Positions 1-44,162 of a DNA stretch of 44,162 nucleotides are shown in pieces. The stretch is taken from positions 1-44,162 of IMG/VR virus record IMGVR_UViG_3300001686_000010; one strand, given 5' to 3'. The notes under the pieces were generated by a model that saw only the letters and a program-made list of their open reading frames with translations, searched no databases and had not been told where the DNA came from. Each line of letters begins with the position of its first letter. Position 1 is the stretch's first letter. This stretch comes from a virus. The position numbers were made by a program, and so were the translations under genes.

Positions 1-1
1 C

Positions 2-109
2 AGATCAGGAGCAACATCCAATGGTTACAGTTCAGGAGCAACATCCAATGGTGACAATTCAGGAGCAACATCCAATGGTAACAGATCAGGAGCAACATCC
101 AATGGTGAC
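2..109 (+). repeat. 27-bp tandem coding repeat, four copies
   Basis: The core TCAGGAGCAACATCCAATGG recurs at 5, 32, 59 and 86 with a fixed 27-bp period and no change inside the core; only the last two codons of each unit vary. More copies probably lie before base 1. The nucleotide identity suggests recent expansion by slippage or recombination. Confidence 0.95.
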
Positions 110-334
110 AATTGTAGAGCGTCTACGGTTAAGGGTGGTGTTGCTACTGTTATTGGTAAAAATGGCCGTTGTAAAGGAGCAATAGGGGCATGGTTAGTTA
201 TTACCGAAGGAGATTATGATAGCAACCGTGACTTCTATATCAAAGACTTGAAATCTGTTTTGGTTGATGGGGAAATAATAAAAGCAAATACATTCTATTC
301 TTTAAAAGATGGAGAGTTATTTGTTAATCCTTAA
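2..334 (+). CDS. C-terminal part of a 9-residue-repeat protein (5' end outside window)
   Basis: The open frame enters at base 2 and stops at TAA 332-334, leaving 110 residues. The first 36 residues are four copies of a nonapeptide with core SGATSNG followed by two variable residues (Y/D/N then S/N/R), spaced exactly 27 bp. A hydrophobic stretch and a charged C-terminal domain follow, with motifs such as GAWLVITE, KDLKSVLVDGE and YSLKDGELF. I recall similar repeat proteins with the same tail (an 'AATxxG'-type repeat plus a short C-terminal domain) from phages and gut bacteria. A regular Gly/Ser/Asn repeat like this suggests a beta-solenoid. The function is unknown. A hairpin terminator follows 16 bp after the stop, so this gene ends its transcription unit. 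Confidence 0.8.
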   Translation, partial: RSGATSNGYSSGATSNGDNSGATSNGNRSGATSNGDNCRASTVKGGVATVIGKNGRCKGAIGAWLVITEGDYDSNRDFYIKDLKSVLVDGEIIKANTFYSLKDGELFVNP

Positions 335-349
335 ATTATGTGTAGTTTA

Positions 350-390
350 AAAATCGGGCAATGTGAATAGTCAACACCCGATTTTATTTT
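350..390 (+). terminator. Intrinsic terminator after the repeat protein
   Basis: A 9-bp perfect stem, AAAATCGGG (350-358) with CCCGATTTT (377-385), is followed by a T-rich run to 390. It lies 16 bp after the stop of the upstream gene and about 60 bp before the next start. Confidence 0.75.
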
Positions 391-450
391 CCCCACACAG
401 GGGGGTAAGGAAGAAAAAGGGAACACACAGCACAACTAAAAAATAAATTT

Positions 451-612
451 ATGTACACACTTACAACAAAATGTGGGAAGCAATTACTGGTATCTGAATC
501 AGTTTACAATGCCCTTAAAAACGAGTATCTTAATGATACATGGGAATGCAGGGCAACGATTGATGGAAGTACTTATTCCTTTACCCTTTACGATAATTTT
601 AAAGGCATTTAA
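451..612 (+). CDS. Small hypothetical phage protein, 53 aa
   Basis: ATG at 451 opens a 53-residue frame (MYTLTTKCGK... ending YDNFKGI). It sits after an A-rich leader (CTAAAAAATAAATTT), as expected for Bacteroidota translation starts. The residues are mixed and soluble, with two Cys. The longer overlapping frame 473-730 has low-complexity, uncharacteristic residues and is rejected in favour of this one. No family is recognised. It is the first of four small plus-strand genes that look like a co-transcribed early or accessory group. Confidence 0.65.
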   Translation: MYTLTTKCGKQLLVSESVYNALKNEYLNDTWECRATIDGSTYSFTLYDNFKGI

Positions 613-665
613 TCCATACCCACACACCCAAGACACCAACGACCGAAACAAAAAAAATAACCACC

Positions 666-875
666 ATGAGCAAGTTAACCGCTATTGGAAATTATATCTA
701 CAATTTAAAGGTAAGGCAAAGAGCAAGTAAAAGACTTAACCCTGATGGAAGTGTTATTGTATTTTACAACGGCTGCGTATTATCGGAGGCTGACTTTAAC
801 GCAATGTTCCCTATAGGTATTATTTACCATAGTACAAAGGGGGATCGGATTGATAGCGTTCAAAGAAAATATTAA
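666..875 (+). CDS. Small hypothetical phage protein, 69 aa
   Basis: The frame starts MSKLTAIGNY after AAATAACCACC and ends at 875. It is basic at the N terminus (KVRQRASKRL), followed by a beta-type stretch (DGSVIVFYNG) and a C-terminal part with GIIYHSTKGD. The composition is that of a small soluble protein and could suit nucleic-acid binding, but no motif proves it. It lies 53 bp after the previous gene and 20 bp before the next on the same strand. Confidence 0.65.
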   Translation: MSKLTAIGNYIYNLKVRQRASKRLNPDGSVIVFYNGCVLSEADFNAMFPIGIIYHSTKGDRIDSVQRKY

Positions 876-895
876 TCACTAAAATACTTATAACA

Positions 896-1216
896 ATGAA
901 AGACTTTATACCACAGATCCCAGCAGACGGCCGCTTCCCTTACTTAACGGCTTTGGGTATTATTACAGACATTGAATTTGCGCTTGCCGGTGATGAAAAT
1001 ATTTTAGCCATTGCAATTAAGGGCGCAATCCACAGACAGGTAAAAGCAGATGAGATAATAAAAACCTGTAAGGATAATATAAGAGATAATTACAACGTCA
1101 TGGCTGATATGCTTTCGGTAAAATTGGTTGAGCGGATCAAAGCGTATCAATTACCAGAACCTGAAAATAATTTGCATCCTCTATTCCAACAGATACTAAA
1201 ACCATTTACAGGATAA
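896..1216 (+). CDS. Hypothetical protein, 106 aa
   Basis: The frame begins MKDFIPQIPADGR after an A-rich spacer. It is predicted mainly helical, with ITDIEFALAGDEN, a basic HRQVKADEIIK segment and a C-terminal LPEPENNLHPLFQQ. It has no membrane segment or signal peptide. It lies in the plus-strand small-gene cluster, 20 bp after the preceding stop. I do not recognise a family. Confidence 0.7.
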   Translation: MKDFIPQIPADGRFPYLTALGIITDIEFALAGDENILAIAIKGAIHRQVKADEIIKTCKDNIRDNYNVMADMLSVKLVERIKAYQLPEPENNLHPLFQQILKPFTG

Positions 1217-1249
1217 TAATATTTACCTTTCACCTAAAACTATAATCAA

Positions 1250-1429
1250 ATGCCTAAAGAGTTAAAATTAAAGCAGCCCAATACCTCAAACATCTTAATT
1301 GATAACACAGAAAGGGATGTTATTATTATCTGGTTTGAAGAAAAAGATGATCCGCAATGTTGCCATGTAGAAAGAGAAAACATACAGGCATTGATTGATA
1401 TGCTTGAAAAATGTAAAAAGAAAAATTAG
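1250..1429 (+). CDS. Small hypothetical protein, 59 aa
   Basis: ATG at 1250 gives 59 residues: MPKELKLKQPN, then an internal TERDVIIIWFEEKDD, a PQCCHVERENIQALIDML helix and a lysine-rich tail (KCKKKN). The CC pair and lysine tail are notable, but no known zinc-binding pattern is complete. It is the last gene of the plus-strand cluster; a hairpin terminator follows 23 bp after the stop. Confidence 0.6.
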   Translation: MPKELKLKQPNTSNILIDNTERDVIIIWFEEKDDPQCCHVERENIQALIDMLEKCKKKN

Positions 1430-1451
1430 TTTTGGTTTAAGCAATGGGGAT

Positions 1452-1487
1452 AAGCGGCTGCCTGTAAAATGGTTTGCCGCTTTTTTT
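1452..1487. terminator. Bidirectional intrinsic terminator between converging units
   Basis: AAGCGGC (1452-1458) pairs perfectly with GCCGCTT (1476-1482), and T7 follows on the plus strand. It separates the plus-strand cluster from the end of the minus-strand lysis gene, whose stop codon (1486) overlaps the T run. Confidence 0.8.
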
Positions 1488-2004
1488 ATGGGATAAACTT
1501 AAAGTCAGCCAATCTATTTAGCCATCCTTTTATAAATCGTTTTTGCGATGGTTTTCGGGTAACTATGTCATTTAAGAATTGCACCCTTGCTCTGTATATC
1601 TTATCAAATATTATTGGAGCCGCTTGAGCATTTAAAACACTTATGGTTGTATTCCCTACTATGCCGTCATCTGTTATATTCATAATTCGTTGCGGTATTT
1701 TTATTCCCCATTTTCCACTACCCCAAACCCAATCCACTAAAATATTAGCTACGCTTTGATTCTGTATATCATCTGCTTTCCACCTATCCCAGTATTGCTT
1801 CAATACAGGCGTAAAATCAGCCTTTGTAAGCAGCTTTATATCTTTGGCATCAACTATACCATCCCCGTCCTTATCATACCCTACAGACCTCCACGTTGCT
1901 ATTGTGATACCCATATTAGTTGCGCCGCCCGCGTCCAATGGGTCTTCAACAAATCCGCCTTCCCATTTAAGTATTATTGGGGCTAGTAAATTAATATTTG
2001 CCAT
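1486..2004 (-). CDS. GH108-type N-acetylmuramidase (phage endolysin) with EF-hand-like loop
   Basis: The 172-residue protein has the GH108 start: a helix ending in KWEGGFV, with Glu15 as the expected catalytic acid, then [15 protein letters not shown]. An [16 protein letters not shown] block and a C-terminal [12 protein letters not shown] segment match the peptidoglycan-binding region normally fused to this family. Such enzymes cut the MurNAc-GlcNAc bond in peptidoglycan during host lysis. Between the catalytic and middle blocks is [12 protein letters not shown] (about residues 44-55), a textbook 12-residue EF-hand calcium loop with Asp at 1, 3, 5, 9 and 12. There is no signal peptide, so export would need a holin, and several candidates lie just upstream in the operon. 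It is the last gene of the long minus-strand operon. Confidence 0.88.
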
Positions 2005-2062
2005 TTTATTATGATTTATGGATTAGGTGTATTATTTTGGTACTTTCATAAGCAGTTAGTTT

Positions 2063-2110
2063 TGGTAAACAGCCCTTCATTTTTCAGTGGGGGGCATTTT
2101 TATTTTACCA
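2063..2110 (-). promoter_or_regulatory. Nested stem-loop in the leader of the lysin gene
   Basis: Outer arms TGGTAAA (2063-2069) and TTTACCA (2104-2110) enclose GCCC (2072-2075) and GGGC (2092-2095). It lies in the roughly 210-bp gap upstream of the muramidase start on the minus strand, the largest gap within the lysis cassette. It could be a processing or attenuation structure. On the plus strand it is followed by little of interest. Confidence 0.4.
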
Positions 2111-2196
2111 ATCTATTGCATTCATCAAACTCTTTACTTACTTTTACATTCTACGGAAAGCTGTTATCTGGACACCAGAAAAGAGTGCTACCAATT

Positions 2197-2220
2197 AGCC
2201 TATTTAACGATAGGCTTTTT
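2197..2220. terminator. Terminator-like hairpin between membrane genes and lysin
   Basis: AGCCTA (2197-2202) pairs with TAGGCT (2211-2216), followed by T4 on the plus strand. There is no plus-strand gene here, so for the minus-strand operon it is a hairpin without a clear U tract. It may act as a 3' processing or stability signal. Confidence 0.4.
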
Positions 2221-2285
2221 TATTTCATTAAGCACAGCCATACAGCTATGCCTAAATAAAGAATATCTCTTATCAAGTTCTTCAT
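2220..2285 (-). CDS. Possible 21-aa single-membrane-span micropeptide
   Basis: ATG at 2285 starts 4 bp after the stop of the preceding 156-residue gene and encodes MKNLIRDILYLGIAVWLCLMK. This is a positively flanked hydrophobic segment long enough for one membrane span. It is immediately followed by a hairpin. Its position between holin-like genes and the muramidase fits a small lysis accessory peptide. The shortness means it could also be chance. Confidence 0.4.
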   Translation of the reverse strand: MKNLIRDILYLGIAVWLCLMK

Positions 2286-2288
2286 TTT

Positions 2289-2759
2289 TTATGAATTATT
2301 CTCTGATTGATGTGCTGCTTCGATTGTTGTTGTAATGTTTGCAATGTGCGTTCCTTCGGGTGCAAGGTTGTGGGCCAATGCTACAGCTATAGCATGACGT
2401 ACTTGATCCGAAGCATTGTCGTTATGGGTTGCAAAATAATCCTGTAGTGCCGTTATTGCATCTTCCAATGAATTTATACCAATTCCTAAATTGAAAGTGT
2501 GGGCTACGGAAATTAATGACTGCTCTAGTTGTGTTTCATTAAGGTTAGGAAATTTGTCTGCAATAAGTTTTCGTACCTCATCGGCTGTGTTTTCAATAGC
2601 ATTGCTGATAATTGATACAATACCCGTTCCATGCAATATAGAATCCTTAACTGCTGGTGGAAGCGCATCTAATACTTGCCTGCCAATGTGTAATATCCCT
2701 GCCAAAAAATGGCCTATAAAAGCAATAATTTTTCCAAAAAATGTTTTACCTGTTGACAT
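2289..2759 (-). CDS. Hypothetical protein of the lysis region, 156 aa
   Basis: The N terminus MSTGKTFFGKIIAFIGHFLAGILHIG is an amphipathic or hydrophobic helix that could sit at a membrane. The rest is soluble and mainly helical, with two NLNETQLEQSL / NSLEDAITALQDYF type helices and a C-terminal NITTTIEAAHQSE. No enzyme motif is seen. Its place between small membrane proteins and the endolysin suggests a role in host lysis, which is inference only. It starts after a 26-bp gap on the minus strand. Confidence 0.7.
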   Translation of the reverse strand: MSTGKTFFGKIIAFIGHFLAGILHIGRQVLDALPPAVKDSILHGTGIVSIISNAIENTADEVRKLIADKFPNLNETQLEQSLISVAHTFNLGIGINSLEDAITALQDYFATHNDNASDQVRHAIAVALAHNLAPEGTHIANITTTIEAAHQSENNS

Positions 2760-2785
2760 AATGATTGTTTTTTATAATGAGTAAA

Positions 2786-3214
2786 TTAGTTACGGTTGGA
2801 GATCTCGTTGTCCTTCGGTGCGCTAGGGGTCATTGAAGATAAATCTGTTTTATCAACTTTTTCTCCTGTTGCTGCTTCAAATTTATTTACAGCTTCGTCT
2901 ATTGGCACAGGTGGTTTGTCTTTCCCCAAAAACTTTTCTATTATTTCAAATAACCTAGCCGCAACCAATTCATAAAAAGAAGTTACCATAAGGTAAGTAA
3001 TGAATAAATTGGCTATTTGGTTTTTTGCGATGCCCGTTGTGAAATAAATGATAATAAGATAGGCGATAGCAAACGCTGTGGCGAAGCCTAAAAAATTTAA
3101 AGACTCCTGCTTACTTAACCTGAAATACTTGCTTCCAAAATAACGTCCGCCAATTAATATAACTGATGCAAAAACCCAATCTATTGAGTTTAGGATCATT
3201 GTAAATTTATCCAT
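2786..3214 (-). CDS. Membrane protein with three probable spans, holin candidate
   Basis: Residues about 12-24 (WVFASVILIGG), 40-61 (FLGFATAFAIAYLIIIYF) and 69-87 (ANLFITYLMVTSFYELVAA) are hydrophobic, followed by a charged cytoplasmic-type tail of about 50 residues (KDKPPVPIDEAVNKF... to EISNRN). Several small hydrophobic genes followed by a charged-tailed membrane protein just before an endolysin is the usual setting of holins. Which of the four neighbouring membrane proteins is the true holin cannot be decided from sequence alone. Confidence 0.7.
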   Translation of the reverse strand: MDKFTMILNSIDWVFASVILIGGRYFGSKYFRLSKQESLNFLGFATAFAIAYLIIIYFTTGIAKNQIANLFITYLMVTSFYELVAARLFEIIEKFLGKDKPPVPIDEAVNKFEAATGEKVDKTDLSSMTPSAPKDNEISNRN

Positions 3215-3234
3215 TGGTTTAAGGTTTTATTGAG

Positions 3235-3453
3235 TTAAGGTTTTTTCTTTTTATTAAGTTCGTGGCGTTGCTCCTCCAATTCCATTGCTGTCTTGCGGCG
3301 TTTTTGATCCCGGTCTATAGCTAGGTAAACAATTTTAACTCCTAGCAAGATGCCGGAAAGTACGAACAACACATCGGCTTTCCAACTTCCATAGTTTTCG
3401 ATAATACCTAAGAATGTTATAGGCACTCCCAAGAGGTAAAAAAGTGTGGTCAT
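3235..3453 (-). CDS. Small two-span membrane protein, 72 aa
   Basis: The frame is open to 3519, but I prefer Met23 (MTTLFYLLGVPITF, start 3453). This removes a 59-bp overlap with the upstream gene and leaves a normal 7-bp gap. Two hydrophobic stretches (FYLLGVPITFLGI and VLFVLSGILLGVKIVYLA) are followed by a strongly charged tail rich in Lys, Arg and Glu (RDQKRRKTAMELEEQRHEL). The short hydrophobic body and charged tail resemble phage holins or spanin-like proteins. Confidence 0.65.
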   Translation of the reverse strand: MTTLFYLLGVPITFLGIIENYGSWKADVLFVLSGILLGVKIVYLAIDRDQKRRKTAMELEEQRHELNKKKKP

Positions 3454-3460
3454 AATAGCT

Positions 3461-3805
3461 TTAGTTTCTATCACCTGTTGTTGTTTCTGTAATGGACTGA
3501 TAAAAGATGATTGTCGCATAAATTAAAAATAGCACCCCTACAATTCGGGTGTTGTTAATACTTAAACCTGTTACCCATGATATACAATCCCACAACAACC
3601 TTACCAACATGAAATATAATATTGGTTTAAAGGCTTTTCTTTGCCCTTGTGGGTAGCAAATTAAATAAGCCATCAGGCAATAACCTATCTTATCCCACAT
3701 GGCATAAATTCTTCCCCACTGCTCTGAATAACTTCCATAATCAAAGGTAGCCATTGATGTGAATACCAATAGCCCAATAAGGAAAAATGATATGGTAAAC
3801 CGCAT
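3461..3805 (-). CDS. Multi-span membrane protein, 114 aa
   Basis: Four hydrophobic segments can be seen (ISFFLIGLLVF, IGYCLMAYLIC, PILYFMLVRLLW and IVGVLFLIYATIIFY). The preceding gene ends TGA inside GTGATG, and the ATG at 3805 overlaps that stop, so the two are translationally coupled. A GTG one codon earlier (3808) is an alternative start. No family is recognised. It lies in the run of membrane proteins before the endolysin. Confidence 0.65.
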   Translation of the reverse strand: MRFTISFFLIGLLVFTSMATFDYGSYSEQWGRIYAMWDKIGYCLMAYLICYPQGQRKAFKPILYFMLVRLLWDCISWVTGLSINNTRIVGVLFLIYATIIFYQSITETTTGDRN

Positions 3806-3975
3806 CACGGATTAATTGGTGGCTTAGTAGGCCTATCCCCTCCTATTGAACTAAATGAACTTGTAGTACCATCCCAAAAATAATAGTTGGTTAAATAATG
3901 ATACCACTTACCGTTTTCGCCTGCTTGCGGGAGTGCGTCGCATTCAATGATTATTAGGTCGTCGTTGTCTGGCAT
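3805..3975 (-). CDS. Small acidic hypothetical protein, 56 aa
   Basis: ATG at 3975 opens MPDNDDLIIIECDALPQ and ends PTKPPINP, with an aromatic middle (KWYHYLTNYYFWDG). It exactly fills the gap between two membrane-protein genes. It has 5 bp to the upstream stop (3981) and a TGATG overlap with the downstream gene, which is strong positional evidence for a real gene. It is soluble; the aromatic cluster could bind a carbohydrate or a partner. No family is recognised. Confidence 0.65.
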   Translation of the reverse strand: MPDNDDLIIIECDALPQAGENGKWYHYLTNYYFWDGTTSSFSSIGGDRPTKPPINP

Positions 3976-3980
3976 TTTAT

Positions 3981-4244
3981 TTAGGTTTTATTTTTAAGGT
4001 AAAAAAGTATTCTCAGTTTAATTATTGCTTTTGGAACTAATACTAAATTCCAAAATACATTGTATTGAGGTTCAAATATAGCAACGTAAGCAATAGCACA
4101 AATGAATATGAAAACCTCTATTGCAAAGTTCCATATCATTAACTTTCGCAGGATGCCGTTCTTTGAAATATAGAACTCATGAGCTACAATGGCAGCCACG
4201 ATCAAGATGATAACCAGCAATGTTTCAGTTAAGATAAAATTCAT
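3981..4244 (-). CDS. Small membrane protein with probably three spans, holin candidate
   Basis: The 87 residues are almost entirely hydrophobic: LTETLLVIILIVAAIVA, then LMIWNFAIEVFIFICAIAYVAIF, then FWNLVLVPKAIIKLRILFY, ending KNKT. The size and topology fit a class I phage holin, which would form the inner-membrane lesions that release the endolysin. It overlaps the upstream BhlA-like gene by 4 bp, so the two are probably translated together. Confidence 0.65.
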   Translation of the reverse strand: MNFILTETLLVIILIVAAIVAHEFYISKNGILRKLMIWNFAIEVFIFICAIAYVAIFEPQYNVFWNLVLVPKAIIKLRILFYLKNKT

Positions 4245-4456
4245 TTTTTGTTTTGGTGTTCTAGTAAGGTCTTTAAGCCAGACAAAATATTGGTGTTGTC
4301 CTTTATGTTTTGATTCGATTCCTTTCTATCCTCCTTCATATCCTGTCTCCACTCATCTCTTTCTTTTTTGTGGGATGTGGCCTGATAAATAATAAACCAG
4401 CTAAGACCTATCAACCCCGCACCAGCTATTCCATATTGTAGTAAGGTGTTTTCCAT
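4241..4456 (-). CDS. BhlA/UviB-like holin-type peptide, 71 aa
   Basis: The protein starts MENTLLQYGIAGAGLIGLSWFIIYQ, one membrane span near the N terminus. A charged region follows (SHKKERDEWRQDMKEDRKE) and a helix predicted to form a coiled coil (NIKDNTNILSGLKTLLEHQ). This arrangement (Met-Glu-Asn start, single span, KxxRE region, short coiled coil) is that of BhlA/UviB-family peptides known from phages and bacteriocin loci. The family call rests on recall of its architecture. It starts the lysis-related run of small genes. Confidence 0.7.
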   Translation of the reverse strand: MENTLLQYGIAGAGLIGLSWFIIYQATSHKKERDEWRQDMKEDRKESNQNIKDNTNILSGLKTLLEHQNKK

Positions 4457-4488
4457 TGCTGGAAGTTTAAAATGGGTTATAGTTTTAT

Positions 4489-4971
4489 TTAGTTTTTCTT
4501 AATACCATATACATACACATCAATAGCACTTGCGCCAAGTGACGCGGTAGTTACTTCAGCACTTATATTGCCTGTACTTCTTACTGCTCCTGTTAATTGT
4601 ATCGGGTAATTATTATCTGTGGCTGTTAAGGTTAATAAGGGAGTAACGCCAACTAAATAACCCGCATCTGTCTTTATCCGAATTACTCCAATTCCCAAAG
4701 TACCTGATGAGAATTTAAAAACACAGATAATTGGGTTGTGGGTTGCCAATGATATACCACTTACAAAGTCAAGTGCCGTAGATGCCAAAGCATTTCCGGC
4801 TACTCCTGTCTTAGATGCTATTAGTTGAATAGTACCTAAATTATCTGCTATTGTTGTTGGAGGATACCATGTAAATGCCGCATCGCCTGTAGCGGTGAAA
4901 ATATAATTGGTATGCTGTTGACCATAAGCAATAGAAAATAAAAACGATACGGTAATTAATACTTTTTTCAT
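4489..4971 (-). CDS. Secreted or virion beta-rich protein with signal peptide, 160 aa
   Basis: The N terminus MKKVLITVSFLFSIAYGQQ is a typical Sec signal with a cleavage site near YGQ. The remainder is a beta-rich domain with many Thr, Ala and Gly residues (TATGDAAFTWYPPTTIAD, IRIKTDAGYLVGV, LTATDNNYPIQLTGAV), like tail-fibre accessory proteins. The gene overlaps the S74 fibre gene by 4 bp (ATGA), which also has a signal peptide, so the two probably work together at the virion tip or cell surface. It has no catalytic motif. Confidence 0.7.
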   Translation of the reverse strand: MKKVLITVSFLFSIAYGQQHTNYIFTATGDAAFTWYPPTTIADNLGTIQLIASKTGVAGNALASTALDFVSGISLATHNPIICVFKFSSGTLGIGVIRIKTDAGYLVGVTPLLTLTATDNNYPIQLTGAVRSTGNISAEVTTASLGASAIDVYVYGIKKN

Positions 4972-7256
4972 TTTTTGTTTTTACTTAATGAGGCTACTTG
5001 TTTTTTCAATGCTTCAATATCTTTTATTTTTTTGTCCAATTGCTGTTGTAGGTCAGTTATCATTTTATACAAGTCCTTTTCGCCGTTCACTACTGCTCCT
5101 AAAATCGCTGTTGTTTGTAGAGAATAATAACCTGCTTTATTAGTTCCTGTTCCATAAGGAATCCAGGACTTAACATTTTGAGCGGAAAATCCTGAATAGG
5201 TACTATCCATTTCAAGACCTGACAGTTTATTGTATTGAAAAGTAATCGGATTAAGGTTTAGTATTTGCAGTAGACCTGTCTTTGACTGTCTGATATTTCG
5301 TTTCATTCTTTCATCTGAAACTGATGTTATATTTCCGCTTGCATCGAATGTAGCTGCGCCTGCACCATAGCCTCCAAACTGCACTCCCGTTGTGCTTAAT
5401 ATAATATTTTTACTATCGCCATCTACCGATATTTCGGCGGTTTTTGCAACCCTGTCAAATGCCATTCCTGAAAATATATCTGTATTATAATCTCCTAAAA
5501 AAAGATTGTCATTTTGAAGCAATATTTGATTAGTTGATGCAATAGACTGAAAATTTCCAACTACATCTAACGCTACTGATGGACTAGATGTGTTTATGCC
5601 GAATTTGCCGTCATGAGTATCTGTGTCAATCGTAGTTATCTGGTTTAGCTTATCAATTATTACTTTATAAGAGTTGGCGTTAGGTTCATCGACACCCAGT
5701 ATGTTAAGAGCATCAAACGAGTTGAATCCTACAGAAAATTTTCCTTTACTAGAATTAAATTCAGGGTCATTATAAAAGTCAGCATTGCTTGTTACCCCGC
5801 TCCCCGTACCATAAACTATTTCTGTGTTTGGGGCGGAGACTGTACCGGCACTTGTTGTATCGGCATAACTAACTAATCCGGTTGTAGGATTATATCTTAC
5901 TGCTTTTGTTCCCACATTATTAGCCAAATCATTAATAGTTAATTTACCATTTGATACTATGTAAATTGAATCTGGTCTAATTAATAATTGGGTATGCGTA
6001 GAGGATAAATTTATATAGTTGTTAGCAACAAGTTGTGCCACACTAAAATTTGTAAAATCAAATTCATGGTTACCACCATTAATACTATTGTCTTTATTTA
6101 AGACGCTTCCATTGTCTAATGTTTGCTGCCATGTCTGAGCTGCCGGTATATCAGAAGTTAGGGCAATAGTTCCGTTGGCATTGGGTAATATCCATGATCT
6201 AATACCTGTTAATGTTGAAGGGTTAAATGTACCGTATTGTGTTGTTGGAGCTACCCCATTATCAATCCTTAAAGACTGATGTCTTGCATATAATGATACA
6301 ATACTATTGGCCTGAAATTCAGTAACCCCCAAAGTAGAGTTAAATGCAAATGCCCCTGCCTGTAAATTGTTTCTTTGTATTATTAAATCAACATTATCTG
6401 TCGTACCTAAAAAATTAGTAGATGAATTTGTTCCTGAATTTCCCAGTAAACCCCACGAACTACCACTCACTATAGATGACAGAGATCGTTTATGAAGTTT
6501 TTGCGCTTGTTGGTTCCATGTAACGATTGAATCATTTGCTGATCCTGTTGGAATATTATCTATTCTATATTGAGTTGCATTTAATTCTATTGAATCTGAT
6601 GAATGTAAAGAAAGGTTGGTAGATGTAGATACCGCGAACCCGGCTAAATTAGAAAACCCCAAAGGATGAGAATCCCCATCTACTAATCTATCTCCTGCTA
6701 ATGTTCCATCTGTATTATAGATATTAGTACTTGTTGGTGTTGGAGCATAAACTAAATGCCTACCTCCTGAAACACTGGTGTCAACGCCTAAAAATTTAAC
6801 TCCAGCTCCGCTATTATCTAATATCCCTATACTATCTAAAATAAACCTTGTTGTATTGTTGGTGCGAAAATCAATCCCATGTTTAGAAATTGTGGAGCCA
6901 AATATCTCATTCCCATTTGCTTGATTAAAAAAACTATTGCCATTCACAAGCCATGCAGTTAATCCCCCACTTCCCGATGGTAGTATTTGAATCCATTGAG
7001 TTGTAGCTAAATTACGATACCACATAGCGACTATTGGAGAAGTTGTTTTGATAATTGCCCCATCGTAAAACTTAATATTAGTCAAGTTTGCGGCGATGGT
7101 ATCAGCAAAGGAAATTGTAATTAATCCTGCTCTTAAACCACCATTTGCAGGCACTTGTAGTAAAGTGGAAGCAGAACCTAAATTTTGTGTGATTGGGTAC
7201 TGGCAGAAACCAGCAAGAGAAAGCGAAATAAATAATATAGTTAATAATTTTTTCAT
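4968..7256 (-). CDS. Tail fibre/spike with C-terminal S74 intramolecular chaperone and N-terminal signal peptide
   Basis: The 762-residue protein begins MKKLLTILFISLSLAGFCQ, a Sec signal, followed by long repetitive beta-rich stretches (trimeric fibre-like, Ser/Thr/Asn-rich). The C terminus from residue 647 reads SDERMKRNIRQS, the Ser-Asp...Lys core of peptidase S74. There Ser647 and Lys652 form the dyad that cuts the chaperone off after trimerisation. A further GFSAQNVK block and a terminal coiled coil (QQQLDKKIKDIEALKKQV) complete the domain. Such proteins bind host surface glycans. A signal peptide on a phage fibre is unusual; see findings. It lies between virion genes and the lysis cassette. 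Confidence 0.88.
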   Translation of the reverse strand: MKKLLTILFISLSLAGFCQYPITQNLGSASTLLQVPANGGLRAGLITISFADTIAANLTNIKFYDGAIIKTTSPIVAMWYRNLATTQWIQILPSGSGGLTAWLVNGNSFFNQANGNEIFGSTISKHGIDFRTNNTTRFILDSIGILDNSGAGVKFLGVDTSVSGGRHLVYAPTPTSTNIYNTDGTLAGDRLVDGDSHPLGFSNLAGFAVSTSTNLSLHSSDSIELNATQYRIDNIPTGSANDSIVTWNQQAQKLHKRSLSSIVSGSSWGLLGNSGTNSSTNFLGTTDNVDLIIQRNNLQAGAFAFNSTLGVTEFQANSIVSLYARHQSLRIDNGVAPTTQYGTFNPSTLTGIRSWILPNANGTIALTSDIPAAQTWQQTLDNGSVLNKDNSINGGNHEFDFTNFSVAQLVANNYINLSSTHTQLLIRPDSIYIVSNGKLTINDLANNVGTKAVRYNPTTGLVSYADTTSAGTVSAPNTEIVYGTGSGVTSNADFYNDPEFNSSKGKFSVGFNSFDALNILGVDEPNANSYKVIIDKLNQITTIDTDTHDGKFGINTSSPSVALDVVGNFQSIASTNQILLQNDNLFLGDYNTDIFSGMAFDRVAKTAEISVDGDSKNIILSTTGVQFGGYGAGAATFDASGNITSVSDERMKRNIRQSKTGLLQILNLNPITFQYNKLSGLEMDSTYSGFSAQNVKSWIPYGTGTNKAGYYSLQTTAILGAVVNGEKDLYKMITDLQQQLDKKIKDIEALKKQVASLSKNKK

Positions 7257-7258
7257 GG

Positions 7259-7510
7259 TTAATTACAGTTTTTACATTTACAATTTGTGTAGTCTACAAT
7301 TAAGTTATCTCCCGTAACCCACGGATTAGTTCTTGTTATGCAACCCATAATATAACTGTGAGAAAATTCTGGAGATGTAGCCGATTGGCTTTCGTTCACA
7401 TTGTTTACAATAATAAAATTCACAAAACAGTTTTCTAAAAATTCTGCTGTGAATGTAGTTTGTCCGTTAACGGGGCCGTTACCAGTCCCGCATACAAATT
7501 GTTTAGTCAT
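7259..7510 (-). CDS. Small cysteine-containing hypothetical protein, 83 aa
   Basis: The protein begins MTKQFVCGTGNGPVNGQTTF and ends DYTNCKCKNCN. The closing C-x-C-x2-C plus earlier Cys residues suggest metal binding or disulfides. Beta-type segments (CFVNFIIVNNVNE) lie in the middle. It ends 2 bp before the fibre start, so it is coupled to the fibre gene and could be a fibre partner or adaptor. Confidence 0.65.
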   Translation of the reverse strand: MTKQFVCGTGNGPVNGQTTFTAEFLENCFVNFIIVNNVNESQSATSPEFSHSYIMGCITRTNPWVTGDNLIVDYTNCKCKNCN

Positions 7511-7575
7511 TTTGCTGATATTTTAAGGTTTAAAATTCCCGAAAAATATATAATGTTTTTTAAAATTTTGTTGTT

Positions 7576-7589
7576 CAGTTAATTAACTG
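7576..7589. promoter_or_regulatory. 14-bp perfect palindrome in an AT-rich gap
   Basis: CAGTTAATTAACTG is a perfect palindrome within a 94-bp AT-rich gap between two minus-strand virion genes. It could be an operator or an embedded promoter region for the fibre and lysis genes. No clear -33/-7 pair is seen. Confidence 0.3.
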
Positions 7590-7604
7590 TGTATTATTTT
7601 TTTA

Positions 7605-8135
7605 TTAAATCGGAAATAATTGAATGAACTCTGTTGTAACAACTGCTGGTGTTACAACGAGTATTCCTGTTGTTCTACTCCACGAGTACCAGCTTCCACC
7701 ATTTGCAGGATCAACACTTCCCTGCGGTATCCAGTTGCGATTGAAAATTAAATTGTATCCTATAAAAGAAGTGAGTGTAACCGTGCTTTGTCCGTCCAGT
7801 AAAGGAGTGCTACTTGACGTAACGAAGAACTGATAAGGATTAGGAGCGGTACGGGCAATGATACCAGCAATGATACCAGCATTTCCCATAATTCCCTGTG
7901 CCTGTAAATTAAACCTGCATAAGCTGTATAAGTAGTTTGAGGTTAATACAAGGCTAGTATCATTAGGATTTTGGTCATATAGGTATTCAATGGTTTTCCT
8001 TACTGCATATATTTTTTCAGGCAAGTCTAACGGAATACCATCGCCATACAAACCACCTTTCCTAATAGCAAGAGCGCATAGAAATTCTGAAATTTTAGCT
8101 ATGGTGATTTTTTCTAAAACTGTCAATGCTGCCAT
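7605..8135 (-). CDS. Putative virion protein, 176 aa
   Basis: The N-terminal half is helical (MAALTVLEKITIAKISEFL, LPEKIYAVRKTIEYLYDQ). The C-terminal half is a beta-rich domain (LLDGQSTVTLTSFIGYNLIFNR followed by a PQGSVDPANGG loop and a repeated VVTP/VVTTEF end). A helical anchor with a C-terminal beta domain is common in phage tail or appendage adaptor proteins. It sits 8 bp downstream of another virion-type gene. No family is recognised. Confidence 0.65.
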   Translation of the reverse strand: MAALTVLEKITIAKISEFLCALAIRKGGLYGDGIPLDLPEKIYAVRKTIEYLYDQNPNDTSLVLTSNYLYSLCRFNLQAQGIMGNAGIIAGIIARTAPNPYQFFVTSSSTPLLDGQSTVTLTSFIGYNLIFNRNWIPQGSVDPANGGSWYSWSRTTGILVVTPAVVTTEFIQLFPI

Positions 8136-8143
8136 ATAACATA

Positions 8144-8680
8144 TTAAGAATTTCCATTAAATAAATATTGCGCGTTATTCAGTATTTCAGTAGCCGCATC
8201 ATAGCATTGTTGTGCGCTATACAGGTCGCTTGCTTGTAGGATAGCTTGGTTCCCGGCATCTGTCAACGTCCTACACTTAGAGTAGCTCTGCCAAAAATTA
8301 TTGTCATTAATGAGCAATGGATTTGCAGACATTAGTTGTGTTTGCTGGTAAAGAAACTCTTCCAAAAATTCTGTAAATCCTTCTGCTGCTATTGTATAAT
8401 CGTAAAGAACCGTACCCGATACATTAAGCCATTGAAAAACTATTTTACCCGCTGTTGCTGCACTCAATAAATCAAGTGTAATGGTGTCTATCAACGGCAA
8501 AGGCCATAATGAATATTCTAAACTACTGCCGCCTTCCATGATGAACGCACCTGTGTTGTCAGAAAAATATATTCGGCGCGAAACAATAGCAACATCGCTT
8601 CCTACGCTCAAATCCGTAAACAAAATATCGCTTGGCGAACCCGAAACGCTGGAAGCGGATGCTGCTGGTGAAAAACTCAT
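8144..8680 (-). CDS. Putative virion protein, 178 aa
   Basis: The frame is open to 8749, but Met24 (MSFSPAASASSVSGSP, start 8680) is the likely start: it follows an A-rich leader and the upstream 23 residues are atypical. The protein has a beta-rich first half (SDVAIVSRRIYFSDNTGAFI) and a helical second half (EFLEEFLYQQTQLMSAN, AATEILNNAQYLF). Its place between capsid genes and the fibre suggests a tail or appendage adaptor. The function is unknown. Confidence 0.65.
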   Translation of the reverse strand: MSFSPAASASSVSGSPSDILFTDLSVGSDVAIVSRRIYFSDNTGAFIMEGGSSLEYSLWPLPLIDTITLDLLSAATAGKIVFQWLNVSGTVLYDYTIAAEGFTEFLEEFLYQQTQLMSANPLLINDNNFWQSYSKCRTLTDAGNQAILQASDLYSAQQCYDAATEILNNAQYLFNGNS

Positions 8681-8795
8681 TTTTTTATTTAAGTTTAAAT
8701 TTGTTAAAAAGTAAGACGGCACTACTAAGGTAGCCAGCCAAGTCATCAAGGAATTAATTTACTAACCAATTCCTATCAATCAATCAAATCAAAGT

Positions 8796-9704
8796 TTAGG
8801 CAACGGCTTCTTTTTTATTTTCTACCATTCCCTTTAATTTTTTATAGAACTCATCTGCTTTTGTTCCACCTGCAATTACCCATTCTGCCAGTTTCTCCAC
8901 CTCGTTTTTCCCTTCTATACTTGACAGTACTGCAATCGGTTGCTTTGATGCGTCCCACTTAAATGTATAATCTGCGGGGTCAAACATTATAAATCCCTTA
9001 TTCATTCCTTGTTTAACTACTGCCTGTAATTCTATAGTTTTACTGCCAACCAATTCATTGAAATATACCGGCTCGTCCTCTGCAAGTTGCTCAATTTGGT
9101 TTCTCAATATTTCCTCATCTTGTGCGCTATCCCACATCATTGCATCTGCAAACGAAACGATTTGTTTTGGTGACATTGTCTCTGCGGCTGTCCTTGCTTT
9201 TGATCGTGCGTTCCTTTCTGCCCTTTGTTCTGTTGCAAGTTTATTTTCATCAACCCTTGTTATCATTTGTCTTTTGGTTTTATCTGCAAATTGTCCATCA
9301 ACTAATTTAGGGTGCAATTCGAGATACATGGCATAATACAAATGGTCGGGGTTATCTTCTAAATTCAATTCGTAAAGTCCTCTCATTCTCCCCTCTACTC
9401 TTATTTTATGAAAGGTAATTGGATGACCTTTTTCTGGATCTGTATCTTTTATTAATGCAATCTTTTTTGACTTAGATTTTCCAGCACCTTTTTCGTAGGG
9501 GTCATTAATATTAAAAATTGTTGGGTCAAGTGTATAAACATTAGGCCATAATGTTGGGCCGTTGTGTTTGGATGGGTCAGGGTTAATATTCGACACATCG
9601 AACTTATACCTAACTCTTTTTCCAAATGAATTTACCTTGTCAACTAATTCTGTTCTTAACTGGTCTGATAGGTCGTTGTATTGACCATTTTTTTCAAGTA
9701 ACAT
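8796..9704 (-). CDS. Virion-associated protein downstream of the capsid gene, 302 aa
   Basis: The 302-residue protein starts MLLEKNGQYNDLSDQLRTEL. It contains VRYKFDVSNINPDP, a lysine-rich GAGKSKSKKIALIKD stretch, and IRVEGRMRGLYELN. A charged helical segment follows (KLATEQRAERNARSKARTAAE) and a C-terminal helical domain (EKLAEWVIAGGTKADEFYKKL). No catalytic motif is seen. GAGKSKSKK superficially resembles a Walker A but is not followed by a matching fold. It lies immediately after the major capsid gene, separated by an intrinsic terminator, as expected for a minor capsid or head protein. Confidence 0.65.
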   Translation of the reverse strand: MLLEKNGQYNDLSDQLRTELVDKVNSFGKRVRYKFDVSNINPDPSKHNGPTLWPNVYTLDPTIFNINDPYEKGAGKSKSKKIALIKDTDPEKGHPITFHKIRVEGRMRGLYELNLEDNPDHLYYAMYLELHPKLVDGQFADKTKRQMITRVDENKLATEQRAERNARSKARTAAETMSPKQIVSFADAMMWDSAQDEEILRNQIEQLAEDEPVYFNELVGSKTIELQAVVKQGMNKGFIMFDPADYTFKWDASKQPIAVLSSIEGKNEVEKLAEWVIAGGTKADEFYKKLKGMVENKKEAVA

Positions 9705-9735
9705 AATGATTATGATTGATTGATTATAAAAATAT

Positions 9736-9760
9736 GGTGGGAGATACCAGACCTCCCACC
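9736..9760 (-). terminator. Intrinsic terminator/attenuator after the major capsid gene
   Basis: GGTGGGAG (9736-9743) and CTCCCACC (9753-9760) form a perfect 8-bp GC-rich stem with a 9-base loop, followed on the minus strand by ATATTTTTATA. It lies 15 bp after the capsid stop and before the next gene in the same operon. It would end most capsid transcripts while letting some read on. Confidence 0.8.
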
Positions 9761-9774
9761 GTTAAAAGAAATTA

Positions 9775-11130
9775 TTATACTACCCTGTATTTTTGGAAGT
9801 GGGCAACTGCAAGGCACTCCAAACCTTGTGCTGTTTCCCAATCCGTGTGCAGTATCATTTCAGAACTGGTTGGCACTTCTGCAAGCGCACCTGTCCTCCA
9901 CTCCCTTATCATTCCGTTAGCAGACGTATTGGCTGCATTACCCATGAATGGTGTAGGTGTGTACCTGATTTGCATACGTGGTTGTCTTCCGTTATCAACT
10001 GTATCTACTGTATCTTTTGGACAGAAGTAGATTGAGCCGTTTACGTCAGCAACAAGGGTTGCGCTGAACAACTGCGGATGGTCAAACAATGGAATGTGTA
10101 CGAAGTCGAACACAAAACCACGATACTTTAATTGCTCAACTTCAAAGTCGAATGTACGTCCGTCAATAACCATACGAACTGAAGTAACGCCGCTTGAACC
10201 TAAATTTTTCAGGAACTTAGAGATAAGTGCGTAAGAACGACTACCCATAAACGCCATTTGTTCTGTTGGAGCTTTGTTGGCAATGAAGTTATCGCAAATG
10301 TCATCCAGCTCTGTAAACCCGAATGTCCCCAAAACTGCTGACTGGTCACTGATACCGTATGTTGTTACATACCAGTCAAGTCCACCTGTAGTTTGAATTG
10401 GCAAACCACTTGTAGGGTCAGCAAGAAAAGGGTTAGCATCGGTGAATGAAGTAGAAGATTGCGTACCTGCAAGCATTTGCACGGAAATATCACCATTCAG
10501 CTTAATGGTTTTTTCAACCCACTGGTATGGTAAAATGTGATAATCACCACCAACGTTCACTTCAATTTTTGCTACCTTTTGAACGTCCGTAATGTCATCA
10601 ACTTCACGGAAGATTTGAATTTGGTTGTAATACTTTGTAAGTGGATAACGCCTGTTAGCAGGTGCGGTTGATTTTTCCGCTTGTGCGTTAGAACCGAACT
10701 GTACGGTATCGCCAACGGTTGCGTAAAAAGGAGAAGCATTACCACCTACTGAACGAACTGTAAGTGTTGCTGTTCCAGAACCAAAGGTAACTGCCTGTAC
10801 CCTTGCTTGTTTACCTACGTTGTTTGAGTTACTTGTTTTAATCAAGTCGCCCACACGCGGGAAAGTAGAAGCGGTATTAATTACGAAAATTATTTGCGCA
10901 AGTCCGGTAGAAGTTACTGAACTGATTGTCCCAACTTCATAAACATTCGCGTTTACGAAGTTATTGTAGAAGAACATGGTAGCGGGTTTGGTACGATTTA
11001 CGATTTTCATAATATCGGTAAACGCCCTGTCCCTTGCTTGGTCATAGATATTAGGGTCTATATCCCTTTGGTCTAAGAAGTCAATAGCTGATACGTAGCT
11101 TTTTATGACTGTTCCTTGTGTTACTGCCAT
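9775..11130 (-). CDS. Major capsid protein (HK97-fold type)
   Basis: The 451-residue protein begins MAVTQGTVIKSYVSAIDFLDQRDID and ends AVAHFQKYRVV. It has an N-terminal arm, a beta-rich E-loop-like region (GTATLTVRSVGG), and a central helix after MAFMGSRSYALISKFLKN. A late domain holds VRMVIDGRTFDFEVEQLKY and FVFDFVHIPLFDHP. Size, an adjacent acidic scaffold-like gene upstream, and a strong terminator directly downstream all support the major capsid assignment. It resembles capsid proteins of crAss-like and other Bacteroidota podoviruses, by recall. A hairpin leader precedes the start. Confidence 0.82.
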   Translation of the reverse strand: MAVTQGTVIKSYVSAIDFLDQRDIDPNIYDQARDRAFTDIMKIVNRTKPATMFFYNNFVNANVYEVGTISSVTSTGLAQIIFVINTASTFPRVGDLIKTSNSNNVGKQARVQAVTFGSGTATLTVRSVGGNASPFYATVGDTVQFGSNAQAEKSTAPANRRYPLTKYYNQIQIFREVDDITDVQKVAKIEVNVGGDYHILPYQWVEKTIKLNGDISVQMLAGTQSSTSFTDANPFLADPTSGLPIQTTGGLDWYVTTYGISDQSAVLGTFGFTELDDICDNFIANKAPTEQMAFMGSRSYALISKFLKNLGSSGVTSVRMVIDGRTFDFEVEQLKYRGFVFDFVHIPLFDHPQLFSATLVADVNGSIYFCPKDTVDTVDNGRQPRMQIRYTPTPFMGNAANTSANGMIREWRTGALAEVPTSSEMILHTDWETAQGLECLAVAHFQKYRVV

Positions 11131-11140
11131 TGTAGTAGAA

Positions 11141-11172
11141 TTGTAAGAGTAATAAAATATTGTTTCTTACAA
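11141..11172 (-). promoter_or_regulatory. Stem-loop leader just upstream of the capsid start
   Basis: TTGTAAGA (11141-11148) pairs perfectly with TCTTACAA (11165-11172) within the 53-bp gap before the capsid ATG at 11130. A 5' hairpin close to the start can stabilise an abundant mRNA after processing. With the terminator after the gene, it would bracket a discrete capsid transcript. Confidence 0.5.
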
Positions 11173-11183
11173 CCCCTGACACC

Positions 11184-12449
11184 TTAGTTATTACTATTCC
11201 CACCGCCGCTATACTTGCCTGATTTAGCCATAGCTTCTGCAACTGATTTAGGTGCTAGCTCTGACTTACTTGGTGCTGTACCTTCGGGTGGTTTTGCATT
11301 GTCGAGTGTGTCTGTGACGGCCTTACCGCCTAAGCCTTTGTAATGTTTGGCATATTCATCAAGAAAGTTCTTACCGTAAAGCTGGATCGCTGCTGCTAAA
11401 AATTGCTTTTCCGTATTCAACACTATTGTTTCCTTTCCGTCATCTCCTTTTATTGTGTCGAACATTGCCTCGGCAAGTTGCTTGGGGTCTGTTAAAACAC
11501 CCATTAGCTTTTGCGGGTCAATCGGGTAAGTAAACTTTGTATCACCTTCTCCAAGTGTTATCTTTTTGTTGGTGAAAATATCTTTGGTATAGGGAGAATC
11601 ATTAATCTCCTTGATGAAATTGTCAACATTTTCTTTCGCCTGTAATTCTGCCGTGTTATCGGGTTTAACTGTTGGCGCTGCCTTTGGCTCTGGCTTGGCT
11701 GGCATTAGATATTGTTCCTGTTTGGTAGTTAATTCCCCTCTGAATTTAGCAGCCTTTGCCTCCAAAAGTAATTTACCTTTAGATTGTTCCGCTTCACTAA
11801 AATCATCTGACAATTTATACCTTTCGGTAACTTCATCTTCGTATAGGGCTTCAAACGCTTGTTCAGATACTTTTGGATATTCAGCACGTAGTTGATGTCG
11901 CATCACTTCTTCGTCTGACATTTTCGAGTAATCCGTACCTAACGCGGTAACGTATGGCCCTAATTCGCCTTTTTCGTAGGCTTGCATGATGCCGATTAAT
12001 TTAGGGTCTGCATCTTTTAACTTGCTTACGAAATCTGCCTTTTGCTCGTCAAATCCCAACTCTTTAAAAATGGTGTCGGGTTGTTGATTTTTAAGAACTT
12101 CTTGCCAAGTAGTAACTTTTTCTGCTGGCTTTACCGCTATTGGCGGTGTTGCTGCTGGTTTGGGTTCTTCTTTAGCGGGTGTTGCTTGTGAAGTTTCAGA
12201 ATCTGGTTTTTCTTCGGTAGGTTTTTCAACTGTCGCTGTCGCAGCGGGGGTTGGTTTTTCTACTTCAGTTTTAACTTCTTCTTTCTTCGTTATATCAATC
12301 GGTTTTGCAACCTGATTTTCTGAACCTGCGTTTACACCGTGTTTTGCCATTGCCCCGGCTATACTCATTGCGGGGGCTTCTGCTACCGCCGTTTCACTTC
12401 CTCCACCACCTTCGGCTACACCGGTATTATAGAACTTTCTTAAAGCCAT
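11184..12449 (-). CDS. Scaffold-like acidic/proline-rich protein upstream of the capsid gene
   Basis: The 421-residue protein starts MALRKFYNTGVAEGGGG. Residues about 50-115 are disordered and rich in Pro, Ala, Glu, Lys and Thr. A helical region follows (KADFVSKLKDADPKLIGIMQ, EEVMRHQLRAEYPKV, EAEQSKGKLLLEAKAAKF) and the C terminus is Ser/Gly/Lys-rich. The charge pattern, predicted helices, disorder and position directly before the capsid gene fit a capsid scaffolding protein, which guides shell assembly and then leaves or is degraded. No protease motif is seen. The call rests on context and composition. Confidence 0.7.
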   Translation of the reverse strand: MALRKFYNTGVAEGGGGSETAVAEAPAMSIAGAMAKHGVNAGSENQVAKPIDITKKEEVKTEVEKPTPAATATVEKPTEEKPDSETSQATPAKEEPKPAATPPIAVKPAEKVTTWQEVLKNQQPDTIFKELGFDEQKADFVSKLKDADPKLIGIMQAYEKGELGPYVTALGTDYSKMSDEEVMRHQLRAEYPKVSEQAFEALYEDEVTERYKLSDDFSEAEQSKGKLLLEAKAAKFRGELTTKQEQYLMPAKPEPKAAPTVKPDNTAELQAKENVDNFIKEINDSPYTKDIFTNKKITLGEGDTKFTYPIDPQKLMGVLTDPKQLAEAMFDTIKGDDGKETIVLNTEKQFLAAAIQLYGKNFLDEYAKHYKGLGGKAVTDTLDNAKPPEGTAPSKSELAPKSVAEAMAKSGKYSGGGNSNN

Positions 12450-12507
12450 ATATTAAGTTTGATTTGATTGTGATAACAAATATATTATTTCGGGTAATTC
12501 AAAAAAG

Positions 12508-13026
12508 TTATTTTTTGACTACTATCTGTACCGTGTTAAGATTGTGGTAATGTGTTTTTCCTGTTACTGAATCGGGATAATAAAAAGAACCAAGCATCAT
12601 ATGCCTATCCCCCTGAATATTTAATTGCCCCGCTAAACGCATCTTTTCCAATAGTACACGAAGTTGTTTTGATTCTCCCTGTTGTAACCATACTGGTGGC
12701 TCATTAAATTTAGGAATAGGAAATAAGGATTTTAGAAAATCATTTATCTTTACTTCACCCTCTCTTTCATTTAGAAAGTTGATTATTTTTTGTTCCTTCG
12801 ATAATTCTGGTCCATTAGCCGTGTAAAAGCGCATACCCGTTTCATTAAAAGTTTCAATGACTTCCTTTGGAGTTATCGCCTCTTGTGTTTTTTCAGTAAC
12901 AGGAATATTTTCTGCCTTTTCTTCAATAGGCGCGTCTTCATTTTCAATTTCCAGTTGCTCTATTATAGTTTCAGGAACTTCTATTTTAGGTTCCTCTGTT
13001 GCTTGTACTTTTTTTGGACGTGCCAT
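12508..13026 (-). CDS. Hypothetical protein with acidic N-terminal region, 172 aa
   Basis: It starts MARPKKVQATEEPKIEV, followed by about 50 disordered, Glu-rich residues. The second half looks folded: EQKIINFLNEREGEVKINDFL, LRVLLEKMRLAGQLNIQGD and HYHNLNTVQIVVKK. The repeated helix-helix-strand pattern suggests a winged-helix-like domain, but no family is certain. It lies between portal and scaffold genes, where many crAss-like phages have a small unknown protein. Confidence 0.65.
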   Translation of the reverse strand: MARPKKVQATEEPKIEVPETIIEQLEIENEDAPIEEKAENIPVTEKTQEAITPKEVIETFNETGMRFYTANGPELSKEQKIINFLNEREGEVKINDFLKSLFPIPKFNEPPVWLQQGESKQLRVLLEKMRLAGQLNIQGDRHMMLGSFYYPDSVTGKTHYHNLNTVQIVVKK

Positions 13027-13048
13027 GATTTTATTTTTTATTGATTAA

Positions 13049-15415
13049 TTAAACTGATGCTGTTTCTTTTACTGAATTTGCTACGTGTTGCTTATTAATG
13101 CTATGTTGACCTGCAACATCGGTGGAAATTATCTTGCTAGTTCCCGTTTCTTCTGCTACCATAACCTTAGCCCTGCTTTGCTCAATTGCTATTCGTTCTG
13201 CTGATTCTGTTTTTATTTGAGCAATAGTTATCTCCTTGTCTGCGTCAATTTGTTTTAATTGTTGCTCGTGTGCATACTGCTGTTGCAGTTGCTGCATTTG
13301 TAATTGAGCCGCAATCTGTGTTGTCTGTTGTTGCCCTTGATTGTTAGCTTGTATTTTCTGCAATTCATTTTGTTGCATACCCTGCTTCGCCTTCTTAACG
13401 CGATACGATAATATACTTATCGCTTCTTTGGCATTATTGGTGTAAATAACCGCGATGGCATCTGAAGTATCTAAGAACCCGTTAACTATGTCCTGCTGCA
13501 CCCATTGGAATATTAATTGTTTGTCTTGCTCTGTTGTTTTCTTTTGCAGCATTATGCCCATATCTCTTAAAATCTTGTCAGGGTCAAGTTCTATAAACCT
13601 CAACGTGTTGCTTCCTAACGCTCCCGTGTATGGCACATATCCCGACAACTTTCCACGCTTTATACCTTGCTGCATTCTGCAAAATGTATCTTCCGCTAAC
13701 CGTAGTGTTAATGATTCCTCGGCAAAGGCCATCGGAAAAAGGGCGTCATTTGTAGATTGGTTAGCTAACTCATATCCCGGCACAAGTGTTTTCGGATTAG
13801 GGTTGCCGCTTGTTATATCATTATATCCTGTCATTTTTTCAATAGCCATGACTGTGTTTTGCAGGTCTTGGAAAAATCCTACCAGTTCACTCATTACAGT
13901 GTTTTCTATTGGTATAATGGGTTGAATATTCCCCGGCAACGGATTTCCTGCTGCATCAAGTGAGCGTCCTACAATGATACCAGTTTCAAATAACATTTGC
14001 AATTGTTCCCTCGGTGTCATGTTCTTACCACCTTTATTCAAGGCTACATTTTCCAACATATCCATATTAATCCACCATCCACTAGGTACTGCCCTGTTCT
14101 TAAAGTTTTGTATTTTATAAATGGTTAGTTGGTAGTCATCCAAATAAGGGCACAGTCTTTCCATAAATCCCTGCGCTCTCATTTCATAAAAGTTATAAGC
14201 GCAAAAATTATACGATAATCTTGTCTTTGCTTTTTTCTTATTGCCTATACTTCTTTTTTGATCGTAGCACATTCCCCAATCGTAACATTTATCAGTGCCC
14301 ACTATCCACTTACATTTATAAACGAATTGTATTTTTTTTCTTTTGTACTTGTCAGATTTTTTACCCCTGCCATATTGGGCTTTTCTAAAATCACTATTCC
14401 CGTTTTCATCATAGGCATCATTATAGGAATATTCGTTGTAAGTAAAGAACTCAATATCCAATACTTTACATTTGAATTTATCTACTGGTTTTAAAAAACC
14501 TGTTCCAACTCCCAATACTCCGGGGTTTCCCCACTTACCTGCAATGCTACCAGCAAACTCCTGCAACTCTTTTTCATTAAACATTAATTCCCCGTTCTCA
14601 TCTGTTACTGTTGCAAGGTCTATTAATGATACGTCTATTTGTTCTCCTGCATGAACTATATCTTTAAACGTGGCATCTTTTGCATAGGATATAATTACGT
14701 TATCGTTATTGCACACGCGGAACTTTGCTTTGTTGTCATCTCCTAACCAATCTTTAACTCCCGCAACTCCATGGTCAAATAGATTTTCATAAATAGCTCT
14801 CCGGCATGAACGGTAGTCATTTTCATAAAAGCCTAATTCAATAGCCATCTCTGCATCCATTGAACGGTTAAATTGTTCTCCATTAAGAATACGCATTTCC
14901 AGTTCTTCTAAATCCATTGGCTCATTACTTTCTACCTGTACCATTGGATGATTAGCAAGCTCTGAATTTTGTTGTTGCAGGACTTCCCGCATTATAAGTT
15001 TAGTCCTTATTTGTGCATAGTATTTATCTATTTCTGTTTTACTTAAACTATCCACTGGTGTACATACGATACTGTAATCTTCTTTCATTAAGCGGGAAAT
15101 AGCCTTATCCCTATAACCGCTAATAATTGCTCTCACCGACCAGTCGATTGATAGCCAAGTATTTTTAGTTTGTGGGTCAACTCCCATCAAAGTTTGGTAC
15201 TGGCTAATACTTTGTTTTCCCAAAGCATACATTCTCCACTTCTCATAATCGCCACCGTTATTAGCGAATACTCCTTTTGGGTATGCGTAACAAAAGTCAT
15301 AGTATGCGGCCTTTGCATATTGCATACAAAAGTCCTTCCCTTTTTTATCTGGGCTTATGTCGTGATTTGGAAACGGGTAGTTACTTCCATTTCCGTTTAT
15401 GTCTTGGTATCGCAT
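13049..15415 (-). CDS. Portal protein
   Basis: The 788-residue protein begins MRYQDINGNGSNYPFPNHD. It contains KWRMYALGKQSISQYQTLMG and NTWLSIDWSVRAIISGYRDKA, matching the N-terminal region of portals from crAss-like and related Bacteroidota podoviruses as I recall them. The C-terminal 120 residues are Gln-rich and helical (QIAAQLQMQQLQQQYAHEQQ), a long helical barrel seen in podovirus portals. The portal dodecamer forms the DNA channel of the head and is the docking site for the terminase. It directly follows the terminase large subunit (10 bp gap). Confidence 0.85.
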   Translation of the reverse strand: MRYQDINGNGSNYPFPNHDISPDKKGKDFCMQYAKAAYYDFCYAYPKGVFANNGGDYEKWRMYALGKQSISQYQTLMGVDPQTKNTWLSIDWSVRAIISGYRDKAISRLMKEDYSIVCTPVDSLSKTEIDKYYAQIRTKLIMREVLQQQNSELANHPMVQVESNEPMDLEELEMRILNGEQFNRSMDAEMAIELGFYENDYRSCRRAIYENLFDHGVAGVKDWLGDDNKAKFRVCNNDNVIISYAKDATFKDIVHAGEQIDVSLIDLATVTDENGELMFNEKELQEFAGSIAGKWGNPGVLGVGTGFLKPVDKFKCKVLDIEFFTYNEYSYNDAYDENGNSDFRKAQYGRGKKSDKYKRKKIQFVYKCKWIVGTDKCYDWGMCYDQKRSIGNKKKAKTRLSYNFCAYNFYEMRAQGFMERLCPYLDDYQLTIYKIQNFKNRAVPSGWWINMDMLENVALNKGGKNMTPREQLQMLFETGIIVGRSLDAAGNPLPGNIQPIIPIENTVMSELVGFFQDLQNTVMAIEKMTGYNDITSGNPNPKTLVPGYELANQSTNDALFPMAFAEESLTLRLAEDTFCRMQQGIKRGKLSGYVPYTGALGSNTLRFIELDPDKILRDMGIMLQKKTTEQDKQLIFQWVQQDIVNGFLDTSDAIAVIYTNNAKEAISILSYRVKKAKQGMQQNELQKIQANNQGQQQTTQIAAQLQMQQLQQQYAHEQQLKQIDADKEITIAQIKTESAERIAIEQSRAKVMVAEETGTSKIISTDVAGQHSINKQHVANSVKETASV

Positions 15416-15425
15416 GGTTAGGTTT

Positions 15426-17552
15426 TTATATTGCTTTTCTAAGTGGCATAATATCTTCTATATTCATATTCTTGCTGTCAGGGCGTACATACTTTTTACC
15501 TCTCACTGCTATTAATGTAAAGCCTGCGGCCATTGGTTCATCAAACTTTTGCGTATCTTCTACCTTAAAATCCAGCCACCCTGTTATTTTTCTCATCAAT
15601 GTTTTAAAGTAACACCGTTTTATAAATTGGTTTATATAAGATTCAGTATAGTTGCAAATCATTTGTACTATAGTTCCTGTTCCATCCGTATATACCCCCG
15701 GTTCCACCTCTCCCGGCAACCACATTAAAAAAGCAGAACAATTCCATAATGTAAAATCACCTTTCCAGTGATTTACGTTCCTTTCAAACAATACCTGACA
15801 CCCACATAGCCACGCTATCTTTAGCACATCCATATTTGCTTTCTTTGTACTGGATTCTCTAAATGTGTACCGTATTGTAAAAGTGTCATCGTATTTATCA
15901 TCAGGGTATAACGGGTCTGGTAATTGGTAATTAAATGCCGCACAGTTTGAACGCCTCTTATCCTTTGTCTTATCATACTTAAACGGATCGCACCCAATTC
16001 TATTTGAATAATTATTATTGGGTAAAAACATATCGCCTTTCTTATACACCTTATTAGGCTCTTTCGGCCACCAGCCAATTAGTTTTTCGTACTTTCCTTT
16101 GGCGTTAGGTTTCCATTCCAATTCGTTAACGATATACTCAATTTCGCCATCCGATTTTACCAATGGCCTTTGAAATTCAAAACCGTCCTTCCATTCTAAA
16201 TCTCCAAATTCGGTTGTGTCCTTGCCCCACGAAATAGTATCTAATTGCTCATTTATTAATTCAGGGTCATACAGTGCATTTTCTCCGTCTGCTGAAAATG
16301 CCTCTTTTAAGTTTCTAGGATTTTTTCTTTTAAATGAACTGATTCCCCTAGTGTCTCCTTTTTCTTCAAGTGCTTTTATTTTATTAGCTAAAAACTGCAA
16401 ATTCATTTCTTCATCAACATACCCATACTTAGCATATTCTTTGTTTATATACATCCCCTTTTGTGCGGGCAGAAAATAAGTATATAAACCAGTTCCGGTA
16501 AACCCATTATCATCTCGTTCAAGTGGATTGCTATTTGCTGTTAATTCTTGAAATTCATAATTTTCTTCCTCATTTTTTTCGGGCTCTACTGTCGAAGTGT
16601 AAAAGTGTTTCCCTTTTAACTCAAAATCAATTTCAGTACAAAACCTTACTACGTTTTGTCTCTCCTTTATTGAAACTGGTTTTTTCGTCTTACCTGCTTC
16701 CTCACTACAATAAGTATGAACTTCAGGGCCGTCATAGGCTGATTCGGTAGAAACCTTATAATCAAAAAATGATTCAAGCGGTTCTTCTATACTTTCATCT
16801 TCAAGCTCTGCTTTTGCTCCTCTCCTCGCCGTTGGGAAAAACCTTAGTTCGCTTGGTTCTTCCCCTTTCATTAAATCATAACGTGGCCTGAAAAAGTCAG
16901 GTAACTTTTGCCACGGATGGATAACTGCCTTTTTAAAAGCATCCTCCGCATCTTCATCACTCTTGGATTGCAGCCCTGCATGATGATAATTCATCCTTGA
17001 TACTCTTTCATAAGCCCAACACCCCAATCTTGCTGTCTTTCCGTTTTTTCTCTTTGTGATTTCGTTAGGCCCTAAACATTTATCATCTTCCATGTCATAG
17101 GAAATAACATAAAATATATCCCTATCAGCTATACGAAAATCCATGTGCTTACCCTGAAACTTCCAGTAGGTAATATAAAAATAATTAAGCCCTGTAATGT
17201 ATTCTAAAACGGTTTCTTTTTTTATAGGATTGTAATTCCAAAACCATACACCACATAAACGACGTTTCCATTCACGCCTCCTGATTCCCTCCAAATATTC
17301 ATCAACATAATAAGGGTCTATTGCTTGTACTTGTTTTTCTTTATTCCTTTTTACTTTAAAATCCGCAGGGAGTACTGGACGATTCCATACATGGTCTAAT
17401 GGATTTTCGGGGGCATCCAGAATATCCGTTTCCTCCATCTTATAGGTAACTGAGTTTATTCCATATCCCACCTTTGGCAAATAGCATTTGTAAACAAAGC
17501 CAAAAGCATTGTCAGCTACATCAATATGTCCGTGTCCTCTATCTTTAAACAT
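15426..17552 (-). CDS. Terminase large subunit
   Basis: The 708-residue protein has an N-terminal ATPase region with TKRKNGKTARLGCWAYERVS, in which KRKNGKT is the Walker A-like loop of phage terminases. MNYHHAGLQSKSDEDAEDAF and EVHTYCSEEAGKTKKP lie at the expected distance for the Walker B/coupling region. A C-terminal nuclease-like domain follows, with NRIGCDPFKYDKTKDKRR as a candidate catalytic Asp. It packages DNA at the portal. Length and motif order match terminases of crAss-like phages by recall. It overlaps the small upstream gene by 8 bp and precedes the portal by 10 bp, the usual order. Confidence 0.87.
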   Translation of the reverse strand: MFKDRGHGHIDVADNAFGFVYKCYLPKVGYGINSVTYKMEETDILDAPENPLDHVWNRPVLPADFKVKRNKEKQVQAIDPYYVDEYLEGIRRREWKRRLCGVWFWNYNPIKKETVLEYITGLNYFYITYWKFQGKHMDFRIADRDIFYVISYDMEDDKCLGPNEITKRKNGKTARLGCWAYERVSRMNYHHAGLQSKSDEDAEDAFKKAVIHPWQKLPDFFRPRYDLMKGEEPSELRFFPTARRGAKAELEDESIEEPLESFFDYKVSTESAYDGPEVHTYCSEEAGKTKKPVSIKERQNVVRFCTEIDFELKGKHFYTSTVEPEKNEEENYEFQELTANSNPLERDDNGFTGTGLYTYFLPAQKGMYINKEYAKYGYVDEEMNLQFLANKIKALEEKGDTRGISSFKRKNPRNLKEAFSADGENALYDPELINEQLDTISWGKDTTEFGDLEWKDGFEFQRPLVKSDGEIEYIVNELEWKPNAKGKYEKLIGWWPKEPNKVYKKGDMFLPNNNYSNRIGCDPFKYDKTKDKRRSNCAAFNYQLPDPLYPDDKYDDTFTIRYTFRESSTKKANMDVLKIAWLCGCQVLFERNVNHWKGDFTLWNCSAFLMWLPGEVEPGVYTDGTGTIVQMICNYTESYINQFIKRCYFKTLMRKITGWLDFKVEDTQKFDEPMAAGFTLIAVRGKKYVRPDSKNMNIEDIMPLRKAI

Positions 17553-17883
17553 TTCCGTCTGCTATTTGCTTTGCTGATATTGGCGAATACGTTGATTTTT
17601 TTTCTTCCCCTTCCATTTTCAATGATATTTTTAAGTTGCTTACATTCTCTATCATTTTAGGCAGATTTTCCCATAAATCTTTCGCATTTTTATAAGCTGT
17701 AATGTCTGCCTTTTCATCCGATGCTATCTTTGTACTTATTTTAAAGTTGCCCAAATACTCATTCTGTTGCCTTAGTATATTCACAAGGACTATATAGCCG
17801 TCTTTTGCAGGGTCAAATTGACCTATCCCCATACGCTTCTCGTATTCCTCAATCTTCTTCTGTAATGTTTCTACTTCGCTCAT
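17545..17883 (-). CDS. Candidate terminase small subunit, 112 aa
   Basis: The protein begins MSEVETLQKKIEEYEKRMG, a short coiled-coil helix, followed by GQFDPAKDGYIVLVNILRQQNEYLG, LWENLPKMIENVSNLKISLKME and a flexible tail. Its size, helical content, 8-bp overlap with the terminase large subunit and 3-bp gap from the gene upstream fit a small terminase subunit. No helix-turn-helix is evident, so the assignment is from context only. Confidence 0.6.
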   Translation of the reverse strand: MSEVETLQKKIEEYEKRMGIGQFDPAKDGYIVLVNILRQQNEYLGNFKISTKIASDEKADITAYKNAKDLWENLPKMIENVSNLKISLKMEGEEKKSTYSPISAKQIADGNV

Positions 17884-17886
17884 TGG

Positions 17887-20800
17887 TTAATTATTTTTGT
17901 ATTCTTTTTTACGTTGCTTGGATATTTTTTCCTGTTGTCTTTTTTCGGCGTTCGTTAATTTTCGATCACCAAATAATTCTTTTTTAACTTCTCTGGTAGC
18001 GTTGGCTTTTATATATGTTGTTTCGTCTTTTACTTGGTCTGGAGTTAAGTCTTTGTATGGAACTCCGTTAATGCCTTTTTCAAAGAATACCTTCAAATCT
18101 TTGTCAATAGCGGCATCTCTTTTTTTAATATAACTGTCAGTTTCTTCGTCGGTTAGTTTTCGGCCACCAGCATTCCAGTTCTTTATATTTTCATTATTCA
18201 TTTCCTCTGTTCTTTCGTTTCTTTTTTGGAGGTCTTCAAGGTTCTTATCTATCTGTCCTTTTGATGCGTAACTACCATATCCTATTCCTAAAATATTGGG
18301 AAGTAAAACTGTTGGTATAGCCATTAGCCCTTCTTCCTTTAATGATTTTAAAACGTCTTCGGTGTACATTGGATAAATTCTAACTATATCGTAAGGGTCA
18401 AATTTTTGTCCGTATCTGCCACCGAAAAAAGCATCTGTTGCATAGGCAGTATTTGGAGATAGTTTGTTTCTAAAAAAGTTTAATGTTGATTCACCCGCTT
18501 TTTTAGTTGCTTGGTTTCCTTCGTATGTTGTACCCGTTGCTTTTGTGTAACCTGCTTTTACTATTCTTAAAAAGGTCCTTACATAGTTGACTAAACCACC
18601 GCTTATATCATAAACCTTATCGCCAAATCTTATCTGTAAAAAATCGCTGTCATCTGGATTAAGTGATATTTTACCTCCCGCTGCTGTAAGCCCTAATCCC
18701 ATAGCCATTGTAGTTACTGTAAAGGATGCCATATCTTTCATTGCTTCTACTTTTGCTTCCTTTGGGATTTTAGGGTCAAAATATCTGTAAGGGTTAAGTA
18801 AGTTAAATCTTGATGCCATTAACCTTGCACCGTAGAATGTATTTCCTAATACTGTGTTGGCTGCATGATTTTCAAACATTGACATCATTTTACCTCTGCC
18901 TGTCATGCTCATTACAAAATTACCGGCATACTTAAATGCTTCTGGGTCACTTTCTCTTGTCAATCCCTGCTGTTCTAATCTTTGCCTCATCTTCTTATAC
19001 ATATCATAACGAGCAACGTTTAGAAACGCATCTGCTGACCTGTTAGATGCCTTTAATGGTTCACTAATAATTGGTATATCATAGATAAAACTCTTTCTAA
19101 AATCCTCGTTATGCAGGTCTGGGTCTGCTGCTCCCAAATCATTAAAGACAATTCCGTCCTTCATCATTTCATGGTACTGCGGGTCTTTACGGATAGCAAA
19201 CATTATTCTCTCAAACTTCTTTGGATTGAATATACTTTGCATATTAGCCTTAAACCCTTTTGCCCAAACGTCAATTCTACGTGGGCTTATCAATGTTGCT
19301 CCCTGCCTGAAAGGAACGGATATATCCACCGCCGATTGCACGAGTCTTCTTACTCCTAACACTTCCATTACTTTATCAAAAGCCTTCCTTAATTTGCCTC
19401 TTTTCTCATATTCATCTTTTGACCGTTCATGTCTTATCTTATTCTCTAAGTCAATAACCCTATCTTCCAGTATTTGAGATTTTCTGCTTTTCTTAAATAC
19501 GGTTGGTTTTTCAGGCTCTTGTAAATATGTTTTGTTCTTTATGTCATCTTCCAGTTTTTTAATCCTATTTTTTAATCTCGATTGGAAAGCCTCATCATTC
19601 GTTGGTGTTTTTTTATTCTGATTGGCTGATGATGAACTTTCCTCTACACCTTCGTCGTCTATTCCCCTGTCCTTATTCAATTGCCTAACCTCTTTTATTT
19701 TTTCTTTAAGCTCATCAATTCGCCTATTTGAATTTGTCTTGTCCTTTTCTGTCTTTGCGTTCTCTTCTCCCTTCCTTGCTCGTTCAAGCTCCTTTAATAA
19801 CTGTGCTTCCCTTTTAAGCAACCGTACCGTATTCGCTTTTTCATTTCTGGTTGGTTCTTTTTTCTCATCATGTTCACCCGCCAAAATATCCAATACATCT
19901 TTTTTAGTTAGCCCTTCCAGTACATCTTTAAATTCTGCGTGTATGTCTGTTATGGCGTTATCCAGCTTATCTATCCCCTGACTAGCTAAACTATTAAGGA
20001 AATCTTTTACGTGCGGTGCAATAGCCCGTAATTCGCTTACAAGGGGTATGGTGGATTGCAACCCACCTTCACCCGTTCTTAGCTTCTTCAATGCTTCCCT
20101 TGCGGCATCAATGGATGCTGTGCGTTCTGCCTTATAATCGGCATCCGATTTTTTTGCGTCTTTTTTGGCTTTAGCCTTCGCTTTGTTCAATCCTAACTCT
20201 GCAATATCCTTAGCGTGTTGCTCCCTTTCGGACACAAGTTGTTTTTCAAGGGCTTCTTTGGCTGTCTTTAATTCCTCATACTTTGCCGCTTCACTCTTTA
20301 CCTGTGTTTCGGTAAGTGCCGTTCCTTGTGATGCCTGTTTCTGCAATAAGAAATTAGTAAGGTTATCTTCATCGGCAACAAGTTTTCTGCTTTCCAGTAA
20401 TTTACCCGCCTTAGTCCCTGAAACGTCCAATGCCTTTGCTAATCTTGTAGCACGTCCCAATAATTCTTTTGATGGATTTTTTTCTAATTCAGCATCTAAT
20501 GTGGCTTTATATATTGCAAGTACGGCATTGTCCTTATTCGTTACCTCTTTATCGTTTTCAATTTTATCCAATGCTTCATTTGCTGCGTTGGGGTTGTTCT
20601 TAATTACTTCTTTCGCATCTGCTATCAATGCTTCGTGTGTCTCTGCTGGTTTACCTTCGTATTCAGGCAGCTCAATAATTTTACGAAGTTCTGCTACTGC
20701 CGCGTGTGTAATGCCTTTCTTTTTTTCTCCGCCTTCTGCTTTAAGTGAATTTTCACTAATTGGAGGTGTTGTAACGCTTGCTTCCTTTGTGGAGACAGGA

Positions 20801-23769
20801 ATTTCAGTTTCTTTGGTTGCTGCGGGTTGCTCATCTGGTTCTATTTTTAATTCAATAGGTTCACTAATGTCTTCTGGCGCTCCCGTTATATCATCATCTC
20901 CTTTGCTAATATCAAAGCCACGCTTTTCATGCGCATCTATTTCTGAAGGAACATCATCGCCTATTGGAATACCTTTCTTATCTGTCCCCTTAATCGGTAC
21001 TGTTAAGTCTGGAAGTTCTTTATTTGAAATATGCTCCTCAAAATATTTTTGTTTCAGCTTATTTTCTCCGTAAATCTTTGCTGCTTCTGGACTATCAAAT
21101 GACTTGTTTAAAACTTGATGGTCGCCTTTTGCATCAATAATTATTGGAGTGAATTTTTCTTCCGTTCCAGAAGGTTGTGTTTTTACACTGCCGTATTCTT
21201 TTGGAAGTTCTATTTTGTTTTTTTGTTCGTCTGAAAGCTCTTTAAAGTTCTTGTCCCCAATTTCATTTTTAAGTAAAAGTGATTTTCTAAATTCCTGTTC
21301 TTGTTTTACTTTTTCTGTTGTTTCTGATTTTTGCACTTGGTCGGTTAGTCCCTCTCCTTGTTTTTTTATATCTCCTTCAACTACTAAAGAATGTGCGTAG
21401 TCTTGTCTTTGATCGGCACTTAAATTTTGCGTCTTGGGAGTGTTTAAGTCAGGATGCTTTGCTTTTTGTGCAAGGTTATTTATGTAGTCGATTTTTTCTT
21501 TGGCAGCACTTTCTTTTACTTTGCCTTCATTAACTAACTCATTCATCCTATCTTCAAACTTTGCTGGATCGGCCGTAGCCATACTAACTGCTTGTCTTAT
21601 CTTACCTGCTTTTTCTGCTGTCGTGTGGTAGCCTGACATAGCCGAAAACGGTAACACTGAAATTATATCAGCCGGTATGTTAGACATTAATTCATCCGTT
21701 GCGTTCCTATCTTCGTTCTTCTGTGGGTTAAGTAATTTATCTGCAACGATACCCGACAACTGCTGCGCCTTTAATATGCTTATGTTCTTGCCTAAATCTT
21801 TGGATGTGCTTACAATCCAGTCAGCCAATTTGCTTTTATCAAAACTCCCATCAGCAAACTTGGTCATAAATTCATCCGTTATATTTTTTTCTACTGCCGG
21901 TTCTACTGATTTTATTTTATTTAGTGAAAATTCAGAGAATAGCAATCCATCAACAATAGATCTCCCAAAAGCGTACACATTCTGCATACTCTCTCCTGCG
22001 CCTTGTTCCTGTGCTGCTTTTTTATAATCATCGTAATTTAGGAAGGTGGATGCACTGATGTTTCCTAATACGTTTGTTGCTGTTTTACCTGCTCCCAATA
22101 ATCCAAGACCACCACCTAAAACCCTGTTGGCTGATATGTATGCTCCTATCGTTCCTGCTGTTTGTGCAACGTTATTAAGAGTTCCCCAACTAACAATACC
22201 AGAACGCTTCCCTGCTTCTGGATTTGCGCCCATCCTGACAGTTTTTTTACCGTTACCCACATCGACAATTTGCGCCTGTTCACCACTTTGTACCGGGGCA
22301 AGTGCATTTACGTTTCTAAATTCTTTCCCCCTTTCTGAATTATCAGTGCTAGGCGTAAATGGTGATTGAAAAATATTACTTAGCTTATTTGCTGGATTTA
22401 AAATAAAGTTATGGTAGAAGTTGCCCAGCGCGCTTGTTAATGGTATTTTTTCTTTTGATTCGTAAATTTGTTTTTCTTGTTCTTGGGATATTTCTACTCC
22501 GCTTTTTTTAAGTTCGTCTATGGCTGTTTTTATTTCAGCAGACCCGGGTTCTGACGATACAACATTATGCCATATTTCCTCTAATCCAGACACTCGATCC
22601 TGTATTCCTCCCATCCCTAAATGTTTGTTCTTTCTAAATTCCGCTATCCTGTCGCCAATAATATTTCTTAATGCATCTACAGCAACTGTTGGGTATCTTT
22701 TTTCAATGGTATTAAATTGATTAGATAAATCATTCATTTTTTTATGCGCCGTTGCTTCATCTATTTTGCCGCTCTTGTAGTCATTAATTACAGCGTCTTG
22801 CTGTGCGGATATACCATTAAACTCGTCATTAAAATCCCTGTTCTCAATTTGTTCTTTTGTAAGCAACTTGTCGCCAAACATTTGTTCGCGAATAGTTTTA
22901 TTATCTGGCTGTACAACCTCTCTTATTGTCTTACCTATTTCTTTGGGTGTGGCATCTGTATTTTTAGATAACGTCTGACCTAATAAAAAACTAACGTGCT
23001 GCTGTAGTTGCTGTTTCTTAGTGCCTAACTCTTCTATTTTATTTTTTATCTGTTGAAATTGGGGGGTATTAAGAGTCTCAACTCCCTGGCTGTACATCAT
23101 TAATTGTGCTTGATCTTTCAACCCAGTTAATTGCCCTTCTAATTCTTTATTTCTGTTTGTGTAATAAACACCTAATTCCGGCGCGAGTTGAGGATTATTC
23201 ATTTCCTTATTCACATCAACATTTATACCCGCTTCGCCTAAATCTTTTTTAATGAAATCCTGTGCGTTTTTGTTTTTTACTACTGGATCGTTTTGCCTGT
23301 CCATTTCCTGCTTACCTTTTTGAAGGGTATTGGTTAATCCTTGAAAGAAACTTGTTTTTTTTGCAGGCTGCGTGGTATCTGGTGCATTTTCATCGGCAAC
23401 ATCTAATGCACCTGAAAGGAATTTATGTTTACTTGCTAAGTCTACGATAGGAATTTGATTATCACTTGGTGAAGGCGATTTGCCATCCAAATAATTTAAT
23501 GGTGAAGGTTCTTTTTTTTTTACCGATGAGAAATATTGTTGTTGAAACTCATCAGCGCCTTTAGTATATAACTGTTGAGAAGCCAGCCCATTATGTAGCT
23601 TTTGTATTGCTTCCGGCGTGCTAAATTGCTTCTGAAATTCCTCAAAAGACTTTGTGTATAATTGCTCTTTTACTAAGCCATTATACAGCTTTTTCATTGG
23701 CGGGTCTTCCTGAAAAGGAACCTGCGTATCTACATCAACTTGCTCTGTATCTATCTCTTGATTTGGCAT
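17887..23769 (-). CDS. 1960-aa polyvalent/internal virion protein
   Basis: This is the largest gene in the window. The N terminus holds two related repeats of a KLYNGLVKEQLYTKSFEEFQKQF type (about residues 25-80). The middle (about 250-1500) is helical and coiled-coil rich, with Lys/Glu heptads. Hydrophobic stretches occur near 535-555 (GTIGAYISANRVLGGGLGLL). The C-terminal part (about 1510-1845) reads RRLVQSAVDISVPFRQGATL, ADAFLNVARYDMYKKM, FVMSMTGRG and LNPYRYFDPKIPKEAK. This is the signature of a large polyvalent protein-associated domain (LPD-type) found near the end of giant phage proteins. It is probably packaged and injected with the DNA. No enzyme motif is certain. Confidence 0.8.
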   Translation of the reverse strand: MPNQEIDTEQVDVDTQVPFQEDPPMKKLYNGLVKEQLYTKSFEEFQKQFSTPEAIQKLHNGLASQQLYTKGADEFQQQYFSSVKKKEPSPLNYLDGKSPSPSDNQIPIVDLASKHKFLSGALDVADENAPDTTQPAKKTSFFQGLTNTLQKGKQEMDRQNDPVVKNKNAQDFIKKDLGEAGINVDVNKEMNNPQLAPELGVYYTNRNKELEGQLTGLKDQAQLMMYSQGVETLNTPQFQQIKNKIEELGTKKQQLQQHVSFLLGQTLSKNTDATPKEIGKTIREVVQPDNKTIREQMFGDKLLTKEQIENRDFNDEFNGISAQQDAVINDYKSGKIDEATAHKKMNDLSNQFNTIEKRYPTVAVDALRNIIGDRIAEFRKNKHLGMGGIQDRVSGLEEIWHNVVSSEPGSAEIKTAIDELKKSGVEISQEQEKQIYESKEKIPLTSALGNFYHNFILNPANKLSNIFQSPFTPSTDNSERGKEFRNVNALAPVQSGEQAQIVDVGNGKKTVRMGANPEAGKRSGIVSWGTLNNVAQTAGTIGAYISANRVLGGGLGLLGAGKTATNVLGNISASTFLNYDDYKKAAQEQGAGESMQNVYAFGRSIVDGLLFSEFSLNKIKSVEPAVEKNITDEFMTKFADGSFDKSKLADWIVSTSKDLGKNISILKAQQLSGIVADKLLNPQKNEDRNATDELMSNIPADIISVLPFSAMSGYHTTAEKAGKIRQAVSMATADPAKFEDRMNELVNEGKVKESAAKEKIDYINNLAQKAKHPDLNTPKTQNLSADQRQDYAHSLVVEGDIKKQGEGLTDQVQKSETTEKVKQEQEFRKSLLLKNEIGDKNFKELSDEQKNKIELPKEYGSVKTQPSGTEEKFTPIIIDAKGDHQVLNKSFDSPEAAKIYGENKLKQKYFEEHISNKELPDLTVPIKGTDKKGIPIGDDVPSEIDAHEKRGFDISKGDDDITGAPEDISEPIELKIEPDEQPAATKETEIPVSTKEASVTTPPISENSLKAEGGEKKKGITHAAVAELRKIIELPEYEGKPAETHEALIADAKEVIKNNPNAANEALDKIENDKEVTNKDNAVLAIYKATLDAELEKNPSKELLGRATRLAKALDVSGTKAGKLLESRKLVADEDNLTNFLLQKQASQGTALTETQVKSEAAKYEELKTAKEALEKQLVSEREQHAKDIAELGLNKAKAKAKKDAKKSDADYKAERTASIDAAREALKKLRTGEGGLQSTIPLVSELRAIAPHVKDFLNSLASQGIDKLDNAITDIHAEFKDVLEGLTKKDVLDILAGEHDEKKEPTRNEKANTVRLLKREAQLLKELERARKGEENAKTEKDKTNSNRRIDELKEKIKEVRQLNKDRGIDDEGVEESSSSANQNKKTPTNDEAFQSRLKNRIKKLEDDIKNKTYLQEPEKPTVFKKSRKSQILEDRVIDLENKIRHERSKDEYEKRGKLRKAFDKVMEVLGVRRLVQSAVDISVPFRQGATLISPRRIDVWAKGFKANMQSIFNPKKFERIMFAIRKDPQYHEMMKDGIVFNDLGAADPDLHNEDFRKSFIYDIPIISEPLKASNRSADAFLNVARYDMYKKMRQRLEQQGLTRESDPEAFKYAGNFVMSMTGRGKMMSMFENHAANTVLGNTFYGARLMASRFNLLNPYRYFDPKIPKEAKVEAMKDMASFTVTTMAMGLGLTAAGGKISLNPDDSDFLQIRFGDKVYDISGGLVNYVRTFLRIVKAGYTKATGTTYEGNQATKKAGESTLNFFRNKLSPNTAYATDAFFGGRYGQKFDPYDIVRIYPMYTEDVLKSLKEEGLMAIPTVLLPNILGIGYGSYASKGQIDKNLEDLQKRNERTEEMNNENIKNWNAGGRKLTDEETDSYIKKRDAAIDKDLKVFFEKGINGVPYKDLTPDQVKDETTYIKANATREVKKELFGDRKLTNAEKRQQEKISKQRKKEYKNN

Positions 23770-23834
23770 AATTGCTTTTAAAGGTAATGAAATTACAATA
23801 ATTCACAATCACTAAAAAAATGTATATTTACACG

Positions 23835-23944
23835 TGGGTGGCAGTTTCATTGGAATATATACGCCTATCTATCCAATAGAACTTAGTAAAGTTTAGTATG
23901 TTCTAAACTAAAAATGCCACCCATTCAAACAAATGGGTGGCATT
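23835..23944 (-). promoter_or_regulatory. Terminator with three alternative 9-base arms, upstream of the polyvalent gene
   Basis: A perfect 13-bp stem (AATGCCACCCATT 23913-23925 with AATGGGTGGCATT 23932-23944, loop CAAACA) is followed on the minus strand by TTTTTAG, an intrinsic terminator. TGGGTGGCA occurs again at 23835-23843, so the middle arm TGCCACCCA (23915-23923) could instead pair with that copy. Between them is another perfect stem, AGTTTAG (23890-23896) with CTAAACT (23903-23909). The gap separates the island from the 1960-residue gene. Confidence 0.65.
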
Positions 23945-24202
23945 CAGAAAAATACAGAGTCTGACAAAAAGGCAAGTAATTTAGTTTTCTTAAAGGATGT
24001 GATCGGAGAAGAAGATGACCCAAAAGAAGATGCATCTTTACAGGCATTATATGATGAAATAGATGCTACTTTCCCTGCTTTTAAGTTGATATTAGATAAG
24101 TACCCAAATAAAGCGTTCCAGTTGGATTTCCATCCAATTACAGGTTATTTTGTGGATTATGATGTAAACGTCTTAGTACATCACTTGCGGACTCAAGATT
24201 AA
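23933..24202 (+). CDS. Small acidic hypothetical protein, 89 aa
   Basis: The protein runs from MGGIQKNTESDKKASNLVF to HHLRTQD, with a clearly protein-like middle (EDASLQALYDEIDATFPAF, KYPNKAFQLDFHPITGYF). A TAA lies in frame shortly upstream, and the only ATG is inside the right arm of the 23913-23944 hairpin. Any transcript starting upstream would therefore bury its start codon. It overlaps the tail of the minus-strand HEPN-like gene by 65 bp, tail to tail. No family is recognised. Confidence 0.6.
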   Translation: MGGIQKNTESDKKASNLVFLKDVIGEEDDPKEDASLQALYDEIDATFPAFKLILDKYPNKAFQLDFHPITGYFVDYDVNVLVHHLRTQD

Positions 24203-24893
24203 GCCTTGTTATCATTTCTCCTAAATGACAATTATAGGGATGATTTGCATAGGTAGCATTAACCATTATCAACCACGAATTAGGAATCATTTCCGATTTA
24301 CTAATTTGGTTTATTCTTAGTTTTTGATTTTCATGCATAAATTCACCCTGTAGAATTACTTTGTAATGTTTAATTAAAAAATTAGCCTCATAATCCAAAT
24401 AAGTAGTAACCTTATAATCCCCTTTTGTGATTATAAAACTGTCTCTCCAGCGGTCTATTGCATTTTTTCGGGCATCTGAATCAGGCGTTTTTAGGTGTAT
24501 GCAAAAATTATTAAATGCCACTTTTAAATCATTAAACAGCATTTTAGATGTTAGTACATTTACGTTTTTACCTTTCCCTATATTTTCAAAAATAACATCA
24601 TCGTTAGTTATACGAATATGTTTACCAACCGTATAATTATGAACAAGTTTGCAGCGAAGATTTACATATAGATTTAAAGCCCTGGATTGTGGTAAATACT
24701 GTTTTATAAATTCATTGTAAGATTCCGCGGTATCATCAATTTTATTGTATCTAAAGGCTGCAAATTGATCAATAAGGCAGCTACATAAAATAAATGCAGC
24801 AATAGGGGCTGGTTTAACGGTCAGCTCTATATCTGAAAATGCAAAGCTTCCAAAAGAGTCTATTATTTGCTCTATTATATCATCATCATTCAT
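24138..24893 (-). CDS. HEPN-like protein with Rx4H motif, 251 aa
   Basis: The 251-residue protein is helical in its first half. ESYNEFIKQYLPQ precedes ALNLYVNLRCKLVHNYTVG, in which Arg80 and His85 form an R-x4-H pair with Asn86 next to it. This resembles the active-site motif of HEPN ribonucleases and related non-catalytic HEPN proteins. The usual Asn after the Arg is a Cys here, so activity is uncertain. The second half is beta-rich (DYKVTTYLDYEANFLIKHYKV). It is in the same minus-strand unit as the secreted protein upstream (9 bp gap), behind leader RNA copy 1. A role in host takeover or phage defence is inference. Confidence 0.55.
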   Translation of the reverse strand: MNDDDIIEQIIDSFGSFAFSDIELTVKPAPIAAFILCSCLIDQFAAFRYNKIDDTAESYNEFIKQYLPQSRALNLYVNLRCKLVHNYTVGKHIRITNDDVIFENIGKGKNVNVLTSKMLFNDLKVAFNNFCIHLKTPDSDARKNAIDRWRDSFIITKGDYKVTTYLDYEANFLIKHYKVILQGEFMHENQKLRINQISKSEMIPNSWLIMVNATYANHPYNCHLGEMITRLNLESASDVLRRLHHNPQNNL

Positions 24894-24902
24894 AAATACT
24901 TA

Positions 24903-25478
24903 TTATTTATAATTTTCAATATCCTTACGTTTTTGTAAGGTAACATCTGTTATGGAAAGATAGAATATTACATCGTAAGCATTAGCTATCATAAATTCTA
25001 TAAGAATGTTACCGCATTGCCATTTGAGGGCGTAGGTCTTGCCTATGTCTCTTTTTATTCCGTCCGAATCGCTTGCACTTCCAAATAATCTGGTTAATTC
25101 ATTTTTTATGCTCTTAAAGAAGGTAGGCCAATTACCGTTTTTTATATTTTGTTTATCCGCATCATCGGCACTTTTTGAAAGTAAGATTGAGTAAACCGCT
25201 CCTGTATTTAATCTCTTTAAAGATACATCTTGAAACTTCTCCTTAAATGTTATATACTTATTTAATTGTGGGTGATCTACCGTCTGGTAGTCACCAAGAA
25301 ACACCATGGTATCATTCTTTTCTGGAATCATAGTAAAATATCTTCTAATGCTGTCTGGCATTGAATGTCCTAGCCTGATTCCCCTAAATGAATTGAATGA
25401 TTTTATTGCTTCGCAATCTTGTGCTTTAGCAGATAATCCAAACAGGATAATTAATACAATTATAAATAACATTCTCAT
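24903..25478 (-). CDS. Secreted (periplasmic) hypothetical protein, 191 aa
   Basis: The N terminus MRMLFIIVLIILFGLSAKAQD is a Sec signal peptide with a cleavage site after AKA. The mature part has FRGIRLGHSMPDSIRRYF, TGAVYSILLSKSADDADKQ and a Trp/Cys-containing WQCGNILIEFMI block. The pattern is like small Bacteroidota periplasmic proteins of unknown function. It begins 60 bp after the end of leader RNA copy 1 on the same strand. A phage accessory gene of this kind may change the host envelope, for example to exclude other phages; this is inference. Confidence 0.8.
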   Translation of the reverse strand: MRMLFIIVLIILFGLSAKAQDCEAIKSFNSFRGIRLGHSMPDSIRRYFTMIPEKNDTMVFLGDYQTVDHPQLNKYITFKEKFQDVSLKRLNTGAVYSILLSKSADDADKQNIKNGNWPTFFKSIKNELTRLFGSASDSDGIKRDIGKTYALKWQCGNILIEFMIANAYDVIFYLSITDVTLQKRKDIENYK

Positions 25479-25530
25479 GTCTTAAAAAATAAGTTAGGTT
25501 AAAGAAAAAGATTTCGTTGAAGTATGTATA

Positions 25531-25908
25531 TAAAAATAGCGTGGGACTTAAATCAGATTATCACCTTTCAGGCACTTGGGAGAGCCCGTTGTTCGATAAT
25601 GCATAACAAAGCCCACGCTTTAACGTAGGCGTCATTAACTATCATCTCGAACAACTTTTGTAAAACTCCCAAGTTTTGAAAAGTGAGAAAGTAGCTTAGA
25701 ACGCTAAGATTATATATGTGTTAGTAGGTTGATAGATCAACCAGATAGAAGATAAATTTGCATAATTTGACGTTTTTATTGTGTGTTTAAAAAAATGCGC
25801 AAACGAAAAAACAAACGGCAACCATCCCCTGTCCATACATTTTTCTAAACACATAGAGGTGTCATTCCTCTAAAAAAGGAAAAGTACGGATAGGTTAGGT
25901 TGCCGCTT
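25531..25908 (-). ncRNA. Attenuator-like structured leader RNA, copy 1
   Basis: Read on the minus strand (5' to 3', coordinates falling), the elements are as follows. A long outer hairpin has 25898-25908 paired with 25813-25823. An A-rich site and an 8-codon frame follow (25763-25737), with its stop in hairpin 25727-25732/25737-25742. Next is hairpin 25695-25699/25704-25708. Then come nested stems P1 (25574-25582/25666-25674) and P2 (25588-25596/25647-25655) and local stem P4 (25611-25617/25624-25630). Finally CCCACGCT (25538-25545) is followed by ATTTTTA and can pair with AGCGTGGG of the P4 3' arm. The same order with compensating changes occurs at 29252-29606 plus. G-U pairs mostly favour the minus strand, except in an inner stem (25828-25834/25888-25894). 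It fills most of the 733-bp gene-free stretch. Confidence 0.78.
25737..25763 (-). CDS. Candidate leader peptide MQIYLLSG in leader RNA copy 1
   Basis: ATG at 25763 opens eight codons ending TGA at 25737. It follows an A-rich stretch (AATAAAAACGTCAAATT) suited to Bacteroidota initiation. Copy 2 has an open frame of the same length at the same place, encoding MKIFIFSG. Both keep I at position 3, hydrophobic residues at 4-6 and SG before the stop. In both the stop lies in the 5' arm of the following hairpin. Confidence 0.6.
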   Translation of the reverse strand: MQIYLLSG

Positions 25909-25994
25909 TTAGTTAAATACGCTGGCTTCCCTGCTTGAAGATTTTGACTTTTTTAATTCGTGTTTAGAACAATGGTACTAACATTGCCATTCCC

Positions 25995-26002
25995 CAAAAG
26001 TA
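25995..26002 (-). promoter_or_regulatory. Probable -7 promoter element of leader RNA copy 1
   Basis: The minus strand reads TACTTTTG, a match to the Bacteroidota -7 consensus TAnnTTTG, about 90 bp upstream of the first leader stem. Copy 2 has the same octamer at 29175-29182, at a comparable distance. A -33 TTG is not evident here, so it may be weak or activator-dependent. Confidence 0.5.
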
Positions 26003-26064
26003 GTATTAAGATTAAAAACTATGTAGTAAATTTTCCAATCAATCAGAGATACCCGTAATACTAC
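26000..26064. promoter_or_regulatory. Inverted repeat overlapping the copy 1 promoter, possible operator
   Basis: GTAGTATTA (26000-26008) and TAATACTAC (26056-26064) are perfect 9-bp inverted arms 47 bp apart, and the first overlaps the -7 element on the minus strand. This is a natural arrangement for a repressor site with DNA looping, or simply an RNA stem. No regulator gene can be matched to it. Confidence 0.4.
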
Positions 26065-26211
26065 TATAAATCGCCTGCCAAAAACAGATTTCAATTATTC
26101 GTTCTTTGTTGTATATTTAACATAGGGAAACAGAACATTTGCACCATTTTTGCGTTCATATCATGAAGAGTTAGCTACACACAGAGAATCATCATTCTAA
26201 AAAAGCAAAAC

Positions 26212-26466
26212 ATGGAAAAGGCGCTATATTATATTTTTCACAACCTCTACACTATAAGACTTTTATTTTCTGGTATGTACGACATGGAAACCAGAAGAGA
26301 GGATGATTTAATAATTAATCCTCGCATAAAAAATCTTTCAGTATCAGGGGTGGGGGATGATAAAAACAATTTAAAGTCTGACAGGGTAAAAGTTCTAAAG
26401 GATTACTCTAAATCCTATAAACAAAAAGCAAAGGAGCATACGCCAGAATTAGCCAACTGCCAATGA
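26212..26466 (+). CDS. Small hypothetical protein, 84 aa
   Basis: The protein begins MEKALYYIFHNLYTIRLLF and continues MYDMETRREDDLIINPRIKN. It ends in a basic, flexible tail (LKDYSKSYKQKAKEHTPEL). The start follows AAAAAAGCAAAAC, an A-rich ribosome-binding region, and a small hairpin (AGAAT...ATTCT). It overlaps the next gene by 4 bp (ATGA), so the two are coupled. No family is recognised. Confidence 0.65.
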   Translation: MEKALYYIFHNLYTIRLLFSGMYDMETRREDDLIINPRIKNLSVSGVGDDKNNLKSDRVKVLKDYSKSYKQKAKEHTPELANCQ

Positions 26467-26882
26467 CCAAACATAAAAGAGAAATAAAAACTGCGCACTC
26501 TAGGGAACTTCAAAGGTTAGAGCAATCAGAGGAGATTGACGATAATCTTCTTCCGGATGCAGAAGAGATTAAAAAGCTGGCCGCAATTGATCCCGATATT
26601 TTAACCTGGCTTAAGGGTAGGGCGGAAAAAGAGCAAGAATTTAGACACGACTTCTCAAAGAAACGCATAAAGTTGACTAACGATTATGAGCAGCGACATC
26701 ATAATACTGCTAGAATGGGGTTGTTTGTTTATGCAATATTAGTAATAGGTAGTTTGTGGGGAGCTTACCAATTAATACTAAAAGGATTGAATGTTCAAGG
26801 GTCTATATTTGGAAGTGCCGCAGTAGTGTTGGCGGTAGCTGTGGCGGTTACAAGAAAGCCCAATAAGCCTACTGAAAAATAA
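26463..26882 (+). CDS. DUF2335-like two-span membrane protein
   Basis: The 139-residue protein has a charged cytoplasmic N-terminal part (LLPDAEEIKKLAAIDPDILTW), then a KGRAEKEQEFRHDFSKKR helix. Two membrane spans follow: MGLFVYAILVIGSLWGAYQL and GSIFGSAAVVLAVAVAVT. This arrangement, with an EKEQEFRH-type segment before paired C-terminal spans, matches the DUF2335 family of predicted membrane proteins as I recall it. Its biochemical role is unknown. It is the second gene of a coupled plus-strand pair. Confidence 0.65.
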   Translation: MTKHKREIKTAHSRELQRLEQSEEIDDNLLPDAEEIKKLAAIDPDILTWLKGRAEKEQEFRHDFSKKRIKLTNDYEQRHHNTARMGLFVYAILVIGSLWGAYQLILKGLNVQGSIFGSAAVVLAVAVAVTRKPNKPTEK

Positions 26883-26890
26883 TTTTACCA

Positions 26891-27001
26891 CTAAGTCTTT
26901 CCATCCTTAGCTTTGTTATTTGGCTTCTTTGGTAGGGGTGGGGCGGATTTTCTTAATTTATCCCTTCTGTCCCTTTCTGGCTTCCCAATTTTTTTTAGCA
27001 T
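26891..27001 (-). CDS. Possible 36-aa lysine-rich peptide
   Basis: A minus-strand ATG at 27001 opens MLKKIGKPERDRRDKLRKS, followed by APPLPKKPNNKAKDGKT and a stop at 26891. A TAA lies in frame 14 codons upstream. The LxKIGK start resembles LSKIGKRKGE in the 67-residue gene at 28566-28769, so this could be a small relative or a decayed copy. It fills part of the 291-bp gap between two plus-strand units; a weak hairpin (27033-27037/27051-27055) with a T run follows to the right. Confidence 0.35.
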   Translation of the reverse strand: MLKKIGKPERDRRDKLRKSAPPLPKKPNNKAKDGKT

Positions 27002-27081
27002 CTCGCCTAAGTTAATCGTACCTGTTGTTTTAACCTCTGATGCTTAAACGGAGGTATTTTTTCAAAAAATCACAAAAAATG

Positions 27082-27113
27082 TTTGGAAATATCATAATTA
27101 TATTCTTATTTTG
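27082..27113 (+). promoter_or_regulatory. Bacteroidota-type promoter
   Basis: TTTG at 27082-27085 is 20 bp upstream of TTATTTTG at 27106-27113, close to the -33 TTTG and -7 TAnnTTTG consensus with normal spacing. The predicted start is about 27119-27121, right at the beginning of the folded leader of the small gene at 27174. Confidence 0.65.
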
Positions 27114-27123
27114 GAAACGATAT

Positions 27124-27171
27124 ACTTCCAGTCTCAAAGGTATTGAGAAAAAAGGAAGTTTTATTGCTTCC
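27124..27171 (+). promoter_or_regulatory. Folded 5' leader with two competing stems next to the start codon
   Basis: ACTTCC (27124-27129) can pair with GGAAGT (27154-27159), enclosing hairpin CTCAA/TTGAG (27133-27137/27143-27147). GGAAG can alternatively pair with CTTCC at 27167-27171, which ends 2 bp before the ATG. One state leaves the start region open and the other ties it up. Confidence 0.55.
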
Positions 27172-27173
27172 TT

Positions 27174-27317
27174 ATGGCTTTAGAATTATTTGAAAAAGAT
27201 AGTCAATGCACTATTAAATACGAAGACAAGATACTTGTCATCCCATCCAAAGAACTAATCAGGATTTTAGAGCAATATGTAACTGCCGCTTCGGATGGAG
27301 CTATTAAATCATCTTAG
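27174..27317 (+). CDS. Small hypothetical protein, 47 aa
   Basis: ATG at 27174 encodes MALELFEKDSQCTIKYEDK, a central ILVIPSKELIRILEQYV helix, and ends GAIKSS. It has its own promoter and a folded leader, which supports a real gene despite the length. Its TAG shares four bases with the stop of the converging minus-strand gene. No family is recognised. Confidence 0.6.
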   Translation: MALELFEKDSQCTIKYEDKILVIPSKELIRILEQYVTAASDGAIKSS

Positions 27318-27607
27318 GCGTTTTGTGTTGCTCCGGGATAAACCCTTTTAAAGGCTTCAATACATGCCGCCTTTATATTATCAGCTAAATCGCTTCCGGG
27401 GGTAAAATTAAACATAACTGTTCCATTGGCAGTATAGACCATGTAATGATTATGAAGCAAATCGTGGTCTTGTGGTCTGTCGGTAGGACGTTCTTTAAAA
27501 TACTCTATATGTTTTTCCTGAATAGCATCCAATTCCTTTTGAAATAATTCAGCTTTTTCAGTTAAATCCTTACCGTAAAATAATTCATTCATTTGTTTAT
27601 TATCCAT
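27314..27607 (-). CDS. Hypothetical protein, 97 aa
   Basis: The protein begins MDNKQMNELFYGKDLTEKAE and has a charged helix (AELFQKELDAIQEKHIEYFKE). A C-terminal half with HNHYMVYTANGTVMFNFTPG, then SDLADNIKAACIEAFKRVY, looks like a small alpha/beta domain. It is divergent from the transposase gene (33 bp apart), and its stop overlaps the neighbouring plus-strand stop by 4 bp. No family is recognised. Confidence 0.65.
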   Translation of the reverse strand: MDNKQMNELFYGKDLTEKAELFQKELDAIQEKHIEYFKERPTDRPQDHDLLHNHYMVYTANGTVMFNFTPGSDLADNIKAACIEAFKRVYPGATQNA

Positions 27608-27640
27608 AACACCTTTTTTAGAATACTAAAATACTGATTT

Positions 27641-28573
27641 ATGTGTCAAATGAAGCAAATTAACGAATTTAAGAGCCTACCAGAGCTAATCATGTATTTC
27701 AGCACAGAGGCGGTATGCCTTAAATATTTGGAGCAATGGGTACATAAAGGAAATATAAGATGCCAGTATTGTGGAACGGATAAGGTGTATAGATTTAAGG
27801 ATGGTAAACGTTTTCGGTGTTCATCATGCCTTGAATATTTTACGGCTAAAGTGGGAACTATATTTGAAAGCAGCAAGCTCCCATTGGTGAAATGGTACAC
27901 GGCTATATACTTACTTAGCGCACATAAAAAAGGCGTTTCATCTCATCAACTTGCAAGGGATCTGCACGTTACCCAAAAGACCGGGTGGTTCATGCTACAT
28001 AGGATCAGGAAGGCAATGCAACAAGATAGTATAATGATGGATGGGATAGTAGAAGCTGATGAAACTTTTATTGGAGGCAAAAATAAAAACAGGCATAAAA
28101 ATAAGAAGTTCAAAAACTCACAAGGACGAAGTTTTCAGGACAAGGTTGCTGTAATGGGTTTATTGCAAAGAGAAGGAAAAGTAAAGACAGTAGTTATCGG
28201 TAATACACAAGGCGAAAATATTAGAAGGGTTGTGTTTGGTAATGTTCAAACTGGTAGCACATTAATTAGCGACGAATGGTGGGCATACCGGAATATGAAT
28301 CAGTTCTATCGCCATGAGGTAGTCGATCATGCCAGGGGGCAATACGTTAATGAGAACGGTGCAACGACAAATAGCATGGAAGGATTCTGGGCGCATTTAA
28401 AAAGAAGTCTCGGAGGTATTTACCACAGAGTTAGTCCTAAGCACCTTCAAAAATATATTGACGAAATAACCTTTCGATGGAATACCAGAAAAATGAATGA
28501 AGGTCAACGTTTGTCATTATTAATGAGTAAAGTAAATTGCAGGTTAAAATATAAACAATTAGTGTATGAGTAA
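27641..28573 (+). CDS. IS1595-family (ISXO2-type) transposase, apparently intact
   Basis: The 310-residue protein has an N-terminal zinc ribbon (Cys41, Cys44, Cys60, Cys63 in CQYC and CSSC), then a helix-turn-helix-like segment (SSHQLARDLHVTQKTGWFML). An ISXO2 DDE-type core follows, with D140 (VEADETFIGGK), D211 (ISDEWWAYRNM) and E247 (NSMEGFWAHLKRSLGG). All expected residues are present and the length is normal. The start may instead be Met4 (27650). It overlaps a downstream 67-residue gene by 8 bp. I could not find terminal inverted repeats or a target duplication, so it may be a phage-retained enzyme and not a free insertion sequence. It would cut and join its own element ends. Confidence 0.88.
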   Translation: MCQMKQINEFKSLPELIMYFSTEAVCLKYLEQWVHKGNIRCQYCGTDKVYRFKDGKRFRCSSCLEYFTAKVGTIFESSKLPLVKWYTAIYLLSAHKKGVSSHQLARDLHVTQKTGWFMLHRIRKAMQQDSIMMDGIVEADETFIGGKNKNRHKNKKFKNSQGRSFQDKVAVMGLLQREGKVKTVVIGNTQGENIRRVVFGNVQTGSTLISDEWWAYRNMNQFYRHEVVDHARGQYVNENGATTNSMEGFWAHLKRSLGGIYHRVSPKHLQKYIDEITFRWNTRKMNEGQRLSLLMSKVNCRLKYKQLVYE

Positions 28574-28769
28574 ATACAAGCCAATAACAGTCGAAGAGGC
28601 TGAAATTATAGAGAAGCGAATACAAAAGCAAAATCCAGAAAAAAAGCCCGTTGCTTTGGGTAGTACTCTATCCAAAATAGGCAAAAGGAAGGGGGAGTAT
28701 TTCCCATTTGATGAAGATGGAAATTCTAACTCAAAAATAAATAGAGACAATTTATTACACGGAGACTAG
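28566..28769 (+). CDS. Small hypothetical protein coupled to the transposase, 67 aa
   Basis: The ATG lies inside the end of the transposase gene (ATGAGTAA), so translation is probably coupled. The sequence has a charged helix (TVEEAEIIEKRIQKQNPEKK), then a PVALGSTLSKIGKRKGEYF segment, and ends in SNSKINRDNLLHGD. It has no membrane segment. It might be a transposase partner or a passenger gene. Its stop (TAG) shares four bases with the stop of the converging gene. Confidence 0.6.
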   Translation: MSKYKPITVEEAEIIEKRIQKQNPEKKPVALGSTLSKIGKRKGEYFPFDEDGNSNSKINRDNLLHGD

Positions 28770-29050
28770 CAGCGTTGAAGACCAGACCAAATCATTCCTT
28801 TAGGCTCTATTTGGGTTACAAATATCATCGGATTTCTTTCCAATCGAAAAGCTACTCCTTGAACTGCTGTAATTATTTGGTCTTTAGTGGCATTGCTCTC
28901 AATTCTATAATTTCCGTTGGGGAGCCTCCACTCAATACCATCTTTATCGGTAACTCTTTTCGTAAACCCTAAATTTATAAGCCCGTCTCTTAAAAATGTA
29001 TAATTAGGATTTCGGCCACTTAGCTCAACTCTTACAATAAAATTAGCCAT
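28766..29050 (-). CDS. Small protein resembling DUF2622-type proteins, 94 aa
   Basis: The protein starts MANFIVRVELSGRNPNYTFL and continues RDGLINLGFTKRVTDKDG, with WRLPNGNYRIES and a C-terminal FVTQIEPKGMIWSG. The NFIVRVEL start, a small ferredoxin-like beta-alpha-beta pattern and the DG...LPNGNY motif recall small phage and enterobacterial proteins such as DUF2622. The match is from memory and weak. A GC-rich hairpin lies 27 bp upstream of the start on this strand. Confidence 0.55.
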   Translation of the reverse strand: MANFIVRVELSGRNPNYTFLRDGLINLGFTKRVTDKDGIEWRLPNGNYRIESNATKDQIITAVQGVAFRLERNPMIFVTQIEPKGMIWSGLQRC

Positions 29051-29076
29051 ATCTTCTTTTTTTGATTATAAATATG

Positions 29077-29106
29077 CTGCCCTTAGTCCTGCAAGACGGG
29101 GCAGCT
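29077..29106 (-). promoter_or_regulatory. GC-rich hairpin in the leader of the 94-residue gene
   Basis: GCTGCCC (29077-29083) pairs with GGGCAGC (29100-29106), and an inner GTC/GAC pair extends the stem. On the minus strand it is followed after 11 bases by an A-rich ribosome-binding stretch and the ATG at 29050. A terminator role is less likely because no T run follows. Confidence 0.5.
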
Positions 29107-29153
29107 TTCAAAGGTAGTAAATTGGCTACAACATATATGTAGTTTTCACCTAT

Positions 29154-29182
29154 TGTATTTATGGGAAAGATTGTTACTTTTG
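29154..29182 (+). promoter_or_regulatory. Probable promoter of leader RNA copy 2
   Basis: TTG (29154-29156) is 18 bp upstream of TACTTTTG (29175-29182), a full match to TAnnTTTG. The predicted start is about 29189, some 60 bp before the first stem of leader RNA copy 2. The same octamer precedes copy 1. Confidence 0.6.
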
Positions 29183-29251
29183 GAACTGAACAAGCATCGG
29201 AATACACAACAAATCTTGCAGTAGTTTTAATCCAAACAGGCACAAGCTGAT

Positions 29252-29606
29252 AAAAACGGCAGCCTACTATAACTTTTCTCTGTGGTTACTTGCAAGGTTT
29301 CCTGTGTAAGAAAGGCCAATAGCGGGTTGCCGTTTTTGTTTTAGACCAATCAAATATATTTCTATTAACACATAAAAAACCTTGCAAATGAAAATATTTA
29401 TCTTCTCTGGTTAAACCGTTGTCGTATTAACCAACATACTACATAGCGTTAGCTATTGTCTTGTAGATAAAAATTGGCAAATTTCACTCTCGAAAATCAA
29501 GATCAATAACTGAACGCTCACGTGATGCGTGGGCTTTAGTTTTCTGATTTTCGGGTATGCCAATACCTTATCTACAGAATATACTATCTGCCCACGCAAT
29601 TTTTTT
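29252..29606 (+). ncRNA. Attenuator-like structured leader RNA, copy 2
   Basis: In order: an outer 13-bp stem (29252-29264/29325-29337) with inner stems 29267-29270/29319-29322 and 29273-29279/29309-29315. Next is an 8-codon frame (29388-29414), whose stop is in hairpin 29408-29414/29427-29433, then hairpin 29443-29447/29452-29456. Nested P1 (29462-29470/29568-29576), P2 (29473-29479/29558-29564) and P3 (29489-29499/29545-29555) follow, then local stem P4 (29516-29522/29528-29534). TGCGTGGGC (29526-29534) can instead pair with GCCCACGCA (29590-29598), directly followed by a T run to 29606. It is matched element by element by copy 1. G-U pairs in the outer stem, the 29273 stem and P4 favour the plus strand. 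The secreted-protein gene starts at 29626. Confidence 0.8.
29388..29414 (+). CDS. Candidate leader peptide MKIFIFSG in leader RNA copy 2
   Basis: ATG at 29388 opens eight codons ending TAA at 29412-29414, after an A-rich stretch (CATAAAAAACCTTGCAA). Copy 1 has a frame of the same length with conserved pattern M-K/Q-I-aromatic-I/L-F/L-S-G. Aligning the RNAs base by base needs two compensating 2-base gaps inside the frame, yet length and reading frame are kept. Confidence 0.6.
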   Translation: MKIFIFSG

Positions 29607-29625
29607 ATCCATAACTCAAATTAGC

Positions 29626-30042
29626 ATGAAGCCTATTATTATAGCAGTTTTAATACTGTGCAGCATATCTGCATTTAGTCAAATAAATAAAGTATATAAA
29701 TACAAAGCAGTCCGCTATGCGATGGTGTTTAATGATGATAACAATGATTTTGTTTCTATTACACCTTATAAGGACACCTCAATGCTGGTTGTAGTAAATG
29801 TTCCAGATAGAAGCATTACCTTTTACGGAGACACCAATAAAAAATATGACATAACAAAGGAAACCACCGTATATGTTGATGCTCCTTTTAACTTCTTGAA
29901 ATGGCAAAGCTGCATTGATCCGGATGGCCGTAGATGTAATATACGGATAGCAATGCCCACAGGAGATATTTCAGGAATAGGCTTAATTATGTATATTGAC
30001 TACAGGGGAGTAACTTACTATTATGGATTGAAGTATAATTAA
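29626..30042 (+). CDS. Secreted (periplasmic) hypothetical protein, 138 aa
   Basis: The frame is open from 29557, but the ATG at 29626 gives a proper Sec signal, MKPIIIAVLILCSISAFSQ, while the longer form would overlap the leader RNA. The mature protein is beta-rich (KAVRYAMVFNDDNNDFVSI, LVVVNVPDRSITFYGD, PFNFLKWQSCIDPDGRRCN) with two Cys. It is not evidently related to the secreted protein behind leader copy 1, yet it has the same kind of leader and the same predicted location. The next gene follows after 9 bp. Confidence 0.75.
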   Translation: MKPIIIAVLILCSISAFSQINKVYKYKAVRYAMVFNDDNNDFVSITPYKDTSMLVVVNVPDRSITFYGDTNKKYDITKETTVYVDAPFNFLKWQSCIDPDGRRCNIRIAMPTGDISGIGLIMYIDYRGVTYYYGLKYN

Positions 30043-30051
30043 ATTACCAAA

Positions 30052-30591
30052 ATGAAATCAGAGGGATTTTATTTAGATGTACTATTAAGGTTGCTCAATA
30101 AAGATAGAGACAGGCCTATAAATGATAGGCTGCCAGTTAAAGCAGATAATTTCCTTGCTGATATAGTTTCATCAGATAGGCACGAGGATTTTATAGAATT
30201 GGTGGACACCCTTTTAGAGGAAAGATATGTACGGTTAGTACCAAAAGATTGGCATAAAAATCCAATAGATAAATACCAAGATGTTATAATTACTTTAAGG
30301 GGTAGTCACTTTATTGAACTTGGCGGTTATCATCAAAAGAAGATTTTCGAAGCCGCCGATGATAATAGGATAAAAGCGCAAGCCAAGGCAACCCTGCTCC
30401 TAACCGCTGTTTTGGCTTTAGGGACATTCCCGATTGGACTATTGGCTCTCGTTGATTTGTATTGGAGATACAATTGGTTTCATTCTTGCTTTTGGTGGGC
30501 AGTTTCGGGATGGAGTTTTGTTGCGATTGGAATATCGGTTTTAATACTTTATAAAGTAAAAAAGAAAAAAGCAAAACCCAAGGAATTATAG
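30052..30591 (+). CDS. Membrane protein with N-terminal winged-helix-like domain, 179 aa
   Basis: Residues 1-95 are soluble: LDVLLRLLNKDRDRP, DFIELVDTLLEERYVRLVP and VIITLRGSHFIELGGYHQKK. The pattern helix-helix-'ITxxGxxFIxxGGY' is common in small Bacteroidota winged-helix proteins. Two hydrophobic spans follow (AKATLLLTAVLALGTFPIGL and FWWAVSGWSFVAIGISVLIL) and a Lys-rich tail. It is transcribed with the secreted protein behind leader copy 2. The function is unknown. Confidence 0.65.
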   Translation: MKSEGFYLDVLLRLLNKDRDRPINDRLPVKADNFLADIVSSDRHEDFIELVDTLLEERYVRLVPKDWHKNPIDKYQDVIITLRGSHFIELGGYHQKKIFEAADDNRIKAQAKATLLLTAVLALGTFPIGLLALVDLYWRYNWFHSCFWWAVSGWSFVAIGISVLILYKVKKKKAKPKEL

Positions 30592-30616
30592 CTAACCAAA
30601 CACCCACCGTATTGAT

Positions 30617-30676
30617 GGCTATTATTTTTTAACCTTTGAGATAGTTTGTATATTGCTACCAAAGGGAATAATAGCC
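30617..30676. terminator. Nested hairpin between converging units, probable bidirectional terminator
   Basis: GGCTATTATT (30617-30626) pairs perfectly with AATAATAGCC (30667-30676), enclosing CCTTTG (30633-30638) with CAAAGG (30660-30665). It separates the plus-strand island unit from the minus-strand 503-residue gene. The T runs after the stem are short, so RNA protection is an alternative. Confidence 0.5.
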
Positions 30677-30696
30677 TTTACGAAAATACGTGTTTT

Positions 30697-32208
30697 TTAC
30701 AGATTATCAAAAATGCCTTTAACAAAGGTCTTTCCTGCACCTCCCCTCTTATTATCCGCCCCTTTTTCAGCCTCTTTAACAGCTTTTTGCTTGGATTTTA
30801 TTCCTAATGCCTTATTAGCTTCCAAATTGCTACCTATCGGGGTTAGTATTGTTAAGGGTTTATCATCAGCCGACCTGACTATAGCTACATCATTTCCGTA
30901 CATTTTTACATAAACATCGTCTATAGATTTTATCTCGCTGTCGCTACTTTTAGCCTCAGCCATAATAACATCCTTTTCGGTTTGATTAAATGAATTTGCA
31001 GGAACCCCCCCTATTATTGGCTTGCCATCTTTCTGGCTTATCATAGGATTGAACTTTGCTGCATCAAAATGAGCTACAGCAGCATTTTTTATAGCAGTGT
31101 AACTATCTATTACAGGAACGTCTTTCCCTAAACGAATATTAGTTATGTTTTTTATTGGGTTAGCTTTTACTTCTGGGAATACGTCAACTCTACTTCCATG
31201 TAAATTTGTTTGTTTAGCCACATCTGCCGCATAAATTCTTTGGTAAGCATCGAACGATTGAGGATCAAGCGATTTGGGGTTAATACCTAAGTCTTCCTGT
31301 AAATGGGTATTAAATTTTCTATCCCACTCTAATGCTGCTGCACCAGAACCTCTCCACACTTGAAATTTTTCTTTTGGCATAGCCTCTGCTATTATCGGTT
31401 CACCATTTTTATCTCTCCCTAAATGAATTGGTTCCGTATCTAATTCAATTCCTTTTACTTTACCATCTTCGTCGAGTACTGGTTTGTCATAAATAGAAAT
31501 ATGACCTTTTACTTGATTCATCTCGTAGCCGCCCTTTGAATTTATTGTCTTTGTCTTACCATCTATTGGGACTAGCCCTCTGGTGTCGGTTACATTCTTA
31601 ACCCACGCTTGCTCTCCTTTCGGATACCACACGTCAATATTTTCCGGCTCCGTTAATGGTGATAAATAATTTCTTTCTGGAACAACGGATGGGTCTTTGT
31701 ATCCTATAGTATTACCTTTTGGATCAAGGTTCAAGATGTCTTTTAACATTGCGGTAACCGCAAACTCCTTGGCTCTTTGCAAATCTCCTGTAGGATAATC
31801 TTTCCCTTTTTCAATTAATCCTTTGTTTATCTCTGCTAGCTTATTCTTTGCTATAGTATGCCCATTCACTATGGCTGGTAATTTATTTTGTGCTGCTATA
31901 CGGATAGCCTGAATATCTGCGCCCTTCGCCTGCATATCCATTAGCTCCGTCTTTACCTTATCCAATTGATTATGGGTAAGTATATCCACCGAATTATTTC
32001 CTACGTCTTCAAGTCCTATTTTTGAGATAAAATCATTACTTTCTTTTTGGCTTGCTGCTTTAGCTGCTGCCTTTTGAGCATCCTTATGTATAGCAAGCTG
32101 TTGGGCAAGATGCTGCCTTTGCAAATCCTGCTCAACCCCTCTGTTTTGATATTCAAAAGTTAATGGGTCAAAGTGTGTATTCTCTAGTATGGCTCCACGA
32201 CGTGACAA
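30697..32208 (-). CDS. Internal virion/ejection-type protein, 503 aa
   Basis: The protein begins MSRRGAILENTHFDPLTFEY and is helical and Gln/Ala/Lys-rich at the N terminus (QRQHLAQQLAIHKDAQKAAA). The middle is a mixed alpha/beta region with PEKENI-like blocks (LTEPENIDVWYPKGEQAW). It ends in a basic Gly-rich tail (KGADNKRGGAGKTFVKGIF). GGAGKT near the end resembles a Walker A but is too close to the C terminus to be one. Its position after a glycine-zipper ejection-type gene and the tail-stabilisation gene suggests an internal or ejected virion protein. Confidence 0.65.
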   Translation of the reverse strand: MSRRGAILENTHFDPLTFEYQNRGVEQDLQRQHLAQQLAIHKDAQKAAAKAASQKESNDFISKIGLEDVGNNSVDILTHNQLDKVKTELMDMQAKGADIQAIRIAAQNKLPAIVNGHTIAKNKLAEINKGLIEKGKDYPTGDLQRAKEFAVTAMLKDILNLDPKGNTIGYKDPSVVPERNYLSPLTEPENIDVWYPKGEQAWVKNVTDTRGLVPIDGKTKTINSKGGYEMNQVKGHISIYDKPVLDEDGKVKGIELDTEPIHLGRDKNGEPIIAEAMPKEKFQVWRGSGAAALEWDRKFNTHLQEDLGINPKSLDPQSFDAYQRIYAADVAKQTNLHGSRVDVFPEVKANPIKNITNIRLGKDVPVIDSYTAIKNAAVAHFDAAKFNPMISQKDGKPIIGGVPANSFNQTEKDVIMAEAKSSDSEIKSIDDVYVKMYGNDVAIVRSADDKPLTILTPIGSNLEANKALGIKSKQKAVKEAEKGADNKRGGAGKTFVKGIFDNL

Positions 32209-32224
32209 AATATATTGTTATTTT

Positions 32225-32785
32225 TTATTTATGAAAACCTGCAATAGTGTTCCCCAATGCGCCACCTGAATTTATGAAACTTTGCGCTCCTGTATTCTTT
32301 ATTTTATACTTGGTCATTATGGTATTTACTTGGTCTTGCCACCTTCTTACACTATCATCAAATTGGTTGTGGTACTCGTCTGTCATGCCTGCGTTGGCTT
32401 GGTTAAGATTTGATAGTTTTCCCTGATAATCCTGTGCCTCTTGTTGGTTAAGGGTATCAAAGCTATTGTCTGCTTGCCCTTGCGCTCCGGCTGCTACTGC
32501 AAGGGCTTGGCTTGCGTCTGTGGCATTACGGTTTACATTGGCAACGGTATTGGATTGGCTTCCATAAATACGATTAGCTCTTGATGCTGCACCAGCCATA
32601 CGGCTATTAAGCAAAGTTTGAGCAAGCCCTAGTGTGTTTTGAGCATAGGGAGATACCTTGTATGTAGGGTCTAATTTCAGGGCTGCATCTAATTCGGCCG
32701 CTGCTTTTTTATCGTTCTTATGGCTGAATAAAGAGCCTATAATATTGCTTGCGCCTCCTATTATGCTACCTATTGCCGCTGCCAT
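32225..32785 (-). CDS. Ejection-type virion protein with N-terminal glycine zipper, 186 aa
   Basis: The N terminus MAAAIGSIIGGASNIIGSLF is a hydrophobic glycine-zipper-like segment, typical of podovirus internal proteins that enter the host membrane on DNA injection. The rest is helical and Ala/Gln/Asn-rich (AASRANRIYGSQSNTVANVN, YQGKLSNLNQANAGMTDEY), with a C-terminal Gly/Ser motif. It lies between the GNAT gene and the 503-residue protein in the same operon (gaps of 4-16 bp). The role is inferred from architecture. Confidence 0.7.
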   Translation of the reverse strand: MAAAIGSIIGGASNIIGSLFSHKNDKKAAAELDAALKLDPTYKVSPYAQNTLGLAQTLLNSRMAGAASRANRIYGSQSNTVANVNRNATDASQALAVAAGAQGQADNSFDTLNQQEAQDYQGKLSNLNQANAGMTDEYHNQFDDSVRRWQDQVNTIMTKYKIKNTGAQSFINSGGALGNTIAGFHK

Positions 32786-32789
32786 TGTT

Positions 32790-33263
32790 TTAAGATTTTA
32801 TTTGTAAGTTAAAAACATTCTGGTTATTCACTTCGGTTATGTATTCAAACCCGTTCTTTTGAAGCATTCTTTGTGAAGGAAAATTATCTTTTGCCACTTC
32901 AGCGCAAATATGCTTTACTTCTTCTTTGCCACTAGCCCACTTCGTTAGTCCTTTTATTGCTTCCGTTCCATATCCTTTATCCTGAAATTCATCCCGCACC
33001 ATAACCCAAATTTCAATTACTCCATGTTCCGTTGGTGGCCGTAAAAATCCGCATTCTAAAACCTCTGCCTCCTTATCGCATCCTATCCAAAAAGTATAAA
33101 ATAATTGCTCACTTTCTGTTTTATCCTTCATTGGTTTTAGTGTGTATTCAAAAACCTTCTCTGCATCTGCGTGTGTTTTTACGTGCCCAAAGTGTGAATA
33201 TACGCGACTTAATAATTCATAATAGCTTAATGGTCTAATATTTAACCTTTCGGTTTGTATCAT
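32790..33263 (-). CDS. GNAT-family N-acetyltransferase
   Basis: The 157-residue protein starts MIQTERLNIRPLSYYELLS, the usual RimJ/RimL-type opening. It has IEIWVMVRDEFQDKGYGTEAI, where Q-x-x-G-x-G (QDKGYG) is the acetyl-CoA pyrophosphate loop. ICAEVAKDNFPSQRMLQKNGF, with N...S/R...L.K.GF, is the family's C-terminal signature. It would move an acetyl group from acetyl-CoA to an amine, on a protein N terminus or a small molecule. It is 1 bp from the tail-stabilisation gene and 4 bp from the ejection-type gene, so it is expressed late with virion genes. The target is unknown. Confidence 0.85.
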   Translation of the reverse strand: MIQTERLNIRPLSYYELLSRVYSHFGHVKTHADAEKVFEYTLKPMKDKTESEQLFYTFWIGCDKEAEVLECGFLRPPTEHGVIEIWVMVRDEFQDKGYGTEAIKGLTKWASGKEEVKHICAEVAKDNFPSQRMLQKNGFEYITEVNNQNVFNLQIKS

Positions 33264-33264
33264 T

Positions 33265-36200
33265 TTATACGTTTACGTTCCCTAAAGAAATACTGAACGC
33301 GAGATTTAAAAATTTCAGTTCCAAAACATTACTTCCCGTTGGTGAAAACTCTAACATAAAGTACATTGTCACTCCTCTCATTTTTTCTGCTGTCAAGCGG
33401 CCTGTAGCCACAAATCCTGTTGCTGTTGGAATAAGGATATTACGATAAAATGTAGCGTTCCAAATACCTTCAAGCCCAAATGGGTTTTTACCATTACCCG
33501 TAAAATCATAATCTACCAAATCGCTTTCCTGTTCATAAGGGTAGTCGTTATAAAGCATTACATAGGTAGGTTGGTAATTAGCTTCTACTGCCATAGCATT
33601 GTAAACTTTGGGAGTGCTAGGAGACATATTAGATACTGGCATTAACCTTGCCTTGTATTGTACCCCGTAGAATTTACATTGATTGTTGAATTGATTGTGC
33701 AGATACAGTTGCCCTAATTTAAAAGAATATAATTGATTTTGAAGTGTGGCGAACCCTTCCGGGGTAAATGAATAACTACCTGTCCACCTATTTGACTTTA
33801 GATCATAAACTATAGTTTTAGCATCAAAATCCAATATATCAAATGGATAAATTATAGGCACTCCAATATCAATGGAACTATCACTATAATTTCTTAAATA
33901 TCCTTTGGGTGGATTTACTAAAAGTTTGGGTATTGAAATCAGTACTTCATCATGTGCAGGATCAACGGTTGTAAAAACAAATGGCCTCCCCCCTAGTGCT
34001 TCAATTTGAGCTGAGGTCATTGACAGAAACTGTGTTGCCCACAATTTCCAAAACCTTGTCATTTTATAATTAGATATTGGGAAAAGCCCATTGGATGCGT
34101 ATTGGATCCAGCGGCCTGCATTCAGGTCATACCAAATAACTATACCCCTATATTCTAAAACACTTGTTGGCATTGTTGTTCCAAAATCACCTTTTAAAAC
34201 GTTTACCGTTCCGATAACTGCCGGGCTTGATGCTACATAAGCATTTTGTTCTGAACCCACTAACTGAACTTCCCCTAAATAAAGAGATGCTGTTTGTTTT
34301 TCTCCTATCGCAAGCATAATATTACCCTGCTCCTGAACCTTGCTTGTCTGTTTTAATTTTTGTAGTGTTCCTAACGTGAATGGCAATATCTTTTCATCCA
34401 GTGCATCAAATGTGCTTAACCCGTTTGTCTGACTTCCTTCGATAATAACATTGCTCCAGCGTACTGCTGTAACTTTTCTTACCTGAATAGAATTAATTGC
34501 ATAATTAACTTCCCCGCTATTGGTGTTCCATTCTTTCCAATATTTTGCTATGGGAGACATATTTTCAGCCACGTAACTACCAGAGGGGGCAAACCTTCCA
34601 AATGTATATATATCACCGTTAACCGTTCCAAATACAGTTGAATAAGTACGGGAGTTTGTTCCTGCATTATTTATTGCGAATGTTTCACCAACAGTAAAGA
34701 AGGGTTCGTTTGTTGACGGTTTGTAAGGGCTGTAAATCTCAAACAGAATATTCGGTTGGGTAGCGAAACTTCCTAAATTTTCCAGTTTGGAAATTATGTA
34801 ATTTCCATCTTGTCCAATAACTGCAAGGGAATAAATTGTAACACTTATGTTTTGCCACACTTTGATAATATCTCCGTCTTGAAAAGAGTACCCCATACCT
34901 TCTGCATTCAATAAGGACGCATCAAAGGCAAGTCCGTAGGCCGCACTTGTATAAGTGTCCTGATAAGATAAAATGGCGGTAATCGGATCTTTAATGGCAT
35001 ATTTCATGCCCCCAGACTTTGCCTGAATAAAGAATCTTGTCCGTAGATTTTTTGTCGCTACCACTTCATAATAAGCAGCATCAACGGGTATCTCATTTGC
35101 GGCTGCGGCATTTGATAAAGCCCAATTAACGACATTATAGTAAGTGGTATTGTTATAGTCCCGGTCTGGTATTTGAACTATCATTGAACTGTCGGTAAAA
35201 ACATTGCCGACCACTCGCTTATTGCTATCCCTGAATAAAATTCCAAATTGATAAGGGCTTGCACTATGGAAAGCGGGGTTTTGCCATGTGGTGTTTGTTT
35301 CGGCATGGGGTGTTAGTACAAGAGAACTCAATACGGGGCTATTGTAACTCTCCAAATTATTCCCTAGCATTAGCCTGTTTAACCCTAGTTCAAGCGTTTT
35401 AGACAGCAATGGTACGCTGTCATAGGGCTTTACCGAATAAGCTGCGTCAAGGGTTATCCCTGTATGGTCATTTAAGAAAGTATAGTTAAGTGGAATACCT
35501 GAATTGTTTTGCCCGTTTATGAGTGCTAAATCTGCTGATATCCTCTTATCCCATGAGCGGATTATAAAGTAAATTGCACTACCGGCCGGCTTTACGCAAA
35601 GGTTAACCACTTGAACGTCTTGCGGTATATGAAAGGTTGTTCCTGTGTTATCGGTCATTACCGCCACTACTTCATTAAAGGTATCGCTCGCCGTATTGTA
35701 ATTTATCAGTTTTGATCGTGGGCTAAGTACCGACCTTTCATTATCCCTGAAATCATAAAACCATGCAAACTGTCCTGCAAAGTCAGCTATGTTATTAACC
35801 GTTATCCCTATTCCAACTTGTTTTGTTACAAATGGCGGGTAAAATGGCGGTTCACGGATTACTGTTATTACACTTGCCTCCAATGGATTCGTGTAAGCTG
35901 CTTGGCTGGTTGAATAAGTTGGATTATTCATTTTTATGGCAGCATCAATATTTAGCTTTCTGGGTGGATTGTAATTGTCATTAAAATACCATAACCCATT
36001 TTCGATTCTACCGTCTATCGGATAGTCTTTATTGAAGGCAAGTCCGCTCGTTACCTGGCTGGAAAGTAAAGCCAAATAAAGCACTCCTGCTGACTTATCA
36101 AATACCTCTATTTTATGCTGGCTTGTGGTTGTGTTATAGTATGCATAAATAATCCTATTGCCCACCTCGTCAACTGTATTTCCTAACTCAATAAAACTAA

Positions 36201-36402
36201 CTGATGGTGATGGCGTAGATAACAATAACGTTCCGCCGATACTTTCAATCGTTCCTGTAAAGCCTTTATCTGTACTACCAAAACGAATATTTTGAGCATT
36301 GATATATTCGTTTATATCAATGGCAAAAGGCGCATCATCTGCGTTTAGCCCCGCTCCGTGTTCTCCTGTTGCGCCAAAATATTTTTTTTCCTTGCCTATC
36401 AT
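33265..36402 (-). CDS. Large tail-stabilisation/nozzle-type virion protein, 1045 aa
   Basis: The 1045-residue protein begins MIGKEKKYFGATGEHGAGLN. Its early part (FAIDINEYINAQNIRFGSTD followed by GTIESIGGT) matches the start of large beta-propeller tail proteins in Bacteroidota podoviruses (P22 gp10-like, called muzzle or tail-stabilisation in crAss-like phages), by recall. Repeated beta-strand blocks continue to the end (NLAFSISLGNVNV). No enzyme motif is seen. It probably closes the short tail and carries fibres. It overlaps the upstream 85-residue gene by one base (TAATG). Confidence 0.75.
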   Translation of the reverse strand: MIGKEKKYFGATGEHGAGLNADDAPFAIDINEYINAQNIRFGSTDKGFTGTIESIGGTLLLSTPSPSVSFIELGNTVDEVGNRIIYAYYNTTTSQHKIEVFDKSAGVLYLALLSSQVTSGLAFNKDYPIDGRIENGLWYFNDNYNPPRKLNIDAAIKMNNPTYSTSQAAYTNPLEASVITVIREPPFYPPFVTKQVGIGITVNNIADFAGQFAWFYDFRDNERSVLSPRSKLINYNTASDTFNEVVAVMTDNTGTTFHIPQDVQVVNLCVKPAGSAIYFIIRSWDKRISADLALINGQNNSGIPLNYTFLNDHTGITLDAAYSVKPYDSVPLLSKTLELGLNRLMLGNNLESYNSPVLSSLVLTPHAETNTTWQNPAFHSASPYQFGILFRDSNKRVVGNVFTDSSMIVQIPDRDYNNTTYYNVVNWALSNAAAANEIPVDAAYYEVVATKNLRTRFFIQAKSGGMKYAIKDPITAILSYQDTYTSAAYGLAFDASLLNAEGMGYSFQDGDIIKVWQNISVTIYSLAVIGQDGNYIISKLENLGSFATQPNILFEIYSPYKPSTNEPFFTVGETFAINNAGTNSRTYSTVFGTVNGDIYTFGRFAPSGSYVAENMSPIAKYWKEWNTNSGEVNYAINSIQVRKVTAVRWSNVIIEGSQTNGLSTFDALDEKILPFTLGTLQKLKQTSKVQEQGNIMLAIGEKQTASLYLGEVQLVGSEQNAYVASSPAVIGTVNVLKGDFGTTMPTSVLEYRGIVIWYDLNAGRWIQYASNGLFPISNYKMTRFWKLWATQFLSMTSAQIEALGGRPFVFTTVDPAHDEVLISIPKLLVNPPKGYLRNYSDSSIDIGVPIIYPFDILDFDAKTIVYDLKSNRWTGSYSFTPEGFATLQNQLYSFKLGQLYLHNQFNNQCKFYGVQYKARLMPVSNMSPSTPKVYNAMAVEANYQPTYVMLYNDYPYEQESDLVDYDFTGNGKNPFGLEGIWNATFYRNILIPTATGFVATGRLTAEKMRGVTMYFMLEFSPTGSNVLELKFLNLAFSISLGNVNV

Positions 36403-36659
36403 TAACTTATTATTTCATTAAATTGCACATCGGCTTCATCCACTAAATAAAAGGTTGTTCCACTAATAATAATAAACGGTGTAGCTTTATTAATATCAAA
36501 TAGTATCGACATCCCAACGGTTGTTTTATCCGATAATTGATTAACTGACTGAACGCTTCCAAAATTCAACGCACTCCCATTAGGAACAATGCTTAAAGTG
36601 CTGCTACTTAAAACAACAATACACTTTCCTGCTGGTATTATAATGTCACTGAGTGCCAT
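36402..36659 (-). CDS. Small beta-rich virion-type protein, 85 aa
   Basis: The protein starts MALSDIIIPAGKCIVVLSSS and ends EADVQFNEIIS, with alternating hydrophobic strands (TVGMSILFDINKATPFIII, GTTFYLVDE). It looks like a small beta-barrel. It is the middle of three very small genes between the ring protein and the tail-stabilisation protein and is linked to the latter by a one-base overlap. It may be a small tail or nozzle component. Confidence 0.65.
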   Translation of the reverse strand: MALSDIIIPAGKCIVVLSSSTLSIVPNGSALNFGSVQSVNQLSDKTTVGMSILFDINKATPFIIISGTTFYLVDEADVQFNEIIS

Positions 36660-36695
36660 TTGATAACGTGGAACGTCTGTTTAATTAACTGACTA

Positions 36696-36983
36696 TCATT
36701 CGATTAATAGATAATAGTCGATTGGGTTATTTGCAGAAATTATTATTTGCCACCCCGCTTTTACTACAATATTTGTTTTTTGATAAACCGAACTATCTGC
36801 CGATCCATGCGCTGCAAGTGTAGCAGAAAACAAAAATGTATTTATTCCAGATACCACAATCCCAACTCCGATTATCGCCGTACTGCCTGTCTTATTCCAT
36901 AGGCAAATAGTCTTTAGGGTACCACAAATATTATATGCAGTACTGGTAATTGAGCCACTTCCACTTCCATACAAAATTGCCAT
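36696..36983 (-). CDS. Small beta-rich virion-type protein, 95 aa
   Basis: The frame is open to 37019, but Met13 (start 36983, MAILYGSGSGSITSTAYNI) is preferred because its ATG overlaps the upstream stop (TAATG). The protein is rich in small and beta-forming residues (AIIGVGIVVSGINTFLFSA, ADSSVYQKTNIVVKAGWQII). Phage decoration or tail proteins often look like this. No family is certain. Confidence 0.65.
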   Translation of the reverse strand: MAILYGSGSGSITSTAYNICGTLKTICLWNKTGSTAIIGVGIVVSGINTFLFSATLAAHGSADSSVYQKTNIVVKAGWQIIISANNPIDYYLLIE

Positions 36984-37243
36984 TAGGTACCAAATATGCT
37001 GTTTAAAAGAACCACACAAGAACTTAGCGTCGAAGGTGTAGAAGTGCCTACAGTGAGACTACCTATGCTTACTGTTAGTTGGTCTGCGATCTTATCACTG
37101 TCAATTATTGTAATCAATATACTTGACCCATCGGTAGCTGGCTGAAATGTTCCCTTTGCTCCAAAATAATATTTAGGATATGTAAGATCGCTACTTAAAA
37201 CAGATATTACCCCGGACACCTTGTTTATAGTATATGTTGACAT
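36983..37243 (-). CDS. Small beta-rich virion-type protein, 86 aa
   Basis: The protein begins MSTYTINKVSGVISVLSSDL and has a LTVSIGSLTVGTSTPSTLSS stretch near its end. It has short strands and no charged core. It follows the 251-residue ring-type gene after 6 bp and is joined to the next gene by a one-base overlap. Its position and composition suggest a small tail component. Confidence 0.65.
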   Translation of the reverse strand: MSTYTINKVSGVISVLSSDLTYPKYYFGAKGTFQPATDGSSILITIIDSDKIADQLTVSIGSLTVGTSTPSTLSSCVVLLNSIFGT

Positions 37244-37249
37244 ATTGGT

Positions 37250-38005
37250 TTAGTTTTTAATTGATGCGTGGAATGAATTTCGAATTATATTTATAATATC
37301 AGTTTTAGTAAGGTCATTCAATCTAGCCCTTAATTTTCTTTGCTCATTCTGAAACGTTCTGGCTTCTCTTGAATCCTTATCAGTTGCGCTTGGTGAACGT
37401 TGCCAATCTATGTATGTATGAATTGTTCTTGCTGCGAATGTGTCTATTTGGGTTGCATTATCCACAGACTGCCCATCACTTATATAAAGCAGCACCACAT
37501 TACTATCTTCAAACCCTGCTGTCATTTGTATTTGCCTACGTTGCTTTATTACTTTATACCCATCTGAAATACCGCCTGGCTGTCCAAAAAATCTGCCTGT
37601 ACTTTCTCCATAGTCGTTAATATTCCAATAGTAACTCCATCCATTCGGAAAGCCCCAAAAGGTATTATCATCATTGCCTAATGAAAGACTTTCTTGTGGC
37701 ACAAATTCACCTGTTGTTGTACTATGTATTCTTAACGGTGTTATCCAATCCTGTTTAGGTAAATTACCCAATGCGCCGCCAGAAGGGATACAAACCGAAA
37801 GGTCATCCACAAAGTCATCGGGTAGGTTTATTTCGCCATAACTGCCAACCGGAAGATTTGCGGAATTTATGATCTGTAATGTATCAAAACTTAACTCCCG
37901 TAAACAAGTGCTGCTGTGAAATAACGCTTCGGAATAAAAATGTATAGGTAGTGACCGTTCAAGTAACCATCTTCTACAAATTATATCCAAACTTGTAAGT
38001 ATCAT
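37250..38005 (-). CDS. Ring/tail-tubular protein (P22 gp4-like type)
   Basis: The 251-residue protein starts MILTSLDIICRRWLLERSLP, then IHFYSEALFHSSTCLRELSF and LPVGSYGEINLPDDFVDDLS. It has a GRFFGQPGGISDGYKVI block and a final helix pair (RTFQNEQRKLRARLNDLTK). The order 'RRSLP-like helix, PxDFVDDL, gGYxxxxxRRQIQM, IHTYIDWQR' matches the gp4-like tail tubular (ring) protein of crAss-like phages as I recall it. It would sit below the portal and join it to the tail. It overlaps the neighbouring 230-residue gene by one base. Confidence 0.7.
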   Translation of the reverse strand: MILTSLDIICRRWLLERSLPIHFYSEALFHSSTCLRELSFDTLQIINSANLPVGSYGEINLPDDFVDDLSVCIPSGGALGNLPKQDWITPLRIHSTTTGEFVPQESLSLGNDDNTFWGFPNGWSYYWNINDYGESTGRFFGQPGGISDGYKVIKQRRQIQMTAGFEDSNVVLLYISDGQSVDNATQIDTFAARTIHTYIDWQRSPSATDKDSREARTFQNEQRKLRARLNDLTKTDIINIIRNSFHASIKN

Positions 38006-38697
38006 TATTGCGTTTGTTTTTGTTGATTAAGTGGCGTTCCCTTCCCTTCTGCGGAGGTTGCATCTACTACCTTATCGGCTGTCGGCTGCACACTATATAA
38101 AGCAACGACTTGTTTTATTATTTCACTTTCCATTTCGGGAAGCACAGGCAATGTATCATAATCCCCATATTGTGAAATATCCATAACGGCTAAACGCATT
38201 GCCAAAACAATGTCAGGGAATAACGCCTTAATATCCTTAGTGAAAAACAATTTATCGCCAAAACATTCGTAGCCCACCTGTCCTAACAAATCATTGATTA
38301 ATGGCTGCGATTGAAGCAACCCAGTTTGTCCCATTTGCAAGGGAATAAATTCTTTATTGTATTCGTAATTGCTGTTGTTGGCGTAGCGGGGATAAACCGC
38401 CCACACGCCAATATTTCGGGGTAATTTTATGGGTTTAATAGGTAGCGTTGCCTGACTTACACCGTTGCTTGATTGAACCTCTATGCCCTCGTATAAGCCC
38501 AATACAGTACCGTTTGGTATCATTTCCCCCATCTTCAAATTAATGTTGAAGTACTCAGTTTTCAACATTGAATTAATGATTTGACCACACGCTATCTTCA
38601 ACTCTCCGAAAGACACGCTGGATGCTGCTTTAGCATCCCCTCCTTCAATAAGAGACATTGCCTGTTCTGCTAATCGGTATATAGTAACTACTGCCAT
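38005..38697 (-). CDS. Head-tail connector/ring-type virion protein, 230 aa
   Basis: The protein begins MAVVTIYRLAEQAMSLIEGG. It contains INSMLKTEYFNINLKMGEM, a beta-rich middle (VLGLYEGIEVQSSNGVSQAT, PRNIGVWAVYPRYANNSNYE) and a C-terminal helical part (PDIVLAMRLAVMDISQYGDY). It ends in a Gln-rich tail. The one-base overlaps on both sides (38005, 38697) put it in a tight connector cluster. The exact ring cannot be named. Confidence 0.65.
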   Translation of the reverse strand: MAVVTIYRLAEQAMSLIEGGDAKAASSVSFGELKIACGQIINSMLKTEYFNINLKMGEMIPNGTVLGLYEGIEVQSSNGVSQATLPIKPIKLPRNIGVWAVYPRYANNSNYEYNKEFIPLQMGQTGLLQSQPLINDLLGQVGYECFGDKLFFTKDIKALFPDIVLAMRLAVMDISQYGDYDTLPVLPEMESEIIKQVVALYSVQPTADKVVDATSAEGKGTPLNQQKQTQ

Positions 38698-39368
38698 TAT
38701 TGCCTATTTACATTTGCATAATTAGCCTCTGTCTTGGTTTGTGACCATTGCATAACCTCTTGACTTCCTATGTTAATACCTATACTGGATAAGGCTTTTA
38801 CTATCACCATAGGTATTTCACTATCCCTCCATTGAAGTTGTGTTGATGTGTTTGGATTATAAACGATAACCCGTCCTGAAATTACAGTATATCCAAAAAC
38901 GGGCGCAATGGGTCGGGTCAAATAACTCACATTCCCATTGTATGCCGATGTAGGATATAGCCTGAATGTTTTTGGTGCTGTTTGCTCTCCTATCGGACTT
39001 GTTGCCGTTACTGGATCGGTTTGAGAATTTGACCTGTCTGCTATTTCATCCTCATTGTACAGTTTTATTGGATAGAAAATTGTACGGTTGCTTATTTGAA
39101 AGTAAATCTGAATAGCTAAAAGGTCAAGGTAATTAGTCGCTGGAACTATGACATAGCCTGATATCAATGTGGTGAAGTTGTAAGTTGCCCTAAAAGGGGA
39201 TAGGCATTCTTTTGAAAGTTGAGAAGTAGCATATTTAGGTTTCAAATCTGAATAAACCGCCATTTGGCCATAATCCAAACAAGATTCCAACTCACTAATA
39301 GAATAGTAACTACCAGTGTATTTGTTGATATAGAAGTTCAAAAAGGCAAATATATCCTCTAAATCCAT
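38697..39368 (-). CDS. Head-tail connector-type virion protein, 223 aa
   Basis: It begins MDLEDIFAFLNFYINKYTGS, a helical start typical of connector proteins. Beta-strand regions follow (SGYVIVPATNYLDLLAIQIY, FRLYPTSAYNGNVSYLTRPI, VISGRVIVYNPNTSTQLQW) and a helical end near SSIGINIGSQEVMQWSQTK. It resembles small structural proteins next to gp4-like genes in Bacteroidota podoviruses. The role is inferred from context. Confidence 0.65.
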   Translation of the reverse strand: MDLEDIFAFLNFYINKYTGSYYSISELESCLDYGQMAVYSDLKPKYATSQLSKECLSPFRATYNFTTLISGYVIVPATNYLDLLAIQIYFQISNRTIFYPIKLYNEDEIADRSNSQTDPVTATSPIGEQTAPKTFRLYPTSAYNGNVSYLTRPIAPVFGYTVISGRVIVYNPNTSTQLQWRDSEIPMVIVKALSSIGINIGSQEVMQWSQTKTEANYANVNRQ

Positions 39369-39421
39369 CTTTGGCTTAGTGTTTAGCCAAATTTATGCAA
39401 ATAGGTAATTCAAATTGAAAA

Positions 39422-40051
39422 TTAAATTACTTTCCCTAATACGTGCTGTTGGGTGAGGATTATAAAGGGCTTATCGTTTATTGAATACTTTGTAGCCTTC
39501 ATTGGGTTGAAGTGTATGGTATCACCTTGTTTTGCTGATATTTGGGCTAGCCCTTCCAGTGGGTTGCCGATTGATATTACTTCGGAAGTAACGCTGCTTT
39601 TGACTTTCTTTTGGGCTGCGGGAATGTAGATTTTACTTTCCTCAAATAAGGATGCCATTACATAGCCATTAATCATTATTAATTCACCGTTTCTTATAAC
39701 GCCATAAACCTTTGTTATATCGGCTACCCAATATTCCTTTGCTTGGTAGGTTATTAGGTTTCTGTAAATTGGTTCTGCATCTTCTTCTTTAATCACAAGG
39801 TCATAAATAACATTGGATGAAAATATAGCGGTATCGCCTACACGAATATCTTTTGTTGAATAGCCTTTATAATCCCTTGTGTTGGATATTCTTTTTGGTA
39901 ATGAAACTATTTCACCCACGATGCTAACGTAGTCAGCCGGATCAACGGACGTATTATTTTCAAGTGCTGCCCGTTTTAAAATATCACTTATATACTTGGT
40001 GTATTTTGTAGTAACGGTAACTATGACTTTATTTTCTGCGCTTGTAACCAT
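39422..40051 (-). CDS. GroES-like protein with two co-chaperonin-like halves, 209 aa
   Basis: Residues 125-209 follow the whole GroES pattern: GYVMASLFEESKIYIPAAQK (first strand and mobile-loop region), KVKSSVTSEVISIGNP, then AKQGDTIHFNPMKATKYSIN and DKPFIILTQQHVLGKVI. The last part matches 'VGDxVLFxxxxGTEIKIDxxxYLIxxxxDILxxI'. Residues about 8-118 look like a weaker copy (YVSIVGEIVSLPKR, DIRVGDTAIFSSNVIYDL, KEYWVADITKVYGVI). Co-chaperonins cap GroEL; some phages carry their own (T4 gp31) for capsid folding. It is the first gene before the connector group, so it would be expressed with virion proteins. Confidence 0.6.
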   Translation of the reverse strand: MVTSAENKVIVTVTTKYTKYISDILKRAALENNTSVDPADYVSIVGEIVSLPKRISNTRDYKGYSTKDIRVGDTAIFSSNVIYDLVIKEEDAEPIYRNLITYQAKEYWVADITKVYGVIRNGELIMINGYVMASLFEESKIYIPAAQKKVKSSVTSEVISIGNPLEGLAQISAKQGDTIHFNPMKATKYSINDKPFIILTQQHVLGKVI

Positions 40052-40369
40052 TTAGACTAAAAATTTTGAGTATTTTTTTTGCTCTTGCTTTATCCTGTTA
40101 TTTAAAAACCAATTCCCCATATCAAAACAAACTCTGGATAACTCTGGAATTATATCTTTATACGAAGGAATTATGTTGCCTCTTATTGTACCTGAAAAAC
40201 TAACCCATAATCTATACCCTGCTATCGGGCTATTGCACAATGATTTTTCCATAGGTGCGGCTACAAGTAAACAAACGTAGTGGGGGAACTCTTTTTGTAA
40301 AATACAATAGCAAAGCCTGCCGCTATCATCCGGCTCCCTAAAAGTAATATAAGGAATAATACTTGTCAT
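40052..40369 (-). CDS. Hypothetical protein, 105 aa
   Basis: The protein begins MTSIIPYITFREPDDSGRLC, then YCILQKEFPHYVCLLVAAPM, IAGYRLWVSFSGTIRGNIIP and a basic C-terminal helix (NWFLNNRIKQEQKKYSKFL). It is a compact alpha/beta protein without a known motif. It lies in the operon between the GT25-like gene (4-bp overlap) and the GroES-like gene (no gap). Confidence 0.65.
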   Translation of the reverse strand: MTSIIPYITFREPDDSGRLCYCILQKEFPHYVCLLVAAPMEKSLCNSPIAGYRLWVSFSGTIRGNIIPSYKDIIPELSRVCFDMGNWFLNNRIKQEQKKYSKFLV

Positions 40370-40929
40370 CCTCTGTAAATGTCTTTATCTTCCAATCCAC
40401 ATCCTTTGTTATAATTCACTTGTTCACGATTGTTAGCCGAAAATCCCGGCTTCTGTAAAGCCGCAAATGGATAACATATTTTATAATCTCCTTTCAAATC
40501 ACATACTGCATTATCAATGTGTTGGTCGTTGGGTACTGAAAGGAAACGGTCAAACATTTTTTTACTTACAAAGTACAAATGAAATCCCGTAAGCAAACCC
40601 AAACTAACAGGACGTATATAGGTTGAGGACAAATACAAATCGTATTCCTTTGGTTTGTTCTTTAAAAAATATTCCCACCCATCCTTTGCAGGAAAAAAAA
40701 CATCTTGCTCCGCTATGCAAATTTCATCAAAATTATTTTCCTTTGCCCACCTTACTATCATTTTATGACTTTCATTTATACTTTTAATAACACTATCATC
40801 TAAACGAATACAATCCCAAAAACGGTATGAAGTAATCCCTTGTCTTATAAACTCCCCTAACAATCTTTCATAGTCGTGTTGTTGTCGGTTATCAAAAATA
40901 ATATGTATGGTATTATCTACGATAGCCAT
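40366..40929 (-). CDS. Glycosyltransferase-like protein (GT25-like), 187 aa
   Basis: The protein starts MAIVDNTIHIIFDNRQQHDY. It has SYRFWDCIRLDDSVIKSINE, the substitution pattern of sugar-nucleotide transferases in which a residue change table is read off as 'face and act'. The EICIAEQDVFFPAKDGWEYF block, in which EQDV takes the place of the usual acidic metal motif, is typical of LPS-type GT25 proteins. TGFHLYFVSKKMFDRFL and a DNAVCDLK segment follow. It overlaps the neighbouring methyltransferase-like gene by 13 bp. It may add or alter sugars on virion proteins or host glycans. Confidence 0.6.
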   Translation of the reverse strand: MAIVDNTIHIIFDNRQQHDYERLLGEFIRQGITSYRFWDCIRLDDSVIKSINESHKMIVRWAKENNFDEICIAEQDVFFPAKDGWEYFLKNKPKEYDLYLSSTYIRPVSLGLLTGFHLYFVSKKMFDRFLSVPNDQHIDNAVCDLKGDYKICYPFAALQKPGFSANNREQVNYNKGCGLEDKDIYRG

Positions 40930-41432
40930 TGGGTAACATCAATTTTATTACTTAAAGCAGACGTTGCGGGTAGTCCTTCGGGTACATAATGCAAGTGATA
41001 CTTAAAAGATTTTAAAACGTCTGTGATACCATAGATTGACTGGCAACCGATTTCAGTATCATGTAAGATGATAACGTCTGCATTATCTCTGTGATAATCT
41101 ACTAACTCCTTTCTTTGCTCTCCAGGCGCTGAATCAATGAATAATACACTTGGATTATGCAAAAGTAAATTCATGTAATCACTTATCAGCATTGTTATCG
41201 TTGGATAACGGTTTGCGTAAATATCAATGTTCTCGTAGGATTGAAAGTTTCTCCCTGTCTTTTTACAATCCTTTGATAATTGCTTAGTTGAACCTTTACC
41301 GCATCCTAACTCTACCACACTTTTACCATCTGTATTTTTTAATGCCATCCACAGCATAGGTAAATGAGATGAATAGTCATCAGTTCCTATCCAATCAAAG
41401 GGACAATCTATATTAGTTACTGTCTTTGTCAT
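40917..41432 (-). CDS. Class I SAM-dependent methyltransferase-like protein, 171 aa
   Basis: The protein contains SVVELGCGKGSTKQL, the glycine-rich SAM-binding motif I (E-x-G-x-G), about residues 38-52. NFQSYENIDIYANRYPTITM, SVLFIDSAPGEQRKELVDY and ADVIILHDTEIGCQS follow at motif II-IV distance. There is no target-recognition domain. It overlaps genes on both sides (4 and 13 bp). A role in methylating sugars within the glycosylation cluster is plausible; DNA methylation is less likely because no NPPY or DPPY motif is seen. Confidence 0.75.
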   Translation of the reverse strand: MTKTVTNIDCPFDWIGTDDYSSHLPMLWMALKNTDGKSVVELGCGKGSTKQLSKDCKKTGRNFQSYENIDIYANRYPTITMLISDYMNLLLHNPSVLFIDSAPGEQRKELVDYHRDNADVIILHDTEIGCQSIYGITDVLKSFKYHLHYVPEGLPATSALSNKIDVTQWLS

Positions 41433-42046
41433 GCTTTTTCATTTAGATAAAATATTGCAGTAGCCCACGGATTGCCGGAATGATCCGTGTGGTCGCCTTG
41501 AATAAATCTTTCCATTCTTACACCTACTAAAAGTTCATCCAGTTTTGGGCAGAGAAAAACATAGTCCTGTTGGTGGTTATCAATGATAAGTATTTCTGGC
41601 TTTAAAACCTTTACTGCATACTCTGCACATTCGTAGCGATGAATTCCGTCAACGACCGCTATGTTAATCTTAAGCACTGGATTAAATTCGGTATGTTCTA
41701 TTATCAACTCATTTATGCTTCTCCAATACTCTACATATTTATCTCTTTGTGTTGAGGTATCACCTTCATGGGTATCTACTAAACCTATGTTTACTTTTTC
41801 AATTAATCCATTTGCTTTTAAATCTTGCTCTACATGGTCGTACCATTCTTTATTATGGTCAACCCCTAAAACAAGTTTTGCTTTTGTTGCCCACCAACGA
41901 GAGGAACTACCCATGCCCCACTCCATTACAACCTTATCGGATAAGTCCATTGTTTTTATTATATCCATACAGGTGTTAACATACCACGGCTCTAATATTC
42001 CTAATTCACTGTCATATCTCTGCCCAAAACAAAGTTCTTCATTCAT
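41429..42046 (-). CDS. Class I SAM-dependent methyltransferase-like protein, 205 aa
   Basis: KVVMEWGMGSSSRWWATKAK (about residues 38-57) is a motif I variant, ExGxGSS, followed by LVLGVDHNKEWYDHVEQDLK with the acidic residue that binds the SAM ribose. INIAVVDGIHRYECAEYAVK and PEILIIDNHQQDYVF fit the later strands. The pattern resembles class I methyltransferases of the FkbM/MT-24 type that act on sugars or small molecules. It overlaps its neighbours by 4 bp on each side, so the cluster is one translationally linked block. Confidence 0.75.
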   Translation of the reverse strand: MNEELCFGQRYDSELGILEPWYVNTCMDIIKTMDLSDKVVMEWGMGSSSRWWATKAKLVLGVDHNKEWYDHVEQDLKANGLIEKVNIGLVDTHEGDTSTQRDKYVEYWRSINELIIEHTEFNPVLKINIAVVDGIHRYECAEYAVKVLKPEILIIDNHQQDYVFLCPKLDELLVGVRMERFIQGDHTDHSGNPWATAIFYLNEKA

Positions 42047-42852
42047 AGTAGTTCTTTATAAGCGTTATTGTAATCTACCAGCCATTTAAATCCGTCGTTG
42101 GGATAAATTTTTTCAAGTATGGTTATTATCTTTTCAAAGTGTTCATACCCGGGGCGTGGTAAATGAAAGTCGTAAACGTCTGTTACATCCCTTTCCAACA
42201 AATAAGAATCTTCTCTATCCAAACGAAGTTGGGCGAAAGGTGTTTGCCCGTTGGTACGTGGTATTAAATTTAATTCTTGTGTTAGGTTTATTTTATTAAA
42301 TGCGACCTCCTGATCCCGCGCCCAAAAATTCCCGCGATAGTGGGTTGCTTCTACATTCCCTAACAAATCGTCTATACATTTTTGGTACGTTCTATCATTT
42401 ATTTCAAATGCGCTTCTCCAATCTTTTGCCTTTGCTGAAATATAACACATTGGGTATTGTCCATTAGGAACAAGGTCTGAACCAAATATGGTAAACCCAC
42501 TTATATATGGTGGTAACCGGAATATTCCCATATCGCAATCGGAACTTATTAAAATGGTTTTGTCATTTATGCTTTTAATTGCTGATGCGTAATTTCTCAA
42601 ACATTGTGCATACGTAGCTTCTTTATAATCAGGACAATCAAATACACGAATATCTATTTTTAATTCCAACTCCTTTATGACCTTCGTAACCAAATCTGTT
42701 TTATTGCTTTTTTCTATTGTTTCATTTTCGCTGTCAAATAAATTAGGAACAAAGCAAATTACCTCAACTCCTAGTTTGTTCCACAGATAAGTAACTAAGG
42801 GAATATTCCAAAAATAATTATCTTGATAGGTACTACTTATAATAGCCTTCAT
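42043..42852 (-). CDS. Glycosyltransferase-like protein with DCD metal motif, 269 aa
   Basis: The protein begins MKAIISSTYQDNYFWNIPLV, a GT-A style opening strand. KTILISSDCDMGIFRLPPYI provides the D-x-D (DCD) motif that binds the metal and the sugar nucleotide. ATHYRGNFWARDQEVAFNKI has a late D-x-E-type pair common near the acceptor site. It ends FKWLVDYNNAYKELL. No family name is certain. It overlaps neighbours by 4 bp on each side. Confidence 0.65.
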   Translation of the reverse strand: MKAIISSTYQDNYFWNIPLVTYLWNKLGVEVICFVPNLFDSENETIEKSNKTDLVTKVIKELELKIDIRVFDCPDYKEATYAQCLRNYASAIKSINDKTILISSDCDMGIFRLPPYISGFTIFGSDLVPNGQYPMCYISAKAKDWRSAFEINDRTYQKCIDDLLGNVEATHYRGNFWARDQEVAFNKINLTQELNLIPRTNGQTPFAQLRLDREDSYLLERDVTDVYDFHLPRPGYEHFEKIITILEKIYPNDGFKWLVDYNNAYKELL

Positions 42853-43529
42853 AAACTTTCAATAAAAAATATTATTTGCTCTGCGTTAAATCCTGTGTTT
42901 TTATAACTTACCATATCCAGCCCTTTTGTGTTACCTAATTTTAATTCCCACGCTGCAAGTGAAAGGCAGCTTTGATCTTGCCGGTGGAATAAAAATCTTT
43001 CATCCTGACTTTGGTTATCGTGTGTCCTGCTACCCCTACTCAATCCAGCATCCATTAAATCTTTCCAACGTTCATAAAGTTTTTTCCCGTTTGGATTATC
43101 TATGCGTATGCCTACCAACCCGCTTGCCCACTCATTCACATTAGCTGCCTCGTTTCTACTTAACCCTACGGTTGCAAGTGCAGTATCATTTACTGATTGA
43201 GCGAGATTGTAACCGCTACTAAAAAAATAATACCCCTGTTCTGAAATAATGTCAAATATTTTAACTGGATTATTAACCGCCCACATTGAGGAATCGCACC
43301 ATAGTATGTGTGTATATCCTTGCCTTATCGCTTCTTCAAAGGCAGCTATCTTCATATAGTAAGGATAATCTTCGTGTCTATGACTATTCGGCGGATACTC
43401 GTCCGCCCAAATTAAAGTTTGTCCAGCCCAACCTACAAAATTCAAAGACCTCTCTAACCTACGACTTCCGATGCCATACCAATTTCCTATACCCGCATTT
43501 ATAATTACTGCTTTATTAATGTTTTCCAT
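42849..43529 (-). CDS. Glycosyltransferase-like protein, 226 aa
   Basis: The protein starts MENINKAVIINAGIGNWYGI and has HILWCDSSMWAVNNPVKIFD, where DSS takes the place of the D-x-D motif of GT-A enzymes. ASGLVGIRIDNPNGKKLYER and SQDERFLFHRQDQSCLSLAA resemble acceptor-site regions of galactosyl-type transferases, with QDE/D near the end. A one-residue change from DxD to DSS leaves activity uncertain. It is linked to its neighbours by 4- and 14-bp overlaps. Confidence 0.65.
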   Translation of the reverse strand: MENINKAVIINAGIGNWYGIGSRRLERSLNFVGWAGQTLIWADEYPPNSHRHEDYPYYMKIAAFEEAIRQGYTHILWCDSSMWAVNNPVKIFDIISEQGYYFFSSGYNLAQSVNDTALATVGLSRNEAANVNEWASGLVGIRIDNPNGKKLYERWKDLMDAGLSRGSRTHDNQSQDERFLFHRQDQSCLSLAAWELKLGNTKGLDMVSYKNTGFNAEQIIFFIESL

Positions 43530-43707
43530 TTTTTATTATTTCAATTATCATATCTCTAACCCATGCAGCACCTTTTGTGTAACCTTTCATAAAAAATAAT
43601 TCATCCCTATCTGTGGGATGCGGGATTGCCTTTCTGATTGTTTTTTCAATTTCGGTATCAGAAAGTTCATTATTTATTGTCCTTATCAAATCCGTATCTT
43701 GTTTCAT
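43516..43707 (-). CDS. Small hypothetical protein in the glycosylation cluster, 63 aa
   Basis: The protein begins MKQDTDLIRTINNELSDTEI, followed by KTIRKAIPHPTDRDELFFMK and GAAWVRDMIIEIIKNGKH. It is a helical, charged protein. It overlaps the upstream glycosyltransferase gene by 38 bp and the downstream one by 14 bp, an unusually deep overlap that argues for coupling if the gene is real. No family is recognised. Confidence 0.55.
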   Translation of the reverse strand: MKQDTDLIRTINNELSDTEIEKTIRKAIPHPTDRDELFFMKGYTKGAAWVRDMIIEIIKNGKH

Positions 43708-44161
43708 GGTCGCTACTTATGTGAATGTATCTGTATAGTGGTTCTGAAATGTGATGCTCCGATTTAATCAGCGGCAATAGTGAATCTGCAAACTCATTAT
43801 CTTCTCCAAATCTTATGTGGGGTATCGGTACACTTTTGGCAAGCTCTGTTCTTATTACGTCTTTAAAAAAAGGTGTCCGGTGGAAGTGGAACCCATCATG
43901 CAACAAATGGCTACCGTCTCCATACCAACCTGAATAGGTGGCTGAATGATTTGATTTGTATTCTTTGCCATCCATGTTGCAGTATTCTTCAAACGATATT
44001 ACATCAACCGTAGGATTATCTTTAATGGCTTGTAGTATTAGTTCTATTGCGTTGGGGGCTATTGAATCGTCATCGTCTATCTGCCAACTAAATAACCCTT
44101 TTGCTCTTTTGTAAAGCAATTCTCTTTTCTCGCCTATTGTAATTTCCTTTGTGTCCTTACC
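43670..44161 (-). CDS. GT2-type glycosyltransferase, C-terminal part (5' end outside window)
   Basis: The frame continues to the window edge without a start. The visible part has KRELLYKRAKGLFSWQIDDD followed by DSIAPNAIELILQAIKDN. WQIDDDDS is the D-x-D-type metal site of family 2 transferases, placed after a helix as expected. Then come VDVISFEEYCNMDGKEYKSN, HLLHDGFHFHRTPFFKDVIR and IPHIRFGEDNEFADSLLPL, where GEDNEF is the typical 'ED' catalytic-base region. It would transfer a sugar from a nucleotide donor, and opens the glycosylation cluster as seen here. Confidence 0.8.
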   Translation of the reverse strand, partial: GKDTKEITIGEKRELLYKRAKGLFSWQIDDDDSIAPNAIELILQAIKDNPTVDVISFEEYCNMDGKEYKSNHSATYSGWYGDGSHLLHDGFHFHRTPFFKDVIRTELAKSVPIPHIRFGEDNEFADSLLPLIKSEHHISEPLYRYIHISSDHETRYGFDKDNK

Positions 44162-44162
44162 A

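Follow-up and report, generated by a model that had tools for sequence, protein, structure and literature searches.

Two segments on opposite strands of the viral DNA analysed here (the window, 44,162 nucleotides in full) raise the question of whether they specify one and the same RNA, and of what such an RNA would do for the genes that follow it. A first-pass annotation had proposed that both are copies of an unnamed attenuator-type leader, and the segments do lie where it placed them and share the order of elements that it described. Homology was examined with two covariance models. The first (R1), trained on 16 chromosomal relatives with no window sequence included, matches copy B at 29436–29602 (+) with 85.6 bits (E = 1.7e-13) and copy A at 25534–25715 (−) with 57.6 bits (E = 3.9e-8); the second (R2), which includes both window copies, scores copy B at 116.7 bits (E = 1.3e-22) and copy A at 97.5 bits (E = 1.7e-18). 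Judged by these matches, the two segments are homologous copies of one previously undescribed RNA family.

The further homologues that the annotation had anticipated were found by the covariance models, in phages as well as in Bacteroidota. Of 395 Bacteroidota genomes sampled, at least 59 contain the core of about 170 nt, as do 9 of 41 in a second sample, and a covariance-model search of 299 Pseudomonadota genomes detected it in none; the ten carrier genomes in which copies were counted hold one to eight each. Several phages also carry the core. Most copies are chromosomal and spread across orders of Bacteroidota, a distribution by which this undescribed family is Bacteroidota-wide and not a phage speciality. 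Among phages, copy A had no true relative by blastn and copy B a single one (MT835758, L002; 6e-6); scanning viral contigs with a permissive pattern gave 42 loci, about five of them real and the rest mostly chance coding matches. The supposition that the RNA lacked a name is borne out: cmscan with Rfam 15 (4227 families) gave no match at or above the gathering threshold in the window, nothing credible at either segment up to E = 10, and no family covering the element at any of 5 viral and 18 genome loci, while topic and conserved-sequence searches of the literature found no description of it. Known Rfam families, including Flavo-1, the Leu leader and riboswitches, were rejected for want of a credible score. 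Current annotation misses the family because it is absent from Rfam 15. Bacteroidota are a dominant phylum in gut, soil and water, and to our knowledge few cis-regulatory RNAs native to the phylum are widespread in it.

The conserved core, supported by the R1 and R2 matches, spans 29437–29606 (+) in copy B and 25532–25715 (−) in copy A, and comprises in copy B the helices Pa, P1–P4b, P5 and P0, the terminator strand and the U-tract. Pa is the 5-bp hairpin (29442–29456 in copy B) that had been compared between the copies, correctly. The equivalence drawn for 'P1' was mis-registered, since TGTAGATAA/TTATCTACA in copy B (29462–29470/29568–29576) is P1 and ACTTGGGAG/CTCCCAAGT in copy A (25666–25674/25574–25582) is P2; P1 of copy A is CACTTTTCA/TGAAAGGTG (25677–25685/25562–25570), and P2 of copy B is ATTGGCA/TGCCAAT (29473–29479/29558–29564). 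P3 is formed by GAAAATCA (29492–29499) and TGATTTTC (29545–29552) in copy B and by GTTGTTCGA.. and ..TCGAACAAC (25641–25655 and 25588–25607) in copy A. P1–P3 are supported by covariation in both copies, as is the antiterminator hairpin P4b of copy B (GCTCACG/CGTGGGC, 29516–29534); that of copy A (GCCTACG/CGTGGGC, 25611–25630) is read from its sequence. P0, the alternative to Pa, joins GCGTT (29446–29450) to AACGC (29513–29517) in copy B, with covariation, and GCGTT (25700–25704) to GACGC (25629–25633) in copy A, where the assignment follows the sequence and the covariation of the family. P5 of copy B (GGGTA..TACC(T), 29553–29568), which also covaries, encloses the 3' strand of P2. The terminator pairing joins GCGTGGG to CCCACGC, at 29527–29533 and 29591–29597 with a U-tract to 29606 in copy B, where the outer two pairs covary, and at 25612–25618 and 25539–25545 followed by TATTTTT in copy A.

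Covariation had been expected of a genuine RNA, and it is present. When 67 relatives are aligned with plain MAFFT, the core helices are paired in 94.7% of cells and show 328 double-sided changes; shuffling gives 99, and slid controls no more than 80. In these 67 sequences the third P5 pair undergoes 17 compensatory changes with no breaks. In a sequence-only alignment, P1 and P2 of the first state are paired in 93.8% and 91.8% of cells, respectively, with double-sided changes in 11 of their 12 pairs. A separate count for this state, over 42 pairs, gives pairing in 91.5% of cells and 1039 double-sided changes versus 313 shuffled. For the second state, scoring used an alignment that had not been fitted to its helices; P0 is paired in 94.6–97.1% and the terminator in 83–99%, the third P5 pair shows 20 double changes, and the third pair of P0 occurs as GC 52 times, GU 17, AU 10, UA 2 and UG 2, and is broken in three. 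The covariation of this state is repeated on a tree, on which P0 undergoes six double paired changes versus two breaks. The inner terminator stem is nearly invariant, so that the two outer pairs, together with uncommon members such as L203, supply most of the terminator's covariation; in L203 the middle strand has changed along with both partners (P4b GCCTCCAC, middle GTGGAGGC, tail CCTTCACGC). The middle-to-tail duplex has an energy of −16.1 kcal/mol, compared with −7.9 kcal/mol with shuffled tails. The first sequence set was gathered by a pattern requiring CGTGGGCTTT, CCCACG and T's, and their invariance in that set is by construction because the pattern demanded them; the set found by covariance model (L182–L210) lifts this bias only partly. 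Two incompatible helix sets, Pa/P1–P4b (antiterminator) and P0/P5/terminator, thus both covary, as the mutually exclusive pairings of an attenuator should. The RNA is large, and old enough for sequences to have diverged almost completely between members with the two folds kept; because covariation reveals both alternative states, the switch is directly testable by single-strand swaps.

The position of the RNA was then compared with that of promoters and genes. The box TACTTTTG does precede both copies, as had been noted, at 29175–29182 (+) for copy B and 25995–26002 (−) for copy A, and fits the Bacteroidota −7 consensus TAnnTTTG. Such a box lies within 200 nt upstream in 70% of members versus 15% of shuffles, and not one of the 92 intervals that run from U-tract to ATG contains it. 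A co-oriented open reading frame follows within 600 nt in 132 of 137 members and within 100 nt in 98, the distance from U-tract to gene start has its mode at 40–80 nt, and in the divergent control only 14 of 90 fall within 100 nt. The earlier view of the RNA as a leader is upheld by these co-oriented genes and by a promoter that lies 5' of the RNA and not before the gene, as attenuation also demands.

We consider it likely that each copy is a cis-acting, bistable transcription-attenuation leader of this new Bacteroidota-wide family, with termination inferred and the signal unidentified. The homology, the helices of both states, the leader position and the upstream promoter are established; the occurrence of termination, the default state and the nature of the signal are inferences without transcript-end or expression data, and attenuator function itself is deduced from sequence without experiment. 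Transcription would begin 5' of the RNA, and the downstream gene would be reached by read-through alone. In the read-through state, Pa and the nested P1–P3 would hold up the apical P4b (GCTCACG:CGTGGGC), and CGTGGG would be sequestered in it. For the terminated state, P0 would form as the 5'-proximal GCGUU captures the AACGC of P4b, P5 would close around the 3' strand released from P2, and pairing of CGTGGG with the downstream CCCACG, followed by the U run, would make an intrinsic terminator some 20–80 nt before the start codon. Nearest-neighbour folding without pseudoknots counts against this scheme, as it favours the read-through state by an average of 11.8 kcal/mol; termination would then depend on kinetics, on a pseudoknot or on some additional factor. 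The tipping signal, whether a small molecule, a protein or the position of a ribosome, would set expression of the downstream gene. The RNA is probably an on/off switch, with its trigger unidentified. In the phage copies, an extra 5' hairpin whose loop pairs just before the upstream ORF (uORF) would probably give a translation-linked input.

In copy B, this phage-type hairpin (AAAAACGGCAGCC..GGTTGCCGTTTTT, inverted repeat I10, 29252–29337) presents the loop strands TTGCAAGG (29290–29297) and TGTGT (29303–29307), which pair with ACACA (29368–29372) and CCTTGCAA (29380–29387) in the linker before an 8-codon uORF, MKIFIFSG* (29388–29414), whose stop codon lies in the hairpin GGTTAA..TTAACC (29409–29432); the loop–linker duplex is worth −19.7 kcal/mol (p = 0.008 versus shuffled linkers). 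The hairpin has a counterpart in copy A and in the phage contig L033. In copy A it is AAAAGCGGCAACC..GGTTGCCGTTT (25813–25910), with loop GTGTTTAGAAAAATG (25838–25852) and linker CATTTTTTTAAACAC (25783–25797) forming a duplex of −23.5 kcal/mol (p = 0.004), the uORF MQIYLLSG* (25763–25737) and a hairpin containing its stop, GGTTGATCTATCAACC (25727–25742). The long 5' domain with an 8–9-codon uORF is common to the window copies and L033, which keeps the loop-to-linker pairing with a different sequence, and cognate loop–linker pairs beat every cross pair among the three. A pattern search gave L033 as the only true relative of the hairpin; L214–L216 were chance matches.

These features are what a classical ribosome-mediated attenuator would offer, in which translation of a leader ORF chooses between folds: the phage uORF is short, its stop sits in a hairpin and its start region lies under the loop–linker pairing. 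A closed ORF of 1–3 codons after GCCTATG also recurs in Rikenellaceae and relatives, and among members with a promoter box at 25–120 nt (n = 86), 45 have closed mini-ORFs versus 35.5 ± 4.3 in shuffles. However, the other 41 have none, ATG is depleted relative to shuffles (49 versus 60), members of the Flavobacteriales and Chitinophagaceae types often have no room for a mini-ORF, no regulatory codon runs occur, and the uORF and switching strands do not overlap. The 8-codon frame reported earlier is real in both window copies, but many family members do without it; a family-wide uORF was rejected, and as far as the sampled members tell, the uORF is a phage- or lineage-specific addition and not a core feature. 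The trp/Leu leaders (Bacteroid-trp, RF01692) resemble the new RNA in promoter, short ORF, alternative hairpins and terminator, but here the uORF is missing in about half of the members examined, there is no codon bias, and the conserved core is aptamer-like; a leader-peptide attenuator should have its ORF conserved across the family, which is not the case here, although phage copies and Rikenellaceae-type members do have one. As an account of the family, ribosome-mediated attenuation appears unlikely.

It is also rather improbable that the U-tract is non-terminating and that the fold instead governs mRNA stability, translation or RNA polymerase directly, as HK022 put and EAR elements do. U-tracts are short or interrupted in some members (e.g. 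L182 and L191), P4b in the window is itself terminator- or pause-like, and the very diverse targets would suit a general element. Against such a role, divergent members keep the U-tract and a perfect CCCACG strand, and masking of the ribosome site is unlikely because the fold lies 20–80 nt from the start codon.

We give little credence to a stand-alone, trans-acting sRNA gene that merely adjoins these genes and acts, for example, via RbpB-like proteins in the manner of FopS sRNAs. It would have its own promoter and terminator, both of which have candidates here; several paralogues can occur in one genome, and each termination event would release a transcript of about 200 nt. Yet a co-oriented start codon lies 40–80 nt past the end in most members, no gap of the 92 holds a promoter box, there is no shared unpaired seed, and the conserved letters sit in switchable helices. 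FopS and GibS of Bacteroides are likewise multicopy RNAs tied to SusC-type genes, but they are trans-acting sRNAs with a single-stranded seed and a terminator hairpin (PMC11697453); the FopS plan, in which a lone terminator hairpin comes after a single-stranded R1' seed, does not fit a core of at least six helices. A mobile repeat (a MITE or cargo of IS1595) with inverted repeats that merely resemble RNA structure is highly implausible and was rejected, for despite several copies per genome and IS1595-like transposases close to the RNA in the window, L026, L033, L187, L199 and L204, the transposase is at only a handful of loci, copies are highly diverged with pairing kept by compensatory changes, and the RNA keeps a fixed orientation and distance relative to the start codon that follows.

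Transcription attenuation, the preferred reading, places the RNA closest to terminator-type riboswitches (thiS/HMP-PP, with a terminator-embedded aptamer; PMC6478431), which also have a structured 5' leader, exclusive pairings and a U-tract before the gene; unlike these, its genes share no ligand or pathway, its nested core is much larger, and it has no Rfam match. T-box leaders are likewise long antitermination leaders, with UGGG in a conserved strand, but the new RNA has no T-box consensus and no tRNA-related genes: cmscan gave no RF00230 match, and the targets are envelope, secreted and defence genes. Flavo-1 RNA (RF01705) is also widespread in Bacteroidetes and sometimes 5' of genes (PMC9723704), and RF01705 did not match at the Flavobacterium loci with the new RNA (L060, L084 and L093). 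A tmRNA-like RNA, suggested by a pseudoknot, a short frame and a stop in a hairpin, was rejected as there are no tRNA-like ends and no Rfam match.

The genes that would be so controlled are secreted, envelope, mobile or defence genes. Gene B (29626–30042, +), encoding a 138-aa protein with a Sec signal, starts 19 nt past the U-tract and is followed in its operon by a gene for a 179-aa probable membrane protein (30052–30591, +); gene A (24903–25478, −), encoding a 191-aa protein with a Sec signal, starts 53 nt past its U-tract. Neither secreted protein has a Pfam or PHROG match, the 179-aa protein has no significant Pfam match, and the gene B product has no match in the phage collection and does not align with the L033 accessory protein. 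The proposed link to phage secreted-protein genes holds for secretion, as signal-peptide genes make up 51 of 91 downstream genes (56%) versus 91 of 523 (17%; odds ratio 6, p = 9e-14), but not for phages, as most copies are chromosomal. No ligand suggests itself because the downstream genes are so varied. One tentative possibility is a general-purpose Bacteroidota switch, riboswitch or protein-sensing, that would answer one common physiological signal and gate surface, secreted and anti-phage genes, and that phages may have acquired and enlarged by a translation-sensing 5' domain that times their accessory genes. Identifying the signal would reveal how the gating of envelope and defence genes works in Bacteroidota and in their phages. 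Genes behind the RNA include SusC/RagA receptors, ECF sigma factors, lipoproteins, restriction systems and BREX, and one downstream operon is a complete BREX system (brxP-brxC-pglZ-brxL).

The two leader-RNA copies, A (window 25532-25910, minus strand) and B (29252-29606, plus strand), were read and aligned, and every element described in the first-pass annotation, which had proposed an unnamed attenuator-type leader RNA, is present in both segments. Rfam gave no match at gathering thresholds across the window, and at the two segments nothing better than chance emerged with the cut-off relaxed to E = 10. Among annotated phages, blastn returned one partial relative of copy B, the unannotated human-gut phage record MT835758 (L002; L-numbers denote other loci or contigs carrying or tested for the RNA). 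Neither Rfam 15 nor the open papers found contain this RNA family, although a closed paper or supplement may still describe it.

A first pattern, consisting of the letters common to copies A and B and scanned over viral contigs, yielded a few real viral relatives (L021, L026, L033 and L043). When each species was represented by a single genome, the sharper pattern CGTGGGCTTT..CCCACG..TTTTT gave more than 119 loci, nearly all in Bacteroidota, the orders listed being Bacteroidales, Flavobacteriales, Chitinophagales, Sphingobacteriales and Cytophagales. As a limit, the initial sequence set was collected with a pattern that fixes terminator letters. A covariance model built from 16 chromosomal sequences only (R1), with the window copies outside its training set, detects both copies (E = 1.7e-13 and 3.9e-8) and also recovers nearly all other candidates. 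A broader covariance model (R2), its hits strictly filtered, placed the RNA in at least 59 of 395 Bacteroidota genomes; this model also detected it in 9 of 41 genomes of a second Bacteroidota sample and in none of 299 Pseudomonadota genomes. Ten known carrier genomes hold 1-8 copies each. Weaker model scores are obtained for a long-P4 variant (L070, L076, L089-L092, L096, L101, L128, L137 and relatives), the form found at L021 and L043, which lie at the detection edge (L021, E = 0.005 with R1). One strong copy (L117, 496-671) occurs in a metagenome-assembled genome named Sulfurospirillaceae (Campylobacterota), representing either transfer or a mis-binned contig.

Judged from pairing and covariation in the alignments, the RNA is constrained to two incompatible predicted folds, Pa with P1-P4b or P0 with P5 and the terminator. 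In a plain MAFFT alignment of 67 sequences, P1 is paired in 93.8% and P2 in 91.8% of cells, with double-sided changes in 11 of their 12 pairs; over the whole structure, there are 328 double-sided cells versus 99 when shuffled and at most 80 with slid partners. A model-fitted alignment, biased towards its own structure, gives 91.5% of cells paired and 1039 versus 313 double-sided changes. Three further pairings cross or exclude this set: the terminator stem (CGTGGG:CCCACG), P5 (GGN..N'CC, enclosing the 3' strand of P2) and P0 (GCGUU:AACGC). Counted on an alignment not fitted to them, P0 is paired in 94.6-97.1% of cells and its third pair varies (GC, GU, AU, UA, UG), the two outer terminator pairs covary, and the third P5 pair shows 20 double changes. 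By parsimony on a tree, the key P0 pair underwent 6 double paired changes versus 2 breaks, and the P5 pair 11 versus 5. The CGTGGG strand is common to P4b and the terminator, and at L203 it is altered jointly with both its partners. Furthermore, across 37 members, the majority of which were recovered with the model and not via a terminator pattern, the middle-to-tail duplex averages -16.1 kcal/mol versus -7.9 with shuffled tails.

The RNA is a leader. In 132 of 137 members, an ATG ORF of 60 codons or more in the same orientation starts within 600 nt, and in 98 it does so within 100 nt (mode 40-80 nt); on the divergent side, 14 of 90 start that close. In 70% of cases versus 15% in shuffles, the Bacteroidota promoter box TAnnTTTG stands no more than 200 nt 5' of the RNA, and the interval from U-tract to start codon contains no such box in any of 92 cases. 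Transcription thus arrives at the gene via read-through. By a crude heuristic score, Sec-signal genes are enriched downstream (51/91 versus 91/523 other ORFs of the same loci; p = 9e-14). Named downstream families include SusC/RagA receptors, OmpA-type and PEGA lipoproteins, T9SS cargo and ECF sigma factors, and restriction-modification or other defence proteins also occur. At L021, the long-P4 RNA (11429-11705, minus) lies 80 nt before a complete type IV BREX operon, brxP-brxC-pglZ-brxL (11347-1386, minus); the same leader precedes brxP at L043. A small helix-turn-helix-like protein (74-79 aa; MxHxGxxIExxLxxQGR..W.A) recurs 3' of the long-P4 variant (L070, L089, L092, L101) and is possibly a self-contained regulator.

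The most economical reading, in the absence of expression or biochemical data, is a bistable transcription attenuator. In the read-through state P4b would hold CGTGGG apart from CCCACG, and in the off state P0 and the terminator would dismantle P4b. Owing to a near-invariant U.G pair, P4b is weaker than the terminator stem, which is all Watson-Crick; a switch would require such a difference. Because nested folding favours read-through by ~12 kcal/mol, the choice of state must depend on folding kinetics, on a pseudoknot or on a factor. Given how varied the downstream genes are, a pathway-specific metabolite is an unlikely signal. P4b followed by CUUU (29516-29534, plus; 25630-25611, minus) is terminator- or pause-like by itself and could be an RNA polymerase pause site. 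Directly 5' of the RNA, a subgroup preceding SusC/ECF sigma genes (L184, L186, L188, L193, L194, L196, L198, L202, L206, L208, L209) carries TTTTGCGATNCTTCA, a sequence complementary to the Pa start that may provide one further alternative pairing.

An extra 5' domain is common to copy A, copy B and phage contig L033. In it, the loop of a GCGGCAACC..GGTTGCCGC hairpin is paired to the linker immediately 5' of a short leader ORF (MQIYLLSG*, MKIFIFSG*, MRINKSSPG*) with its stop within a hairpin. Cognate loop-linker duplexes reach -23.5, -19.7 and -30.2 kcal/mol (p 0.002-0.008 versus shuffled linkers), and all cross-combinations are weaker (-8.5 to -17.2 kcal/mol). These results support the A-rich site plus 8-codon frame of the first-pass annotation and add a pairing that was not listed there. 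Outside the phage form the ORF is optional and many members lack one; Rikenellaceae-type ORFs have only 1-3 codons. These tiny ORFs, GCCTATG..TAA (MIK*, MA*, MT*), follow soon after the promoter box (L047, L052, L053, L063, L114, L139, L154 and others) and are unusually short for a conserved upstream ORF.

The window is a true phage, with portal (13049-15415) and large terminase (15426-17552) genes; the two controlled secreted proteins have no known relatives. A 1960-aa ORF adjoining the large terminase (17887-23769, minus) has no PHROG match. In the window (27641-28573, plus), in two further phages (L026 3675-4598, L033 12114-13007) and at three loci on chromosomes (L187, L199, L204), IS1595/ISXO2-like transposase genes are found close to the RNA, often divergent and upstream, and leader plus gene possibly travels with them. 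On phage contig L026, a 291-aa ORF of (GY/GN/GD)n dipeptide repeats (minus) lies 1444-2319 nt downstream of the RNA.
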